Source of the DNA: a virus
Virus record (IMG/VR): IMGVR_UViG_3300023174_000033
Location: 248,001-312,000 of that record
Direction: 5' to 3' (one strand)
Length of the DNA stretch: 64,000 bases
Made by a program: the position numbers and the translations under genes. Shown here piece after piece: positions 1-64,000 of this stretch. The notes beneath the pieces are model-generated. The model was not told the DNA's origin. It ran no database searches and worked only from the letters and a program-made list of their open reading frames with translations. Numbering within the stretch: position 1 is the stretch's first letter; every line of letters begins with the position of its first letter.

Positions 1-1937
1 TGTTCAATGTTAGCCTCGGAAGTTAATTCCGGATATAGCCTAGCTTGAGACATGATTGATTTTTTAGAAGACTCATTGAGTTGGGACCAGATTGGCTTTA
101 TGTTTTCGGGCATCAATCTAATCAATCTTTCTTCTAGGGTTTCATCCTTAGTTGAAAGAGATTCTTGTATTAGTCTTAAAACGTCAGACTGTGAGAAGTA
201 ACTTTTTTCGTTTATATAAAGTTTAACTTGCTCTTGCTCATCAATTGATAGATTATAAAAATCATCAGATTGACGCTTGCTTAAGAATTTCAAAAAATGC
301 ATTTCATTTGTTTCGGAAACTTTACGCTTGGTTGCTTCCTGAATTAATTTATCAATTTGCTTGGATAAGTCAGTGTCAGAATTTTTCTCATATGTATGAG
401 CTTCCTCTTCTTCTTCAGAACTCCAAGCCTCCTTTTCTTCTTCACTTTCTTCGGCCATATCCATATCGGTTGGGTCCATTTCCATGTTGTTGGTTTCCTC
501 TTCCTCTGTAGCCATCAAATGTGGTAATTCTTCCTCTTCACTTTCTTCAACTTCCATAGGATTCATTTCAAATCCCATTTCCTCTAAAGTTGGAAGTGGT
601 TTTTGAGATTTACTTTCATTGATTTTACCAGAATTCAAATGCTCGGAAATCATACCAGTGTAAGAAACTGCCTTATCTAAATTTTCAGCAATATACTCTG
701 AATAAGCGATGTTGTCATCTAGGTGTTCAGCAATATACTCTGAATAAGCAATATTACCCTCAATGTGTTCAGCTAAATACTCTGCATATGCAATTGAGTT
801 ATCTAGGTGTTCAGCAATGTACTCGGAGTAAGAAATACCTCTATCTAAATTTTCAGCGATATATTCTGAATAAGCAATGTTCTTATCTAAATTTTCAGCG
901 ATATATTCTGAATAAGCAATGTTCTTATCTAAATTTTCAGCAAGATACTCAGAGTAAGAAATATTCTTATCAAGGTTCTCGGCTAGGTATTCAGAATAGT
1001 CAATATTCTTATCAAGGTTCTCGGCTAAATATTCTGTATAGTTGATAGCCTTCTCTAGGTTTTCAGCTAAATAATCATTATGAGAAATTAATTTCTGTGC
1101 AGTGGATTTCAAATTAGAATTTTCATTTACTACTAATTGTACCTTTTCAGCTAAATAATCAAGATATTTAACGATTTGAGAATTAGTACTATTTAGTTCC
1201 TCATAGTATTCTAAAAGTTGCTCTAATTTCTTTGGATTAATACTACCGCTCTTTACAGCACTTTTTACTTGATTTTTAGTGGTAGATATCTCATTGATGA
1301 GATATTTTGAATAATCCGTCAGTTGTTGTTTGGTAACGAATTCGCTCTTGTTCATATTGAATATATCATTTATTTTGGACTCATCGGACATTTCATATAT
1401 CCTAAAGTTAGCTTTGCCTGAATAGTTTAGAGACTCATTTATTGAACTCATTTTAGCTGACGCGAATCCTGGATCGGCAACAATATCATATGTGAATAAT
1501 TTCTTCAAAGTTACTGTTCCGTCGGCCTCAGTCACACCAGCTGCTCTTGAAGATACAAATACTGGACAGTTATCCTCAACTAGAGCTTTTGCTTCTTTTC
1601 CCCAATAAGTATTGAGTAATTTGATTTGACCCTCAACTCTGTTAGCTTCTTTCACAAATTTTACATTACGTACAATGTGTGAAGATCTAGATAAAGAGGT
1701 GTCAAAAACATCAGGGTGATCAAATTCACCGTATACAACACCCATTGTGTTAATTCTTTCATTTAGTTCCTGTAAACATGGAATAAATTTTTCAGCAGTA
1801 TAAATTCTTTCATTGCGGTTTTTTTTATCAAACTCTGTGAAAATACCCCCTAAAACATACTCCTTTTTACCGTTTTGATTGCTAATACTCTCCTTCAAAG
1901 GATTGGTATTATTTTCAACGATCAAGATTGGTTTCAT
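1..1937 (-). CDS. gp21: Prohead core protease fused to scaffold-like repeats (gp21-like), 3' end outside window
   Basis: The frame is open from an ATG at 1937 to the left edge, giving more than 640 residues with no stop. Residues 1 to about 165 match the T4 prohead protease family (MEROPS S80): GEFDHP with the likely catalytic His74, SRSSHIV, then PVFVSSRAAG with the likely catalytic Ser129/130, and a following DIVADPG. In T4 this enzyme matures the capsid by cutting scaffold, capsid and internal proteins after Glu in (L/I)-x-E. T4 gp21 is only about 212 residues. Here the protease continues into a helical region, eleven 14-residue repeats, an acidic stretch (about residues 460-520) and more charged helix, which look like a scaffolding core. 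The fusion with scaffold is inferred. The portal gene lies upstream on the same strand, as in T4 gene order, so the major capsid protein is probably just left of the window. Confidence 0.88.
   Translation of the reverse strand, partial: MKPILIVENNTNPLKESISNQNGKKEYVLGGIFTEFDKKNRNERIYTAEKFIPCLQELNERINTMGVVYGEFDHPDVFDTSLSRSSHIVRNVKFVKEANRVEGQIKLLNTYWGKEAKALVEDNCPVFVSSRAAGVTEADGTVTLKKLFTYDIVADPGFASAKMSSINESLNYSGKANFRIYEMSDESKINDIFNMNKSEFVTKQQLTDYSKYLINEISTTKNQVKSAVKSGSINPKKLEQLLEYYEELNSTNSQIVKYLDYLAEKVQLVVNENSNLKSTAQKLISHNDYLAENLEKAINYTEYLAENLDKNIDYSEYLAENLDKNISYSEYLAENLDKNIAYSEYIAENLDKNIAYSEYIAENLDRGISYSEYIAEHLDNSIAYAEYLAEHIEGNIAYSEYIAEHLDDNIAYSEYIAENLDKAVSYTGMISEHLNSGKINESKSQKPLPTLEEMGFEMNPMEVEESEEEELPHLMATEEEETNNMEMDPTDMDMAEESEEEKEAWSSEEEEEAHTYEKNSDTDLSKQIDKLIQEATKRKVSETNEMHFLKFLSKRQSDDFYNLSIDEQEQVKLYINEKSYFSQSDVLRLIQESLSTKDETLEERLIRLMPENIKPIWSQLNESSKKSIMSQARLYPELTSEANIE
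622..1080 (-). repeat. Eleven tandem 42-bp coding repeats in the protease-scaffold gene
   Basis: Each 42-base unit encodes 14 residues close to NIAYSEYIAENLDK. Adjacent units such as those at about 840-925 are nearly identical in DNA, while outer units have drifted (AEHLDN, AEHIEG, SEHLNS). Fourteen residues is two heptads, and the hydrophobic positions (Tyr, Tyr/Ile, Leu, Ile) fall on one face, consistent with a long amphipathic helix or coiled coil. Confidence 0.93.
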
Positions 1938-2007
1938 TTATAGCAATTTATTTTTATTATATATCTTCTCTAAAAAACCACTATTTTTCAAGAGGGATTT
2001 TTTATGG

Positions 2008-2018
2008 TAATATATAAA
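2008..2018 (+). promoter_or_regulatory. Candidate late promoter element TAATATATAAA
   Basis: The element lies about 35 bases before the start at 2054. It belongs to a set of near-identical elements upstream of many genes here and resembles the T4 late -10 box TATAAATA. The promoter role is inferred. Confidence 0.4.
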
Positions 2019-2053
2019 ACTTTATATTATTTATAAAATATAACATTATACCT

Positions 2054-2464
2054 ATGATGTACAAAGTGGAAATAATTGAAAAAAAGAAGTCTTTACTTGA
2101 TGAAATATTTGACTTTTTGTTGGAAAAATCTTTTGAATTTAGAAGGAATTATAATATTGATATCAGTTTAAAGAAGAAGATTAACAAGGTGGAATATTTA
2201 AAGAAAAGCTCACCTATTAATGTTGAAAGTGTTTATGGTAGTACATACCAATCCAAATATAGAAGTAATGATCAGATATATTCAATATCCCATTCAATAC
2301 ATATAATAGAAATAATCGGCGATAAGATAATTGCGACCATAATGCCAAATGAATATGGTGAGGTAATTGATTTTGAAAAGGTGTATTTGAAACCAGTATA
2401 TTATAAAGACGAGAAAAATGAATATTGTTTAGCAACTTTTGATATTGATTTCAATATAAGTTAA
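2054..2464 (+). CDS. Hypothetical protein, 136 aa
   Basis: I do not recognise this protein. It starts at ATG 2054 after an A/T-rich leader and ends nine bases before the next gene on the same strand, so the two are probably co-transcribed. The first 50 residues are rich in Lys and Glu and probably helical; the rest alternates hydrophobic and charged residues like a small mixed or beta domain. There is no signal peptide or membrane segment. Together with the next gene it interrupts the minus-strand portal-to-protease order that T4-like phages normally keep, so the pair may be an inserted cassette. Confidence 0.6.
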   Translation: MMYKVEIIEKKKSLLDEIFDFLLEKSFEFRRNYNIDISLKKKINKVEYLKKSSPINVESVYGSTYQSKYRSNDQIYSISHSIHIIEIIGDKIIATIMPNEYGEVIDFEKVYLKPVYYKDEKNEYCLATFDIDFNIS

Positions 2465-2473
2465 TAACCATAA

Positions 2474-2878
2474 ATGATCCTAACCAGAGACATATTAGTA
2501 AAGATAAATGAATCCAATTATTCATATTACGAGGAACTTGGTTATGAAGTGTCTATTGGTGAAACATTAGAAATTCCTATTGAACTACTTTCAACCGGAA
2601 GCCATTACAAAATTGAATGTAAGTGTGATGGATGTGGAATCCAAAAGGAAGTTATATTCAAGAACTATGTAAAATATGACAATAGATGGGGAGAATATTT
2701 TTGTAGAAAATGTTCTGAATCAAAACGAAAAGCGACTCTTAAAGAAAATTGGGGAGTTGAATATCCTATTCAGAATAAAGAAATCCGCAAAAAGATTGAG
2801 AAAACAATGATCCAAAAGTTTGGAGTAGATAATCCCTCTAAATCTAAAGAAATTTTAAGTAGGAAAGTTAAGGGTTAA
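2474..2878 (+). CDS. Zinc-ribbon protein with YGVxNP-type repeats, homing-endonuclease-associated
   Basis: The middle of the protein holds four cysteines spaced like a zinc ribbon (CKCDGCG near residue 52 and CRKC near 77). Two copies of a short repeat follow: ENWGVEYPIQNKEIRKKIE and KFGVDNPSKSKEI. Such (Y/F)GVxNPxQ/S repeats commonly precede nuclease domains (GIY-YIG, HNH or Vsr-like) in phage-encoded homing-type endonucleases. No nuclease domain follows: the protein stops right after the second repeat at 134 residues. It may be a trimmed relic or a free-standing DNA-binding part. Its position between portal and protease genes, on the opposite strand, fits insertion of a mobile gene. The repeat recognition is good; any activity is uncertain. 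Confidence 0.6.
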   Translation: MILTRDILVKINESNYSYYEELGYEVSIGETLEIPIELLSTGSHYKIECKCDGCGIQKEVIFKNYVKYDNRWGEYFCRKCSESKRKATLKENWGVEYPIQNKEIRKKIEKTMIQKFGVDNPSKSKEILSRKVKG

Positions 2879-2973
2879 ATTTTCGTGAATGAAAATGTAA
2901 ATCCATATCTAACCATATATTTATCCACATTCTCGAATAGATTTTATTTAGTGATGTTGAAATATATTAAATA

Positions 2974-4674
2974 TTAAAATTCAAATTCAGAAGATTCTTC
3001 TCCACCAGCTTCTGGTGATGCCTGAGCACCACCTGCTTGAGCCTCTGGAGCTTCTTGTGCACCACCTTCTGGCGCGGCTTGGGCACCACCCTCCATTCCA
3101 CCTTCACCACCCTCCATTCCACCTTCACCACCTGATGCGGCCCCACCTCCTTGTGCAGATTTGATCCAATAGGATTTGTTTTCTTCTTTTTCTTCGGCAG
3201 TGAGTTTCATTATTTTATCAACTAAATAATCTATGTGAAAATATGGCTGACCATCTGCAGTTTGAATTCCCAACAAGGTGCTCAATAACCCTGCTCTCTT
3301 TTCCATATTTCCAAGTTTTTTCCATTCCTCAAATAATTGATTTGAGACAAAATTGATGTCAACCTGATTCAAGAAAATTTCATCATCTTTCAATTCTGGG
3401 AACTCCATACACATCTGCAGTTTTAAAGGTTTAACAATTAACTCTTTGTAATTCGCTCTTAATCTATTAATAAAATTATTAAATTTAACTTCATCTCTGG
3501 TCATAGAAGCTGCGTCATCAAAGACCGTCCCACCACCATTCTCCTTGTCAAATCTTTGGAAAGGTATTTTAGAAGCTCGCTTTAATGCGTTATAGAACCA
3601 AGTCAACATATCATTTTCGTTCAAATTATGACCTTCTGGACTTACTAATTCCATGGCTGGGGTTCCAGCGTCTCCCTCTGGGAACCAAATTTGTTTATTG
3701 TAAGGCAAGTGTTTTTTCCCATTGATTGTAACCGTTCCTAGTGTATCATCCCATTCAATTTCTTCAGAGTAATCGGCAATCAATTGTCCAATCTGTTCCT
3801 CCGCTCTTTGTCTAGGTAATCCTTTGATTGGTATGGTGAATTTCTGATAAATTGTAGCATTAATAATATTGAACATTATACGTGTCTGCTCAAGTATTTT
3901 CAATTGATTATATGGTTTGATTAATCCTTCAACATATGAAGTTTCAGTGTAGTCATTTTGAGTTGAGTAAGAAATAAATACAATTTGAGAGTCCAAAAAT
4001 ATCCTCCTCAATTGCGGATCCTCTGGGAATTGTATCCATAAATTTCCAATAGCAGGTTCATACGCTGGTACCAATGTTTCGGGACGAAGTCTATTGAAAT
4101 AAATGATATTCTTTTTCTTATCGTCCCAAACAATTTCCATAGCAACATAACCATCAATTAAGAAGTCTCTCATCATGTTCCAAGCGGTTATGTTATCACC
4201 AAATCCAAACTTGTGATAAATTACCTCAAAGTATTCTTGGTACTTATCTCTCACATCTTGAGAGAAATCATTTGATAGGGGATCCGGTGCGCAGAAATCC
4301 TTTTCATCATTAAATATAATAGCTTCGTCAGCTACCGCTGATAGGAAATCCCTAATTTCATCTTTTATAGAATATTCTCTCAATATTCTTCTTTTATCCG
4401 CATAAGCTCTATCTAAATACGGAATTGATTTTTTATTTAACACAGAAGCTACCGCTTTCTGTGAGAAAAAATCATACATTGAATTATTCTTTTGGGAAAA
4501 TGGGTCTTCATTAATACCAACACCCACAGTATTTCTCAAAATCATATCATCATATTTCATTCCGAAATTGGATAGATTTCTGAGTAATCTATTGAATAAT
4601 CCCTTATTTTCAACAGATGAATTCAAATTCATTTGATTTTGATTTTGTTGATTGAGGGGGTTATATGAAGCCAT
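2974..4674 (-). CDS. gp20: Portal vertex protein (gp20-like)
   Basis: At 566 residues this is close to T4 gp20 (524). Gp20 family blocks are clear: RILREYSIKDEIRDFLS (about 94-110) with AVADEAIIFNDEK after it, an IVWDDKKKNIIYFNRLRPE segment, the LVSPEGHNLNENDMLTWF region and RFDKENGGG near 380. The dodecameric portal sits at the unique capsid vertex, nucleates prohead assembly and is the channel for DNA packaging by gp17. The last 50 or so residues are low complexity, rich in Gly, Glu, Ala and Met with short GGEGGME repeats, and end in SEFEF; this tail is unlike T4 gp20. The start at 4674 follows an A/T-rich leader containing TATATACT. The two genes between it and the protease are on the other strand. 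Confidence 0.95.
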   Translation of the reverse strand: MASYNPLNQQNQNQMNLNSSVENKGLFNRLLRNLSNFGMKYDDMILRNTVGVGINEDPFSQKNNSMYDFFSQKAVASVLNKKSIPYLDRAYADKRRILREYSIKDEIRDFLSAVADEAIIFNDEKDFCAPDPLSNDFSQDVRDKYQEYFEVIYHKFGFGDNITAWNMMRDFLIDGYVAMEIVWDDKKKNIIYFNRLRPETLVPAYEPAIGNLWIQFPEDPQLRRIFLDSQIVFISYSTQNDYTETSYVEGLIKPYNQLKILEQTRIMFNIINATIYQKFTIPIKGLPRQRAEEQIGQLIADYSEEIEWDDTLGTVTINGKKHLPYNKQIWFPEGDAGTPAMELVSPEGHNLNENDMLTWFYNALKRASKIPFQRFDKENGGGTVFDDAASMTRDEVKFNNFINRLRANYKELIVKPLKLQMCMEFPELKDDEIFLNQVDINFVSNQLFEEWKKLGNMEKRAGLLSTLLGIQTADGQPYFHIDYLVDKIMKLTAEEKEENKSYWIKSAQGGGAASGGEGGMEGGEGGMEGGAQAAPEGGAQEAPEAQAGGAQASPEAGGEESSEFEF

Positions 4675-4726
4675 TTAATTTAGTATTGTGTTTTTAAATA
4701 TACCAAGTATATATTTTTTTTGAAGC

Positions 4727-5398
4727 TTACAATTTTTTGATATTACTTTGCACCCTTTTGATATGGGATTTTAAAACATCAAACTTTGATGAGATTTCCT
4801 CATCTATTTCTATCAAATCAGTCATCATAAGTTTTGACATCTCACTATGTCTTTTAGATCTATCAGCTGATTTTGCTGATTGTATTGAATAAAGTTTTTT
4901 GGGATCATATTTATTTATTGGATGTCCCGAATATAGAAATCTGGGAACCGTGTTCATCTTTATCTTATGAACAGAAACCACATTATTCAAAACATATTCA
5001 ACCAGAGAGTATTCCAGCCCTATTCTCAATAACTCATTGTATACCCCTTTCAAGTCAACAGAAATTGGAATATCTTTTTCAAAGGTTTCTTTACTCATGA
5101 ATTTATCAAACAACTGAACTCTTAATTCAATAGGTATAAAATTCAAATTGACGGCATAGAGTATAATTATATTTTCAAGTTTTTTAACACCGGCGGTAAA
5201 AATTGGTGAATATTTCATCCAATTTGAATCATCTTTATAATGTATAAAATAAAACTCACCCATTCTCATTGATGTCATAGGCACACTTTTTACAAATTCA
5301 TCAGATTTTTTATACTTTAGTGCAAAAAAATCAGAGTTTTTATAGTAGTCTTCTCTTACTAATTTTTCTAATTTAGCTATCTCCGATAATTCACCCAC
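4727..5398 (-). CDS. Conserved T4-like virion-associated protein of unknown role (possibly gp2-like)
   Basis: The likely start is GTG at 5398, since the first in-frame ATG would remove 39 residues including part of a conserved-looking block. A central pattern (GEFYFIHYKD, then SPIFTAGV, then AVNLNFIPIELRVQLFDKF at about 47-100) resembles a family in T4-like phages with the consensus Y-x-x-x-P ... G-x-N-x-H-Y-L-P-x-x-x-R. I cannot name that family with certainty. It lies 52 bases upstream of the portal gene on the same strand and diverges from gp4. In T4, gene 2 (DNA end protector) neighbours gene 4, so a gp2-like role is conceivable but only inferred. The C-terminal 60 residues are basic and helical (KSADRSKRHSEMSK). 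Confidence 0.6.
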   Translation of the reverse strand: MGELSEIAKLEKLVREDYYKNSDFFALKYKKSDEFVKSVPMTSMRMGEFYFIHYKDDSNWMKYSPIFTAGVKKLENIIILYAVNLNFIPIELRVQLFDKFMSKETFEKDIPISVDLKGVYNELLRIGLEYSLVEYVLNNVVSVHKIKMNTVPRFLYSGHPINKYDPKKLYSIQSAKSADRSKRHSEMSKLMMTDLIEIDEEISSKFDVLKSHIKRVQSNIKKL

Positions 5399-5442
5399 TA
5401 TGAAACAAAACTTTAAATTATATATAATTTTAACTCTATCCT

Positions 5443-5949
5443 ATGATTAATAGTGCGCCAAAACAATCAACAAAATACAGACAGGGATTGTATGTCCCGA
5501 GGAATCTAAATAAAGTCATAAAGCTAAATTCCCAAGGTGGATTATATTATAGGTCTGGTCTTGAACAAAAAATGATGGTATACCTTGATTCCAACGAGAA
5601 TATAATATTTTGGGGAGCAGAACACTTAAGAGTTCCATATGTAAAAACTGAATGGGTTTCTGAAACTCAGGAATTTAAAACAACTGAACACGGATATTAT
5701 CCAGACTTTTATTATGAGTTGAAACGAAGTGATGGGTCAGTATCAAGGGTGGTTGCAGAAGTAAAGCCACATTCAGAAACTATTGAACCAAAACTTCAAG
5801 AAAAACCAACCTCAAAGCAACTCAAAAACTTTGAGTATGCTTTGAAGATGTATAACAAAAATCTTAGTAAATGGAAAGCTATGATTGAATATTGTGAAAG
5901 AAAAGGTTTTGAGTTTATAATTATAACAGAACAACACCTCAAATATTAA
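5443..5949 (+). CDS. gp4: Head completion nuclease (gp4/gp50-like)
   Basis: The 168 residues match the T4 gp4 head-completion family, which has a TnsA-like restriction-endonuclease fold. The likely active-site set is visible: Glu41 in YYRSGLEQKM, Asp88 in GYYPDFYYELK and Glu106/Lys108 in VVAEVKP. The N-terminus (TKYRQGLYVPRNLNKV) is also typical of the family. Gp4 acts after DNA packaging, when the filled head is made ready for tail joining. The gene diverges from the 223-residue neighbour over only 44 bases, which contain a near-palindromic AATTATATATAATT that could serve both directions. Its TAA shares the quadruplet TTAA (5946-5949) with the stop of the opposing sigma gene. Confidence 0.87.
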   Translation: MINSAPKQSTKYRQGLYVPRNLNKVIKLNSQGGLYYRSGLEQKMMVYLDSNENIIFWGAEHLRVPYVKTEWVSETQEFKTTEHGYYPDFYYELKRSDGSVSRVVAEVKPHSETIEPKLQEKPTSKQLKNFEYALKMYNKNLSKWKAMIEYCERKGFEFIIITEQHLKY

Positions 5950-6284
5950 ATTGAGTGTAGCCCCATTCCATCATTTGACGATTCAATTGAAATCAATCTA
6001 ATTTGATGATCATTATCCCCTTTCTTTTTATAGAGTTCATTGAATCCCTTTGCTAGTCCACGCTTGAATACCTCTGTGAAATACGCAAAAGCATTATGAG
6101 ACTTTTCTTCATTGAAGTTGTACCAATTAGAAAACATATCCAAGAGGCCCGATTGATAACAATCCATGCGATCATCATTGTTATAATACCTCATTTTTTT
6201 GATTGTCCTCTTTGCTAAAACCTCAAGCATTGACTTGGTCTTATTTGTTAATTTTCCTTGTGCCTTGGAAATAATTATTTCCAT
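5946..6284 (-). CDS. gp55: Late-transcription sigma factor (gp55-like), short
   Basis: This 112-residue protein carries the signature of the T4 gp55 family of phage late sigma factors, which consist essentially of sigma-70 region 2. Visible blocks are DDRMDCYQSGLLDMF (about 37-51), then NWYNFNEEKSHNAFAYFTE (53-71) and KRGLAKGFNELYKKKGD; NAFAYFT is the most diagnostic. Gp55 binds host RNA polymerase core and recognises the late TATAAATA box with help from the gp45 clamp and gp33. T4 gp55 is 185 residues; here the region after the core is reduced. No gp45 or gp33 homologue was recognised in this window. The gene overlaps gp4 tail-to-tail by four bases and is separated from the next minus-strand gene by a strong terminator, so it has its own promoter within 6285-6400. 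Confidence 0.78.
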   Translation of the reverse strand: MEIIISKAQGKLTNKTKSMLEVLAKRTIKKMRYYNNDDRMDCYQSGLLDMFSNWYNFNEEKSHNAFAYFTEVFKRGLAKGFNELYKKKGDNDHQIRLISIESSNDGMGLHSI

Positions 6285-6400
6285 ATAAAGGTCCTTGTTT
6301 GAAAGATAAATAACTTTAAAATAATTTTTATTTTTGAATAAATTTCAATAAAAACGAATTATGTTTTTTATATATCATTATATTATTTTGTTTAAAATAA

Positions 6401-6422
6401 AAAACCCTCCGAAGAGGGTTTT
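6401..6422 (-). terminator. Rho-independent terminator for the 429-aa gene
   Basis: A perfect 9-bp stem AAAACCCTC/GAGGGTTTT with a four-base loop (TTCG when read on the minus strand) is followed by a T-rich tract. It lies four bases after the stop codon at 6427. Confidence 0.9.
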
Positions 6423-6426
6423 AAAA

Positions 6427-7716
6427 TTATAGTCTTTCTTTTTCTCTTTCTTTATATTGAAGTTCTCTAATTGCTAAAATTTCCTCTTCTAAAGTATCTT
6501 TTCTCTTTCTTAAATTTCCTAATGCGATTGCTAATGAGTTTGATTCTCCAATCATTTTCATAGAACTTTCAATTTTGTGGATATTTAATTCAACATCTTC
6601 TAATTTCAAAGTAATTTCTCTTTCCTTGTCTTCTAATTTCCTCTTTGTAATTAATTCCTTACTTAAATTATTTTCATAAAAATAAGTAAGGTCGTAGTTT
6701 AATTCATTTCTTACTTCATTTACTAATTCCAATGCTGACTCATATTTGAAGAATGAATTGCCATATCTCTCATCACATCTGTAAAGATAAATAGCATTCT
6801 TATAATTAAATGCAAAAACCTCAAGATGTGGGTTAATCAAGTTAGATACTCTTTTAACAACATCCATCTCAACTAATTTGTTCAAATTATTTGAAGTCTC
6901 AAGTAAGATAGGATAAAAATTCTTGTTTACAATTGGAATGATTGGTGATGCAAATAAACTTTCAAGTGTAGTTTCTTTGTTCATTTCATCGTCATTGATA
7001 AAAAGAATACCCTTTTTCTTGGTAGAAAGTCCGATAGTAAGATTTTCAGAAATTCTGAAGTTAATTCTATCATCATCAATTGAAGCAAAACGCATTCCAA
7101 CTTCAAGATTTCTAAGAGTTCTTAATTTCTCTTGATCTTTCACATGATTTTCTAAAAGTGTTTTTTCAATATTATTTTCTGTTAAAATAAACCATGAATC
7201 TCTAACTAAACAGCAATAACCATCTTCAACCTGCTCAACAATTGTATAAACCGATTCAGATTTCCCACCAGATAATAGATTAGTTTTCTTTTCTGGTGAT
7301 TTGATAAGATTGTGTACAAATAATTTTATTTCTGGTACCCAGTCATAAATCGCTAATTCATTAAGAATTTTTGACATTCTATCTTGATCTGACTCTAAAT
7401 TAATAGTCTGTAGAAGCACATTAATAGGTTGTCTGTAAATCTGTCCTTGATTTTTACTATCTAAAATGTTGTATAAATGTTTTAATTCATAAAGTAATTG
7501 ATATTCTTTTAGATCATCATTTAATGACTCGAGTAAAAATCTTACGGATTTATCGAATGTATATGTCTTCAATGTTTCATTTAATGAGTGAATTACCTCT
7601 TTTTCTGAGGAAGAGTTTAAAGCATTGATGTGGCCTTCTACTATAGCAGAAACCTGGATATCTTCAACAGATAGGTTTTTTCTGAAGTTGAAAAGCTCTA
7701 ATTTGAGATTCTTCAT
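6427..7716 (-). CDS. Hypothetical protein, 429 aa, probably virion-associated
   Basis: I do not recognise a domain. The N-terminus MKNLKLELFNFRKN loosely resembles the capsid-targeting-like start shared by several genes here. Residues 20 to about 130 are helical. A central region (about 150-290) alternates beta-like segments such as GYCCLVRDSWFILTENN, and the last 90 residues (from about KELITKRKLEDKEREIT) form a strongly charged coiled coil ending in KEREKERL. The gene has its own upstream TATATA element and its own strong terminator, so it is a single-gene transcription unit, which suggests substantial expression. It sits between the late sigma gene and a neck/tail-like protein. A structural or internal head protein is the best guess, without direct evidence. 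Confidence 0.6.
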   Translation of the reverse strand: MKNLKLELFNFRKNLSVEDIQVSAIVEGHINALNSSSEKEVIHSLNETLKTYTFDKSVRFLLESLNDDLKEYQLLYELKHLYNILDSKNQGQIYRQPINVLLQTINLESDQDRMSKILNELAIYDWVPEIKLFVHNLIKSPEKKTNLLSGGKSESVYTIVEQVEDGYCCLVRDSWFILTENNIEKTLLENHVKDQEKLRTLRNLEVGMRFASIDDDRINFRISENLTIGLSTKKKGILFINDDEMNKETTLESLFASPIIPIVNKNFYPILLETSNNLNKLVEMDVVKRVSNLINPHLEVFAFNYKNAIYLYRCDERYGNSFFKYESALELVNEVRNELNYDLTYFYENNLSKELITKRKLEDKEREITLKLEDVELNIHKIESSMKMIGESNSLAIALGNLRKRKDTLEEEILAIRELQYKEREKERL

Positions 7717-7744
7717 AATAATGGTTATTATTTTTTATTTCTTT

Positions 7745-7756
7745 GTATATATATTC
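7745..7756 (-). promoter_or_regulatory. Candidate late promoter element GAATATATATAC
   Basis: It lies about 30 bases upstream of the ATG at 7716 on the minus strand and belongs to the TATATA family of elements before late genes here. The function is inferred. Confidence 0.35.
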
Positions 7757-7782
7757 ACTTTTAAAATTATATTTTTTCAATT

Positions 7783-9756
7783 TTATTTATTATTGAAAAA
7801 CTTTCCTGGAAATTTTGAAACATTTAAATTTTGATTCTGACCCCTTGGTACACCTATGCCCATACGCGTCATTGATTTTGTTCCCTTATTGTCATAATAC
7901 CATCTACTTCTTTTTGGATTTATGATAGTATCTTCAAATACACCACCTGATTTTCCATAATCCAAGCTATTAGAATTTGGGTCAGGTTGAAATTCCGAAA
8001 CATCCAAGGAATCACCATTGACAATTTTTTCATATTTCTCACCACCATCTGGATCAATTCCTATTGTAATTCTCAATCCATTTCTATTATTATAGACATC
8101 CATGAGAGTTCCAGTTTTACCACCTGATGGCATTGCGGTGCTTATTTTTTTCCTATCAAATCTATACCAAACTTCAATTGTCTCTGGTATACTCGGTGTA
8201 GGTACCAATTTATTTTGAATAAATGTTCCAGTTTCATAATCAAAAAACCAATCTCTTGGGTCAACTTTTTGTATTACAACGTCACTCACATCTCTTGGTA
8301 TTACTGAATAACGTATGTCGTAATTTTCAGAAATCAAATTGGTCAATCTGCTTGTGGGTTGAATATCTTCTAAAGATCCAATCCCATAAACATAAGTATC
8401 CTGAGTTATTGGGTCTATTCCATTTGGAGGTAGATATGGCCAAAAACATTGATATTCATTGTTAGTTCCATCAATTGGTCCGGAGACTATCGCTTTTACT
8501 TTCACACCGACCCCTTGATTATTTGATATTAAGGGATTACTTGAAACATTTCTTTGATATGGCATTATATCACCGGTAAATTGAGCAGTGAAAAGTTTAT
8601 TTTCTACTAGTTCAAAAACATCATCATAATCCGAATCAATTTCAACTTTCAAGAAATAAATACCATTTTTAAAATCTATAGACATCAAATTGCCTATTTG
8701 GATATTACCCAATCCAATTTCATAGTCAATTTCACTGTTACCATCTGTATTTAGATTTAAAATCTCTTCATAAAGGACCTCACCAACTTCATTATTTTGT
8801 AAAAATAAAAATCTAAAATTAAAAGATTGATTTGGAATGGGGTCCCCATTTATGTCCGTGACATATTTTTTATATCTAAAACTCGGGTGTGTATCAAAAT
8901 TTTCTGGTATAGACTGAGATACTGTATCAAAATCTTCCAAATTAAAATCAAATTTAGTACCAGACCCTATCATCAAATAAGCCATCCCATCAGAAGATGT
9001 TACGACATTGTGAAATTCTGTAAATATTATATTATCCAAATTTCCTCTAGAAATTTGAACTTTTACCGAAATTAATTTGTTAGGATATATTGTTTGGATG
9101 GGGTATGATATACTTGATGGCAAAGTAGGCTTTCTATAAGCTGGATAATATGTTTGAACATCAAAACTCAAAGTGAGTTTTATCTGATTATCAGAGGTCA
9201 TATTTTTCTCACGTTGTATCTGTATCTGATTAGTATCTGGTATCAACATTACTGCGTCAATATTCATAAAGTTATGTTCAAAGTACATAAATCTGTACAA
9301 CCAAATAGTGTCCATGATAGCTTGGCTGCATTTAAAAGTATCAATTTCACTTGTGAGGAGTATACTCATTTCATACTTGGCTGTTATCGGAATGGCACGA
9401 ATCTTGGTCAAAACTCTTCTAACCTCATCATTGTGTTCTAGAACCATCTTCAACCAAACATTGGGATTCGCAAACTCATCAGATCTAATATCATATCCAG
9501 TCAGTGTTATGTGGGCTCTTGGTATAATATCAGTGTTTAGGTCAACTAATCTATTATCCGAAACAACATCATCCGAGAATGAATCTAGTAGAAATCTTTC
9601 ATCTCCAGTAAGTGAATAATAAAAGGGAACGTTGACAATTCTATCACCAGAACTAAATCTGTTTGTCCATTTTATTTCCCCCTCAAGTGTGTCTAATACA
9701 CAAACTGTCAAGTCTCTAAAAAACGAATCCTCAAAATTAAATTTTTGACCTATCAT
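7783..9756 (-). CDS. Virion structural protein, neck/tail-connector-like N-terminus with fibre-like C-terminal module
   Basis: The first 230 residues (FFRDLTVCVLDTLEG, VPFYYSLTGDERFLLDSF, then RAIPITAKYEMSILLTSEID and a final LSFDVQTYYPAYR) resemble proteins that cap or connect the tail in T4-like phages (gp15-type pattern: paired basic residues, then a long helix, then beta strands). That assignment is tentative. The middle is beta-rich. Residues about 420-540 (VYGIGSLEDIQPTSRLTNLIS, split here for length: VYGIGSL, TNLISENYDIRYSVIP, DPRDWFFDYETGTFIQNK) reappear in diverged form in the 60855-62546 protein, so a domain is shared between two structural genes. The C-terminal 120 residues are Gly/Asp/Asn-rich and end in KFPGKFFNNK. 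The start at 9756 follows TTATATATATTTT. No signal peptide is present, as expected for a virion protein. Confidence 0.65.
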   Translation of the reverse strand: MIGQKFNFEDSFFRDLTVCVLDTLEGEIKWTNRFSSGDRIVNVPFYYSLTGDERFLLDSFSDDVVSDNRLVDLNTDIIPRAHITLTGYDIRSDEFANPNVWLKMVLEHNDEVRRVLTKIRAIPITAKYEMSILLTSEIDTFKCSQAIMDTIWLYRFMYFEHNFMNIDAVMLIPDTNQIQIQREKNMTSDNQIKLTLSFDVQTYYPAYRKPTLPSSISYPIQTIYPNKLISVKVQISRGNLDNIIFTEFHNVVTSSDGMAYLMIGSGTKFDFNLEDFDTVSQSIPENFDTHPSFRYKKYVTDINGDPIPNQSFNFRFLFLQNNEVGEVLYEEILNLNTDGNSEIDYEIGLGNIQIGNLMSIDFKNGIYFLKVEIDSDYDDVFELVENKLFTAQFTGDIMPYQRNVSSNPLISNNQGVGVKVKAIVSGPIDGTNNEYQCFWPYLPPNGIDPITQDTYVYGIGSLEDIQPTSRLTNLISENYDIRYSVIPRDVSDVVIQKVDPRDWFFDYETGTFIQNKLVPTPSIPETIEVWYRFDRKKISTAMPSGGKTGTLMDVYNNRNGLRITIGIDPDGGEKYEKIVNGDSLDVSEFQPDPNSNSLDYGKSGGVFEDTIINPKRSRWYYDNKGTKSMTRMGIGVPRGQNQNLNVSKFPGKFFNNK

Positions 9757-9837
9757 ATTCTTTTTATTTAAAATATATATAATTTTTTTATTTTTACGGA
9801 GACAAAAAACTTAGAAGTTTATCAAATTATAACCACT

Positions 9838-10815
9838 ATGAAAAATTTATTGATCACCGAGAGGTGGAGACCAAAGAAATTTGAAGATATAATACTTCTC
9901 CCAAGGGTAAAGAAAATATTTGAAAATGGATTGGATAACAATATTCTTTTATACGGCAACTTTGGGTCCGGCAAAACAACTCTTGCCAGAATCCTAATCG
10001 GCAAATATGATAAATCACACCCATTTATAGAAATAAACAGCTCATTCCACACTTCAATTGATACTTTGAGGAATAAAGTTGATGAATTTTGTTCAAAAGT
10101 CTATATGGGAATTGATTTGGAAAATGACATAGACAAAAATTCCATAAAATACGTTTTTCTTGATGAATTTGATAGAACTTCCTTACAATATCAAGATGCA
10201 TTAAAAGCGTATATAGAAGAGTATTCATCAAAAAATGTTAGGTTTATTCTAACAACAAACCACATTAATAAAATTTCACCTGGAATTAGATCGAGATTAA
10301 CAGAAGTTTGCTTTGATTGTCAAACTGTGGAAGAGGAAAAATATCTCAAACAAGAAATTTTCAAGAAAATTAAAAATGTAATTTGTCCAATTGAAAAAAT
10401 ACAGATTGATAAAAATGAACTTGCTACAATTATAAATAAAAACTTTCCGGATTTTAGATCAACTCTCATTGACCTTGATAATTTCAAACTTACTGGAAAC
10501 ATTCAAAATGGTTCTCAAATAAATTTAAAACTAAAAGTTTCTACTTATGATTTGGTTATTAATAAGAATTTGACCTATGAGAATATCTATGATTTTATCC
10601 TGTCAAACTATGGACCCGATGGAATATTTGATTTGATAAAAATCTTTGGTAAGGATTTTATTGACTACTCAATTGAAAATAATCTATATTTGGACAAATT
10701 ATTCAAAGTAAACTCAATTGTTTGTGATTATACATTTTTATTGGAAAAGTCATCAGACCCCATAGTTTTATCTATGGCTTTGATTGGGAAATTAAGAGAG
10801 ATCTTGATGACTTGA
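9838..10815 (+). CDS. gp44: Sliding-clamp loader ATPase subunit (gp44-like)
   Basis: This 325-residue AAA+ ATPase (T4 gp44 is 319) has, in order, the RFC-type opening ERWRPKKFEDII, Walker A GNFGSGKTT (40-48), Walker B YVFLDEFD (105-112), sensor-1 TTNH (139-142) and an arginine-finger motif GIRSRL equivalent to the clamp-loader SRC motif. Gp44 with gp62 loads the gp45 clamp for the replisome, and in T4 also for late transcription. Neither the gp62 nor the gp45 partner was recognised nearby. The gene is the first of a plus-strand pair with gp25, only 20 bases apart. A replication gene next to a baseplate gene is unlike T4, where gp44 sits between gp45 and gp62. Confidence 0.9.
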   Translation: MKNLLITERWRPKKFEDIILLPRVKKIFENGLDNNILLYGNFGSGKTTLARILIGKYDKSHPFIEINSSFHTSIDTLRNKVDEFCSKVYMGIDLENDIDKNSIKYVFLDEFDRTSLQYQDALKAYIEEYSSKNVRFILTTNHINKISPGIRSRLTEVCFDCQTVEEEKYLKQEIFKKIKNVICPIEKIQIDKNELATIINKNFPDFRSTLIDLDNFKLTGNIQNGSQINLKLKVSTYDLVINKNLTYENIYDFILSNYGPDGIFDLIKIFGKDFIDYSIENNLYLDKLFKVNSIVCDYTFLLEKSSDPIVLSMALIGKLREILMT

Positions 10816-10820
10816 TATAA

Positions 10821-10831
10821 TTAATATATAA
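10821..10831 (+). promoter_or_regulatory. Candidate late promoter TTAATATATAA before gp25
   Basis: The element ends only three bases before the ATG at 10835. If it acts as a -10 box, transcription would begin at or inside the start codon and the mRNA would be nearly leaderless. It would give gp25 late expression separate from the upstream gp44. Confidence 0.4.
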
Positions 10832-10834
10832 ACC

Positions 10835-11218
10835 ATGGCTTTTGATTTCAAGGATTTTTATGTAATGTACAAAGGTAATCCTTACTATGAGGGGGATAAA
10901 ATTGAGGAAGATAGTGTAATAAGAGTTATTATACAGAAATACTATAATTTATTATTCACCAATAAGGGGGATGTGCTCGGAGATCCTGAATTTGGAGCTA
11001 ATCTAGAAGAATTACTTTATGAAACAGGGTTAGACGATGTGTCCGTGAGGCAAGTCATAATTGACCAATTAGAGATATACATACCTGAAATATTTGGAAC
11101 TAGTTTTGATATAGGGGTCGTATTTGTTGAGGACCCATATAATTATCAAGAAATGATGTTTATCAATCTAACAATTAGTGACTTTGATATAATTACACAA
11201 GTAGGGAGGACTGGTTAA
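10835..11218 (+). CDS. gp25: Baseplate wedge subunit (gp25-like)
   Basis: The 127 residues match the GPW/gp25 family (T4 gp25 is 132). The central block NKGDVLGDPEFGANLEELLYE is the hallmark, where an EPR-like position is replaced by DPEFG; the flanking IRVIIQKYYNLLF and LEIYIPEIFG helices also fit. Gp25 lies at the inner baseplate, joins the wedge core to the first sheath ring and is needed for sheath nucleation. It is the downstream member of a plus-strand pair with gp44 but carries its own candidate late promoter. Its stop codon shares TTAA (11215-11218) with the opposing gene. Confidence 0.92.
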   Translation: MAFDFKDFYVMYKGNPYYEGDKIEEDSVIRVIIQKYYNLLFTNKGDVLGDPEFGANLEELLYETGLDDVSVRQVIIDQLEIYIPEIFGTSFDIGVVFVEDPYNYQEMMFINLTISDFDIITQVGRTG

Positions 11219-11826
11219 ATTGGACAGTGATTGGCAGACCAAATATACTTCCAGTTTCTTTTAATATTTATCCCCATTGATTCCATGAGTACATAAATAT
11301 CCTCAAGGCACTCATTATCAGCTCCCCCAACAATTGTAACATTTCTATTTTTTAAATTATTTAAAAGTTCCCAAAGTTTCTTTGGACACTCAAACCATTT
11401 GTGGTTATTACCGACAAAGACCAAATGAATCCCATCTTTTATTTTGAAAAAGTCACCAACTTTAATATCTCCCTTTTCTTCCTTACTTTTCAATAATTTA
11501 TAGGTTTCGTTCCCCATTTTATCTTTAAAAAAATCAACATCAACATCATACCTATATCTTTTCTCAATAATATCTTTTTGATTGGGGAATTGATAAAGAT
11601 CAGGGTGAATTGGGATTGTTGGATTATCTTTGTATAGATAATCATCTTCAACATTTTTCCCATCTACATGATTGTCCCAAATTTGATATACTTCTTTAAA
11701 AGTATTACAATATTTCTTTAATTCGTGTAAATACATTTCACTGAAAAATTTCTTGTAGGATTTCTGTGTGTCAACAATTACCAAAACTTCTTCTCCAAAG
11801 TTCTCGTAGATTTTTAAATACTTCAT
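11215..11826 (-). CDS. Isochorismatase/nicotinamidase-fold hydrolase-like protein
   Basis: After the starter MKYLKIYENFGEE the sequence enters VLVIVDTQKSY (14-24), the first strand and catalytic Asp of cysteine hydrolases of the isochorismatase superfamily. Next, QIWDNHVDG (about 48-56) is placed where nicotinamidases carry their metal-binding D-x-H motif. Near the end NVTIVGGADNECLEDIYVL (about 158-176) matches the strand with the catalytic Cys, followed by the expected SMGINIKRN strand. The active-site Lys is not certain; KDGIHLVF is the likely area. Known relatives hydrolyse nicotinamide, isochorismate or similar compounds. The substrate here is unknown and the protein could be inactive. 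The N-terminal ten residues match the putative capsid-targeting signature, which raises the possibility that the enzyme is packaged. It follows a terminator and has its own TAATATATA element. Confidence 0.6.
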   Translation of the reverse strand: MKYLKIYENFGEEVLVIVDTQKSYKKFFSEMYLHELKKYCNTFKEVYQIWDNHVDGKNVEDDYLYKDNPTIPIHPDLYQFPNQKDIIEKRYRYDVDVDFFKDKMGNETYKLLKSKEEKGDIKVGDFFKIKDGIHLVFVGNNHKWFECPKKLWELLNNLKNRNVTIVGGADNECLEDIYVLMESMGINIKRNWKYIWSANHCPI

Positions 11827-11829
11827 ACA

Positions 11830-11840
11830 GTATATATTAG
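11830..11840 (-). promoter_or_regulatory. Candidate late promoter CTAATATATAC
   Basis: On the minus strand this element is three to four bases before the ATG at 11826, the same close spacing as at gp25. It sits between the terminator of the upstream gene and this start, so the gene is an independent unit. Confidence 0.4.
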
Positions 11841-11852
11841 TAAGGTCAAAAA

Positions 11853-11878
11853 AAAAACACCGACGAATCGGTGTTTTT
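11853..11878 (-). terminator. Rho-independent terminator after the Gln/Thr-rich gene
   Basis: An 11-bp perfect stem AAAAACACCGA/TCGGTGTTTTT with a four-base loop lies 20 bases beyond the stop at 11898 and continues into a T tract on the minus strand. Confidence 0.92.
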
Positions 11879-11897
11879 GATTTATTTTATTAAAATC

Positions 11898-12452
11898 TTA
11901 TTCAGGTAATTCTTCACCACCTTCTTCTTCTTCTTCTTCGGTGCCCTCTTCTTCAACTTCTTCAAATTCACTTTGACCCTGTGTTTGGCCCTGAGTTTGT
12001 GTCTGTCCCTCTTCCTGTGTCTCGGTTTGAACTTGTACCTGACCCTGTCCTTGTGTTTGTACCTGTCCTTGTGGTTGAGCTTCGGTTTGTACTTGAGTCT
12101 GGACTTGTCCTTGTGTTTGTGCTTGTGGCTCCATTTGACCTTGTCCTTGTGTTTGAGATTGTTCTTGTCCACCACCCACTAGAGCATTTGGCGAAAGTGT
12201 ATCAGCATCTAACCCAGTTTGTGCTACAAACTTTACAATTTCTTCAGCAATATCCATATCGCCGAAAAACTGCCTTAGGTTTTTGCCAGTATTATCCTTT
12301 ACTTTCTTTACGTAAGCATTGATTAATGACTGTGGAATGTCAATAGTAGTTTTAACTTTATAAATATCATTAACTTGGAAAACTGCTTCCATAATTATTT
12401 CCCCCCTTTTTTTGTCCTTTCTGAAGGATTCAAACTTTCTCAAATGATTCAT
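11898..12452 (-). CDS. Gln/Thr/Gly-rich acidic-tailed protein, possible internal or core protein
   Basis: Residues 1-95 look globular and helical. Residues about 95-155 are almost only Gln, Thr, Gly, Val and Glu in short QTQGQ-type repeats, and the last 30 residues are nearly all Glu (EEVEEEGTEEEEEEGGEELPE, one run of acidic residues). The start MNHLRKFESF is one of the clearest matches to the capsid-targeting-like signature. A possible gp21-type cut site IME lies at residues 20-22, where an internal Met could also be an alternative start. An acidic, disordered, head-targeted protein recalls T4 prohead core proteins such as gp67 and gp22 in character, not in sequence. It is a single-gene unit with its own promoter element and terminator. 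Confidence 0.65.
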   Translation of the reverse strand: MNHLRKFESFRKDKKRGEIIMEAVFQVNDIYKVKTTIDIPQSLINAYVKKVKDNTGKNLRQFFGDMDIAEEIVKFVAQTGLDADTLSPNALVGGGQEQSQTQGQGQMEPQAQTQGQVQTQVQTEAQPQGQVQTQGQGQVQVQTETQEEGQTQTQGQTQGQSEFEEVEEEGTEEEEEEGGEELPE

Positions 12453-12480
12453 GTTATCAAGAATATTTTTTATAATTAAA

Positions 12481-12493
12481 GTTATATATTATA
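12481..12493 (-). promoter_or_regulatory. Candidate late promoter TATAATATATAAC
   Basis: On the minus strand, about 30 bases upstream of the ATG at 12452, in the short gap after the stop of the upstream membrane-protein gene. The core matches the recurring TAATATATA element. Confidence 0.4.
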
Positions 12494-12518
12494 ATACAAA
12501 ACCCAATTTTTTATTTTT

Positions 12519-13022
12519 TCAATGTAGTGCTAAAATAATTGATAATACCAATGTCGTGACCAATAATCCACCAGTTCCCCACCAAGCCACGGCCTTTTCA
12601 AGCTTAAGATTATTTATTTGTTTATTATTGTTTGAGATTATTGTATCTTTTGAAGCAGATTGTTTTTCACAAAGAAATTTCAATCTTTCTTCTTCCTTTT
12701 TACTATCCAAGCAAGTATTTAATAAATTCAAGTTATTTGTACTTGAAGAGTCTGCTCTCTTCAAACTAACTCTATATGTGCCCAATGTCCTTTCATAGTC
12801 ATCAACCACAACAACCATTTTATTCATTGTGCAGTCGCAAGATATAGCCATAGTTTCAAAGAATGATTTCAATTGTAAATCATTTTTAATTCTTTTAAGT
12901 TGGGACATGGATATTGTTATACCAAGTGTATCTTTACCGTTTATGTAGTATTTTGGTAGTTTATCTTGTGAAAACACGAAATAAGGTAAAATTAAAAATA
13001 AAAGTATAAATAAACTTCTCAT
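12519..13022 (-). CDS. Secreted/membrane protein with signal peptide and C-terminal membrane anchor
   Basis: The N-terminus MRSLFILLFLILPYFVFS is a strong signal peptide with likely cleavage before Gln19; there is no lipobox Cys. The middle (about 30-135) is polar, with a CDC pair near residue 63, and charged helix. A hydrophobic segment GTGGLLVTTLVLSIILAL near the C-terminus looks like a membrane anchor. It lies four bases downstream of a gene for an N-anchored coiled-coil protein, so the two are translated together. A pair of small envelope proteins with a coiled coil recalls phage spanins (Rz/Rz1-like), which disrupt the outer membrane at lysis, but no sequence motif proves it. No endolysin or holin was recognised beside it. 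Confidence 0.6.
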   Translation of the reverse strand: MRSLFILLFLILPYFVFSQDKLPKYYINGKDTLGITISMSQLKRIKNDLQLKSFFETMAISCDCTMNKMVVVVDDYERTLGTYRVSLKRADSSSTNNLNLLNTCLDSKKEEERLKFLCEKQSASKDTIISNNNKQINNLKLEKAVAWWGTGGLLVTTLVLSIILALH

Positions 13023-13026
13023 CGGG

Positions 13027-13434
13027 TTAATATTTTTTAAAGAATTCTAAAGTTTCTTCATTTGTTGGAATTCTTTGATTTCTCTTCATTTCTTCAATTT
13101 TGTCTCTATCAATTTTCCATCTTTTTTTATAATTGTTCAACGTATCAATTGATATTTTTAATTTAGCTTCTTGAATTTTAATTTTTTCCCTATCTTTTTT
13201 TATCATACTATCCAATCTTAAACCAACTTTGTAAATGCTGTCATACCTCACCTCAAGTCTTTTTTTAATCAAATCAATTGAATCTTTTTGCTTTTCAAGA
13301 CTTTCAATTTTTGAAAGTAGTCTGGAATTATCCCTTTCTAATTTTGATGGATCTCCAAAAAAATTCTTCCAAACTAAATATATGAGTGAACAAATCAGTA
13401 TGGGAAATAAAATATATTTAAAAATATTTTCCAT
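13027..13434 (-). CDS. N-anchored coiled-coil membrane protein, possible inner-membrane spanin
   Basis: Residues 5-22 (FKYILFPILICSLIYLVW) form a single membrane helix. They are followed by a long, highly charged helical region (about 30-115) with heptad-like spacing (KLERDNSRLLSKIESLEKQ), and then a short tail. This N-in, periplasmic coiled-coil design is that of Rz-type i-spanins, and the length of 135 fits. Its partner would be the signal-peptide protein encoded four bases downstream. The assignment rests on architecture only. Its start is divergent from clpS across 70 bases of very A/T-rich sequence that could hold both promoters. Confidence 0.6.
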   Translation of the reverse strand: MENIFKYILFPILICSLIYLVWKNFFGDPSKLERDNSRLLSKIESLEKQKDSIDLIKKRLEVRYDSIYKVGLRLDSMIKKDREKIKIQEAKLKISIDTLNNYKKRWKIDRDKIEEMKRNQRIPTNEETLEFFKKY

Positions 13435-13504
13435 TTTTGGTTTTTTTTTATATACCTTTGTATATATAAAAAATATATAATCTCATAAAAAATAAAAAAT
13501 AACG

Positions 13505-13786
13505 ATGTCCACGATTATTAAAGAACAACTAAGTACACAATTAGAGGAACTTTTGACTCAACCACATATGATCATTCTACATAATGATGATTACAATTCT
13601 TTTGATTTTGTAATCAACTCACTGATTGAAATCTGTGGACATGAATACGAACAGGCTTCTCAATGTGCCCATATCGTACATTTTACTGGTAAATGTGATA
13701 TTAAACGGGGTGACTTGGATTCATTGAAAAAAATGTATAATAAGTTGAAATCTCTTGGACTCTCCGTCACCTTGGAAATGATTTAA
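13505..13786 (+). CDS. clpS: ClpS-like N-degron adaptor
   Basis: The 93 residues follow the ClpS fold signature closely: MIILHNDDYNSFDFVI (22-37), then EICGHEYEQASQCAHIVHFTG (split: EICGHEYEQ at 42-50 and AHIVHFTGK at 55-63). In E. coli ClpS (106 residues) the Asn-Asp-Asp of HNDDY and a later His bind the N-terminal residue of N-degron substrates; here Asn27, Asp28 and a His near 57-59 are kept. The C-terminal strand GLSVTLEMI also fits. ClpS hands substrates to host ClpAP/ClpCP and can block other substrates. A phage copy could redirect host proteolysis; this role is inferred. The gene is alone on its strand, and its stop shares TTAA with the terminase gene. Confidence 0.85.
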   Translation: MSTIIKEQLSTQLEELLTQPHMIILHNDDYNSFDFVINSLIEICGHEYEQASQCAHIVHFTGKCDIKRGDLDSLKKMYNKLKSLGLSVTLEMI

Positions 13787-15930
13787 GATTTCCAAGGACT
13801 TTTGAATGTCTGATTTTCAACTATCCTAGCTGCCCTTCTCCTCCGATTTACTGACAATAAAGCGGAGTAGTCATTTCCTTCGGTATAATCTTTTCTATCT
13901 AAAATTTGATTATAATAAGATAATCTATGTCCCTCTAATTTAGTTCTCGCATAATCCTCAACCATTTCACGGAATTCGTATTTACTAAAAACACTTGACA
14001 TATTAACCAAAGTCATCACGGTGTCGTCGTGTCCGATATCAGCAGCATATCTGACATTTCCAGATGGGGTTATATGTTTAACAAATGTGGTGATTTCTCG
14101 TATATTATCTTCATTCGTAATCAAAATATTTTTTCTATCCATATTATCTTGATAATCTTTAACGAGCATATTCTTATTTTCACCAATTTTAAGTCCAATT
14201 TTTTCCTCTGGTGAGTCAACTCTGTGTTTATATCTGAAAAAAACATTTGACCCATAGTTATTATTACCTTCAAATAAACCTGGTAAATGAGCTAGAAATT
14301 CATTTCCATAGTTATTTAATTCCAATACAACTTTGAAATTTTCAGAGTTGAAATATTCAAATAATAAACAATAGAATACCTCTGCGAGTTGTTTTACCGA
14401 AACCAAATTATTTCTGTATACGGCAATTTGTTCTAAACAGAAAAAATCAGACAAATGTGTATAAGAATTTTTTTGCATCTCAACTAAATCCTCTGATTTT
14501 GGAACTATTTTGAAAACATTTATGATTGAATAGTCTTGTCCCAAACCTTCTGAAATATCAACCGACATTATTCCTTTGACAGTATTTCTATCAATCGGTG
14601 AAAAAACTGAATCATCATCAACCCATTTCAATTCATCATAGGGGAATTTTAATCTTCTGTCCAACTCCTCCAACTTTTCGTAAACATAATTTTTCTTATT
14701 TGAAAGTAATCCCTCAATTATATGTTCTGAAAGTAATGACCTTGTGGCATTGACAAACCTCAACCCATATTCTTGGTTGAAAGCGTCCTCACCACCGATA
14801 TCTTTGACCGCCTCCTCTTTCCAAGTAGTTACTTCTGCTACACTTTGTATTGGTATCTCTTCTCCACTTTCTTTTAATATCTTTATAGACTTTGCCTGAA
14901 TTTCACTGCAAGTTTCATTGTTATAAACACAGATAACATCTTTTACTATATCTGTATAAAATTTCATTTCAATTTTAGTGAATTTATTGAACTCATTATT
15001 TACTTGATCAAAAACACTTTCTTTTGTGAGTCCATGTTCATACATCTTGTGATTATTTAGTCGGTATAAAGTGACAAATCTTCCAGGCACTTGATACCAA
15101 TAAACCCTCATAGCTTTGTAGTTATTCTTTAATGGATCACCATCAGGCCTTTCCGCATCGGTTAAAAGTCTATGAAATAAATTCATCCCATTTGGTGTAG
15201 ACGTAATTACAATCTTGGAATTTTCCACCGCAGATACTACTGGAAATACCGCAGTATAGTATGGTTCAATTATGTTTGATGGTATGTGGGCAAATTCATC
15301 CAAATATAGAAAGTCAATCGTAAAACCAATTGCAGGTGTTTTACTTCTAGCGGCCGATTTTATTCTACAACCATTTTCAAATATTATGGTTCTTTGATTC
15401 CAGTTTTTCAAACCAGTTTTTAGAAAAAATGGAAGATTTTGATAAATTGCTTTTATCTTATCAATAATTTCAATAGTAGTACTAGCTATATTTGCTACAA
15501 TCATTATGTTTTTATCATTATTGAATGTGACATAATGTAACATCGCGATAGCTGCATTTATGGTTTTCCCTATCTGCCTTGACCCCATGAGTATTGAAAA
15601 TCTACTTGCGGTATATAAATCAAGTATCTTTTTCTGATAATCCCTTAATTTTATATTTTGTATTGAACCATCCTCTGTTTTGATTTTACAATATTTTTCG
15701 GCAAAGTAATGTATATCAAGTTTACATTTGATGTATTCTTGGATCTCATCTTGACTCATCATGAAAGTGATGCCAGACTTTCTCAACCCTACTTCACTTT
15801 GAAACCATGGGTTTTCAAATCTTTTGATTACAACACCATCATTTATCCTATCAGTAACATCTTCAATTAATGTGGAAGTGAATATGATTTTCCTTACTTC
15901 TTCCTCCTTTTTTGAGGCCATAGGGCTCAT
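13783..15930 (-). CDS. gp17: Terminase large subunit (gp17-like)
   Basis: The 715 residues (T4 gp17 is 610) contain the packaging ATPase: Walker A SRQIGKT (117-123), Walker B FLYLDEFAHI with Asp211/Glu212 and the coupling motif TSTPNG (about 243-248). The C-terminal RNase H-like nuclease follows, with acidic residues in MSVDISEGLGQDYSII (about residue 450), VVLELNNYGNE and AADIGHDDTVM. The enzyme pumps DNA through the portal and makes headful cuts. Two starts are possible, ATG 15930 and ATG 15921 (MASKK), three codons apart. About 100 residues between ATPase and nuclease (VYNNETCSEIQAKS region) are longer than in T4. The gene diverges from the probable small subunit over 37 bases containing TATATAT. 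Confidence 0.96.
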   Translation of the reverse strand: MSPMASKKEEEVRKIIFTSTLIEDVTDRINDGVVIKRFENPWFQSEVGLRKSGITFMMSQDEIQEYIKCKLDIHYFAEKYCKIKTEDGSIQNIKLRDYQKKILDLYTASRFSILMGSRQIGKTINAAIAMLHYVTFNNDKNIMIVANIASTTIEIIDKIKAIYQNLPFFLKTGLKNWNQRTIIFENGCRIKSAARSKTPAIGFTIDFLYLDEFAHIPSNIIEPYYTAVFPVVSAVENSKIVITSTPNGMNLFHRLLTDAERPDGDPLKNNYKAMRVYWYQVPGRFVTLYRLNNHKMYEHGLTKESVFDQVNNEFNKFTKIEMKFYTDIVKDVICVYNNETCSEIQAKSIKILKESGEEIPIQSVAEVTTWKEEAVKDIGGEDAFNQEYGLRFVNATRSLLSEHIIEGLLSNKKNYVYEKLEELDRRLKFPYDELKWVDDDSVFSPIDRNTVKGIMSVDISEGLGQDYSIINVFKIVPKSEDLVEMQKNSYTHLSDFFCLEQIAVYRNNLVSVKQLAEVFYCLLFEYFNSENFKVVLELNNYGNEFLAHLPGLFEGNNNYGSNVFFRYKHRVDSPEEKIGLKIGENKNMLVKDYQDNMDRKNILITNEDNIREITTFVKHITPSGNVRYAADIGHDDTVMTLVNMSSVFSKYEFREMVEDYARTKLEGHRLSYYNQILDRKDYTEGNDYSALLSVNRRRRAARIVENQTFKSPWKS

Positions 15931-15967
15931 TATTTTATGATATATATGGCAAACATTCCGGTCTCAT

Positions 15968-16576
15968 ATGGCAAAAAAAGACGAAAAATTGAACGATTTA
16001 AAGGATGAGTTCTCAAGAATCCAAGAAGAAAATAAAGACTTGGATGTATCAAAGTATCTAGCTAAAAAGGAAGATTTACCTGATTTTGGGTCAATTGAAA
16101 TTTATGATTATGATAAGGATCTTGTTGTATCGGAACTCTCCGCGAATGAGGTTTTGGAAGCTCTTTTTGAACTTTATTTTGGAGATATTGAGGGTATTCA
16201 AGAAAACAAATACCTTATAAAAAAGATGAAAGAAGATGCTCAAGTGTATGCGGAAACCATTTTTTTACAGAAAATGACAAGGAAGAACTTTCTTCAACAA
16301 TTGAAACAAATTGACAATGGGGACAATTCAGCTAGATTACATGAGGTGGTGAATCAATCAATTTCACAAGTTCGCGAGAATATAAAATTTGCCCAAAGTC
16401 AAAGAACGGAATTAGAAAAATACTATCGTGACATGAGAAAGGATTATGATAGAATGATGGAAAACTTAAAACAAACCAAAATTGAACAAGGCATTGAAAC
16501 AAAAACTGATGGTAAGATAGTGGATGCTAGAAGTTTGAATGATATGATTGAAAAAATGCTCAAGAATAAGGATTAA
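15968..16576 (+). CDS. gp16: Probable terminase small subunit (gp16-like)
   Basis: No single motif is decisive. The protein is 202 residues (T4 gp16 is 164), mostly helical, with a disordered charged N-terminus and a central region SARLHEVVNQSISQVRENIK (about 122-141) that matches the pattern of T4-like small terminases: an oligomerising helix pair after a short loop, then a coiled coil with many Lys and Glu. It is the immediate divergent neighbour of the large subunit. Small terminases form rings that recognise DNA and regulate gp17. In T4 genes 16 and 17 overlap on one strand; here they are head to head, which is unusual and lowers certainty. It overlaps the next minus-strand gene by 17 bases at the 3' end. 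Confidence 0.55.
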   Translation: MAKKDEKLNDLKDEFSRIQEENKDLDVSKYLAKKEDLPDFGSIEIYDYDKDLVVSELSANEVLEALFELYFGDIEGIQENKYLIKKMKEDAQVYAETIFLQKMTRKNFLQQLKQIDNGDNSARLHEVVNQSISQVRENIKFAQSQRTELEKYYRDMRKDYDRMMENLKQTKIEQGIETKTDGKIVDARSLNDMIEKMLKNKD

Positions 16577-17411
16577 AATTCTCAAAAGTCTTGACTATCT
16601 TTGAAATGTTCAAAACAACCTTTTTACTTTCAATCTTATTTCTTTGATTTGTATTAATCTTGTGACACCATAATATAGGTTTGAAATCTTCAATATCTTC
16701 TTTTATTACTTCTCTCAATCCATCTTTCGTCCTTGAGATTAGAAATTCCAAAGTATTATTTATTTCGTCAGTCAGTTTGAGTGTTTGTGAATTCACATCG
16801 TAGAAATGTACCTCATCAAATTTTGTTATTTCCTCATCAATGAAATTATTTCCTTCCGTTTTGTAACCAACTAAATGTTGTAAAAGAAGTCTGACCTTTT
16901 TGAATTTAATTTCATCGTCATTTTGGTTCATAAAATTATCTGAAATAAAATAAAAGGTTTTTACTTTCATCCCCATCTCCAATAGCTTTTCTTTTAAAGT
17001 TTCAATAATTTTGGTATATCTCTCCCTAATTTGTTTTGAACAGATAACGTACAAATCAATTACTTTATTTGTGAATTCGTGAAGAAAATCTTTATTCACT
17101 TCAAAATCTAAATTGTCTATAACCTCTGGATTCATAAATTCTTGCAAACTTATTCCAATATCAGATAGATTAATTTTAAAGTTTTTACATTTAATTTTAA
17201 TATTATTCCAAAGGTCAGTTGGTAACCAATAGGTTTCACCGTTGAAATTTACTTTATTTCCTTGGGTTTTATAAATTCCATTTTTTATTAAATTAAAATC
17301 AGATTTTGATATTTTAAATATTGGTTGATTGGCATTTTTCTTATCTACAATCCAGACTTTATTTTCTAGATTCACCAAAGCATCAAAATCAATAAATACT
17401 CCTAAACTCAT
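16560..17411 (-). CDS. HAD-like protein, 283 aa
   Basis: The start is placed at ATG 17411 (MSLGVFIDFDAL). A longer reading to 17498 would run through the upstream gene's terminator and stop codon. HAD-superfamily motifs can be matched in order: motif I VFIDFDAL (D-x-D, residues 4-11), motif II VICSK (about 122), a Lys-containing stretch FKKVRLLLQHL and motif IV FDEVHFYDVN (about 200). HAD enzymes are phosphatases or related phosphotransferases; DNA-end processing is one possibility in phages. The substrate is unknown, and the motif II Ser in a CS context makes activity uncertain. The C-terminal 60 residues are basic. It overlaps the putative small terminase gene tail-to-tail by 17 bases. Confidence 0.55.
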   Translation of the reverse strand: MSLGVFIDFDALVNLENKVWIVDKKNANQPIFKISKSDFNLIKNGIYKTQGNKVNFNGETYWLPTDLWNNIKIKCKNFKINLSDIGISLQEFMNPEVIDNLDFEVNKDFLHEFTNKVIDLYVICSKQIRERYTKIIETLKEKLLEMGMKVKTFYFISDNFMNQNDDEIKFKKVRLLLQHLVGYKTEGNNFIDEEITKFDEVHFYDVNSQTLKLTDEINNTLEFLISRTKDGLREVIKEDIEDFKPILWCHKINTNQRNKIESKKVVLNISKIVKTFENFNPYS

Positions 17412-17433
17412 AGTAATATTATATATTAAATAA

Positions 17434-17460
17434 AAAAACCCATCGTAAAGATGGGTTTTT
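17434..17460 (-). terminator. Rho-independent terminator
   Basis: An 11-bp perfect stem AAAAACCCATC/GATGGGTTTTT with a five-base loop lies three bases past the stop of the 150-residue gene. It separates that gene from the HAD-like gene. Confidence 0.9.
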
Positions 17461-17463
17461 AAT

Positions 17464-17916
17464 TTATTTAGTGAATCCCTTTTCAAGGGCAAATTCATAA
17501 AGTGTTGGTAAATTCAAATATTTTATAAACAAATCTCTTATTTCTCCCATAGTTTTTGATTTATTAACTATCCATTTTACTAAAAACTTATACTCGTTCT
17601 CAAACTCATCTTCTACTTCATTCCAAGGTTTGGTATAATTTGAAAGTTTTACCCATTCCCTATCACCACCTGTTAACCAATATAAAGATTTTCTTGGTTG
17701 GATGGAATCGTTATTGGCTGATATCTTTTGTTCCCAAAAAGATTTTGTCACGTCATTGCTTCTCATCATAATCGCGACTGCTTCAGCTACATCTTCGGTT
17801 ACATGGTTATCAAATTCAAAGAATATTTGTTGATTAGTAGTAGGTACTAAATTTACAAAATCTTTGATCTCCCTTGTTTTGATGAGGTCTTGTCTTGTTG
17901 AACGTCTTTTGCCCAT
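17464..17916 (-). CDS. Hypothetical protein, 150 aa
   Basis: Unrecognised. The N-terminus is basic (MGKRRSTRQDLIKTREIK) and could bind nucleic acid. The rest is an apparently globular, Trp- and Phe-containing mixture (SLYWLTGGDREWVKLSNY, EYKFLVKWIVNKSK). There is no membrane segment or cysteine motif. It is 23 bases downstream of the small repeat protein on the same strand and ends at a strong terminator, so the two probably form one short transcript. Confidence 0.55.
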   Translation of the reverse strand: MGKRRSTRQDLIKTREIKDFVNLVPTTNQQIFFEFDNHVTEDVAEAVAIMMRSNDVTKSFWEQKISANNDSIQPRKSLYWLTGGDREWVKLSNYTKPWNEVEDEFENEYKFLVKWIVNKSKTMGEIRDLFIKYLNLPTLYEFALEKGFTK

Positions 17917-17939
17917 AAAATTTAATGATTTTTTATAAT

Positions 17940-18227
17940 CTATGTAAGATTTATTCCACTTAGGAATTTACCATGAAAGTTTCCATTTTCAAATATACCA
18001 TTTTCAAATATACCATAGAAATTTCCCCCTTTGAATATACCATAATGCCAATGGCCAGAATAAAAAATGCCATCATGCCAAATTAAAGTGCCGTTTCTGA
18101 TTTCAATTTTGGCTTCCTCAATTTCAGAGTCAACCAGCCAGTGTAAATTCTCCTTCTCAAGAATTTGTGCAATCTCTCTTTGATTAGTAATTTTTGTGTT
18201 TCCGTATATTAGTTCCAAAAATCTCAT
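17940..18227 (-). CDS. Small protein with GxF/NGxF aromatic repeats
   Basis: Residues 1-45 are helical and charged. From about residue 47 the sequence runs in short steps ending in G-x-F: WHDGIFYSG, HWHYGIFKGG, NFYGIFENG, IFENGNFHGKF. This spacing of about five residues resembles the WNGGTW-type beta-repeat proteins of phages and bacteria and gives a small stacked beta structure. The function is unknown. The gene is the first of a two-gene minus-strand unit; its upstream region is shared, back to back, with the 912-residue gene. Confidence 0.6.
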   Translation of the reverse strand: MRFLELIYGNTKITNQREIAQILEKENLHWLVDSEIEEAKIEIRNGTLIWHDGIFYSGHWHYGIFKGGNFYGIFENGIFENGNFHGKFLSGINLT

Positions 18228-18363
18228 AAAAAATTAACAAAATTGCATAAATTAATTAAACTCATAGTATATATAACTACTTTTTTGATTTATTTTTCCT
18301 TTTCCTTTTTTTTTTCAACAATTCCTGGGGAGGGGTTAAAATTATTTTTTCCCCACTCAAATG

Positions 18364-18375
18364 TTAATATATAAA
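18364..18375 (+). promoter_or_regulatory. Candidate late promoter TTAATATATAAA
   Basis: It lies about 20 bases before the ATG at 18396, inside a 168-base divergent gap that is otherwise very T-rich. The core is the same as before both sheath genes. Confidence 0.45.
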
Positions 18376-18395
18376 TGAAATTTTAATTTCTCCAA

Positions 18396-21134
18396 ATGAA
18401 ATACCTACAAAGAAGAGACGATTTTTTACAACTAAAAAATATTGACATTGAAAATGAAGATACTATAAAGTTATTCAAAAGTTCCGAAATGATACGTGAA
18501 ACCTTTGAAAATGACATAACTTGGGGTGGTTCGCTAGTAGGTAGACTTATAAATTCAGTAATCAGATATAGTAAGATTTTAGTTCAAGCTCAAAGAATAA
18601 AGAGTATAATTCCTCAAATTGAAAGATGTTTGAATGAACTATTAGCAATTGCCGTTTTTGATGAAGACCAAAGAAAGAAGATTGCCTTGGTCACTGTACA
18701 ATTCCTTTTAGAAGAAATAATAAAAGTGGTGAAATCAAATTTATCAGTTCAAGTAAAAATTACACAATTGGCTGGTGATGAGAATGGTGAAGGTGGTTTA
18801 ATTGATAATGTAATCAAAAAATTAGAGGAAAGTGTTGATGAGACTGATTTTCCAGATAAAAATGATGTTATCGCTAAACTTAAAAAGTTTAAAGAAGAAT
18901 TATTAAAATTAAGAGGTGATGAAACTCCCGAGGAAGAGGAGGAATCCGATGATGAAGAGCCAAGTTCAAATTTTAAAGAAGAAATAACTGAATTTTTAAA
19001 ATCAATTTTGGATTTATTTAATTTTTTTAAAAAATCACCAGAAGGAGAGAAAAAGACTAAACTTACTTGGAAAGGTAAAGAGGTTATAATAGTTAGTAAG
19101 GGGAATAAAAAATTAGGAGCCGGAGATGATCAAACTTGGAATACTACAGATGATGAATTTGACGGCAATCCACCAAAAAAAATAGTTCCTCCTGGTAGCA
19201 TACAAGTTATAGTTAAGAATCCAGTAACCAATAAATTTGATAAAGATTCAGAAATAGCTATTGTAAAACCAACAGAATTGAAGAAAGAATCCTTATTGGT
19301 TGAAAATTTGACACCAGAGGTTGAAAAACAAGTTCAAAATGCTAAAAGTAAAATTCAAAAAGCTTTTAAATTTTCCGAGATGGGTAAATATGAAAGTTTA
19401 TTCACTAAATTATTAAATGATTGTGAATCTGGTAATGAGGTGAGTATTGGATACGCAAAAGAAATTATGAAACAAGTCTTTAAAAATGAAATTACCGAAG
19501 GTAAACCGATTTCGTTTGAGGAACTCATAAAAGAAGCCGCTGAACCATTTTTTAAGACAGAGTACAAAGTTCTTCCAAAAGTGATTTCATTGTTGGGTAG
19601 GGTTTTGATGTCATTAAAAGATAGTATTGAATTTACTGGAAATTTTGGAGATTTGAGTGGTCACATAAAATCGTTTGTAGAGGGATATACAAAAATAAAA
19701 GAAACTTTAAAATCCGAATCCGAGGAAAAAGAGAATGTAGAGGTAAGTGAAGAAGGTGCTGGTGAAACGACTGCCGGTGAAAAATCAATTACAACAACAC
19801 AATCTCAAACTGAAAAGTTTAACTATAAACCCATATTTGAAAAAGATGAGCCGGGTAAAATTGGTGATGCTTTGGATAAGGTCATGGAAGCTTGGAGAAA
19901 TAATATCACGGTTGAAGAAGAAAAGAAATGGTCGGTAGATAAGACCTTAGCTAAAAAACTTGAGAATGATGGTAAAAAAGCAGAGAATAGTAAATTGACG
20001 ATTGACATAAGTAAGAAGGAAAACTTTGATTACATAGTTGAAATAGCTGATTTATTTGGAAAAGCTTATAAAATGTATGCTACGAATTGGATACCCTCTG
20101 GTAGACCAGGAGGTATTATTTCTTTGAGTACTTTAAGAGAATACAAATATATTGGTGATGAAACCACCTCAAGATCGGATTGGGGTAGAGATAAAGGAGA
20201 TGGTAATCCAGGTGAAGGTCCTTGGGCGGCTTTGAAAGTTTATAAGAAATTTGAGGATGGGATTATGGGATTATTGAAAAATAATCAATATAGAAAAATT
20301 CTTGCTAATTCTAGATTTAAGAATAGTGGTCCAAACCAAGCAGAAGGTTCAGGTAAAACACTTTTCAAATTCATGAATAATATGTTAAGTGGTATCAAAG
20401 GAGACTATGATAAAAATAGACACGAACTTTTTGCTGAATATTTTGGACAAGAGGGATCGGACCGGGCAGAATTTAAACCTGTTGGTGGTGGTGGTAATAA
20501 TGATATCTTACCAGGGAATCAAGGTGAAAAGGGATCTGTGTCCTTCTTGAAGGGAACCACCGGTATAACTTTAGCCGATGTGAGAGAAAGTGGGCAGTAT
20601 AATAAATCATTTGGGTATGTTGAAGGTGTTATAAATGGCAAAACCGATCAAAAAATGATAATATATTTTAATTCTGTTGTGAAAATTGATAAGAAAATGT
20701 TTCTATTTTGTAGGGTCCACCTGAGTAAGAATAATAAACAATCTTTGGTTTCTTCATACTTGAAAAAAACTATGGAAGATAAAAAACTCAAATTGGACAA
20801 GTCTTTGCCGGAAAATGTCAATGAATTAGTTTATTTTTTACCAATTGAAATGGATGGATCAAAGAAATATTTCAGAAAAGGAGTAGAATTAAATTTGAAA
20901 TGCATCAACATTAAAAAATTAGAAACAGATGAACCAATAACTTTAAAAATCAAACCTACAAAAGATATTTTTATACTTGGTTATGTTGATGAAAACAAAG
21001 ATGGAAAACAAACTCAAAAAGTTTTGAGTCTTGATGGAGAACCTTTCAGAAATCCAAGTGGCGACTTAAAAATAAACCTCGCTCAAAAATTCAAAGACAA
21101 GGAGAGTTTGAGGAAAAAATTTGGAATGCAATAA
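18396..21134 (+). CDS. Large internal-protein candidate, 912 aa, function unknown
   Basis: I recognise no enzyme domain. The start MKYLQRRDDFLQL partly matches the capsid-targeting-like signature, and no signal peptide is present. Residues 40-180 are helical (AQRIKSIIPQIERCLNELL), followed by acidic linkers (TPEEEEESDDEEPSS). Helical blocks continue to about residue 450, then comes a second acidic, Thr-rich linker. The C-terminal half contains Gly-rich loops (KPVGGGGNNDILPGNQG) and a beta-like end. Charged helical domains joined by acidic linkers would suit a multi-part protein packaged with DNA or a virion interior component. It is the first gene of a plus-strand unit with the next coiled-coil gene and lies upstream of the sheath genes. 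The role remains open. Confidence 0.6.
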   Translation: MKYLQRRDDFLQLKNIDIENEDTIKLFKSSEMIRETFENDITWGGSLVGRLINSVIRYSKILVQAQRIKSIIPQIERCLNELLAIAVFDEDQRKKIALVTVQFLLEEIIKVVKSNLSVQVKITQLAGDENGEGGLIDNVIKKLEESVDETDFPDKNDVIAKLKKFKEELLKLRGDETPEEEEESDDEEPSSNFKEEITEFLKSILDLFNFFKKSPEGEKKTKLTWKGKEVIIVSKGNKKLGAGDDQTWNTTDDEFDGNPPKKIVPPGSIQVIVKNPVTNKFDKDSEIAIVKPTELKKESLLVENLTPEVEKQVQNAKSKIQKAFKFSEMGKYESLFTKLLNDCESGNEVSIGYAKEIMKQVFKNEITEGKPISFEELIKEAAEPFFKTEYKVLPKVISLLGRVLMSLKDSIEFTGNFGDLSGHIKSFVEGYTKIKETLKSESEEKENVEVSEEGAGETTAGEKSITTTQSQTEKFNYKPIFEKDEPGKIGDALDKVMEAWRNNITVEEEKKWSVDKTLAKKLENDGKKAENSKLTIDISKKENFDYIVEIADLFGKAYKMYATNWIPSGRPGGIISLSTLREYKYIGDETTSRSDWGRDKGDGNPGEGPWAALKVYKKFEDGIMGLLKNNQYRKILANSRFKNSGPNQAEGSGKTLFKFMNNMLSGIKGDYDKNRHELFAEYFGQEGSDRAEFKPVGGGGNNDILPGNQGEKGSVSFLKGTTGITLADVRESGQYNKSFGYVEGVINGKTDQKMIIYFNSVVKIDKKMFLFCRVHLSKNNKQSLVSSYLKKTMEDKKLKLDKSLPENVNELVYFLPIEMDGSKKYFRKGVELNLKCINIKKLETDEPITLKIKPTKDIFILGYVDENKDGKQTQKVLSLDGEPFRNPSGDLKINLAQKFKDKESLRKKFGMQ

Positions 21135-21135
21135 A

Positions 21136-21693
21136 ATGTTACTTAAATATTCAGAATTTTTGAGAGAGAATGTAGAGGTTTATCAAACAGATGATCCAAG
21201 CCTAGCTTCAAGAAAGAATTTATTGAACGATTTGGAAAAACAATCCAAAGAATTTTTACAAAAAAGAGTTGAATTAGATAACATCTATTTAACTTATAAG
21301 GACGAGGGTGACCTCATTAATAAATTATCAGCCAGAGGATTTATCAAGAAAACTGGTAATAAAAAAAATATAGAATTTGAGAATCCCATACTTTCAATTT
21401 ATAGTGGTGCTAGTCAAAAAACCAGAAACTTGAAAGATATAGAAAAATCTGTTGAGGAATTGAAAGGAAAATTAAAGGAAAAAAATGATTATCTTCAGAA
21501 AAATCCAAACTCAAAAGAATCGGTGGGTGGTGAAATTGAAACTCTTAATAAAGAACTTGAGGAAAAGAACAAGCAAGTAGAAAATATTTCAAAACAAATA
21601 GTTGAGATTCAACGAGTTTCCAATCAAAGGTTAAAGGAAATCACCAAGAGTTTTAAGGACACGAACAAACAAGTTAGGAGTGATTTGAAATGA
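21136..21693 (+). CDS. Coiled-coil protein with capsid-targeting-like start, 185 aa
   Basis: The start is taken as ATG 21136, one base after the previous stop; an upstream TTG would add five unconserved residues. It opens MLLKYSEFLRENVE, similar to the T4 internal-protein targeting peptide MKTYQEFIAE, with LRE as a possible protease site at residues 9-11. The rest is highly charged and predicted helical. A long coiled coil runs from about residue 100 to the end (KDIEKSVEELKGKLKEKND, then EIETLNKELEEKNKQVEN). Tight spacing to the 912-residue gene argues that the two are made together and may act together. Confidence 0.65.
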   Translation: MLLKYSEFLRENVEVYQTDDPSLASRKNLLNDLEKQSKEFLQKRVELDNIYLTYKDEGDLINKLSARGFIKKTGNKKNIEFENPILSIYSGASQKTRNLKDIEKSVEELKGKLKEKNDYLQKNPNSKESVGGEIETLNKELEEKNKQVENISKQIVEIQRVSNQRLKEITKSFKDTNKQVRSDLK

Positions 21694-21756
21694 AAAAATA
21701 ATGAGCAGAATTAAAAAATTAAAACCGAAATTTTCAAATAATATCTTCAATAAATT

Positions 21757-21814
21757 ATGAAAAAATTGGTTTTTAGTTTTAATATATAAAATAAACAAAA
21801 AAAAATACATTACT
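21757..21814 (+). repeat. 58-bp promoter/leader repeat, copy 1 (sheath A)
   Basis: The sequence directly upstream of the first sheath gene is repeated almost base for base upstream of the second (26125-26182). It contains TTAATATATAA at 21779-21789 as a probable late promoter and an A-rich stretch before the ATG that probably serves as the ribosome-binding region, since no Shine-Dalgarno sequence is present. Confidence 0.85.
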
Positions 21815-24800
21815 ATGGCAGCAATTCAGATTGGAAAATATAGAAGACCTGGTATCTTTTTCGAGGAGTTCGACTTATCGATAATTCCACCACCACCGGC
21901 TCCAGCCCCCCTTGCGAGCTCGCTTGTGGTTGGATTCTCCAAAAAAGGACCGATAAACACTCCTATATTAATCTCTAACGTAGACGAATTAGAGAGAATT
22001 TACGGTCCTTTGGACAGAACATTAGAAAGAAAGGGTTCTTATTTTCACAGAACTATAGCAAAAATTCTCGAGACATCCCCGGTTCTCGCTATGAATCTTT
22101 TGCCCGCATCAGATACTTTGGATCAAATTGAATATAGATCTTTATCCACAGCAACTGACAAAACAAATAGTAGTGTGATAAATATCCCGCTTAGAAAAAT
22201 CCACGATACATCAAGTTTCTGGATTAGAGACAATGAGACATTCATTGATAATATTAAAGATGAAGTAGGTGGTGAACAAAGACTTTTCCACGTCACAAAT
22301 ATCTCCAATAGATATGTCAGTTTATTTATTTTCAAATCAAAAATGACTGGTTTTGATCAATCATTAGTGGAATATTATGGCACTGCTGATAAAGTTCCAC
22401 CTTATGTAAACCCATTAGATTATGGTTCAGATTACTTGGTTGATGTTTTAGCTGTTAGTGGTGATTGGTCCAATTATAGCAACTTATCAGTTGACGTTAA
22501 ATGGAGTGCTTACTTCAGTAGTGAAGGTTTGAAGAAGGATGCAATTAGAACATTTGCACAAGATAGAAATGTTAATACATTAGCTTTCTACGAGGGATGT
22601 TCTTTAATCCCTTATTTCAGAGATGGAAATGGTAAAAATGTATTCATTGAAACTGTAATTAATAATGACACAGATAAAACCGGTCTTTTCTGTGCGTTCA
22701 ATGCTGATAAGCTTGAAAACGCATATAGAAATGACATGGTTGATTTAAATGGTAATAACTTGGCAAAGAACAATTCTTTAGTTGATAATGAGCAAAATAG
22801 TATTGATTTCTTATCATATACCGCTCAAATTACAGAGAAGAATTTCTTCAATCTTACACCATTAGATAATGCGGATGGCATCCAAGCTGTAATGGCTATG
22901 GGACCATCAATTTCCGGAGCATTCAGTCCAAACTTAGCAACAACAGGGGCCGGTAAGAATGACTATCTTAGAACACTTGGTACACAATCAGATTATTATA
23001 ACTATACTCCAGAATTGAGAGGTCCTAGGACTGCTTACTTTTCAAATGAAATTATTAGGGGTGTAAGATCTGCGTCAGCTAGTTCAAACATAGGTGCTGG
23101 AGCACCTGTCGCTGGTAGTACCAGTTCTATATTTATTGGATTTGATATATCTAGAAAAGATAGTCTTCCACTTGGAACCACAACGTTTTCTGCACCTTAT
23201 TTTGTGGTAAATGGTTCCAAGACCCTTGTCAGTGGAGCGCCGGCAACGGGGCAATTTTCAACGGTGACTTTTTCTCATTTTCACTTAAATTACACCGGAT
23301 ATTCAACATCCGGTCCAACTTACACGGTCTTTTCAACATATTATTTAGATAGTACTGGTAATATTAGGGAAAAGGTATCTACTGAAAATTTGAGAACGCC
23401 AGAATTGTCAAATAATGACGTTGTTTTGGGATTCTTGAGATTTGATATAGGTCGTGGTGGTCTTGGTGGTGGTGTTGGTAGTGGTTACTTCACTAACTCA
23501 AGATGGGTGCCAGTTGGTGTTACCGGCATTAATGCGGGTGTTGCGGTAGCAGAAGTAGGTTTCACCAATTCATTTATTGACTTTACGGGTTCTGGTGTTG
23601 GTGTGGCCAGTCCGGTAACCGATTATGCTGTTAGCGAACCTTATGGTCCGAATAATGGAAAAATTCGTGTTACTTTCCTTTATACTGCTGGTTTTTCAAA
23701 CACCAACGGTGGTGACCTAGCAACTAGTTCAACTTCATTTACTGGTAGGTATAATCCATACACCGCTTACAGGAAAATTAGATGGTTCAATTATTTAGTG
23801 AATCTTTTATCTTCGGACGAGAAGAAAAAAATGGTTATGCTTTATGATAATAGTGATACGGTGGGTAATATCCTATCAGGTGTGCCTCATTTCCAAAAGT
23901 TATCTATGGCGAATGTGAAAATTTCAAATATAGAAACTTCTACTACCGTAGATAGATCTTTTGAATTAGATTTGGGTATCGGTTTCACACCAGGTTGGGT
24001 TCGTGGTGGAAACCTCATCTTTTATAAAGTTGATAATGAATTTTATATAGGATCGGATGGATATAACACTCAAATGAGACAGAGTACTGCAACAATGGGT
24101 GTGGCTGGTAAATATTCTGATCCATATTTGAAATTCATTGATGGTGGAATAAATACTGCAGATTATTTCTATAAAAACCTTTATTCATCAACATACTCAT
24201 CCGCTATTCAATCTCCGGTTCGTGTATTAGGTAATCACAGAGTAGTTCTAACGACAACTGTAAATAATGAACCAGTTGTGGTGTTCCAAGGACCATCTGG
24301 TGGTGGACAATTAAATGGTTATCCATTCGCTGTCGGCGGCACTGAATCATTCTATTTACCTGATTCACTATTAAATGATAAGGTATTTACTATTAGAACA
24401 GCTGCTACGAGTTCAATTTTGGATCCAATTACTGGAACTTTCTTTGTATTTGGTGGTGGGGTAAATGCGACATCATCAGCTTGGGTTCTTGATAAACCAA
24501 CTGTTTATGAAAATCTATATGGAGTTCAGAGGATTTTAAATGCAACTGATAGAGTTTATTTGAGAGGATATACAACTGGTGATGAATTACAAGTAGATTT
24601 TGAACAAGAAAATTTAACAACACCAAGTTCAGCTTCTGCGTCTAGGGATTATAGCCCTGTGATTATATCCGACCTAGGAAGTTTAAAACAAACTGTTGAA
24701 ATATACGAACCAACTGGATATGTTTCCGTTGATAATAAAGTATTAACTTTGAGCACAAGAGCTACTGGTGTTAAGAAAGGTGATTTCTTACAAGCTAAAG

Positions 24801-26029
24801 TAAATACTGACAATCTTTCAACTGGTGAAACTGGTAGGAGATTGACAAGAATCCTAGCTAAAAGAAGTTGGAGTGTAGATCCTACCTATACTGAAATTAC
24901 TTGTGATTCTTCAATACAAAAGTATTTGTTTGATAATGGAAAAATGCAAACATTAGCATACACAACCATTGATCAATATGTAGACGCATACCAGGCTATT
25001 AAATTGAAAGGATTCAAAATGAGAGACGAATCGGTACCTAATGGAACTGAGGAAACACAACAATCAATTTTAAACATGGTAGCTAAAGGAACACCTATTT
25101 TTAAAGCACTTGTAAATAAGGATTCAATTGATTTTAGATATGTAGTTGACTCTTTTGGTCTTGGTCTTATCGAGAACTCAAAACAACAACTTGTTGATAT
25201 AGTTGGAGAAAGATTGGATTGTTTCGGATTCATAAATATGCCATCTATTAGACAATTCAAAAATTCTGCTAATCCATCTTTCACAAATACTGATGGTACA
25301 ATTAGCACATCATATATCGCTAGTGGTGGTAATAGAGAAGCTAATCCTAAATTCTTATACTCTTTTGGCAAAGGTAAAGGTGTAAGTGCGGTTGGTTATT
25401 TCCTACCTTATCTAGTAGTAAATGATAATGGTAGACCAGCAGAATTACCACCAGCTATGTTCGTGGCCAATACATATCTAAAGAAGATTACTGGAGCTAA
25501 CCCAGCGGTATTACCTTGGACCATCGCAGCTGGTGTTACTAATGGTAGAATACTCAATATCAGAGGAGTTGAATCAAATTTCTCATTTGAAGATATTGAA
25601 AATCTAAATACAGCTCAAATGAATCCAATTGTATTCAAGAAAAATGGTGGATTTATAATTGAGACTGAAAACACAGCTCAAGTAATTTACAAATCAGCTC
25701 TTTCTTACATCCACGTAAGAGAAGTTCTAATTGAACTTGAGAGAGATTTAACCGCAATGTTACTTGACTATCAGTGGAGATTTAATACTCCTGAGGTTAG
25801 AGCTGAGATTAAATTAAAGGCTGACGCAATTTGTGAAAAGTATGTAAACAAAAATGGTCTTTACAATTACTTCAACAAGTGTGATGATGAGAATAATACT
25901 CCTGATTTAATTGATAGACAAATTGGTGTTATTGACACTTTTGTTGAACCAATCAAAGGTATGGGTATAATTGTAAATAATATTACAATTCTCAGAACTG
26001 GCTCTATTGAAGCTGGTGGATTTGCATAA
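21815..26029 (+). CDS. gp18: Tail sheath protein, copy A (gp18-like, enlarged)
   Basis: Typical contractile-sheath ends are visible: the N-terminal RRPGIFFEEFDLSI, then SLVVGFSKKGPINTP and VDELERIYG, and a C-terminal domain (VEPIKGMGIIVNNITILRTG) that forms the inner core interacting with the tube. T4 gp18 has 659 residues; this has 1404. The extra mass is a central region from about residue 365 to 940, rich in Gly, Ser and Thr, probably one or more beta domains on the outside of the sheath. The neighbouring copy B (1380 residues) is similar at both ends and diverged in the middle. Sheath subunits wrap the tube and contract to drive it through the envelope. It carries its own promoter repeat and terminator. 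Whether both copies enter one virion is unknown. Confidence 0.93.
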   Translation: MAAIQIGKYRRPGIFFEEFDLSIIPPPPAPAPLASSLVVGFSKKGPINTPILISNVDELERIYGPLDRTLERKGSYFHRTIAKILETSPVLAMNLLPASDTLDQIEYRSLSTATDKTNSSVINIPLRKIHDTSSFWIRDNETFIDNIKDEVGGEQRLFHVTNISNRYVSLFIFKSKMTGFDQSLVEYYGTADKVPPYVNPLDYGSDYLVDVLAVSGDWSNYSNLSVDVKWSAYFSSEGLKKDAIRTFAQDRNVNTLAFYEGCSLIPYFRDGNGKNVFIETVINNDTDKTGLFCAFNADKLENAYRNDMVDLNGNNLAKNNSLVDNEQNSIDFLSYTAQITEKNFFNLTPLDNADGIQAVMAMGPSISGAFSPNLATTGAGKNDYLRTLGTQSDYYNYTPELRGPRTAYFSNEIIRGVRSASASSNIGAGAPVAGSTSSIFIGFDISRKDSLPLGTTTFSAPYFVVNGSKTLVSGAPATGQFSTVTFSHFHLNYTGYSTSGPTYTVFSTYYLDSTGNIREKVSTENLRTPELSNNDVVLGFLRFDIGRGGLGGGVGSGYFTNSRWVPVGVTGINAGVAVAEVGFTNSFIDFTGSGVGVASPVTDYAVSEPYGPNNGKIRVTFLYTAGFSNTNGGDLATSSTSFTGRYNPYTAYRKIRWFNYLVNLLSSDEKKKMVMLYDNSDTVGNILSGVPHFQKLSMANVKISNIETSTTVDRSFELDLGIGFTPGWVRGGNLIFYKVDNEFYIGSDGYNTQMRQSTATMGVAGKYSDPYLKFIDGGINTADYFYKNLYSSTYSSAIQSPVRVLGNHRVVLTTTVNNEPVVVFQGPSGGGQLNGYPFAVGGTESFYLPDSLLNDKVFTIRTAATSSILDPITGTFFVFGGGVNATSSAWVLDKPTVYENLYGVQRILNATDRVYLRGYTTGDELQVDFEQENLTTPSSASASRDYSPVIISDLGSLKQTVEIYEPTGYVSVDNKVLTLSTRATGVKKGDFLQAKVNTDNLSTGETGRRLTRILAKRSWSVDPTYTEITCDSSIQKYLFDNGKMQTLAYTTIDQYVDAYQAIKLKGFKMRDESVPNGTEETQQSILNMVAKGTPIFKALVNKDSIDFRYVVDSFGLGLIENSKQQLVDIVGERLDCFGFINMPSIRQFKNSANPSFTNTDGTISTSYIASGGNREANPKFLYSFGKGKGVSAVGYFLPYLVVNDNGRPAELPPAMFVANTYLKKITGANPAVLPWTIAAGVTNGRILNIRGVESNFSFEDIENLNTAQMNPIVFKKNGGFIIETENTAQVIYKSALSYIHVREVLIELERDLTAMLLDYQWRFNTPEVRAEIKLKADAICEKYVNKNGLYNYFNKCDDENNTPDLIDRQIGVIDTFVEPIKGMGIIVNNITILRTGSIEAGGFA

Positions 26030-26048
26030 TAATCATAATCCCTAAATT

Positions 26049-26078
26049 AAAAAACCCTCAAGAAATTGAGGGTTTTTT
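26049..26078 (+). terminator. Rho-independent terminator after sheath A
   Basis: The stem AAAAAACCCTCAA/TTGAGGGTTTTTT has a GAAA loop and starts 20 bases after the stop. The same hairpin follows sheath B, so the duplicated unit includes the terminator. Confidence 0.93.
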
Positions 26079-26124
26079 AATTAATAAATAAAATACATAA
26101 AATGAAACAAAAGACTAAAAAAAT

Positions 26125-26182
26125 ATGAAAAAATTGGTTTTTAGTTTTAATATATAAGATAAACAAAAAAAAATAATTTACT
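26125..26182 (+). repeat. 58-bp promoter/leader repeat, copy 2 (sheath B)
   Basis: Near-identical to 21757-21814 with only a handful of substitutions, mostly close to the ATG. It contains TTAATATATAA-type promoter sequence at 26147-26157. Its preservation, while the central coding part diverged, suggests either recent conversion or selection for equal expression. Confidence 0.85.
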
Positions 26183-29100
26183 ATGGCAGCAATTCAGATT
26201 GGAAAATATAGAAGACCAGGTATCTTTTTCGAAGAGTTTGATTTATCGATTATTCCACCGCCACCAGCGCCAGCTCCTTTAGCTAGCTCTTTGGTTGTTG
26301 GTTTTTCGAAAAAGGGACCTATCAACACCCCTATATTGATCTCTAACGTAGATGACTTGGAGAAAATTTATGGTCCTTTGGACAGAACATTAGAAAGAAA
26401 GGGTTCTTATTTTCATAGAACTATAGCTAAAATATTAGAAACTTCTCCAGTTTTAGCAATGAACCTATTACCGACCTCAGATGTACTTGATAAAGTACAA
26501 TATAGATCGTTATCTACGGCGACAGATAAAAAGAACTCAAGTGTAATTGAAATTCCTTTCAGGTATATTCATGATACATCAAGTTTCTGGACAAGAGATA
26601 ATGAAACTTTTATTGATAATGTAAAAAATGAGGTGGACGGATCAAGCAGATTATTTCACATAACAAATATTGGGAATAGATTCACTACAGTTTTTATATT
26701 CAAATCAAAATTAACTGGTTTTGATCAATCATTAGTTGAATATTATGGAACTGCTGATAAGACCCCTCCTTATGTAAATCCTTTAGATTTTGCATCTGAT
26801 TATATGGTTGATGTTTTAGCCGTTAGTGGGGATTGGTCAAATTATGAAGAGTTAGCTGTTGATATCAGATGGAGTGCATATTTTGACACCACTGGATTGA
26901 AAAAAACTGCTATACGTGAATTTGCAGCTGATAGAAATGTTAATACATTAGCTTTTTATGAAGGATGTTCACTCATCCCATATTTCACAAATTCTGATGG
27001 TAGAAATGTTTTCATTGAGACAATTATCAATAATGATACTGATAGAACTGGCCTTTTCTGTGCTTTCAATTCGGATAAATTGGAAAATGATTATAGAAAT
27101 GATATGGTTGATATTGTTGGCAACAACTTATCAAATAATAACACATTAATTGATAAAGATATCACTGAAGTTGATTTCCTTTCATATAAAGAAAGAATTA
27201 CAGAAGTAAATCCATTCAAACTTCAAACATTGGATGATGCAAATGGAATACAATCCGTTATGGTTATTGGTTCTGCATTTGCAGGTTTTATGCCAACTGC
27301 GGTGAATTTGACTGCGGGTTCATTCAGTAGAGAGGGGGCTTGGATTGGTCTAGGATTGTTTGGAACAAAGGTTAGATCACAAGACGAGTGGTATACATAT
27401 GGTGCTACAGGAACTAACTTCTTGATGCCATCTAGAACAACCTATAACGCAAATGAATTGATAAGGGGGGTTAGGTATAATCCTACTAGTACCTTATCTA
27501 TAATTTTGTCAGGAGCATTCACTTCTTCAACCACTGTTACTTTTCAAGTTGCTTCACAGTCATCTCAATTCTATGGTACACTAACCGCGTCCGATCCTTA
27601 TTTTGTTGTGAACGGTAAAAAGACTTACATAGAGGGTCCAACCTCATCACTTGGTACTTACTTCTTTGGAGTATCATTCTCAATTTCTCATAAAGATTAT
27701 TTACCAATCAGTGCTACCGCAACTTATCACACAGCTTTTCACTTGACTCCAGGTGAAGGTGTGATTAAGAAAACACAAGGGACCGAAGTTGGTATATTAC
27801 CAATTCTTCCTGATGAGGACGTTGTTTTGGGTTTTGCAACTTACAGAATGGCCGCTCTGGGTGGTGTTCAGTCTGGATACTTTGCGAATGATACCACAAA
27901 TTACCCACCATTCTACACGTCAGTGGGTATAACTGGTAGTACGACTACATTTGCTAGAACTTCACATGAATTTCTACCAGGTATTGACTATACTGTACAA
28001 GAAGTGACGGCAACTAGTTTCAGATTGACAATGTTGAATACTGCTGTTGTTGATGTTAATGGTGGTGGTACTGATTTTGGATTCTATACAAATATGTACT
28101 ATACCCACAGGAAGATTAGATGGTTTAATAGCCTTGTTTCTTTACTTGATTCCGAGGATAGAAAAAAAATGTGTATGTTAATTGATACAAACTATACTAA
28201 ATTATCCCTTGAAAACTCAGTAGTTTCTCAAATAAATAAATCAGAATCTTCAAATAAGAGTTTTGTTTTAGACGTTGGGGTTCCTTTAACCTCTTTTGTG
28301 AAAGAAGGAAACTTAGCATTCTATCAAATTGATAATGAATTTTTCAGTGGTTCAAGAGGGTTTGTTAGCTCAACTCAATCATCTTCACGTGGATCTGCAA
28401 AAGTGGGTGTGGCTGGTAGATATTCAGATGCTGTAATTGCTATTCAACAAGGTAACGTTTCAACAGGTGATTTCTTCTATCCAAACTTCACCACAGAATT
28501 GCAATCAACGAGGGTTACATTTGCAAAGAATTCATTAGGACAAAGTGTGGTTGTGTTCACTGGCACGGCGTCAGGTGCTCTAAATAACAATAGACCTTGG
28601 CCAACTTTTGGTGGCACTGAATCAGTATTTTTCCCTGATACCAAATTGAATTTTAAATCGTTCACGTTGGTGCAGACAAGTACCTATTCGGTAGTTGATC
28701 CATTGACTGGCACCGGATTCAATATAGCAAATACTGCTTCGTCCGTTTATATCGTAGATAAGGAAGTAGTATCGGAAGATTTAGGGTTCATTAATCAAAT
28801 AAATTCCACAACTGATAAATACTATTTGAGTATTGACCAAAAATCAACAGGAGAGTACAGTGTACAATATACATTACCAAATCTAATTGATGCGGTCACT
28901 GAGGTTGGTCTTAATGCAACTGCTAGCACAACCTTCTTACCAAGACAGTTCGCTCCACAAATTATTTCAGAACTTGGTAACTTAAAACAAACAGTAGAAA
29001 TTCAAGTTCCAACTGGGTACACATCAGTTGATAACAAAATATTAGTATTCGGAACTTCCTATCCTACAATAAAGGTTGGTGATTTCTTATTAGCTAAAGT

Positions 29101-30325
29101 TGATACTGATATGTTAGCAACAAATGAAACTGGCAGAAGACTAACTAGAATTTTGAATAAAAAAGCTTGGTCAGTTGATTCAACCTATATGGAAATAACC
29201 TGTGATTCGGCTATACAGAAGTTCACAATCCAAGATGGTATTCAGACTATTGCTTACACCACTATTGATTCCTACTCCTCAACATATAAAGCTTTAACAC
29301 TTAAAGGCTTCAGAATTAGAGAAGAATCATTACCAGATGGAACGGAGGAAACTCAACAAGAAATTTTGAATATGGTTGCAAAAGGTACTCCTTTATTCAA
29401 AGCATTGACTAATAAAGATTCAATTGATTTTAGATATGTAGTTGACTCCTTTGGTCTTGGATTGATTGAGGATTCCAAACAACAACTAGTTGATATAGTT
29501 GGTGATAGATTAGATTGTTTTGGTTTCATAAACATGCCGTCTATCAGACAATTTAAAAATTCCGCTAATCCATCTTTCACAAATACTGATGGAACTATCA
29601 ACACTGGATATATCGCAGCTGGTGGAAATGAAGAAGCTAACCCTAGGTTCTTATACTCTTTCGGTAAAGGTAAAGGTGTAAGTGCGGTTGGTTATTTCTT
29701 ACCTTATATGGTTGCTAATGACAACGGCAGACCAGCAGAATTACCACCAGCTATGTTTGCAGCTAGTACTTACTTGAGAAAACTGACTGGCGCTAATCCA
29801 GCGGTATTACCTTGGACCATCGCAGCTGGTGTTACTAATGGTAGAATTCAAAATGTACAGGGTGTAGAAACAAACTTCTCATTTGAAGATATTGAAAACC
29901 TCAACATGGCTCAAATGAACCCAATCGTGTTCAAAAAGAATAGAGGATTTGTAATTGAAACTGAAAATACAGCTCAAGTAATTTACAAATCAGCTCTTTC
30001 TTACATCCACGTTAGGGAAGTGCTCATTGAACTTGAGAGAGAATTAGCTACAATGTTATTATTCTATCAATGGAAATTCAACACTCCAGAAGTTAGAGCT
30101 GAAATCAAATTAAAAGCAGATGGTATCTGTGAAAAATATTTGAACAAGAATGGTCTCTATAACTACTTCAACAAGTGTGATGAGGAAAATAACACACCAG
30201 ATCTTATTGACAGACAAATTGGTGTAATTGACACATATGTTGAACCAATCAAAGGTATGGGAGTTATCGTAAATAACATTACGATATTGAGAACTGGAGC
30301 TATTGAAGCTGGTGGATTTGCTTAA
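26183..30325 (+). CDS. gp18: Tail sheath protein, copy B (gp18-like, enlarged)
   Basis: This is a 1380-residue paralogue of copy A. The first 35 coding bases are identical, the first 360 or so residues are clearly homologous, and from about residue 920 to the end the proteins are again highly similar (SIRQFKNSANPSFTNTDGTI, then FGKGKGVSAVGYFLPY and AVLPWTIAAGVTNGR). The middle differs strongly except for islands such as HRKIRWFNSLVSLL. Conserved ends and a variable surface domain suggest that assembly contacts are fixed while the exposed part is free to change. It has its own copies of the promoter and terminator, so the two genes are independent units in tandem. Confidence 0.93.
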   Translation: MAAIQIGKYRRPGIFFEEFDLSIIPPPPAPAPLASSLVVGFSKKGPINTPILISNVDDLEKIYGPLDRTLERKGSYFHRTIAKILETSPVLAMNLLPTSDVLDKVQYRSLSTATDKKNSSVIEIPFRYIHDTSSFWTRDNETFIDNVKNEVDGSSRLFHITNIGNRFTTVFIFKSKLTGFDQSLVEYYGTADKTPPYVNPLDFASDYMVDVLAVSGDWSNYEELAVDIRWSAYFDTTGLKKTAIREFAADRNVNTLAFYEGCSLIPYFTNSDGRNVFIETIINNDTDRTGLFCAFNSDKLENDYRNDMVDIVGNNLSNNNTLIDKDITEVDFLSYKERITEVNPFKLQTLDDANGIQSVMVIGSAFAGFMPTAVNLTAGSFSREGAWIGLGLFGTKVRSQDEWYTYGATGTNFLMPSRTTYNANELIRGVRYNPTSTLSIILSGAFTSSTTVTFQVASQSSQFYGTLTASDPYFVVNGKKTYIEGPTSSLGTYFFGVSFSISHKDYLPISATATYHTAFHLTPGEGVIKKTQGTEVGILPILPDEDVVLGFATYRMAALGGVQSGYFANDTTNYPPFYTSVGITGSTTTFARTSHEFLPGIDYTVQEVTATSFRLTMLNTAVVDVNGGGTDFGFYTNMYYTHRKIRWFNSLVSLLDSEDRKKMCMLIDTNYTKLSLENSVVSQINKSESSNKSFVLDVGVPLTSFVKEGNLAFYQIDNEFFSGSRGFVSSTQSSSRGSAKVGVAGRYSDAVIAIQQGNVSTGDFFYPNFTTELQSTRVTFAKNSLGQSVVVFTGTASGALNNNRPWPTFGGTESVFFPDTKLNFKSFTLVQTSTYSVVDPLTGTGFNIANTASSVYIVDKEVVSEDLGFINQINSTTDKYYLSIDQKSTGEYSVQYTLPNLIDAVTEVGLNATASTTFLPRQFAPQIISELGNLKQTVEIQVPTGYTSVDNKILVFGTSYPTIKVGDFLLAKVDTDMLATNETGRRLTRILNKKAWSVDSTYMEITCDSAIQKFTIQDGIQTIAYTTIDSYSSTYKALTLKGFRIREESLPDGTEETQQEILNMVAKGTPLFKALTNKDSIDFRYVVDSFGLGLIEDSKQQLVDIVGDRLDCFGFINMPSIRQFKNSANPSFTNTDGTINTGYIAAGGNEEANPRFLYSFGKGKGVSAVGYFLPYMVANDNGRPAELPPAMFAASTYLRKLTGANPAVLPWTIAAGVTNGRIQNVQGVETNFSFEDIENLNMAQMNPIVFKKNRGFVIETENTAQVIYKSALSYIHVREVLIELERELATMLLFYQWKFNTPEVRAEIKLKADGICEKYLNKNGLYNYFNKCDEENNTPDLIDRQIGVIDTYVEPIKGMGVIVNNITILRTGAIEAGGFA

Positions 30326-30347
30326 TCACATCAAAAAAAATAAAAAG

Positions 30348-30378
30348 AAAAACCCTCAAGAAATTGAGGGTTTTTTTT
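30348..30378. terminator. Bidirectional terminator between sheath B and an opposing gene
   Basis: The stem AAAAACCCTCAA/TTGAGGGTTTTT has a GAAA loop and T or A tracts on both sides. It ends on the stop codon (30377-30379) of the minus-strand gene, so it can stop transcription arriving from either side. Confidence 0.9.
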
Positions 30379-30637
30379 ATAGAAACATATTTAAAAGTTT
30401 ATCAAGGTTAGTTTTATTGAAATCTGATAAGGGTTCTTTACCACCCGATTTCAAATAAAGATTATAAAGATCAAGAAACTGATCTTCGTTATAAATATTT
30501 CCATCCATCCCAAGTATAACCGATGTATCATCTGTACTCAATGTAATTTGATTTTTCTGTTGTGGATAGTTTGGCCCCATATCACGACCAACTAATTCCC
30601 ACCCACTAATAGATTCTTTGAACGATTTTAGCTTCAT
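30377..30637 (-). CDS. Hypothetical protein, 86 aa
   Basis: Unrecognised. The start MKLKSFKESISG is weakly like the capsid-targeting signature (M-K-x-x-x-F-x-E). The rest appears to be a small globular domain with a beta-like first half (QITLSTDDTSVILGMDGNIY) and a helical second half. Its ATG overlaps the TGA of the upstream gene (ATGA at 30634-30637), so translation is coupled. Its stop lies in the bidirectional terminator. Confidence 0.55.
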   Translation of the reverse strand: MKLKSFKESISGWELVGRDMGPNYPQQKNQITLSTDDTSVILGMDGNIYNEDQFLDLYNLYLKSGGKEPLSDFNKTNLDKLLNMFL

Positions 30638-31062
30638 TTTTCAATATTTATTTTTTCGTAAAATTCACCTTGGGTCTCTAAAGAATAATTATCTTTTTGA
30701 AAGTTATATGTTATTTTATATAAAAATTTATCAAAAATTTTACAAATCTGGTCATGTTTCAGATATAAAACACAATATTCATTTTCAAAATCATTAACAA
30801 TTGAAATAATTTGTTCATTTATGATACCATCTTTATCCTTTAGATCACAAATTACTTTCTTTTTCTTTGAAAGATAGTAAGTTATTTTATCAAATACCTG
30901 GTTTTTTGATAAGTGTGAAAAATTAGCATGATCAATTTCTGGAATCGTATCAAATTCGCAAAGAAATTTAATCTCATTTTCTGTGAGAATTTTATTCATT
31001 TTGATTTTTTCCAACACGGAATTCAATTCAAATTCTTTTATATTTTCCCTCACCCCCGTCAT
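30634..31062 (-). CDS. Hypothetical protein, 142 aa
   Basis: Unrecognised. A helical N-terminal half (NIKEFELNSVLEKIKMNKIL) precedes an alpha/beta-looking half (KKKVICDLKDKDGIINEQI, then YCVLYLKHDQICKIF). There is no signal peptide or membrane segment. It is the first gene of a coupled minus-strand pair that diverges from the tape measure gene over about 87 bases containing TATATATA-like sequence usable in both directions. Confidence 0.55.
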   Translation of the reverse strand: MTGVRENIKEFELNSVLEKIKMNKILTENEIKFLCEFDTIPEIDHANFSHLSKNQVFDKITYYLSKKKKVICDLKDKDGIINEQIISIVNDFENEYCVLYLKHDQICKIFDKFLYKITYNFQKDNYSLETQGEFYEKINIEK

Positions 31063-31149
31063 AATATTTTTATGAAGTGTTTAACCCTACTGGTATATAT
31101 TAAAGGATTATCACGAATTTATATATACTCTAAGGTTTGAAAAGTTCAA

Positions 31150-34100
31150 ATGGATAAGAAACTATTAGATGCTCTCAATAATTTATCAATAGGGTTAGAG
31201 ATTCTATCCCAGGCTCTTGAAGATAACGGCAAGGAAATGAAATCCGCTGTTTCTCAAGCTTTAAAATCAATTGATTTGGACAAGAAATTCAAAACTCTCA
31301 GTAAAGGTATTGAGAGTTTGGCCGATGTATCTAAAAAGATTACAGACGGACAAAATACTACCTTAAAAATCCTAGAAGAACAATCCAAAAAAATAGCTGG
31401 ATTATCCAAATCAACGACCGGTGCTAAAGCAAAGATAACGAAAGTTAATCAGGGTCCAGAATTAGCACCTCTACCTGAACAAGAAATACCTCTTAAATAT
31501 GGTGAAGTTCCAACTTTACCAGAATTGGGGAAAATTGAAGAACAGATTATTCCCATAAAGTATGGTGAGTTGCCAACTCTTCCGGAATTAGGTAAAATCA
31601 AAGAACAAATCATTCCCCTAAAATATGGAAAGGCCCCTATATTTGTAAATTTATCAAAGATTAAAGAAACTTTAATTCCTTTAAAATATGGTAAAGTCCC
31701 TATTTTTATAAATTTAGAAAAAATAAAGGAAGCGATAATTCCTTTGAAATATGGATCCGTTCCAACTTTGCCAAAAATGGCCAAAATTGAGGAACAAATC
31801 ATACCACTTAAATATGGTGATATTCCTACTTTACCAGAGATGGCAAAGGTTGAAGAACAAATCATACCATTAGTATATGGAGAACTTCCCACTTTACCTA
31901 GTATTGCGGAACAAGTTATACAATTAAAGTATGGGGAACTCCCATCTTTACCTAGTATTGGTGAGCAAATTATACCACTTAAATATGGTGAAGTTCCTAC
32001 CTTGCCTAAAATGGGTGAAATTGAGGAACAAATTATACCACTTAAATATGGTGAGGTTCCTACATTGCGAGATTTAGCAAAAGTTGAAGATCAGATCATA
32101 CCTCTTAAATATGGCGAAGTTCCGACATTGCCTGAAATGGCAAAGATTATTGAGCAAATTATACCGTTAAAGTATGGTGAGGTTCCTACCTTACCAGAGA
32201 TGGCCAAGATTAGTGAACAAATTATACCACTCAAATATGGCGAAGTTCCTACCTTACCAGAGATGGCAAAGGTTGAAGAGCAAATCATACCGTTAAAGTA
32301 TGGTGAGGTTCCTACCTTACCAGAGATGGCCAAGATTGGAGATCAGATCATACCATTAAAGTATGGAGATGTTCCTACCTTGCCTAAAATGGGCGAAATT
32401 GAGGAACAAATTATACCTCTTAAATATGGTGAGGTTCCTACCTTGCCTAAAATGGGCGAAATTGAGGAACAAATTATACCTCTTAAATATGGTGAGGTTC
32501 CTACCTTACCAGAGATGGCCAAGATTGGAGATCAGATCATACCATTAAAGTATGGAGATGTTCCTACCTTACCAGAGATGGCCAAGATTGGTGAGCAAGT
32601 TATACCATTAAAGTATGGTGAGGCTCCTACCTTACCAGAGATGGCCAAGATTAGTGAACAAATTATACCACTCAAATATGGAGATGTTCCTACCTTACCA
32701 GAGATGGCCAAGATTGGAGATCAGATCATACCATTAAAGTATGGAGATGTTCCTACCTTACCAGAAATGGCCAAGATTAGTGAACAAATTATACCGTTAA
32801 AGTATGGTGAGTTACCAACCTTACCAGAGATGGCAAAGGTTGAAGAGCAGATCATACCTCTTAAATGTGGTGAGGCTCCTACCTTACCAGAGATGGCCAA
32901 GATTGGTGAGCAAGTTATACCATTAAAGTATGGTGAGGCTCCTACCTTACCAGAGATGGCAAAGGTTGAAGAGCAGATCATACCATTAAAGTATGGCGAT
33001 GTTCCTACCTTACCAGAAATGGTCAAGATTAGTCAACAAATTATACCACTTAAATATGGTGAGTTACCAACCTTACCAGAAATGGCCAAGATTAGTGAAC
33101 AAATTATACCGTTAAAGTATGGTGAGGTTCCGACTTTGCCTGAAATGGCAAAGGTTGAAGAGCAGATCATACCATTAAAGTATGGTGAGTTACCAACCTT
33201 ACCAGAGATGGCAAAGATTGGTGATCAAATTATACCGTTAAAGTATGGTGATGTTCCGACGTTGCCAGAATTGGGTAAAATTGATTCTCAAGAAATTCCA
33301 TTATCTTATGGGAAATTGCCTGAATTGCCTAAGGTTGGTAAGGTTGATTCAATAGAACTGCCTGTTAAATATGGTAAGATGCCAGATTTACCGAAAATGG
33401 CAAAAATGAAACCAATTGAATTACCAGTAAAATGGGGTAAAATTCCAAAATTGCCACAGCTACCAAAGATATCGGCTCAAGAAATTGCATTAAAATATGA
33501 AAAAGTAAAACCATTTACACCACCAACTCCAAAAAAGGTTATCATACCAACTGAGTATGAACAGCCTAAAAATAAAGTGACGGCACCTCCTAAACAAACT
33601 GTTAAAGGACAAGCCGAATCACCAATGGATCCAAAGAAAAATAAAGGAATTAAAGAAGGTATTGGTTTAATACTATTGATGGCAGTAGCTATTGTAGCTC
33701 TTGGATTGGCATTTAAAGTAATTGGAGGTGTGAATATAGGAACTGTATTAGCTTTATCAGTTGCTATACCAATATTAGCTTTAGCATTTGCGAAAGTATC
33801 TGAATATAAAAGTCTTACTTTAAAACGAGCACTTGAATTAACGGGTGTCATGGTCGCAATTGCAACTGCAGTATTGTTATCTTCATTTATATTGTCGGCG
33901 GTGGCTCCGGTGGGCGGTGCTCAAATTCTTACCACATTGTCAATTGCTTTGATGTTTACCGTGATAGGATTTGGATTGCAACAACTCATTAATTCAGTTC
34001 AAGGATTAGGTCCGAAAGCTATGAGGAATGTATTCTTGCTTCCAATAATAATGCCAGCATTATCATTGGCAATTTTATTATCTTCATTTATACTTTCAAT

Positions 34101-37100
34101 GGTTCAACCGGTCGGTATGGTACAATTATTCTCGGCGATAGCAATTGCTGGAGTGTTCTATGTATTATCACTTGGTATTGAAAAATTAGTTGAAGGAGTT
34201 TCTAAAATAGGAGCAGGTTCTTTAGTAGCTCTGGCTATTATGCCGTTAGTATTAGCAGCATTGTCCTTTTCTATAATGTTATCATCTTATTTCTTAAGTG
34301 CAGTTGCTCCGGTTGGTATAGTTCAATTATTTACAGCTATAGGCATAGCCGCTGTATTTACTGTACTTTCCTATGGATTAAAAAATCTAATGGAGGGTAT
34401 TTCTTCAGTGGGTATAAAATCTTTGTTATTCTTACCATTCTTACCACTAATAATGGTGACATTATCACTTGCGATTGCTATGTCTAGCTATGTGTTGGGT
34501 GCGGTAAAACCAGTTGGTATCTTACAATTATTTACCGCAATATTGATTGCTGGTGTATTCTCTGTACTCGCTTATGGGTTGAATAAAATGATTTCTGCCT
34601 TGAAGGGTGTGAATCCAGCAACGGCAGCTGTAATTGCGGTCGCATTGCCAATATTACTTGTTGCGATTTCATTTGCGATAATGGCTTCTTCTTACGCATT
34701 TGCCGCTATTAAACCTATCGGATTGACACAATTCTTAACCGCATTAGCAATATCCATAATATTCATACCAATTTCATTTGCATTACCTTACATTTCAAAG
34801 GCAATTCAAAATATTAGTATTGGTAGGATAGTTTTATTACCAGTTATAATGGTCGCAATGGCGGTAGCTATTTGGTTGTCTTCGGAAATATTTGCAAAAG
34901 TAACACCTATTCCATTAGCAACATTATTTAATGTTGTAATGATCGCGATTACAATGGCGCTCGTCACACTAATACTTGGTTTTACTGCGAAATTAATTAA
35001 TAGTATTTCAATAAAGACTTTCCTGAAAGGAGCTCTCGCTATGGTTATAATCGCAACCACTATAATGACAACCTCTTTAATTCTCGCAAAGGGAGAATAC
35101 ACGAAGTATCCTTCAATTGGTTGGTTAATTGGTTCACTCTTAGGAGTTGCTGGATTCGGTATTGTGATGTTCCTACTTGACAAAGTTGGATTAAATCCAG
35201 CAAAAGTTATAACCGGAGCTATAGCGATAGTAGCAATAGCAGGTGCTATATATGTATCTTCACTTATTTTATCAAAAGGTAATTATACGAAGTATCCTAC
35301 AATTGATTGGGCAATAGGAGTTGCCGCTTCTATGATTCCGTTTGGAATAGCCTCTGTAATATTGGGAGCGATTGCGACATCAGGAGTTGGGGCATTAGCA
35401 ATTGCCGCTGGACTTGTTGCTATAATAGCTATAGCCGGAACTATCATAGCAGTTGATAAAATACTTTCAATTGGTTCGTATGGTAAATACCCAACTTTAC
35501 CTTGGGTGAAAGGAGTTGGCGCGAGTCTATTAGCATTTGGAGTTGCCACAGTTGGACTTGGTACTTTCATAGTTGGTACAATAGGAATAGGAGCTTTGGC
35601 ATTGGCTGCTGGTAAGGACGCTGTATTGGGTATTGCACAAAATATAGTAGATGCGGCAGAAATTCTATCAAAAGGTAATTTCACTGGTGGTCCAAAGAAA
35701 GAATGGGCCGAAGGTGTGGCTATTGCCCTTGGTGCATTTTCCCCAATATACTCTATGTTAGCTAAAGGTGGAATAATGAAACTTTTCACTGGTGGTCCAA
35801 GTCCTCAAGAATTTGGACAAGCAATAGTTGCAATCTGTGATAGTATTAATATAGCTGCAGAAAGATTATCCAAAGGTAAATTTATAGGGGGTCCTACAAA
35901 AGCTTGGTCGGAAGGAGTAGGACTGGGAATTGGGGCATTTGCTTCTGTTTACAAAATGTTACTCGCTAACTCCATAATGAAGATGTTTGGAGGTGGTGGT
36001 ATTGGGCCAAAAGATTTTGCAAGTGCTATTCAAGCTATATCTGCTGGATTGCTCGTTGCTGGTGAGTCCTTGTCAAAGGGCACCTTCACCGGTGGACCTA
36101 CGAAAGAATGGTCAGAAGGAGTGGCCGCTGGTATTGGTGGGTTTAGTCAAGTTTATAATATGCTTATGGCAAATGCCATAATGAAGATGTTTGGAGGTGG
36201 TGGTATTGGACCTAAAGATTTTGGAAAAGCAATTCAAGCCATATCACAAGGACTTCTAATTTCTTCGGAAATTCTAGCAAAAGGTACCTTTACGGGTGGA
36301 CCTACTAAAAAATGGTCAGAGGGGGTAGCAGCTGGCATTGGCGGGTTCAGTCAAGTATATAGCATGTTGATGTCAAATGCCATAATGAAGATGTTCGGAG
36401 GTGGTGGAATTGGACCTAAAGATTTCTCAAAAGCAGTTGAGGCAATTTCCAAAGGATTGATGGTCGCATCATTAAATTTGGCTAAAGGTAATTTCACAGG
36501 TGGTCCATCAAAAAATTGGGCAGAAGGTGTGTCCGCTAGTATTGGGGCATTCAGCAAAGTTTATAATATGTTAATTTCTAGCTCCATAATGAAAATGTTT
36601 GGAGGTGGTGGTATTAGTCCACAAGATTTTGGTAAAGCTATTGAATCAATAAGTAAGGGACTCACTAAGGCTGGTGATATTTTAAGTAAAGGTAAATTTA
36701 CTGGTGGCCCATCTGTTAGTTGGGCACTTGGTGTGAGAGAAGGTATCGGAGCATTCAGTAGCGTCTATGCTATGTTGATTAGTAGTGGTATCCCTAAAAT
36801 GTTTGGAGGTGGGTTTGGACCAAAAGATTTCGCGACGGCTATAGAAACTATGTCCGAGGCACTTAAGAAAAGTGGTAATATACTTTCAAAAGGTAAGTTT
36901 TCTGGTGGTCCAACATTAGCTTGGGCCATGGGTGTTTCCCAAGCTATCGGTGGATTCAGCAAAGTCTATGATATGATGGTGATGAATAAGGTAGCATCTA
37001 TGTTCGGAGGTGGTGGACTAGGACCTATTGAATTTGCTAAAGCGGTTGAATCTGTTTCTAAATCTTTGAATTTAGCTGGTGAACTATTAAGTGGTGGTAA

Positions 37101-40100
37101 ATTTACAGGTGGTCCAACCGAAGCTTGGGCAAAGGGAGTATCACTAGGTATAGGTGGATTTGGTAAAGTATATGGAATGTTACTAGCTAACCAAATAGCT
37201 AAAATGTTTGGTGGTGGTGGTATTGGACCGGAACAGTTTGCGGAAGCCGTGAAATCAGTTTCAATAGCTTTAACTATCGCGGGTTCTATATTGAGTACAG
37301 CTAAATTCACTGGTGGTCCAACAGAGGAATGGTCTAAAGGTGTTGCTGCTGGTATAGGAGGATTCAGTACTGTATATAAAATGTTATTACTTAACCGAAT
37401 CGCAGAGATGTTTGGTGGTGGTGGAATTGGTCCAGATCAATTCTCTGAAGCTGTCAAAACTGTCTCAACTGCTTTAGCAGTCGCTGGAATAATACTAGGA
37501 CCGGCTAAATTCACTGGTGGTCCAACAGAGGAATGGTCCAAAGGTGTTGCTGCTGGTATAGGTGGTTTTAGTACCGTTTATAAAATGTTATTACTAAACA
37601 GAATCGCAGAGATGTTTGGTGGTGGTGGTATTGGACCTACCGATTTTTCTAAAGCTGTTGAATCGGTATCAATGGCCCTTATGGTTGCTGGAAGAGCGTT
37701 GGAAAATGGTAAGTTTACCGGTGGTCCAACAGTTGCTTGGTCCGAGGGTGTTGGTAAGGCACTAGGAGCATTCAGTGCAGTCTATCGTATGATGGCCGTT
37801 AATGGTTTAGCCAAAATGTTTGGCGGTGGTGGTCTTGGACCAAATGAGTTTGCAAGTGCGATAGAAGTAGTTTCTGGTGGTTTAGTTAAAGCAGGTGAAG
37901 CCTTAGCTGGTGGTAAATTTATTGGTGGACCTACTCTTGCTTGGTCTGAAGGTGTTTCCAAAGCTTTGGGGGCTTTCTCACCGATATACACAATGTTAGC
38001 TAAAAATAAAGAGTGGATATCTGCGGGGCCTAGTATAGAAGAGTACAAAACTGCAATACGTACAGTTGCGTTGGGTATGGTGGAAGCGGCTAAAATTTTA
38101 GCTTCACCAGAGGCACAAGTGGCTTATAAAAATGGACCTTCAAAACAGTGGGCAGAGGGTGTTTCAATAGCTTTACAAGGATTCACTGGAATATTTTCAA
38201 GCTTGAACAAAGACTCAAGTTGGTTCAGTGGTGGTCAGGATTATGAATTTTATGGTAAGGCCATAGAATCTGTTGGTAGAGGACTTGTAGCCGCAGCTAG
38301 AGCAATTGGAGCAGAGGGAGTTACATATGATTTGAATAAAGTGCCAAAACCAGAATGGGGTAAAAATGTGGGTGAAGCATTCAAGGCATTTATACCAGCT
38401 TTGAAATTAGTTCAAAGTGCTGGTTCTTCATTGCCTTGGGGACAAACTGGAGCAGAGGTTGTTTTAGAGGCTATGACCGCAATCGGAGATTCTTTAGTGA
38501 ATGTTTCATTAACAATATCAAAAGGAAACTTCAAAACTATTATACCATTACCTTGGGTTACTGGTTTGAAAGATTCATTCGGTATGATGGTTGATATCTT
38601 GAAGAGGGTAAATGGTGAGAAATTTACGGAAGCAGATAGTTGGGGACCACTTGGAAATATAGCATCCGCAGTTAAAATTGTATCGCAATTATTAGTTAAG
38701 GGTATTTATCCAGAGAATTTGATACCAGATGAGTGGACAAGTTCAGTAACATCTACTTTCAATCAATTTATTTCTATAATGAAGGATTTGGGGAAAATGA
38801 CAGACTTCACTGGTATAAGAAATATCACAAATAATGTTGTTTGGGTTTCAAAAATACTTTCAAGAGGTAAATATGATTATCAAGTAAATGAAGATTGGTT
38901 GGATAGTACCAAAACAACCTTTGATAATTTCATTGAGATTCTTAAATCAGTTAGGGATTTAATACCAATGGACTATGTTAAATTTAGAGCTGTCGGTAGT
39001 AATTTGGTGTGGATTTCAAATTTATTACCAAAGGGTAAATATGATTTCATAGTACCAGAAATTTGGACCGATTCAACTGTTTCAACAATGCAAACCTTTG
39101 CTGAATTATTCTCAAGTATGGGTAGAGTTGAACCAGCTGCTTACCAAGGTATAAGAAATATGGTCAATAATATTGTTTGGACCTCTCTTATATTACCAAG
39201 AGGAAAATACGATTATTCAATACCGAAGACTTTCAGTATGAATCTAGAATCTATATTCAATGATTTCATAAAATTATCATCAATATCAGAAAAATTACAA
39301 CCTAAATCCGTTGCATCTGTTAGGATTATGTCAAGATTAGTTACTGATACCTCACTTAATTTGAAAAGAGGTTTCTTCAATACTATGATTCCAAAGGGAT
39401 GGGCACAGTCAATACAAGAGACATTCAAACAATTTGCTTTGGGTATTTCCTTTTTGAAGAAAGAAGATGTATTGAAATCACTTGACAAGACAATGTCCAA
39501 GCAATTAATGGAATTAAGTCAATGTATCATAGATGTTGCTAATTTCTTTAATAAAACAAAGACAAATTTTGATCCTAGGAGAATGCCTAGTTTGGCTTGG
39601 TCACAAGGTTTTAGTCAAATAATTTCTGCTATAATACCTGGCCTACAGTTTATGGAGGAGAATGATTCTATATTTGGATTGGGGGATAGTGGTGCGGATA
39701 AGTTGAAAAAGGGTGTACAAGCACTAGCTAATGCTGTTGTGGACGCAAGTAATATTTTATCCAAGGGTAAATTCACTGTTAGAATACCTACTGACTATTT
39801 CACAAATTTAAGTGCAAGTATACAAAGTTATATTGAAATTACCAAAAATCTCAATGGTAGTGGTAGCACAAGTAGTGAATTGTTGAGATATGTGGATGGT
39901 ATGACAAAATTAGCAGAGGCATATGATAAACTTAGTCGGGCTCTTAACAAACTAAATAGTGAAGTTAATAAGATTGACAAAGAAAAAATGGACACCTTGA
40001 AAAACATGGCTGGTTCCGTTGTATTACTTTCACTAATGGATTCCTCTCAATTTGATAAGATGATGATGTCATTAGAGAGTAAGGCTAAAATGTTTGTTGA

Positions 40101-40401
40101 GTTCTTTGATAAAACTGCTAAACAATCTTTAAAAGAGGCTCCTGGTTATCCAACCGCTGAAGTTGAGGAAGGTGCTAAAAAATTAGGCCCACAATCAACT
40201 GCAGTCAAACCTACTGCTGTTAAAAAAGAAAAGAAACCAGAAGATTTGATGAGCGAAATGAGTGGATATTTGAAACTTATGGCGACTTCTTTAGCATCTA
40301 TTCAAGGTGTTATTGGAGAGTCGCAGAAGGACATTACTTTATCTGGATATTTATCTTATAAGCAAAGTCAGGGACAAGTATTCAAATTAGGGGGTAATTA
40401 A
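31150..40401 (+). CDS. Tape measure protein, 3083 aa, three repeat regions
   Basis: This giant protein sits next to the sheath genes and has the make-up of a tail tape measure: a helical N-terminus (1-100), a long repeat section, a hydrophobic middle and helical repeats to the C-terminus. Residues about 110-797 are 33 copies of a 21-residue unit close to IIPLKYGEVPTLPEMAKIE. Residues about 825-1500 hold many membrane-like segments in repeating blocks of about 75 residues (LLSSFILSAVAPVGG and relatives). Residues about 1500-2360 are around 12 clear copies of a 72-residue block with KFTGGPTKEW and MFGGGGIGPKDF, then degenerate ones. Tape measures set tail length and are ejected, often inserting in the inner membrane. 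No peptidase or lysozyme domain was seen. If only length mattered, about 1.5 angstrom per residue would predict a tail over 400 nm, but the Pro-rich repeats may not be extended helix. Confidence 0.85.
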   Translation: MDKKLLDALNNLSIGLEILSQALEDNGKEMKSAVSQALKSIDLDKKFKTLSKGIESLADVSKKITDGQNTTLKILEEQSKKIAGLSKSTTGAKAKITKVNQGPELAPLPEQEIPLKYGEVPTLPELGKIEEQIIPIKYGELPTLPELGKIKEQIIPLKYGKAPIFVNLSKIKETLIPLKYGKVPIFINLEKIKEAIIPLKYGSVPTLPKMAKIEEQIIPLKYGDIPTLPEMAKVEEQIIPLVYGELPTLPSIAEQVIQLKYGELPSLPSIGEQIIPLKYGEVPTLPKMGEIEEQIIPLKYGEVPTLRDLAKVEDQIIPLKYGEVPTLPEMAKIIEQIIPLKYGEVPTLPEMAKISEQIIPLKYGEVPTLPEMAKVEEQIIPLKYGEVPTLPEMAKIGDQIIPLKYGDVPTLPKMGEIEEQIIPLKYGEVPTLPKMGEIEEQIIPLKYGEVPTLPEMAKIGDQIIPLKYGDVPTLPEMAKIGEQVIPLKYGEAPTLPEMAKISEQIIPLKYGDVPTLPEMAKIGDQIIPLKYGDVPTLPEMAKISEQIIPLKYGELPTLPEMAKVEEQIIPLKCGEAPTLPEMAKIGEQVIPLKYGEAPTLPEMAKVEEQIIPLKYGDVPTLPEMVKISQQIIPLKYGELPTLPEMAKISEQIIPLKYGEVPTLPEMAKVEEQIIPLKYGELPTLPEMAKIGDQIIPLKYGDVPTLPELGKIDSQEIPLSYGKLPELPKVGKVDSIELPVKYGKMPDLPKMAKMKPIELPVKWGKIPKLPQLPKISAQEIALKYEKVKPFTPPTPKKVIIPTEYEQPKNKVTAPPKQTVKGQAESPMDPKKNKGIKEGIGLILLMAVAIVALGLAFKVIGGVNIGTVLALSVAIPILALAFAKVSEYKSLTLKRALELTGVMVAIATAVLLSSFILSAVAPVGGAQILTTLSIALMFTVIGFGLQQLINSVQGLGPKAMRNVFLLPIIMPALSLAILLSSFILSMVQPVGMVQLFSAIAIAGVFYVLSLGIEKLVEGVSKIGAGSLVALAIMPLVLAALSFSIMLSSYFLSAVAPVGIVQLFTAIGIAAVFTVLSYGLKNLMEGISSVGIKSLLFLPFLPLIMVTLSLAIAMSSYVLGAVKPVGILQLFTAILIAGVFSVLAYGLNKMISALKGVNPATAAVIAVALPILLVAISFAIMASSYAFAAIKPIGLTQFLTALAISIIFIPISFALPYISKAIQNISIGRIVLLPVIMVAMAVAIWLSSEIFAKVTPIPLATLFNVVMIAITMALVTLILGFTAKLINSISIKTFLKGALAMVIIATTIMTTSLILAKGEYTKYPSIGWLIGSLLGVAGFGIVMFLLDKVGLNPAKVITGAIAIVAIAGAIYVSSLILSKGNYTKYPTIDWAIGVAASMIPFGIASVILGAIATSGVGALAIAAGLVAIIAIAGTIIAVDKILSIGSYGKYPTLPWVKGVGASLLAFGVATVGLGTFIVGTIGIGALALAAGKDAVLGIAQNIVDAAEILSKGNFTGGPKKEWAEGVAIALGAFSPIYSMLAKGGIMKLFTGGPSPQEFGQAIVAICDSINIAAERLSKGKFIGGPTKAWSEGVGLGIGAFASVYKMLLANSIMKMFGGGGIGPKDFASAIQAISAGLLVAGESLSKGTFTGGPTKEWSEGVAAGIGGFSQVYNMLMANAIMKMFGGGGIGPKDFGKAIQAISQGLLISSEILAKGTFTGGPTKKWSEGVAAGIGGFSQVYSMLMSNAIMKMFGGGGIGPKDFSKAVEAISKGLMVASLNLAKGNFTGGPSKNWAEGVSASIGAFSKVYNMLISSSIMKMFGGGGISPQDFGKAIESISKGLTKAGDILSKGKFTGGPSVSWALGVREGIGAFSSVYAMLISSGIPKMFGGGFGPKDFATAIETMSEALKKSGNILSKGKFSGGPTLAWAMGVSQAIGGFSKVYDMMVMNKVASMFGGGGLGPIEFAKAVESVSKSLNLAGELLSGGKFTGGPTEAWAKGVSLGIGGFGKVYGMLLANQIAKMFGGGGIGPEQFAEAVKSVSIALTIAGSILSTAKFTGGPTEEWSKGVAAGIGGFSTVYKMLLLNRIAEMFGGGGIGPDQFSEAVKTVSTALAVAGIILGPAKFTGGPTEEWSKGVAAGIGGFSTVYKMLLLNRIAEMFGGGGIGPTDFSKAVESVSMALMVAGRALENGKFTGGPTVAWSEGVGKALGAFSAVYRMMAVNGLAKMFGGGGLGPNEFASAIEVVSGGLVKAGEALAGGKFIGGPTLAWSEGVSKALGAFSPIYTMLAKNKEWISAGPSIEEYKTAIRTVALGMVEAAKILASPEAQVAYKNGPSKQWAEGVSIALQGFTGIFSSLNKDSSWFSGGQDYEFYGKAIESVGRGLVAAARAIGAEGVTYDLNKVPKPEWGKNVGEAFKAFIPALKLVQSAGSSLPWGQTGAEVVLEAMTAIGDSLVNVSLTISKGNFKTIIPLPWVTGLKDSFGMMVDILKRVNGEKFTEADSWGPLGNIASAVKIVSQLLVKGIYPENLIPDEWTSSVTSTFNQFISIMKDLGKMTDFTGIRNITNNVVWVSKILSRGKYDYQVNEDWLDSTKTTFDNFIEILKSVRDLIPMDYVKFRAVGSNLVWISNLLPKGKYDFIVPEIWTDSTVSTMQTFAELFSSMGRVEPAAYQGIRNMVNNIVWTSLILPRGKYDYSIPKTFSMNLESIFNDFIKLSSISEKLQPKSVASVRIMSRLVTDTSLNLKRGFFNTMIPKGWAQSIQETFKQFALGISFLKKEDVLKSLDKTMSKQLMELSQCIIDVANFFNKTKTNFDPRRMPSLAWSQGFSQIISAIIPGLQFMEENDSIFGLGDSGADKLKKGVQALANAVVDASNILSKGKFTVRIPTDYFTNLSASIQSYIEITKNLNGSGSTSSELLRYVDGMTKLAEAYDKLSRALNKLNSEVNKIDKEKMDTLKNMAGSVVLLSLMDSSQFDKMMMSLESKAKMFVEFFDKTAKQSLKEAPGYPTAEVEEGAKKLGPQSTAVKPTAVKKEKKPEDLMSEMSGYLKLMATSLASIQGVIGESQKDITLSGYLSYKQSQGQVFKLGGN
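31477..33540 (+). repeat. 33 tandem 63-bp coding repeats in the tape measure gene
   Basis: Units encode 21 residues with invariant LKYG and P-x-L-P; two units are 18 residues (near 31870-31980). Many neighbouring units are nearly identical in DNA, for example those between 32390 and 32520, which shows recent amplification or homogenisation. The first and last few units have drifted most. Confidence 0.96.
33840..34990 (+). repeat. Diverged hydrophobic repeats of about 75 residues in the tape measure gene
   Basis: Blocks recur with the order LSSFILSAVAPVG, then LFTAIxIAGVF, then a Gly-Leu helix and a short basic linker; about six blocks can be aligned by eye. Each holds two or three membrane-length hydrophobic stretches. 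Protein-level similarity is clear, while the DNA has diverged. Confidence 0.75.
35650..38240 (+). repeat. About 12 repeats of roughly 72 residues in the tape measure gene
   Basis: Each block carries (K/S)FTGGPTxxW, GVxxGIGGFSxVYxML and MFGGGGIGPxxF. Some adjacent pairs are nearly identical over 20 or more residues (the two copies around 37310 and 37510). The Gly-rich loops alternate with helices. Confidence 0.9.
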
Positions 40402-40434
40402 AAACTAATTCAGTTTCTTTTTATATAAAAAATT

Positions 40435-40863
40435 ATGAAAGTTAATTTTTTCAAAAAGATTTATTTATTCTTTACATTTTACAATAAGTTACAAAAGAAT
40501 AAAACCAATTTATTGGGAGGTTTTGGAGCTCGTGTGGATTATATTTGTAGAATTTACACGGTATTAAATATCCCAAAGGAAATGTTTGAGGAACCGTATA
40601 ATATCAGAACAACCGATATTGATGCAATTTCTCAAAATTATTTGAGAACATTCTCAACTCAATTTCAAGATTATCTTAATTCAATAGGTTTAAGGGAGTT
40701 GTTTGACATCTATGAAGTCAAAAAGGTGGATAAATTTAGTTACCTGGTTGTATTTGGTTTTTCACTTTTCAATACTAAAAAGGTGGCAAAAAATCTCATT
40801 ATTATATCTACGTTTCTTGGTATGATCATGATTATTTATGGAATTTACAATCTCATAAATTAA
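40435..40863 (+). CDS. Conserved small protein with C-terminal membrane helix, 142 aa
   Basis: The function is unknown. The N-terminus is basic and aromatic (MKVNFFKKIYLFFTFYNK), the middle is polar with an LRELFDIYEVKKVDKFSY segment, and residues about 118-140 (NLIIISTFLGMIMIIYGIYNL) make a clear membrane helix near the C-terminus. It begins 33 bases after the tape measure stop behind TTTATATAAAA and leads a plus-strand run of three small genes. A tail-anchored membrane protein next to the tape measure might act at the host membrane, but this is not shown by the sequence. Confidence 0.6.
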   Translation: MKVNFFKKIYLFFTFYNKLQKNKTNLLGGFGARVDYICRIYTVLNIPKEMFEEPYNIRTTDIDAISQNYLRTFSTQFQDYLNSIGLRELFDIYEVKKVDKFSYLVVFGFSLFNTKKVAKNLIIISTFLGMIMIIYGIYNLIN

Positions 40864-40904
40864 ACTACTAAACTTTGTCAAATATAATCTTAAAATAAAT
40901 AAAT

Positions 40905-41330
40905 ATGGCTAAATTTTATAACTTGGGTGATGATACAATCACTTTATTCAGAAGAGTATTTCAGAGGAAATCTTTTCCATTTAATGTTGGATTTCAATTT
41001 GTTGGATGCGAGTCACAAAAGAATCTAATAAAGATAACAAAATTACCTGATCAATTTTCTTTCATTTTAGAGAAAGAACTTCTTGTGATCATTAATGAAG
41101 ATTTGATTCAAGTTTATGATGAAGAATCAACCCAAATTCTAATTGAACAAGAAATTGATAAAATTTCGGTAAATATGGATACCGGTAAAATCAAAATGGT
41201 GAAGCCAGATCTGTCAACCTTTTCAAGTCTTATTAACAAATATGGAATTGATAAAATTGCAAGGGCTAATAAAGTTGAGGAACTTTATCAAGAACAAAAA
41301 AATGATCAAGAAATTGATTTTTTAAATTAA
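40905..41330 (+). CDS. Conserved phage protein, 141 aa, unknown function
   Basis: The sequence has the feel of a conserved virus family (LIKITKLPDQFSFILEKELL, then ILIEQEIDKISVNMDTGKIK and NKYGIDKIARANKVEELY), with many invariant-looking residues and a helical end. The ILIEQEIDKI stretch sits where a metallopeptidase HExxH helix might be expected, but the two His residues are missing, so peptidase activity cannot be claimed. It is the second of three small co-directional genes between the tape measure and a bidirectional terminator. Confidence 0.55.
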   Translation: MAKFYNLGDDTITLFRRVFQRKSFPFNVGFQFVGCESQKNLIKITKLPDQFSFILEKELLVIINEDLIQVYDEESTQILIEQEIDKISVNMDTGKIKMVKPDLSTFSSLINKYGIDKIARANKVEELYQEQKNDQEIDFLN

Positions 41331-41350
41331 AAAAAATAAAATAAAATTAT

Positions 41351-41977
41351 ATGTATCAAAAACCAGAAATACAAACTAACGTGGTTAAACCAAAAATGTT
41401 TACCAACTTCAATAATGAAGAATTCAGAATTCTTTCACCAGAAATGGAAAATGAGTTGGACAAAGCTGTTAAAGATGTTCTAACTTTTATGACTTATAAC
41501 ATGGGCGTTGGCAAATCAGAAGAAGAAAAAGACTATCTCTACATTGAGGCAAAAAAGCTTTGGGAAAATTATGTTAGAGTTTTTAGAGATACTAAATTAA
41601 CCCTATATTTGAATCCTGAACAATTTGATTATTTTACAAAAATCCTTAAAGAAGAAATTGAATACGATGTAAATACTATTTTCTTTGGAATTGATTTGAC
41701 AAATACTCTTGGAAGTTGGGTTAAGCAAGTAATTGAATCTGAAGTTGAAATAAGTAGTTATCAGACTGACCCAGTAAGTTTCAATTATATTGACCATCTA
41801 ATTTCCACAGTAAAGGTTAAGGGTCTAACAGAGGAATCTTATCTATTTGGCCAAGTATTGCGTAAAATCAAAGAGATCATGAAGGTCATTAATTTTTACG
41901 ACGGTCATGCTAAAAATCTTTCAAAAGATATCCAAGAATGGGTCTCTAATTTTGAACAAAACCAAATGGCCTATTAA
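41351..41977 (+). CDS. Hypothetical protein, 208 aa
   Basis: Unrecognised. It is mostly helical and acidic, with a disordered first 30 residues (QKPEIQTNVVKPKMFTNF) and no membrane segment or cysteine motif. It starts 20 bases after the previous gene and ends at a strong terminator, closing the plus-strand run downstream of the tape measure. Tail-assembly chaperones are often encoded near tape measure genes, but a better chaperone candidate is the gp26 pair near 59 kb. Confidence 0.5.
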   Translation: MYQKPEIQTNVVKPKMFTNFNNEEFRILSPEMENELDKAVKDVLTFMTYNMGVGKSEEEKDYLYIEAKKLWENYVRVFRDTKLTLYLNPEQFDYFTKILKEEIEYDVNTIFFGIDLTNTLGSWVKQVIESEVEISSYQTDPVSFNYIDHLISTVKVKGLTEESYLFGQVLRKIKEIMKVINFYDGHAKNLSKDIQEWVSNFEQNQMAY

Positions 41978-41980
41978 TTT

Positions 41981-42008
41981 AAAACCCCTCTTTTGAGGGG
42001 TTTTTTTT
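41981..42008. terminator. Bidirectional terminator between convergent genes
   Basis: The stem AAAACCCCTC/GAGGGGTTTT has a TTTT loop and a run of eight T. It starts four bases after the plus-strand stop, and its far end touches the stop (42007-42009) of the 1999-residue minus-strand gene. Confidence 0.92.
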
Positions 42009-45000
42009 ATTCAATCTTTCTTGTTAATTGTATAATTGGTGAGAAAGGCAATAGTGGTTCTGGATATCTTAACGGATCAGCTAAATCCTTTGTACTTCTG
42101 ATTTCATAATTTTTCTTTACTGTGAATGTCTGACCATATCCATTATCACTTGTCAATTCAATTACTACGAATGGATCAATATTTGTATCAATTGTAAAAT
42201 TGTAAGGATTTGATATAAATTGTGGTTTTGGCTTTTCGTCATAAAGAAGTACAGGCAGATCTTCTACTAAACTGTAACTTGATACGATTCTAAACTCACT
42301 CAATGTCTGAACCGGCATCATATCTACAAGTTTCCACTCTGTCATATAAAGCCAACTAGCTGTTGCTGGTTGTCTATTTATATCTAAAAATGGATTCACA
42401 TTTGATTGAGAACCAAAAGTTATATAAGAATTTGTTGCGTTGATATATTGATAAATTTCTCTATCATAATTTATGAATTGGCCGAGTGTGAAATTAATTG
42501 ATGCCGTCCAAGTTGTTAGATTTTCATATTTTCTTGGATTTTTTAATTTGTTATTAGTTATTACAGAAGTATAAAATTTACCATAATAAGAAACTATATC
42601 ACTTAAAGTATATGTTGTGAAAGGATTCCATTCTTTATAAGTCTTATAAGTTTTTATTTTAATTTTAAAATAATCTGGCATAACTGAGTGTGTTGGCACC
42701 GCACCAACATAGAAGTCAATTCTGCAAGTGTAAACAGTTGATCCACTATTCACTGGTGCTAAATAAGCTTCACTGAGCGTGAAATCAACTGGAGTAAAAT
42801 CTTGTTTTATATTCAGTATTTTAGCATCATAATTTTTGTGTTGTATTGTAGTCACCCCAACAAAATCAGCCCTACCTGTAATATCAAGTATTCTATGAGT
42901 TATTGGTATAATTTTATTTTCTAACCATAATTTCAATCCCTGTAATTTCATCAAAACCTCACTCAAAGAATACAAAAGTACATTAGTTCCTTCCTTATCA
43001 GTTATTTTGAATGTTAAATTGAATAAGTTAGTTTCTTCGTATCTAGGATTTGGTAGAGTATATTTCAGAAAATCTTTATCACTCCAACCTTTAATTGTGT
43101 TATCAAAAATATCCGGTATTTCTACTTTGAATAAAGATTCAAATCTTATATCACTTTTTTCTACATTTCTATAATATTCATAAAGTTCCAAATCGTTGTA
43201 GCCAAAGTGATTTATTGAATTTATAATTGACTTATAAGATCCAATATACGGGAATATTTCATTACGAGTCATTAATAACTCTTTCCTTTTCTTGTTTAAG
43301 TAAGTCCAATCAACACCTTGTTCATTTATATCATATTCTTTATAGATGAATATATCATCTGGATTTACTAATTGACCGTTGTTAGCTAATTCAATTTTAT
43401 AACGTATATCTTCAATTTCAGTTTGGACTTTTACATTTATTTTTGCAATTGGCCTATCAACTACCTGAAATCTTGTCTGTAAATAAGTAGTATCGCCGTC
43501 AAATGGATAATCATCAATTTGAGTAAACTCATCAATAAAAACTCTATCAATAAAATTCACTATCAAATATTTTGAAAATACTTCTTCAATCTCAACAGTT
43601 ATTCCACTATTGTATGATATGTACTTATTTTTCTGATTTGTAGCATCTGTTATTGTCAATTTCAAGAATTGTCCTTGTTTCAATCCCCTTGTGATACCCT
43701 TTGAATCTTGTCTAAAATTATGAAATGATATACTATTTAGTAATATGTATCCTTTTGAATTACCAAGTCTATCGGTTTGAACTGTAAATTGAATTACACT
43801 TGAATTTTGAGATGCTGAAACTATCGTAAAATCAATTGGCTCTCTTTTATTAATGTAAAGAGTGGATGCCATAACACCCTCATTTTTTGAATTACACCCA
43901 ATGTATACTTGTAAAGGTGTTGGTTTGTTAGCTATGTTGGTTTCTGAATCAACATGATCAAGTGTAAATCTTAATGATTCAAAAACAGTTTGTTGATATT
44001 CCGATAGACCAGCTCTATCTGGTTTTGTATTTGGTGTTGTATTTAGAGAAACAATTGGAAACGGTTTTGGTCCAGTATATGGTACGGATGCTGTCGGACT
44101 CAATTGATCACCACTATAGTCATATAAAAATATATCCTTTACATCATCGTTTTCCCACTGAAATATAAAGTCCACTAATGGTTCATCATTGAAGTTTTCT
44201 CTTGGTTTTCTAACATATTCTCTAGCTTTTAACCATAAATTTTTTGGCAGCGAATAATTTGGATCAAGATTTCCATATAAGTTATCCGCGGTAGTTTCTG
44301 AAATACTTGTGCCATCTATAGCGATACTGGTTGATACTGAAACATCCATTTCAAATAATAAAGATACCTTATCAGCAGTTAGTTGACTTGGTGAATAAAC
44401 GATACCATAAATACTTTTTCTATCTGGATTATAAATGATTTTTGAAGCGGTTCCATCAATACTTTGTTGGGACTTTATGGATCTACTGAATTTATCCATA
44501 ACAGATATGGTTCTCTGCGAAGCATTCGCGATATAAGTATCTCCATCAAACAGGTTATGTACGATTGGCCCCCATGCTACCGGAGTTATTATGTTGGAAA
44601 CTGGGTTACCATCAAGGTCAAATACATCAAACTGACCAGTGGAAGAAACTTGAATTTGTTGTTGGGCAATGTCATAAGCGATGTATCTATTTGCTCCGGT
44701 AAAAATTGGTGTCAACGGACTAGAATAGGTCGCAAAATTTATCAAGGCGTCACCATTTACACTTAACATACCTGCAAATGAATTTGGTGAGGTTCTTTGT
44801 CCAAAAGCATATATTGAGCTATTCCAAGGGCCATAATACAATTCTTCTTTAAGAGAGGCCGGTGAAGTTGTCATTAAGCTATAGCTTGATACAATTAATC
44901 TTGTGTCACCATCATATCGGAGTATCCAAGGTCTATTCGATGGTACAGTCTGTGTGTCAATCGCTCTGATATACATATCCTTCTCAACAGGATTAAAAAC

Positions 45001-48000
45001 CATGTTATACCAATTTAGACTTGGAACACTTGATTCAAAAGTCGGAACGCTTGTAAAATTACTTTTTGACCAAACACTAAATTTTCTATTAGTGGCTCCC
45101 GCACCATATGTCACATAAAAATCACCGTTATCCGTATTAACTTCGCAAGCATGTGGGGAAGCGGAGAAAGTGAATGTATATTCTAATTTCGGTATGTATG
45201 GGTCAACAACATAAGCTCTGTGTACTGTAGCAGCTGGTAATGCACTTTGGGATGAACTTATACAATAAAGAAAGTTATTTACGGGATTAAATACCATAAA
45301 TTTTGGTTGACCAGAAAATGGTAATATAACTTGATCTATAAAATCATTAGTTCTTGAATCATAAGCGATCAATCTACTATCACTTGGTAAACTTACTGAT
45401 GTTCCTGATAAAACATAAATTCTATTTGCAGAATTTAAATACGTTATATCAACAAAGTGGTCAAAATCATATGACGCGGCACTCGGGTGATTTGGTCTAC
45501 CGACATAACTCATTGTATAACTATTTGAGGCTCCGAATTGTATCCTGAATGAACTAGCAAAAGAAGACTTTGCGAAATCTCCTGGACTTGCGGGTTTTGG
45601 AACACTTGGAGTACAACTCAAAACATTAAAACCAGCACCAAAACCTAATGTTGAAAATGGAGCTACATCACAATATGGAGTAGTTGTTGGCCAAAATGGA
45701 CCTTGATAACTCAAATTCATAGATTGTGAACCCAAAAATTCAATATTATACTCATTATTATTATAAGGTCTAGTTGAATTATTTATAGTCACTAATTGTC
45801 CAGTAGCGAACCCATCAATTTCAAAATTAAATTTATTATTATTTGATAAAACCACAGAGTTTGAAGTTATCAAACATCCTAAATTGCCAGGTATGCATTT
45901 CTTTATTTCAAATGATGGTAGTCCTGGTAGTGAAATTATACCAGTTTTTACCGAAATTTCAAACCTTTGGTCTTGTTCTTTTACACTAAAAATTAACATA
46001 GAAAGATTACTTGTCACGATAATATCATATCCTGCTAATTTTTCCGACCAGTTCCTGACAAAATTTATTAATGTAGTATTAAAATCTACCTTACCCGATT
46101 TATAAGTCACATCTTGTCTATATTCAAAATCATTTAGTAATATAGAAAAACTAGAACTCAAATTATAAAGAAGTACTTTGGTGTGTAAAATTGAAAAATT
46201 AGCAGTTGTGCCAACTCTCACACTAAAAACCAAAGGTACATTTGGATACTCTGTTTTAAAGGATATTGTATTTCTGAAAATTGAATAACCTTTACCCGTG
46301 TATTCAAGTGTTGTTACTATACCTAAATTTGCTATTGGTACATACCATTTTGTTAACCAATTTTCTAGAGTTCTATTTATTGTAGAATCCATGTTAACAT
46401 TTATTCCATCATAAATAAATTCAACATCTTCATAATATATTTGACCATTCAAAGTTATTTCAATTCCAAATTCATCAATATCGGTAAAAACAATATCATA
46501 TCGTTTATTTTCTGAAAAATCTCTATTAAGTTCAGTCGTTAGATTTTCTACAATCTCAATGTTTGATTCACTAATATCAATTATTTCAGCAGATGGGGCT
46601 ATTAGTTGGGTGCTAGTAGTTGGTGTTTCCAAATAATATTCAACTTTAGCATATTCCTCTGGATAAATTAAGTCACAATAAATTTTATTATTATTGTAAT
46701 AATAATTAATATTCAAACTTTTTAGTTCAGGTGCGTATCTATCAATTGAAGAACCGAATGTAAAATCAACACTTTGTGTATAAGGTTGTGGATAAACAAA
46801 ATAATTGTTAATCAGTTGTACTTCACCTGTAAAAAAAGGTTGATCAACAATTGATTCAACAATTGGTAATGTTGTAGATTCTTTCCAAAATCCTGTGTTA
46901 TCTGGAAAAATTGAAGCAGTTGCCGTCCAAGTGTATTGTGTGGTACATTCGTATATAATATTATTATAAATGGTTAAGAAACCCACTGGTATGTCTGTTT
47001 TGGGTTTCACAGGTTGGTTCCAAGTTGAGTAAGTAGATGATACACCTATTGAATTCCAGTTTGGAATATTATCTATTGTTAAAAAATTACTGTTTAAACC
47101 TGGTGACGCATTAACCACACTAAACCTAATACCAGGTTTTAATATCCTTGGAATTCCACCCTGCAACTGAATTGTTTTTGTTGCTTGGAAAAATTGTAAT
47201 CCTCCAGTATATACAGTTGGTAAATCTGTCAATAAAGTTACTCTTAATGTAAAAGTGGTATTTGGAAGAATAGATATAGGGTTCAGTGTATACCTTTTAT
47301 AAACTCTGTCCGGTAGAGAAACAGGATTACCAAAAGTGTCCTTTGGAATATTAACTGATACAATCTTATTATTCTTCTCTGAATTTATTATATTTAATTT
47401 TCTGTCGTTATAATATTTTCTATAAAATTGTGGTTCCGACCAAGAAGAAAGGTTATCTTTACTACCACTTCTGTAATTATAAATGCCGATAGAATTTACA
47501 CCAGATATGAAAAAAGTATTAATAAAAGTTATGTCAAATAATCCCGCTAAATTGTTTTTTGTGTCAGCCAATAACATTATAGCATTCTTTTTTGTTTTAT
47601 GTACATTATAAGTCTTATTAGGTGAGAAATCGGTGAATGCTGTTGAGAATCTAACCTGAGACCCTATTGGAAATATTGTATCAAAATTATCTCCATAAAT
47701 CCACCTTGATGATAATTTTGGATCTGAATTTGGCACCTCATAATTTGTTATAGAAAAAGTAGAGGAAGTAGCTCCATAGAAATTAATCCCAAATTCATTG
47801 AATAATTGAAATTTATCCAATGATAGTGTAACACCAGGTGCATAAGCAAAACCTGGTATTTTCTCTAAAACATAAAGTCCTATTGTTTTGTGAGTATCAT
47901 CACTATTTTCGTGGAAGATTAAATCACCTTCCCAAATTTTATCAGTTTCGCTCCATCTAAAATTTAAACTATCCCCCTCTTTATTAAAGAAAATTAATGA

Positions 48001-48006
48001 TTGCAT
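42007..48006 (-). CDS. Giant baseplate/tail structural protein with beta-propeller-like section, 1999 aa
   Basis: The N-terminus MQSLIFFNKEGDSLNFRW with EGDLIFHENSDDTHKTIG looks like a conserved virion-attachment domain. Beta-rich sequence follows, including a short carbohydrate-binding-like unit (YECTTQYTWTATAS, FWKESTTLP) near residue 360. Residues about 840-1210 form five to six repeating blades (GQPKFMVFNPVNNFLYCIS, EVNTDNGDFYVTYG, NMVFNPVEKDMYIRAID and IIYNPDRKSIYGIVYSP), typical of a YVTN/NHL-type propeller. Residues about 1560-1640 (KKRKELLMTRNEIFPYIG, NSINHFGYNDLELYEYYRN) resemble the gpI-like baseplate proteins of contractile tails. Near the end two more Trp/Tyr-rich small modules recur (WNPFTTYTLSDIVSYYGKFY). 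It is probably a baseplate component that also carries receptor- or sugar-binding domains. The T4 counterpart is unclear. Confidence 0.7.
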   Translation of the reverse strand: MQSLIFFNKEGDSLNFRWSETDKIWEGDLIFHENSDDTHKTIGLYVLEKIPGFAYAPGVTLSLDKFQLFNEFGINFYGATSSTFSITNYEVPNSDPKLSSRWIYGDNFDTIFPIGSQVRFSTAFTDFSPNKTYNVHKTKKNAIMLLADTKNNLAGLFDITFINTFFISGVNSIGIYNYRSGSKDNLSSWSEPQFYRKYYNDRKLNIINSEKNNKIVSVNIPKDTFGNPVSLPDRVYKRYTLNPISILPNTTFTLRVTLLTDLPTVYTGGLQFFQATKTIQLQGGIPRILKPGIRFSVVNASPGLNSNFLTIDNIPNWNSIGVSSTYSTWNQPVKPKTDIPVGFLTIYNNIIYECTTQYTWTATASIFPDNTGFWKESTTLPIVESIVDQPFFTGEVQLINNYFVYPQPYTQSVDFTFGSSIDRYAPELKSLNINYYYNNNKIYCDLIYPEEYAKVEYYLETPTTSTQLIAPSAEIIDISESNIEIVENLTTELNRDFSENKRYDIVFTDIDEFGIEITLNGQIYYEDVEFIYDGINVNMDSTINRTLENWLTKWYVPIANLGIVTTLEYTGKGYSIFRNTISFKTEYPNVPLVFSVRVGTTANFSILHTKVLLYNLSSSFSILLNDFEYRQDVTYKSGKVDFNTTLINFVRNWSEKLAGYDIIVTSNLSMLIFSVKEQDQRFEISVKTGIISLPGLPSFEIKKCIPGNLGCLITSNSVVLSNNNKFNFEIDGFATGQLVTINNSTRPYNNNEYNIEFLGSQSMNLSYQGPFWPTTTPYCDVAPFSTLGFGAGFNVLSCTPSVPKPASPGDFAKSSFASSFRIQFGASNSYTMSYVGRPNHPSAASYDFDHFVDITYLNSANRIYVLSGTSVSLPSDSRLIAYDSRTNDFIDQVILPFSGQPKFMVFNPVNNFLYCISSSQSALPAATVHRAYVVDPYIPKLEYTFTFSASPHACEVNTDNGDFYVTYGAGATNRKFSVWSKSNFTSVPTFESSVPSLNWYNMVFNPVEKDMYIRAIDTQTVPSNRPWILRYDGDTRLIVSSYSLMTTSPASLKEELYYGPWNSSIYAFGQRTSPNSFAGMLSVNGDALINFATYSSPLTPIFTGANRYIAYDIAQQQIQVSSTGQFDVFDLDGNPVSNIITPVAWGPIVHNLFDGDTYIANASQRTISVMDKFSRSIKSQQSIDGTASKIIYNPDRKSIYGIVYSPSQLTADKVSLLFEMDVSVSTSIAIDGTSISETTADNLYGNLDPNYSLPKNLWLKAREYVRKPRENFNDEPLVDFIFQWENDDVKDIFLYDYSGDQLSPTASVPYTGPKPFPIVSLNTTPNTKPDRAGLSEYQQTVFESLRFTLDHVDSETNIANKPTPLQVYIGCNSKNEGVMASTLYINKREPIDFTIVSASQNSSVIQFTVQTDRLGNSKGYILLNSISFHNFRQDSKGITRGLKQGQFLKLTITDATNQKNKYISYNSGITVEIEEVFSKYLIVNFIDRVFIDEFTQIDDYPFDGDTTYLQTRFQVVDRPIAKINVKVQTEIEDIRYKIELANNGQLVNPDDIFIYKEYDINEQGVDWTYLNKKRKELLMTRNEIFPYIGSYKSIINSINHFGYNDLELYEYYRNVEKSDIRFESLFKVEIPDIFDNTIKGWSDKDFLKYTLPNPRYEETNLFNLTFKITDKEGTNVLLYSLSEVLMKLQGLKLWLENKIIPITHRILDITGRADFVGVTTIQHKNYDAKILNIKQDFTPVDFTLSEAYLAPVNSGSTVYTCRIDFYVGAVPTHSVMPDYFKIKIKTYKTYKEWNPFTTYTLSDIVSYYGKFYTSVITNNKLKNPRKYENLTTWTASINFTLGQFINYDREIYQYINATNSYITFGSQSNVNPFLDINRQPATASWLYMTEWKLVDMMPVQTLSEFRIVSSYSLVEDLPVLLYDEKPKPQFISNPYNFTIDTNIDPFVVIELTSDNGYGQTFTVKKNYEIRSTKDLADPLRYPEPLLPFSPIIQLTRKIE

Positions 48007-48102
48007 TCAAATTATTCCAATTTAGAATTATATATTAAAACCTCTCTTTTTAATCTTAAAGAAAAGATATATAAGTTATATTTCAAAAATAAAAATATTC
48101 AA

Positions 48103-48681
48103 ATGAGGTACATAAATTTGTTTAATAAATTCCAACCAATTAGTGAAAATCTTAAATATCATGTAGATAATAATCTACCAGTATTAGAAAATGTTTTTAG
48201 ACCTGGTTCAAATTCTTTCTTTGAATTAATTAAGGAAGCTAGAAATCTTTTTGACTCAAAAGAGATTGAATTAGTTGGAATTGACAAAATACTTTTTGAA
48301 ACTACGGATTTAGGCAAATTTGCAGAGTTTGAAGGTGAAATTGTACCACTTGACCTACCGATTGAAGAAACCGAAGAATTATACGAGGCTGAATATCATG
48401 GTAAAAAAGTTCCTATCGGCAAACCTATGAGAAGTTCTGGTCCGAAGAAATATAAAGTTTATGTGAAAAATCCTAAAACTGGAAATGTAAAAGTGGTAAA
48501 TTTTGGTGATGCTAAAGGTGGATTGAGTGCTAAAGTATCTGATCCAAAAGCTAGAAAATCTTTTGCAGCCAGACATCAGTGCCATTTGAAAAAAGATAAG
48601 ACCAAACCAGGTTACTGGGCTTGTAGGGCTAACAGATATGCTAATCTTTGGGGTGGCAAAACTTATCCTGGATATTGGTAA
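48103..48681 (+). CDS. Internal-protein candidate with conserved basic C-terminal domain, 192 aa
   Basis: The start is set at ATG 48103 because MRYINLFNKF matches the targeting-like signature; an in-frame ATG at 48001 would extend into the divergent promoter zone. A possible protease site ISE lies at residues 12-14. The middle is acidic (LPIEETEELYEAEYHG). The C-terminal 80 residues form a domain common in T4-like phages: KKYKVYVKNPKTGNVKVVNFGD, DPKARKSFAARHQC (Cys), then KPGYWACRANRYANLWGG. In relatives it occurs in small virion or head-packaged proteins of unknown role. Basic residues plus two Cys suggest a nucleic-acid contact. The gene stands alone, upstream of the giant fibre. Confidence 0.7.
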   Translation: MRYINLFNKFQPISENLKYHVDNNLPVLENVFRPGSNSFFELIKEARNLFDSKEIELVGIDKILFETTDLGKFAEFEGEIVPLDLPIEETEELYEAEYHGKKVPIGKPMRSSGPKKYKVYVKNPKTGNVKVVNFGDAKGGLSAKVSDPKARKSFAARHQCHLKKDKTKPGYWACRANRYANLWGGKTYPGYW

Positions 48682-48716
48682 TTACTAACACAATATAGAT
48701 TTTCTAACCTTCATTA

Positions 48717-48727
48717 TTAATATATAG
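48717..48727 (+). promoter_or_regulatory. Candidate late promoter TTAATATATAG before the fibre gene
   Basis: About 24 bases before the ATG at 48751 and the same core as before both sheath genes; it gives a short leader containing a second A/T-rich stretch. Confidence 0.42.
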
Positions 48728-48750
48728 TCTATAAAACTATATCATAAATA

Positions 48751-51700
48751 ATGAAAATAGATAAACCCTCCATTAATAGAATTACAGACTTACGTAGTAT
48801 CAACGACGTAAATATTACAATTGGTAATACAAGCTCACTCTCATTTCCAACATCAGAAGCAAATCACATCATAATTGGCGCATCGGCTGGTCAAGAAAAC
48901 TACGGTATAAATGTAGTTGGCTTGGGATTGGAAAGTGTGAAAAATAATGATGGTTCCTCGGTATATGCAATTGGTCGCAAATCTGCTTTTGGTAACTCAC
49001 AAGACCACGTAGTAGCTATCGGTGACCTCACTGCGAATGAAAATCTTGGAATAAATGTAAATGCTATTGGTGAGTGGGCAGGAGCTTCAAATTCAGGTGA
49101 TAATGTAAACGCTTTTGGAAAAAGGGCTGCTTATGGTAATACTGGTTCAAATGTAAATGCTTTTGGTGAATTGGCGGCACAGGGTAACGATGGTAATGAT
49201 TTGAATGCAATTGGTTACTATGCTGGCAATCAGAACACAGGCGATTATGTAAATGCGGTAGGTTGGATTGCTGGTAGGAAAAACACAGGTGATAATGTAG
49301 ATGCTTTTGGTAATTACGCAGCAGAGAGTAATAAAGGAAGTCGAGTAGTGGGGATTGGTAATGCGGCAGCATACCAAAATACTGGTTCTACTATTGTTGC
49401 AGTTGGTTACTTATCGGCATTTGGAAATACTGGATCAGACGGTGTTTATATTGGTAACAATGCTGGTTCGAAGAATATAGGTGACGGGGTAAATGCTATA
49501 GGTAATAGCTCGGGACTAGCAAATAGTGGAAATCAATTAAATTCAATTGGAAATGATTCAGCAAGAAATAACACCGGAAATAATGTTGTTGCCATTGGGG
49601 ACAGAGCTGCTTATCAAAACGAGGGTTCGGAAACATATGTTTTTGGTTTAGATGCTGGTAGAGAAAATAAAGGAAATTATGTTGCATCTATTGGAACGGA
49701 AGCTGCTAGAGAAAACACTGGATCCAATGTACAAGCTTTCGGAAGACTCGCTGCAAAAGGAAATACTGGTTCTGATGTGGTATCAATCGGTTATGCTGCT
49801 GGAATTAGGAATGTAGGGGATGTTATTAATGCAATCGGTCTTGAATCAGCTTTAGACAATAGTGGAAATTATGTAAACTCAATCGGTCAAAGAGCTGGGG
49901 ATACCAATACTGGTGATTTTGTAAACCAATTCGGAAGATATGCTGGTCAGAATAATAAAGGTTCCTATGCGAATCAAATAGGAGATTCAGCTGGTAAGTA
50001 TAATACAGGCATGAGTGTGAATCAAATCGGTCTAAATGCCGGTCTTGGTAACACTGGTTCATATGTGGTGCAGATTGGTGAAGGCGCTGGTTCAGGAAAT
50101 ACCACTAACCTTATGGTACAAATTGGTTTAGAAGTTGGTACAAATAATACTGGTGAGAGATCAAACCAAATTGGTGCTTTTGCTGGTGGAAATAATAGTG
50201 GATCATTTGCAAATCAAATTGGATTTGGATCGGGCGCAAATAACACAGGAGAACAAGCCACACAAATTGGAAATGCTGCAGGTTCGGGAAATTCCGGTCT
50301 TGCAGTTAATCAGATAGGCTCAAATGCGGGCCAATCAAACGAAGGTGATTATGTGAATCAAATAGGCGTTGGAACTGGTCAATCAAACAAAGGTAATAAT
50401 GCAAATCAGATTGGTAGTGGGGCTGGAAGTGGTAATGAGGGAAATGATGTGAATCAAATTGGAACAAATGCTGGTGGGAATAATACCGGAGATTCCGTTA
50501 ATTTTATAGGAAAAAATAGTGGTGCTAGTAATACTGGAACTTATGTAGAAGCGATTGGTGAAAACTCAGCTTTTTCAAACACTGGTGTCCATGTGATTGC
50601 TTTGGGATATGACGCAGCAAATGATAATTCGGGAAATAATGTCATAGCAATCGGAGGGACAGCGGCAAGAGAAAATACCGGTTCCGATGTAATTGGCATT
50701 GGTGAAAATGCTGCGTATTTAAATAGTGGTGCTTCAGATGTAATTGCAATCGGTCGTGATGCGGCTAAACAAAACACTGGTCAATATGTTTATGCGTTCG
50801 GAACTATTGCTGCTAGAGAAAATACAGGCACAAATGTCGTCGCTATAGGTGGTCCGGTACTCGTAAACAACTCCGGCAATCAAGTAGTTGGATTGGGAAT
50901 AAGTTCACTAGAAGATAATCAAGGCGACTATGTTATAGGCATAGGAGACATTACGGGAAATAGTAATACAGGTGATTATCTTATCGCTATAGGTAGAGAG
51001 GCTGGTACATTAAATACCGGAATTCATCAGAATGCTTTTGGAAATAGGTCACTATATAATGCCACTTCAAATTACTCAAATGCTATTGGGTATCAATCTG
51101 GCGAACAATCCTCTGGTAGTCATAAAAATATGATCGGATATGAAGCAGGATTGGGGTCTGGTGGCGATCGACAAGATGTAATGGGTTACAACGCCTTTTA
51201 TGAAGCAAGTGGTAGTGATATTGTTGCTATTGGAGCTTATGCATTATTCTTGGGCACTGCTAGTCGTTTAGTGGCAATTGGCGCGTCAGCAGGTATGTAT
51301 AATATCGCAAACGATGGTATCTTCATAGGTGGGGAAGCTGGTAGTTTCAACAAGGGAACTGAATCAATCCAAATAGGTAAACTTGCTGGTAGTAGAAATA
51401 CTGGAAGTAATGTAGTGCAAATAGGTATTGAGACAGGAACTGGTAATACTGGTTCTAATAATCTCCAAATAGGTGGATATGCTGGTCAAGAAAATATTTC
51501 AAGTGGATCAATACAAATAGGTTTATTTGCCGGATATCAAAATACTGGAAATCATTCCAATCAACTAGGTTATCAGGCGGGTTATCAAAATATTGGTTCA
51601 AGAGCAATACAATTAGGTTATGCCGCTGCTCAACAAAATAGTGGAGATTACGCTGTTCAAATCGGAGATAATGTTGGTGGCCTAAATACAGGTGATTATG

Positions 51701-54700
51701 TGAATCAATTCGGTGTGTCATCTGGTGCAAACAATCAAGGTAGTTATGTAAATCAGATAGGGTACGCAGTTGGAGATGGTAATAAGTCCTCATTTGTTAA
51801 TTCCATAGGTTATTTAACTGGTCAAGCAAATGGAGGTAGTTTTTCTAATTTTATGGGAGCTTGGGCGGGATGGCAAAATAGTGGGCACTCTGTCAACGCA
51901 ATCGGTAATAGTGCTTCAAAGTCAAACACCGGTGATTATGTAAATGCTATTGGAGATAATGCTGGGTTTTCCAATTTAGGAAACCATGTAAATTCTATGG
52001 GTCGAGATTCAGCGAGGGAAAACAAATCTGATTTTGTTGATGCAATCGGAACAGAGGCAGCAAAATTAAACTCAGGAACTTATGGTATTTTTATCGGATA
52101 TCAATCTGGATTATCAAATAAAGGTTCATATGTTGTGAGTTTAGGATATCAATCAGGTGATAATAATAGTGGTGAAGGTTCGGTAAGTATAGGTCGAAGA
52201 GCTGGTCAAAACTCTTCTGGTGATTATATGAATGCGATTGGATATCTAGCTGGTTTTGGTTCAAGTGGAGTCAGAAATAATTTCATAGGTTACGATACTG
52301 GTGAAAATAACACTGGCACAAGAGTAAATGCCATAGGTGAAAGTGCTGCCCTTTCCAATGATGGTAATTATATAAATGCTATTGGATTTGAAGCTGCTTG
52401 GGATAATGCCAGCGATTATGTAGATGCAATTGGGTATCAGGCGGCTTACCAAAACACAAACGCTTCAAATTATATAGTAGCAATTGGGCGTTCGAGTGGA
52501 TACAGAAATAGTGGATCATACAACAACTTCGTAGGAAATGAAAGTGGATTTGACAATGAGGGAAGTTTCAATATTGGTTTGGGGTTTCGATCTGGCTACT
52601 CTGTAACAGCATCATACGTCGTTTCCTTGGGATTTGAGAGCGGTCAAAATTCAATAGCTGGAGTAAATGTAAATATCGGAAGAGAAGCTGGTAAACAAAG
52701 TCTTGGCGCTGGTAGTAATTTTATCGGTGATATGGCTGGTAAAAATAATAAAAGTCAATACGTTATAGCGATAGGGGAATCAGCAGCAGAAGGAAATTAT
52801 GGAACTTTTGGCATTTTTCTTGGACGTTTCAGTGGTCAAAACAATCAAGGTGCGTCCAACATTGGATTGGGTAATAATACTTTCGTTAATAGTCTCGCCA
52901 CTCGTTCTGTTGGCATTGGTAGTGGTGGAGCTCTTCAGAATTCCTACGGTAGTTTCCTTGTCGCAATTGGAGATAGTAGTGGTGGATTCAATAAATCTGA
53001 TAGAACAATATCTATTGGTTACCTTGCTGGATATTTACAAGCTGGTACACAATCAATTGCTATAGGTAATGAAAGTGGACAAAGCAACATTGGTATTCGG
53101 GTTATATCAATAGGAAGTAGAGCTGCTTATGGAAATACTGGTAGTGAAGTTATATCTATAGGTTCAACTGCGGGTTACTATAATTCTGGTGAGAGAGGTA
53201 TCTATATAGGGATTGAATCCGGTAGAGAACATACTGGAGATAACTCAATCGCGATTGGTGATGGTTCATTGAGTAGAGAGACTATAGCTCCATTTAGAAC
53301 CACATCATCAACATACTCAATTGCCATAGGTTCAGATGCTGGTAAGAGAAGTAGTTTATCAAATAGTGTGGTGGTCGGTAAATCCGCTGGTCTTGGATCC
53401 TCTGGTGTTCAAATTATAGGCATTGGTGATTCAGCTCAATCAGGTTCAAGTGGTGCAAATAGTATAGGTATAGGTCAGTCATCACTTTCATCTAATTCAG
53501 GTACTTGGTCAATTGGATTGGGATATAGGGCAGGACAACTGAATACATCAGAATACTTGATTGCCATGGGATATGATGCTGGTAATCAAAATCAGGGAGA
53601 TAATTCAATTTTGCTTGGATATCAATCAGGTCTAGGTAATAAAAGTGATTCTACGATAAGTTTTGGGTTTCAATCGGGTTATCTAAACGAAGGAACTTAT
53701 TCCGTTATGGTTGGTGAAAGAGCTGGTGCGAATAATCAAGGATTTAGTTTAAACTCTGTTGGATGGTATGCAGGTAATGGTAATGATGGTGATTATGTTG
53801 TTGGTATAGGATATCAATCAGCAAGAGAGAATAAAGGAGATGATTTAGTTTCACTCGGACAAGAGGCAGGTCAGTTCAATAAATCATCAAATGTTGTATC
53901 TATTGGTCAGAGAAGTGGTCGTACAAATACCGGAACTTGGTCTAATTTTATAGGTTTCAAATCTGGAGAATTAAATACCGGAGCTTACACAAACGCATTT
54001 GGTTCTAGTGCTTCTTTCACAAATAAAGGTCAATATGTAAATGCGATTGGTTTTGAAGCTGGTGCATTCAATGAAGGGACATATGGTGATTTCCTCGGAT
54101 ATAGAGCTGGTTATCAAAACTTTGGAGAAAATTATGTTATTGGTATAGGTGTGCAAGCTGCTATGTCAAATTCAGCTTCAAACATAATTGCAATTGGTTT
54201 AAATGCTTTAAGAAGTAATTTAGGTGGAAGTGATGAAACCATCGGTATAGGTAATCAGTCAGGTAATCAAAATAAGGGGGTAAAAAATGTTTTCATAGGT
54301 AGTAACGCCGGACAATTACAAAAGGGTGACCAAAATATTGCAATTGGTGCTAACTCAGGACAACAAAGTTTTGGTACAAATTCAGTTTATATTGGTTTAT
54401 TTGCTGGATACCAACAAACCGGAGAAAGTGCTATTTTGATTGGTGAAAATGCTGGAAATGCTGGTACTGGACATGAAAATATAAGTATTGGTAAAAACGT
54501 TGGTGGAGTTAGAGGCTCAAATAATATTTCAATCGGGGAAGAAGCTGGTTCACAAATTAGAGCGACATTCAGTATACAAATTGGTTATAGAGCTGGAACA
54601 AGAAACTCTGGTTCGGATGTTGTAATTATTGGTAATAATGCAGGTGTAGGCAATACTGGCAGTAGTAATAATATAATAGGAGCGAGTGCAGGTCAAGGGA

Positions 54701-56130
54701 ATTTCGGTTCATTTGCAAATATAATGGGAGTTGATTCAGCTCTGAACTCTTTGAATATAAGTTATGGTAATGCTTTTGGATATGGTGCGGCAAGAAATGC
54801 TATAGGATTTGGTTCCAACTTTATTGGCCAAGAAGCTGGTTCTACTGCTGCTGCGGTTGCTCAATATAGTAATTATATCGGAGCATGGGCAGGTGGATCT
54901 AATGGTGGAGATAGAGTGAACTCGATAGGATTTTTTGCAGGCCATAACACCAAGGGATATTATTCTAATTATATCGGATGGGATGCTGGTAAAGATACAA
55001 ATATGCGTCACTCAAATGCTATAGGTTATAGGGCAGCAAGTGAAGTCGGTAAAAATCAAACCTCGAGCCCTAATCCTTTTAACAGTGCATTGAACCAATT
55101 TATAAATGCAATCGGAGTTGAATCTTTATTTGCAGGAACTGGAAGTCACGTTAACGCAATAGGTACTAGTGCTTCTTTCAGAGGAGCAGGGGAGTTTATC
55201 AATAGTATTGGTTTTGAAGCAGGCGCTATTACTAACGGTTCTTACAGTAACTACATAGGATTTAAAGCTGGATTTCAAAGTACAGGAGACTATAACGACT
55301 TTATTGGATATCAATCTGGATTTAGAAATAAAGGTAACAAAAACCTGGCAATTGGTACCGAGGCCTTATCGTCGTTCAACGGATTGTCGACAATAGGAAT
55401 CGGAGAGTTATCTGGTCAGTATTCCACTGGTAGTTCAAATATATTTATAGGAGGATTTCAGACCGGAAAATATTCGGAAGGAAATAGTAATATTTATATT
55501 GGGGGCAGAACGGGTGAAGATACAAATGGTGACGCAAATGTATCCTTAGGTATAAATAGTCTTCAGGGGGGTACTGCATCAACCACAATTGTGATTGGTG
55601 CTAATAGTGGGGGTAGTATGAGGACTTTGGATGGAATCGCTATAGGTAGTAATGCACTTTCAGGCCATAATGGGAATAATACTATCTCGATAGGTAAAAG
55701 TTCTGGTAATAATTCCTTAGCGAATAACCTGATTATGATTGGGGAGAACGCTGGTGAGCGTAGTAGAGGAACTCATAGTATACACATTGGTCAGAATTCT
55801 GGAGGTAAAAGTGGTGGGTTTCAGATTGGTCAGTACAATGTTGGTATAGGTAGGGAAAGTCTTTATGGACTCACCGGATCTTACTTAGTTGCTATTGGTG
55901 ATCAAGCTGGATACGAAAATTCCGCAGATCACGTTATTGCTTTGGGAGCAACTGCTGGATATAGAAACACAAAGAGTAACCAATTCATAATTAGTAATAG
56001 TAATATGCCAGTATACACCGATAAAGCTACAGCTGATGCCGCTATAACAGTAGCGAACGGATTCAACAGTGGTAATACTTACTTATATTGGAACACCGCA
56101 ACTGCTGATATAGGAGCTAAAAGATTGTAA
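48751..56130 (+). CDS. Giant repetitive tail fibre, YadA-head-like 16-residue repeats, 2459 aa
   Basis: After an N-terminal segment of about 35 residues (MKIDKPSINRITDLRSIND) nearly the whole protein is made of 16-residue units of the type V(N/V)xIGxxAGxxNTGxY. The I-G and A-(G/A) positions match the head repeats of trimeric autotransporters such as YadA (about 14 residues, left-handed beta-roll), so a long trimeric beta-roll fibre is the natural inference. The C-terminus changes to QFIISNSNMPVYTDKATAD, then YLYWNTATADIGAKRL, a short end domain of the kind found in Bacteroidota phage fibres. Fibres recognise the host surface. At 48 bases per unit the gene is one long imperfect DNA repeat and would be prone to length change. 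A small cupin-like gene follows after eight bases. Confidence 0.82.
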   Translation: MKIDKPSINRITDLRSINDVNITIGNTSSLSFPTSEANHIIIGASAGQENYGINVVGLGLESVKNNDGSSVYAIGRKSAFGNSQDHVVAIGDLTANENLGINVNAIGEWAGASNSGDNVNAFGKRAAYGNTGSNVNAFGELAAQGNDGNDLNAIGYYAGNQNTGDYVNAVGWIAGRKNTGDNVDAFGNYAAESNKGSRVVGIGNAAAYQNTGSTIVAVGYLSAFGNTGSDGVYIGNNAGSKNIGDGVNAIGNSSGLANSGNQLNSIGNDSARNNTGNNVVAIGDRAAYQNEGSETYVFGLDAGRENKGNYVASIGTEAARENTGSNVQAFGRLAAKGNTGSDVVSIGYAAGIRNVGDVINAIGLESALDNSGNYVNSIGQRAGDTNTGDFVNQFGRYAGQNNKGSYANQIGDSAGKYNTGMSVNQIGLNAGLGNTGSYVVQIGEGAGSGNTTNLMVQIGLEVGTNNTGERSNQIGAFAGGNNSGSFANQIGFGSGANNTGEQATQIGNAAGSGNSGLAVNQIGSNAGQSNEGDYVNQIGVGTGQSNKGNNANQIGSGAGSGNEGNDVNQIGTNAGGNNTGDSVNFIGKNSGASNTGTYVEAIGENSAFSNTGVHVIALGYDAANDNSGNNVIAIGGTAARENTGSDVIGIGENAAYLNSGASDVIAIGRDAAKQNTGQYVYAFGTIAARENTGTNVVAIGGPVLVNNSGNQVVGLGISSLEDNQGDYVIGIGDITGNSNTGDYLIAIGREAGTLNTGIHQNAFGNRSLYNATSNYSNAIGYQSGEQSSGSHKNMIGYEAGLGSGGDRQDVMGYNAFYEASGSDIVAIGAYALFLGTASRLVAIGASAGMYNIANDGIFIGGEAGSFNKGTESIQIGKLAGSRNTGSNVVQIGIETGTGNTGSNNLQIGGYAGQENISSGSIQIGLFAGYQNTGNHSNQLGYQAGYQNIGSRAIQLGYAAAQQNSGDYAVQIGDNVGGLNTGDYVNQFGVSSGANNQGSYVNQIGYAVGDGNKSSFVNSIGYLTGQANGGSFSNFMGAWAGWQNSGHSVNAIGNSASKSNTGDYVNAIGDNAGFSNLGNHVNSMGRDSARENKSDFVDAIGTEAAKLNSGTYGIFIGYQSGLSNKGSYVVSLGYQSGDNNSGEGSVSIGRRAGQNSSGDYMNAIGYLAGFGSSGVRNNFIGYDTGENNTGTRVNAIGESAALSNDGNYINAIGFEAAWDNASDYVDAIGYQAAYQNTNASNYIVAIGRSSGYRNSGSYNNFVGNESGFDNEGSFNIGLGFRSGYSVTASYVVSLGFESGQNSIAGVNVNIGREAGKQSLGAGSNFIGDMAGKNNKSQYVIAIGESAAEGNYGTFGIFLGRFSGQNNQGASNIGLGNNTFVNSLATRSVGIGSGGALQNSYGSFLVAIGDSSGGFNKSDRTISIGYLAGYLQAGTQSIAIGNESGQSNIGIRVISIGSRAAYGNTGSEVISIGSTAGYYNSGERGIYIGIESGREHTGDNSIAIGDGSLSRETIAPFRTTSSTYSIAIGSDAGKRSSLSNSVVVGKSAGLGSSGVQIIGIGDSAQSGSSGANSIGIGQSSLSSNSGTWSIGLGYRAGQLNTSEYLIAMGYDAGNQNQGDNSILLGYQSGLGNKSDSTISFGFQSGYLNEGTYSVMVGERAGANNQGFSLNSVGWYAGNGNDGDYVVGIGYQSARENKGDDLVSLGQEAGQFNKSSNVVSIGQRSGRTNTGTWSNFIGFKSGELNTGAYTNAFGSSASFTNKGQYVNAIGFEAGAFNEGTYGDFLGYRAGYQNFGENYVIGIGVQAAMSNSASNIIAIGLNALRSNLGGSDETIGIGNQSGNQNKGVKNVFIGSNAGQLQKGDQNIAIGANSGQQSFGTNSVYIGLFAGYQQTGESAILIGENAGNAGTGHENISIGKNVGGVRGSNNISIGEEAGSQIRATFSIQIGYRAGTRNSGSDVVIIGNNAGVGNTGSSNNIIGASAGQGNFGSFANIMGVDSALNSLNISYGNAFGYGAARNAIGFGSNFIGQEAGSTAAAVAQYSNYIGAWAGGSNGGDRVNSIGFFAGHNTKGYYSNYIGWDAGKDTNMRHSNAIGYRAASEVGKNQTSSPNPFNSALNQFINAIGVESLFAGTGSHVNAIGTSASFRGAGEFINSIGFEAGAITNGSYSNYIGFKAGFQSTGDYNDFIGYQSGFRNKGNKNLAIGTEALSSFNGLSTIGIGELSGQYSTGSSNIFIGGFQTGKYSEGNSNIYIGGRTGEDTNGDANVSLGINSLQGGTASTTIVIGANSGGSMRTLDGIAIGSNALSGHNGNNTISIGKSSGNNSLANNLIMIGENAGERSRGTHSIHIGQNSGGKSGGFQIGQYNVGIGRESLYGLTGSYLVAIGDQAGYENSADHVIALGATAGYRNTKSNQFIISNSNMPVYTDKATADAAITVANGFNSGNTYLYWNTATADIGAKRL
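48850..55970 (+). repeat. About 148 imperfect 48-bp coding repeats in the fibre gene
   Basis: The 16-residue period holds almost without interruption for 7 kb, with occasional 15-, 17- or 18-residue units. Codon use varies between units, so most are not recent copies, but short stretches such as the GNTGS(N/D)V type recur at DNA level. Confidence 0.93.
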
Positions 56131-56138
56131 TTTTGACT

Positions 56139-56405
56139 ATGGAATTACCTTTCAACGAAGAAGAAATTTCAAAGGCTGTCTATTTAAGGACATTTTATGA
56201 AAATGTTGAGTCAGGTGATTTGACTTGGCACAGAGATAGAGAAGACAGATATATTGAGCCAACCCATGAGACAAATTGGGCATTCCAAATAGATAACGAA
56301 TTGCCACAAAATATAGATAAAAAAATATTTATACCTAAAGGTGTTTATCACAGACTTATAAAAGGTAAAGGAGATTTGATATTAAAAATTGAAAAATTAA
56401 ATTAA
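56139..56405 (+). CDS. Small cupin-like phage protein, 88 aa
   Basis: The start is taken at ATG 56139; a TTG two codons upstream is possible. The pattern LTWHRDREDRYIEP, then WAFQIDNELPQNI and KIFIPKGVYHRLIKGKGDL is that of a small phage family that looks like a minimal cupin (His-x-Arg at the start, IPK-x-x-x-HR near the end). Metal or sugar binding is conceivable but unproven. It is only eight bases downstream of the fibre gene, so it is co-expressed and may help fibre folding or decorate the fibre; this is inferred. Its last codons overlap the promoter element of the next gene. Confidence 0.65.
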   Translation: MELPFNEEEISKAVYLRTFYENVESGDLTWHRDREDRYIEPTHETNWAFQIDNELPQNIDKKIFIPKGVYHRLIKGKGDLILKIEKLN

Positions 56406-56412
56406 TATATAA
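56402..56412 (+). promoter_or_regulatory. Candidate late promoter TTAATATATAA
   Basis: It overlaps the stop codon of the cupin-like gene and ends three bases before the ATG at 56416, the same tight spacing as at gp25. A nearly leaderless mRNA would result if it is used. Confidence 0.42.
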
Positions 56413-56415
56413 TTT

Positions 56416-56634
56416 ATGAATCACTTATTATTATTTGAAGACTTTCAAGAATATCTAATTGTTGAAAAAAATGTACCTAACAATCCATCTTTATGGGCAT
56501 CTTGCAAAGCTTGGGCAAAAAATACTTATGATGTTTATCCATCCGCTTATGCTAATGGAGCAGCTGCAAAAAGGTACAAATCCAAAGGTGGAACTTGGAG
56601 AAAATCAAAAATTAGAAAAAAGAAAAAGAAATAA
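56416..56634 (+). CDS. Small basic internal-protein candidate, 72 aa
   Basis: The start MNHLLLFEDFQEYLIVEKN is a strong match to the targeting-like signature, and IVE at residues 15-17 is a plausible gp21-type cut site. The mature part (NPSLWASCKAWAKNTYDVYP, then SAYANGAAAKRYKSKGGTWR) is a well-conserved small domain seen in many phages and large DNA viruses, and it ends in a Lys/Arg-rich tail (RKSKIRKKKKK). After cleavage it would be a very basic peptide of about 55 residues able to bind packaged DNA. The stop and next start overlap (TAATG), so it is translationally coupled to a second protein of the same design. Confidence 0.72.
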   Translation: MNHLLLFEDFQEYLIVEKNVPNNPSLWASCKAWAKNTYDVYPSAYANGAAAKRYKSKGGTWRKSKIRKKKKK

Positions 56635-56936
56635 TGGAACATTTACTCCCATTTGAAGACTTCATCAATGAAGAAAAATCATATAAGGGTTCTCATGGTG
56701 GACTGGATAAATGGTTCAAAGAGAAGTGGGTAGATATTTCGAAAACTAATAAAGATGGATCACACCCGCCTTGTGGCAGGTCAGATACAAGTAAAGGTGG
56801 GTATCCTAAATGTAGAAAAGTAAGAGTAGCCGCTAAAATGTCTAAAAAACAAAAAAAGGCATCAGTTTCTAGAAAAAGAAGAGCGGAAAAAGAGGGTTCA
56901 AAGGGAAGTGGTAGGAAACCAAACTACGCGAATTAA
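56634..56936 (+). CDS. Small basic internal-protein candidate (DUF5872-like), 100 aa
   Basis: MEHLLPFEDFINEEKS repeats the targeting-like start, with INE at residues 11-13 as a likely cleavage site. The rest matches a conserved small domain: GGLDKWFKEKWVDISK, then HPPCGRSDTSKGGYPKCRK and SKKQKKASVSRKRRAEKEG, rich in Lys and Arg and with two Cys. It resembles DUF5872-type proteins found in phages and algal viruses; the function is unknown. It overlaps the upstream basic protein by one base. Two coupled genes with the same leader and different basic domains look like a head-packaged set. Its stop abuts that of gp47 on the other strand. Confidence 0.72.
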   Translation: MEHLLPFEDFINEEKSYKGSHGGLDKWFKEKWVDISKTNKDGSHPPCGRSDTSKGGYPKCRKVRVAAKMSKKQKKASVSRKRRAEKEGSKGSGRKPNYAN

Positions 56937-58064
56937 TTAGTCTACGGCAAAACCTTCGTCATAAATTCTAGCAATTTCATTAAATTCTTGTAAGACCCCA
57001 CTTTTCACTTTCTCACTTTCATACTTTTGATTATTTATGTATTGTCTGATTAAATCAGTATATTCAAGTTGTATTGAGGGTATCACACCATTATTTAATT
57101 CATCTTCTGTTATTTCGTCCAATACAGATTTTACTTCACTATTGTTCTCCAAAACCAAATCATCAATATAATCTACAGTGGCGAAATTACCAGACTCTAA
57201 CATTGTTTCCAATTTTCTTCTTAATTTTCGGTTATTTATTAGAAGAGAATTTGAAATGAATAAATCCACATAATCTTTGGTTGATACAGATTCCAAGGAT
57301 TCAATATCTTCTTGGGTTCTTATGTAAATTTTCTTATACCTTGGTGATACGTTGTTTGGAATAAAATCTTCTTCTCCTGTTAACGTATCTAATATAAATA
57401 TTCCTTTTTGATTACCTATGTCATTTCTATCCATTTCAAAATTATTACCTACAAAGGTGAAATTTTTATTAACCTGTAATATATGAATGTGACCCGAATA
57501 AACATTTTTATATCCCGAAAATTCTTCAACATCAATTTTATCAGGATTTTTGTGAGCTACAGATGTAAGATGCATTCTAGCGCCATTCAAATCTGAATGA
57601 CAGAAAAGGTAATCACATCCAGAAAATTGTTTAAGAACATTTATTTGGTCTTGCTTCTTTTCAACCCAAGGCAACATTAGTATGGATTTCCCAAAAAATT
57701 GTATTTTAGTTGGTTCCTCATAAACGGTGATATTTGGTATGTATTTATACAATTTTACTGTATTAACATCATTTGAGGCTTTTGTGTATAAATCATGATT
57801 TCCAATTAAAATGTGGATTGGGCAAATCTTTGATATTCTCTCTAATAAGTCTTGGGCATAGTTTAAGATGTTAATTGGTACTACAGACCGATTATCAAAT
57901 AAATCTCCACAGTGGACTATTATATCTTCAGATGTGAGATTTTTTTCTATTAATGGTATAAGAAAGCCCTCAAAATACTCTCTATGGACTTTAAACCATT
58001 TATCAACTGAATTTGGATACCCTAAACCTAGGTGTGTATCACCGATTATAAGAATTTTTGACAT
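56937..58064 (-). CDS. gp47: Recombination endonuclease subunit (gp47-like, Mre11/SbcD family)
   Basis: The 375 residues (T4 gp47 is 339) show all metallophosphoesterase motifs: IIGDTHLG (Asp9, His11), VHCGDLFDNR (Asp54), ILIGNHDLY (88-91 GNHD), CHSDLNG and YSGHIH (His near 190). With gp46 (Rad50/SbcC-like) it forms the nuclease that makes single-stranded ends for recombination-dependent replication and helps degrade host DNA. The gp46 partner is not in the window; in T4 genes 46 and 47 are adjacent. The C-terminal 120 residues would be the partner-binding and capping part. It is a lone minus-strand gene between virion genes, divergent from the tail tube gene. Confidence 0.92.
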   Translation of the reverse strand: MSKILIIGDTHLGLGYPNSVDKWFKVHREYFEGFLIPLIEKNLTSEDIIVHCGDLFDNRSVVPINILNYAQDLLERISKICPIHILIGNHDLYTKASNDVNTVKLYKYIPNITVYEEPTKIQFFGKSILMLPWVEKKQDQINVLKQFSGCDYLFCHSDLNGARMHLTSVAHKNPDKIDVEEFSGYKNVYSGHIHILQVNKNFTFVGNNFEMDRNDIGNQKGIFILDTLTGEEDFIPNNVSPRYKKIYIRTQEDIESLESVSTKDYVDLFISNSLLINNRKLRRKLETMLESGNFATVDYIDDLVLENNSEVKSVLDEITEDELNNGVIPSIQLEYTDLIRQYINNQKYESEKVKSGVLQEFNEIARIYDEGFAVD

Positions 58065-58148
58065 ATTAAGAGTTATATCAAAAAATCATAAAGAAGTTAA
58101 TATTCTAAATATAACAAAAAAAGTTGGAAAAAAATCATTTTTTTTATC

Positions 58149-58160
58149 TAATATATACTT
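58149..58160 (+). promoter_or_regulatory. Candidate promoter element CTAATATATACT before tail tube
   Basis: It lies about 85 bases upstream of the tail tube ATG in a 178-base divergent gap; a second TATATAATTT occurs near 58190-58200. Either could drive tail tube expression. The leader after them is A-rich (AAAAGAAAAAAAATATAAAG), with GAG close to the ATG as the nearest thing to a Shine-Dalgarno sequence. Confidence 0.35.
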
Positions 58161-58242
58161 TACAAAGTAATAGAAAGAAAAATTATTTTGATATATAATT
58201 TATAATTGAAAAACAATTAAAAGAAAAAAAATATAAAGAGTT

Positions 58243-58860
58243 ATGCCATTACCTCATTTTACCCAACTCCAGATGACCGGTTCGCCAGGTTTACCAGGTA
58301 GTTTACCAGAAGAACCAGTATACCTCAACTTGTTTGAGATTACTTTCGTTCTACCAACGATTCTACAAGCACAAGGCAGAGATCCTGTTTTGATGTTACA
58401 ACAAGCAAACTCTGTTGGATTGGATTTAACACCAGCAATCGAGACTGCTGAACAGAAATTCAAGTATTCAACCAGAGCATTCATGAAGACTCCTACAAAA
58501 ACTCACGTAGACTTCAATATCAAATTCAACGTGAACGTTACCGACCAAGGTCAAATGACCGTTTGGAACACATTAAAGGCTTGGTACGATGTTGTATGGA
58601 ATTCTCAGAATGGTACAGTTGGATATAAGAGTGATATCATCGGTTCTGTTATCGTTAATCAACACGATAAGAAGGGTGTTGTCCTAAGAAGAGTTACTTT
58701 CAACTCTGTTCAAATCAAACAAGTTTCAGCAGTTGAATTAGCTTGGAACTCAAATGAAATTTTAAGTGATGTTCAGGCTGATTTCGTAGCAGATTACTGG
58801 ATTGATGAGTACATTGATGGAAACTTCACTATTACTCCTCCACTTATTTCTGGATATTAA
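58243..58860 (+). CDS. gp19: Tail tube protein (gp19-like)
   Basis: At 205 residues (T4 gp19 is 163) this matches the contractile-phage tube family: an N-terminal PEEPVYLNLFEITFVLP strand, a loop, KTHVDFNIKFNVNVTDQGQM beta hairpins, a helix (TVWNTLKAWYDVVWN) and the C-terminal ADFVADYWIDEYIDG. The tube is a stack of hexamers inside the sheath, through which DNA and the tape measure pass. It is unusual that the tube gene is 28 kb from the sheath genes; in T4 they are neighbours. The gene is alone on its strand with its own upstream elements and a bidirectional terminator. Its codons look more even and GC-rich than its neighbours, as expected for a very highly expressed protein. Confidence 0.93.
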   Translation: MPLPHFTQLQMTGSPGLPGSLPEEPVYLNLFEITFVLPTILQAQGRDPVLMLQQANSVGLDLTPAIETAEQKFKYSTRAFMKTPTKTHVDFNIKFNVNVTDQGQMTVWNTLKAWYDVVWNSQNGTVGYKSDIIGSVIVNQHDKKGVVLRRVTFNSVQIKQVSAVELAWNSNEILSDVQADFVADYWIDEYIDGNFTITPPLISGY

Positions 58861-58874
58861 TAGTATGTCACTAC

Positions 58875-58903
58875 AAAAAAACCCACCATTGGTGGGTTTT
58901 TTT
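58875..58903. terminator. Bidirectional terminator after tail tube
   Basis: The 13-bp stem AAAAAAACCCACC/GGTGGGTTTTTTT has a three-base loop. It begins 14 bases after the tail tube stop, and its end overlaps the stop codon (58902-58904) of the opposing small gene. Confidence 0.93.
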
Positions 58904-59144
58904 ATTTGAATTTGTTTGCCATACCTGACATTTGGTTCATATAAGATCCAGGATTGAAGTTTGGCATTTTTTGCATTCCTTCTTCCTTTTTCTGACGTTT
59001 CTCCTCTTCTTCAGTTAATTCATTGACAATTCGGATGTTTTCCTCCATCATCCAATAAGGCCACTCATTCATAGCGGCCTCTTGAAGATGATAGTTCTTT
59101 TGTAATAGTAGTTTATTCTTTAATAAACTGCTCAAATGCGTCAT
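58902..59144 (-). CDS. Small tail-assembly/baseplate hub partner overlapping gp26 (gp51-like position)
   Basis: The start is placed at ATG 59144, inside the last 32 bases of the gp26-like gene in a different frame; a TTG six bases upstream is an alternative. The 80 residues are helical with Trp-rich EAAMNEWPYWMMEENIRIVN and an acidic-basic ELTEEEEKRQKKEEG run, ending Met/Asn-rich. In T4-like phages gp26 is followed by a short helical protein (gp51 position) that helps hub assembly, and similar overlapping pairs act as tail-assembly chaperones. The overlap needs either a new start or a +1 shift; no obvious -1 slippery heptamer is present. The role is inferred from context. Confidence 0.65.
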   Translation of the reverse strand: MTHLSSLLKNKLLLQKNYHLQEAAMNEWPYWMMEENIRIVNELTEEEEKRQKKEEGMQKMPNFNPGSYMNQMSGMANKFK

Positions 59145-60060
59145 GAACAACGAAAACAGCTGACGGTCCGTCGGGAAATATCATATCTGTGTGGATCTCT
59201 AGACCACACTGACATTGACTTTGCAGTTTCTCAATACCGAATGTAAGCTTCTCAACTGCAGAATTTAGGAATTGAAATGGAATATCCTCCATTTTTTGGA
59301 ATTCATCCAACTTTGATTTTATACCTTCAATAGTAATTGAATTACGGTCAGGTAACATGAAAGGAATAATTTTCAAGAAAGAAAGATTTGGTTTTCTTTT
59401 TTCAGCATTTTCCTTTACAATGTAATCAGTGAAAGACTTCTGAACACCAATAGTAGGTGGTGCCAAGTTGAACACTTGACCAGTTTTAATTTGGAATCTA
59501 AATGAAACTGAAGCAGGATCAAAAAATTCCATCACTCTTTCGGCTGGTTGGAAGAATTTGAAATTTTCCCTTTTCAGCTCAATCGCTACTTCGTTTCCAC
59601 AGGAACAATTAACCTTTGTAGTAAGTACAGAACCTTTTTGGAAAGTCAATTCTCTGATTAGGAAAATTAGATAATAACGATCAGGATCTCTCAAATCTAA
59701 ATATGAACCAATTGTGCCATCCAAGTGTTTAATTCTAACACAAGATGATAACATATCATTCATTTTCTCAACGATATCATAGAAGTTGTTATCATCAACC
59801 ATTGAATAAGCCTGAATTTCTTTTACTTGGGCTGCCCTAACTTGGATTGTTGAACCAGGAGGGTAAAGTAATCCACAAGGAAATTCCCTAACATCAAAAG
59901 CAAAATAATGCAAATCACTTGTTCTTGATTGTTCAATGTTATTTAGTGGTGTTTTTGGTGCTACTGGAGCTTCCATCGTTGGTTTATTTTGTTCAAGTCC
60001 TTCGAGGTGGCGTCTGAGATATTCTTCCTCACTCATGTTATTTTCTTGTTCTTTTGACAT
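59113..60060 (-). CDS. gp26: Baseplate hub subunit (gp26-like, T4_baseplate family)
   Basis: The 315 residues match the T4-like baseplate family to which gp26 belongs: FPCGLLYPPGSTIQVRAAQ, VKEIQAYSM and CVRIKHLDGTIGSYLDLRDP, then RYYLIFLIRELTF. A likely zinc site is formed by CSCG (about 165) and CQCG (about 285), present in many relatives; DMIFPDGPSAVFV lies near the end. T4 gp26 is 208 residues, so this is longer at the N-terminus, which has a polar 50-residue extension. It takes part in making the baseplate hub that starts tail assembly. The downstream small gene overlaps its 3' end, suggesting coupled production. A palindromic TATATA element lies upstream. Confidence 0.82.
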   Translation of the reverse strand: MSKEQENNMSEEEYLRRHLEGLEQNKPTMEAPVAPKTPLNNIEQSRTSDLHYFAFDVREFPCGLLYPPGSTIQVRAAQVKEIQAYSMVDDNNFYDIVEKMNDMLSSCVRIKHLDGTIGSYLDLRDPDRYYLIFLIRELTFQKGSVLTTKVNCSCGNEVAIELKRENFKFFQPAERVMEFFDPASVSFRFQIKTGQVFNLAPPTIGVQKSFTDYIVKENAEKRKPNLSFLKIIPFMLPDRNSITIEGIKSKLDEFQKMEDIPFQFLNSAVEKLTFGIEKLQSQCQCGLEIHTDMIFPDGPSAVFVVHDAFEQFIKE

Positions 60061-60082
60061 AAAATAATAATTTTTTTTTCGT

Positions 60083-60099
60083 GTTATATATTATATAAC
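60083..60099 (-). promoter_or_regulatory. Palindromic promoter-like element upstream of gp26
   Basis: The 17-base sequence GTTATATATTATATAAC reads almost the same on both strands and contains ATAATATATAAC on the minus strand, about 23 bases before the ATG at 60060. Confidence 0.4.
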
Positions 60100-60138
60100 C
60101 TAGGTTCCCAAAAAATTAAAAAAATTTGAACTTTTTTT

Positions 60139-60846
60139 TTACCCAACAATCGTAATTGTGGCAAGACTTATTTGTGTTGCGCAAGTTACTATTATATCAT
60201 TAGTTGGACTTACCGAAGAAAGTTCCACATTAGCGTAGATGAAGTTATATCCATCACGAACTGTATATGTAAAATCAGTTGTATTTAAACCATGTGATAT
60301 TGTGATACCAACGCCGGGAACTGAAGAGAAAGTCTTTACTACTTTTTGTTGATATGCTAAACTTACAGTTGAGAAAAGACCAGAAGTGTTTATAAATTGA
60401 CCTGTACTCTGTGTGTATAAACCACCATTTAATATAACTGTTTTACCACCATTGATTAAACTACCTCCGGTGCCAATTGTTAAGTCTCCATAAACTAGAT
60501 ATAAAGTGTTTGCTGGAACTTCAACAGTTTCATTTACAATATTGTATTTAATTGGCACAGAACCCGTTCCTGATGATAAGAAACCATCCCAGTCAGAAGA
60601 AGTGCCGACACTCCACGTAAGACCATTTCCCTCTGGTTTCAACTTATAATAAGTCACTGTATTGTTCAAATTATCTGAAATACCCACAACCATACCACCT
60701 CTCCTTTTTTCCAATGGAATATCATACATTTCACTCAATGATGAAACATTTCTCAATCCATCTACCCCAAATATTGGATCAATCACTGGGTAAGAGTCAT
60801 TAAGAGATATTGGTGTTATGAGTCCGCCTATTTTAACTTTATCCAT
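60139..60846 (-). CDS. Fibre/baseplate-associated structural protein, 235 aa
   Basis: The N-terminal 70 residues (VKIGGLITPISLNDSYPVID, then FGVDGLRNVSSLSEMYDIP and KRRGGMVVGIS) form a domain that recurs at the start of fibre-type proteins in phages of Bacteroidota. The middle (TVEVPANTLYLVYGDLTIGTG) reads as a beta-helix step, and the C-terminus (ITISHGLNTTDFTYTVRD) resembles the short beta-sandwich ends with H-G-L-N-T-T found on many fibres. It is third in a minus-strand run of fibre-like genes, eight bases after the 563-residue one, so all are probably co-expressed. It is probably a tail fibre or tip protein. Confidence 0.65.
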   Translation of the reverse strand: MDKVKIGGLITPISLNDSYPVIDPIFGVDGLRNVSSLSEMYDIPLEKRRGGMVVGISDNLNNTVTYYKLKPEGNGLTWSVGTSSDWDGFLSSGTGSVPIKYNIVNETVEVPANTLYLVYGDLTIGTGGSLINGGKTVILNGGLYTQSTGQFINTSGLFSTVSLAYQQKVVKTFSSVPGVGITISHGLNTTDFTYTVRDGYNFIYANVELSSVSPTNDIIVTCATQISLATITIVG

Positions 60847-60854
60847 GTTGATTA

Positions 60855-62546
60855 TTAATTTGATATTTGTATAGACATTGTAGCTGATATGTTATTAACA
60901 GTTCTATATATTTTATATTCTTTTGATATCCCATAACTATTTGTGAAAGTCATATATGTGAAATTTATATCGTTTTGGGAATATGTATAACCACTTGTTG
61001 TGCCGGCAATTGGTAGTGGGAAACCTTGGTAAGTCATTTTTGAAAAATCATAAGAAACATCATTTGGAGCCACAAAATATTTATATCCATCACTTGAAAA
61101 AGTAAATGTTCCGATTGAACTTGTAGCCAAAGTGCTTGATAGAGATAATATTTGACTAGCGGTCAAACTTGAATATGTTGAGGAGCCATAATAAACCCTC
61201 CAAGTCCAATTTATGTCATAGTTTTTATTTAAAATTACTCCATCGGTTCGCTTTAATTTCAAACGTAAATTAGTTTGACCCGGACTCGTTTTTAAATAAC
61301 TAGCTGTTGGATATGATGTGGGAAATCTGAAAGTTCCAACATTACCTACAAATCCACTACTTTGAGTAAATGGTGGGTGATAATTTAAATCATCTATTTG
61401 AAGTGTATTTGGTTCAAATTTTATTGGGTCACTCAATGTGAAACTAAATGTATATGTTCCATTTATACTGAAGCTAGCGCCAATCTCAAATAAATTATTC
61501 AATGTAGAAGTAGTCGGGCCAGTACAAGTTAGTCCTTGAATTACACCGGCACTTTCTGGATACATAAATTGTGAAAATAAATTTAAAAAACTAGTATTGT
61601 CAAATGATGTTCCTTTTTCCACGCCAGAATATGTTTGGAGTGTCTGACTAGCATTTGTATATTTGTTTGAATCTGCAACTGGATATCTTTCAAAGAATTC
61701 AAATTGATTATTTCTGAAAAGTAAGTAATAGGTCTGTGGTGTAGTAGAACCAGAGGCACCTAGAATATCTCCAGTATTTAACGTTGTTGGTTGACCATTC
61801 AAATATCTTACCACACTCACCGTACCTATATTATTAATGTTTAATGATACAGTACCTGATGTATTGGTGTTAGCAAAATCAACCAAATATAAATAATTGT
61901 TTGAATAGGTTGAAATTATTGGTCTACTATATGTTGCGTAATATGAATTTATGCCGGTAGCACTTATTCTGATGTTTTCTATGCTTCTTTCACTTAAATC
62001 AGATAATTTAGATCCTAAATAAGCATATACATCAATTCTTGAAGGAGTGCCAGATATGGTATTTTCATTTTGATAAAATACCCCACTAGAATATTGATAT
62101 AGCCAATCTCTACTACTTAAAGGATAAATTCTATTATTACTCTCATCATAGGGAATTGCAGCATATGATTCACCGTTTGAGTCAGAAATCAAATTAGTCA
62201 TCTTCTGACCGGCAGATACACCCATCAAAGATCCATATCCATATGCGTATGTCAAACCAGTTTTAAAGTCAAATCCCGTTGGTGGTTGAGTTGGCCAATA
62301 TGTTAAAAAGGCTCTATTATTTGTACCTGGTATAAGACCTAATGAAGCACTCACACCAACGGCAATACCTTGTTCAACACCTAGTGAGGCTGTAACAGGT
62401 AAATTATCCATATAAATATTTTTTGAAGGAATATTAAATGAGAATCCAATAGTTTCTTCTAATAAACTTTTGTTCAAATCCGTTTGTGATTTACCAGAAA
62501 TGTTTTTGAAGGATATTTGAGATAGTACGCTACTTGTTAAAGCCAT
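60855..62546 (-). CDS. Fibre-like structural protein sharing a module with the 7.8-9.8 kb protein, 563 aa
   Basis: The protein is beta-rich, with high Ser, Thr, Gly and Tyr and no signal peptide. Residues about 70-185 (RAFLTYWPTQPPTGFD, then YAYGYGSLMGVSAGQKMTNL, RDWLYQYSSGVFYQNE and TPSRIDVYAYLGSKL) are recognisably related to residues 420-540 of the 657-residue protein at 7783-9756. The C-terminal half looks like several immunoglobulin-like beta modules (FELGASFSINGTYTFSFTL-type strands at about 355-375, then WTWRVYYGSSTYSSLTAS). It lies between two other fibre-type genes with 8- and 28-base gaps and has a TATATAAAA element before its start. A role as fibre or baseplate appendage is inferred. 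Confidence 0.65.
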   Translation of the reverse strand: MALTSSVLSQISFKNISGKSQTDLNKSLLEETIGFSFNIPSKNIYMDNLPVTASLGVEQGIAVGVSASLGLIPGTNNRAFLTYWPTQPPTGFDFKTGLTYAYGYGSLMGVSAGQKMTNLISDSNGESYAAIPYDESNNRIYPLSSRDWLYQYSSGVFYQNENTISGTPSRIDVYAYLGSKLSDLSERSIENIRISATGINSYYATYSRPIISTYSNNYLYLVDFANTNTSGTVSLNINNIGTVSVVRYLNGQPTTLNTGDILGASGSTTPQTYYLLFRNNQFEFFERYPVADSNKYTNASQTLQTYSGVEKGTSFDNTSFLNLFSQFMYPESAGVIQGLTCTGPTTSTLNNLFEIGASFSINGTYTFSFTLSDPIKFEPNTLQIDDLNYHPPFTQSSGFVGNVGTFRFPTSYPTASYLKTSPGQTNLRLKLKRTDGVILNKNYDINWTWRVYYGSSTYSSLTASQILSLSSTLATSSIGTFTFSSDGYKYFVAPNDVSYDFSKMTYQGFPLPIAGTTSGYTYSQNDINFTYMTFTNSYGISKEYKIYRTVNNISATMSIQISN

Positions 62547-62565
62547 TTTGTTTTGGATTTTCTAT

Positions 62566-62577
62566 TTTATATATTTA
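62566..62577 (-). promoter_or_regulatory. Candidate promoter AAATATATAAAA
   Basis: On the minus strand, about 20 bases before the ATG at 62546, just overlapping the stop of the upstream fibre gene. It is weaker than the other elements because the gap is only 28 bases. Confidence 0.3.
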
Positions 62578-64000
62578 ATTTGTGTTTACTATTGCTGATA
62601 ATATTTCACCATTATAATTTGGACCAGAAGTTATTCTCATAAGTATCACACCATTTGAAAAGTAAGTGTTTTTTAAACCAAAAGTTACTGCTACTGAACT
62701 AGTTCCACTATTTGTTTCATCCCAACATCCAGATCCATTCTCATATTGACCTGGTAGAAAGCCTTTAGCAGCGTCCAACCAACCAGTTACCCCACCATCA
62801 CTCACAGTACCTCCGGGTGGGATTTCAGTTCCCTTATATGGTAACTTAAATTCTAAATAAACTTGACTTGTGCTTGTATTCAAACTTGTTCCAACGGGAA
62901 CTACAGTTGTATTAACGGTTCCTAAATTCAATCTTATTGATGATCTTTGAGTTGGTACCACATAATATCTTGTGTAACTCCTACTAAATGATCCGTGTAT
63001 GTTATTAACAGTTGAACTAGCACAAAGTGAGTAATTACTATAAGACAATCCATAATTTTTATTTGTTATCACATTTCCAAAATTTGAAAAATTAATTTTA
63101 GGATATACTAAACTACCACCTAAAACTTGTAATGCGTCTCTATAATTGTTTGATAAATATAAACTATTTTGACTATTCCATTGACTAGATGATAAACCAG
63201 ATACTAAACTATGAGAAGCATACCCACCATTTATCAATCTATATTGTTCATCTTCAAAGCTCTCTATTAATACAGTTGAGGATGTTGCAAATGTGTCAAT
63301 CAACCATCCAACGACAGACAAAGTTCCACCAATTGTTGTACCTTGAACTGTTCTTTTAGAACTAACATTTACAGTAATTGGTTGATTTATTCTTCTTCTT
63401 GAAGTTTTTATAGTATATGTAGTTGAAAATGTGAATGATGAACTAACACTACTTGGTACTGGAAGTGATTGTGATGCAGGATTTGGGGTAACCAAATCAA
63501 TTGGGTCACCAAAAACACCGGCATCAAAATTCGGATAGTAAGTATTTCTATAAATATCCAATGCCTCAATATCATATTTGAAATTCATGTTATCAATATG
63601 CCTCAATCCAGATATGAATTTGAATGTTGTATTATAATTAGTACCCTGTGGTGTAGCGTATGTGGTTTGAGTATTTGAACTATCGGATATAAATTCAATT
63701 TTATTTAAACTGAAAGCTGTAGTTCCTATATTGTGTACTACTTGAATTGAATTCAAACCATCAACAAAAAATCCACTATCTCGTTTTATAAGATAGGTTC
63801 CAGACCTATTCCAATAATTATTCAATTCACTACCTTGTGGGTATTTTGATGTTGTCGCAGACGATAACACAAATCCAGAAGTAAGACCAGATGTTGTGCC
63901 TGATATAGTAGTGTCAATTGCCAACGAATGAGTAGTACCTAGATTTAATGATGATACAGTAAATGAATTTAAGTATAAATAAAGACTACCAGTTATACCA
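62575..64000 (-). CDS. Fibre-like structural protein, 5' end outside window
   Basis: An in-frame TTG at 63924 is not the real start: the frame stays open without a stop from there to the right edge (upstream residues read GITGSLYLYLNSF then TVSSLNLGTTHSLA), so at least 475 residues are present and the start lies beyond 64000. The sequence is Ser/Thr/Asn/Gly-rich with Ig-like beta strands (FTFSTTYTIKTSRRRINQPI, then VTVNVSSKRTVQG) and ends with a compact beta domain (KLPYKGTEIPPGGTVSDGG, then WDETNSGTSSVAVTFGLKN). It is the first visible gene of a minus-strand run of three fibre-type genes. Tail fibre or baseplate appendage is the likely role. Confidence 0.65.
   Translation of the reverse strand, partial: GITGSLYLYLNSFTVSSLNLGTTHSLAIDTTISGTTSGLTSGFVLSSATTSKYPQGSELNNYWNRSGTYLIKRDSGFFVDGLNSIQVVHNIGTTAFSLNKIEFISDSSNTQTTYATPQGTNYNTTFKFISGLRHIDNMNFKYDIEALDIYRNTYYPNFDAGVFGDPIDLVTPNPASQSLPVPSSVSSSFTFSTTYTIKTSRRRINQPITVNVSSKRTVQGTTIGGTLSVVGWLIDTFATSSTVLIESFEDEQYRLINGGYASHSLVSGLSSSQWNSQNSLYLSNNYRDALQVLGGSLVYPKINFSNFGNVITNKNYGLSYSNYSLCASSTVNNIHGSFSRSYTRYYVVPTQRSSIRLNLGTVNTTVVPVGTSLNTSTSQVYLEFKLPYKGTEIPPGGTVSDGGVTGWLDAAKGFLPGQYENGSGCWDETNSGTSSVAVTFGLKNTYFSNGVILMRITSGPNYNGEILSAIVNTN

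Follow-up and report, generated by a model that had tools for sequence, protein, structure and literature searches.

The stretch of DNA analysed here (the window, 64,000 bp) corresponds to C1:248001-312000 of a 464,605-bp virus record; window coordinates count from its first base, and coordinates with the prefix C1 refer to the record (G000). The record carries a gp23-family capsid gene at C1:246021-246785, adjoined by a gene in which a head-maturation protease is fused to a scaffold. By capsid protein, the closest named relative is LR745206 (634,780 bp; 68% identity), with further relatives among huge-phage assemblies of 642,428 bp, 636,363 bp (LR756504) and 735,411 bp (LR756501) and, beyond those, Prevotella Lak phages and Tenacibaculum phages. 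LR745206, LR756504 and the other huge-phage relatives by capsid are unannotated assemblies. Huge-phage genomes above 634 kb have been assigned to a clade named Mahaphage, with Bacteroidetes as predicted hosts (PMC7162821).

A first-pass annotation had noticed that nine proteins of the window begin alike and had read their common start as a targeting peptide of the T4 type. All nine N-termini are present where it had placed them, those at 21136 and 48103 starting with an ATG within slightly longer frames opened by TTG. The features discussed below are as follows, a slash within a sequence marking a candidate cleavage position.

1-1937 (-): gene of the fused head-maturation protease-scaffold, first 645 of its 690 codons; whole gene C1:247865-249937
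663-1040 (-): tandem 14-residue scaffold repeats, for example YSEYIAENLDKNIA, of the form aromatic-x-x-aromatic-[IL]-x-E
4708-4715 (-): AATATATA preceding the portal gene, taken as a late-gene reference
6427-7716 (-): doubtful member, 429 aa, MKNLKLELFNF, poor tag fit, AATATATA upstream
11215-11826 (-): tagged protein, 203 aa, MKYLKIYENF, alpha/beta body from residue 14
11831-11838 (-): AATATATA before tagged gene 11215, late-promoter-like
11898-12452 (-): tagged protein, 184 aa, MNHLRKFESF...IIME/A, Gln/Glu-rich C-terminus
12483-12490 (-): AATATATA before tagged gene 11898, late-promoter-like
18396-21134 (+): doubtful member, 912 aa, MKYLQRRDDF, poor tag fit, AATATATA upstream
21136-21693 (+): probable tagged protein, 185 aa, MLLKYSEFLRE/N, with the T4-like grammar [FY]xx[FY][ILV]xE and not the strict tag
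21781-21788 (+): AATATATA preceding a tail sheath gene, taken as a late-gene reference
48103-48681 (+): tagged protein, 192 aa, MRYINLFNKFQPISE/N
56404-56411 (+): AATATATA before tagged gene 56416, late-promoter-like
56416-56634 (+): basic tagged protein of 72 aa; MNHLLLFEDFQEYLIVE/K is followed by a body resembling the N-terminal part of DUF5872
56634-56936 (+): basic tagged protein of 100 aa; MEHLLPFEDFINE/E is followed by a body resembling the C-terminal part of DUF5872

The strict tag was defined as M-x-[HYN]-[LI]-x-x-[FY]-[ENSDKQ]. Five of the nine listed proteins carry it (56634, 56416, 11898, 11215 and 48103) and the others are weaker or dropped; the protein at 30377 (MKLKSFKES), previously counted as a member, is dropped because it has neither an [ILVF]xE-type site nor AATATATA upstream. 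The protein at 56416 matches the first part of DUF5872 (profile 1-50) and that at 56634 the last (42-114), both below the Pfam cut-off; the two are therefore not fully independent. Their overlapping genes look as though DUF5872 had been split, with a separate tag for each part. The protein at 11898 has a homologue in LR745206 that reads MKHIRTYENY...IIKE/S. We also noticed three very long genes with little or no family match near the tail genes (31150-40401, 42007-48006 and 48751-56130, coding for 3083, 1999 and 2459 aa, respectively).

Genes were called crudely, as longest non-overlapping frames, in 190 kb of stretches picked partly around matches to the tag pattern (248 genes), and all stretches together make up about half of the record. 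Within this 190-kb sample, the strict tag stands at 42 of 248 gene starts and at none of 1,065 internal methionines, the expectation being 0.3 with the first 30 residues shuffled and 5.5 (maximum 12) with columns permuted across genes. Across the whole record, a nucleotide pattern encoding M-x-x-L-x-x-[FY]-x-x-[FY] matched 44 times and its reversed form 13 times. The loose tag is found in 6 of 43 genes of the window, 4 of 27 in C1:222-248 kb and 23 of 100 in C1:1-60 kb, all blocks taken whole; in C1:90-110 kb and C1:160-180 kb, picked for having zero pattern matches, it is found in 1 of 21 and 1 of 25 genes, and these low counts indicate that tag density is uneven along the genome. The earlier estimate of "at least six" tagged proteins was right about the existence of a set and too low in number: there are about 50, a few of which are probably chance matches, such as the lipoprotein-like start at C1:454469.

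Phenylalanine or tyrosine occupies position 7 in 46 and position 10 in 39 of 50 tagged proteins, and past residue 10 the information content drops to a low plateau. An aromatic-xx-aromatic pair is present within residues 3-14 in 29% of all genes, against 10% elsewhere (p = 1.5e-16). All six codons are used for Leu4 and both codons each for His3 and Tyr3, with some codon bias, so that the signal is one at the protein level. The bodies behind the tag fall into 38 families for 50 proteins by blastp, which agrees with the earlier description of them as unrelated for the most part, with exceptions such as 11 paralogues in one family and the shared DUF5872 of 56416 and 56634. The members of the 11-protein family, mostly of about 125-150 aa and lying in tight gene clusters (C1:39797-43600, 410192-413931 and 434672-435486), are perhaps a diversifying family of effectors. 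No homologues of a 476-aa tagged protein at C1:33458 were found in viral contigs, and a PADLOC scan of ten tagged proteins gave nothing convincing.

Several bodies are also found without the tag. In the tagged NUDIX protein at C1:7782-8279, similarity to phage NUDIX proteins begins at residues 18-34, and the GAP32 NUDIX protein starts where this similarity begins. A podovirus DUF5872 homologue of 56634 starts just at the tag end, and in viral contigs the DUF5872 body is either tagged (MDHLLLFEDFINE/EKSYKG) or bare (MAKPKGGLTKWF, MSLDKWF). An untagged homologue of 11215 (in L083) starts at the first strand of the latter, whose AlphaFold model (pLDDT 80.5) has residues 1-13 without regular structure. 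As far as sequence comparison can tell, the tag is a removable, modular element in the NUDIX, DUF5872, 48103, 11215 and ART-like families.

Two identities considered for the bodies were rejected. The protein at 11215 has an LLIIDVQKSF motif that suggested an isochorismatase-like identity, and Foldseek returned no PDB match at E<=0.001. The protein at C1:30741-31310 scores 19.6 bits against the ART domain PF18760 (curated cut-off 31.2), which is matched in 2 of 12 homologues, and a PDB profile search of the family gave no ART among the matches; ADP-ribosyltransferase identity is not adopted, and the family is called ART-like only. The ART-like body of contigs L267-L270 starts differently, with MNLQEQTYKMKKLMGLKELTLE/N, possibly a further tag that closes with L-x-E. 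A further protein, L066:9804-10736 (LR756501, 735 kb), has the likely start MKTFNQFINE/G, nearly the T4 targeting sequence MKTYQEFIAE.

A candidate processing site, [ILVF]xE within residues 5-22, is present in 38 of 51 tagged (75%) and 57 of 197 untagged proteins (29%), and shuffling residues 5-22 of the tagged proteins gives a mean of 24 and a maximum of 32. The same test in LR745206 gives 36 of 48 tagged and 65 of 203 untagged proteins. The earlier remark that (I/L)-x-E follows soon after the common start applies in this wider form to most tagged proteins; the position of the site varies, and about a quarter of them have none in residues 5-22. The residue following the E is S in 14 cases (2.8 expected), and the residue preceding it is F in 20 (1.7 expected) and N in 8 (2.2 expected); the serine is the cleaner evidence, since F-E is partly built into the tag. 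In the capsid proteins, INE/N (own and LR745206), MNE/N, IHE/N and LYE/N occur where gp23 maturation cleavage is expected, a position that suggests gp23-like maturation sites. Within the ART-like family, homologues read MKHLKPYKLFE/SISEKLYHG and MKYLKEYKIFE/SIEEKLYHG and the own protein MKYLKLFE/SFGKKLYHG: [LI]FE/S keeps a constant distance from the body, and the number of residues preceding it varies. In the 48103 family, [ILVMF]-x-E adjoins the start of the body in 36 of 69 homologues, and the variable stretch that precedes it ranges from a few residues to about 40.

The 690-aa fused protein matches phrog_207 (head maturation protease) with E = 1.1e-29 over residues 4-340. A search of the own genome with Peptidase_S77 (PF03420, the T4 gp21 family) gave no match, and a direct scan of the fused protein gave a weak one (E = 0.001, below the cut-off); relatives pass this cut-off. 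The profile match and the position beside the capsid gene support the prediction that its protease part belongs to the Peptidase S77/gp21 family. Among nine records chosen for tagged or tag-like homologues, seven have a phrog_207 match; none was found in two podoviruses and four contigs with untagged DUF5872, which is weak evidence, as most of these records may be fragments.

The 14-residue repeats occupy the middle of the fused protein. The motif [FY]xx[FY][ILV]xE is found at 6 N-termini of the own genome (0.45 expected, 248 proteins), and 10 of its 17 internal matches (53,925 residues) lie inside this one scaffold protein. The corresponding figures are 5 N-termini (1.1 expected) and 11 of 25 internal matches in the scaffold for LR745206, 7 (0.9 expected) and 11 of 22 for LR756504, and 12 (0.4 expected) and 14 of 21 for LR756501; in a small sample of the more distant LR756500, the motif was seen at no N-terminus and none was counted in the scaffold. 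T4 gp22 has no aromatic-x-x-aromatic-[IL]-x-E repeat, only many L/I-x-E sites, and any imitation of the scaffold by the tag would thus be specific to this clade.

Tagged genes also share an upstream motif, AATATATA, counted when it lies no more than 50 bases upstream of a gene; the counts cover genes preceded by 25 or more intergenic bases. It precedes 19 of 28 tagged and 27 of 131 other genes of the own genome (p = 2.5e-6), or 13 of 19 and 20 of 96 when only whole blocks are considered (p = 9e-5), while eight other A+T-only 8-mers used as control words gave no p below 0.018. As the motif was discovered in the same regions of the own genome in which it was counted, the relatives provide the independent test: 13 of 15 tagged and 18 of 119 other genes in LR745206 (p = 4e-8) and 5 of 8 and 12 of 93 in LR756504 (p = 0.003), LR756501 having too few genes for the comparison. 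The motif precedes five of the eight listed virion genes (capsid, portal, both sheath and baseplate-wedge genes) and none of nine enzyme genes, and genes with the MKYLKLFE form of the tag carry it as well. We infer from this distribution that AATATATA is a late promoter. The two neighbouring tail sheath genes (21815-26029 and 26183-30325, both +; 1404 and 1380 aa) begin with the same residues, hardly differ in their upstream regions, AATATATA included, and are apparently a tandem duplication.

Tags on clearly cytoplasmic enzymes, which the first-pass annotation had regarded as evidence against its reading, were not seen among 20 housekeeping-type proteins, 19 identified by Pfam (ribonucleotide reductase, DnaB-type helicase, ResIII-type helicase, DNA polymerase B exonuclease, amidohydrolase, histidine-kinase-type ATPase, N6/N4 methylase, OMP decarboxylase, clamp loader, two metallophosphoesterases, SmpB, two tRNA synthetases, poly(A) polymerase head, thymidine kinase, thioredoxin, D12 methylase and an Fe-S protein) plus ribosomal protein bS21; the tagged NUDIX hydrolase is the only doubtful case. 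At a tag base rate near 20%, 0 of 20 would arise by chance alone about once per hundred. The bS21 gene (C1:133276-133413) is preceded by AATATATA and its product is untagged, which is what one would expect if the protein is made late and acts in the producing cell. Phage bS21 with N-terminal extensions has been published (PMC7162821); the idea that these extensions are tags was discarded, bS21 being untagged in the own genome and in the huge-phage relatives.

The sequence tests available came out as the T4-type reading predicts, and we consider it likely that some 50 proteins, most of them unrelated, carry a T4-type capsid-targeting sequence and are packaged, cleaved and ejected. The tag obeys the same rules as the T4 signal and thus probably identifies a large group of proteins that travel with the virion into the next host cell. 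The tag, its modularity, the protease gene, the common site grammar and the common promoter-like motif can be read off the genomes themselves; that the proteins are packaged, docked, cut and ejected, and what their bodies do, is inferred from these features. Late in infection, the tagged proteins would be synthesised, and their aromatic pair would dock them on the scaffold core while the head is forming; in doing so the pair may imitate the aromatic-x-x-aromatic repeat in the scaffold part of the fused protein. The fused protease, whose other expected substrates are the capsid protein and the scaffold, would cut after [ILVF]-x-E within or just behind the tag, in MKYLKLFE-type tags after LFE or further on; owing to this cut, the body would be retained in the head with the DNA and then be ejected into the next host. 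It is possible, if a little short of probable, that the tag imitates one scaffold repeat, so that the cargo joins the core as an extra unit and is freed by the same cut. If so, core assembly, cargo loading and release would run under one code, and an extension of about ten residues could be enough for these phages to turn a gene product into new cargo. Three observations count against capsid targeting: a NUDIX enzyme, cytoplasmic elsewhere, is tagged; phage immuto has a phrog_207-type protease and an untagged homologue of 48103; and the site is lacking in about a quarter of tagged proteins.

The missing sites would also suit a tag that directs proteins to another place (membrane, cell pole or replication compartment) and whose E-containing sites are incidental, an amphipathic-looking N-terminal peptide on unrelated proteins being typical of such signals too. 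We regard this as quite improbable, as it leaves unexplained the S or N behind [ILVF]xE, the fixed distance of [LI]FE/S from the ART-like body, and the match to the T4 grammar together with its recurrence in the scaffold. Less probable still, and by our estimate hardly credible, is a tag that acts as an early-translated feature aiding the expression of some late mRNAs, for instance with the phage bS21. The genome does encode bS21, and the upstream motif is common to tagged and late genes; yet the capsid, portal and sheath genes have AATATATA and no tag, the signal lies in the amino acids rather than in the codons of residues 3 and 4, and homologues keep the tag even as they diverge.

Of the readings that compete with capsid targeting, the one we find least improbable, while still unlikely, is that two signals have been lumped together, a T4-like tag near the structural genes (FEDFINE, YEDFITE, YSEFLRE) and MKYLKLFESF with another function on accessory proteins. 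The full T4-like grammar stands at the N-terminus of only 6 of 248 own proteins, and many MKYLKLFESF proteins are encoded at 8-51 kb, at a distance from the structural genes. Both forms nevertheless share the core M-x-H/Y-L-x-x-F-x-x-F, intermediates such as MEHLKLFEDFVEELNEK are found among homologues of one protein, and the MKYLKLFE form has the promoter-like motif and [LI]FE/S as well.

Taken as a capsid-targeting sequence, the tag allows candidate head-packaged or ejected proteins of very large, mostly uncultured phages to be listed from sequence alone, about 50 in this genome and comparable sets in the 634-735 kb relatives. If the reading is true, the largest phages carry dozens of delivered proteins with candidate functions in host takeover and counter-defence. 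The tag also suggests how the T4 signal itself may work, namely by resemblance to the scaffold.

Packaged and processed head proteins are known from several phages. In phiKZ-like phages, ejected head proteins are cut at S/A-x-E (PMC9026906); the likeness is a giant phage head filled with processed proteins, here predicted from genes, and the differences are the lineage, the cleavage motif and the gp23-type capsid of the present phage. Polyvalent proteins of phages and mobile elements are predicted head-packaged, host-directed effectors that include ART domains (PMC5512222), but they are large and multidomain, whereas the proteins described here are mostly small and have a common N-terminal tag. 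T4 Alt is an ADP-ribosyltransferase that is packaged in the head, injected and cut by gp21 (PMC9026906). One tagged family resembles the ART domain PF18760, with a match below the curated cut-off, and the tag differs.

The closest counterpart is the targeting sequence of T4 IPII and IPIII, which both start with MKTYQEFIAE, that is, aromatic-x-x-aromatic-I-x-E. Amber-suppressor genetics of IPIII mapped targeting to residues 4 and 7, and residues 8 and 10 were found to govern processing; ten residues are sufficient in IPIII, targeting is possible in T4 without processing, and T4-like phages were suggested to load various proteins by this signal (PMC9026906). Both systems have about ten N-terminal residues with an aromatic-x-x-aromatic pair, unrelated bodies behind them and a gp21-type protease, and the L/I-x-E processing motif of T4 has its counterpart here in a candidate site of variable position; residues 4 and 7 of T4 correspond to the aromatic pair 7 and 10 of the tag, and residues 8 and 10 to [IL]xE. 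In contrast to the few tagged proteins of T4, about 50 are found here, the aromatic pair is shifted to positions 7 and 10 behind an M-K-H/Y-L-K lead, the candidate processing site is often displaced, and the scaffold is fused to the protease and contains the motif as repeats that gp22 lacks. Our searches of open-licence papers turned up none that describes the tag in these phages. Read in this way, the tag is a large-scale variant of a known T4 signal, and its principle is already known from T4; what is new is the scale (about 50 genes, 38 body families), the spread in the largest phages and the likeness to the repeat of the fused scaffold.
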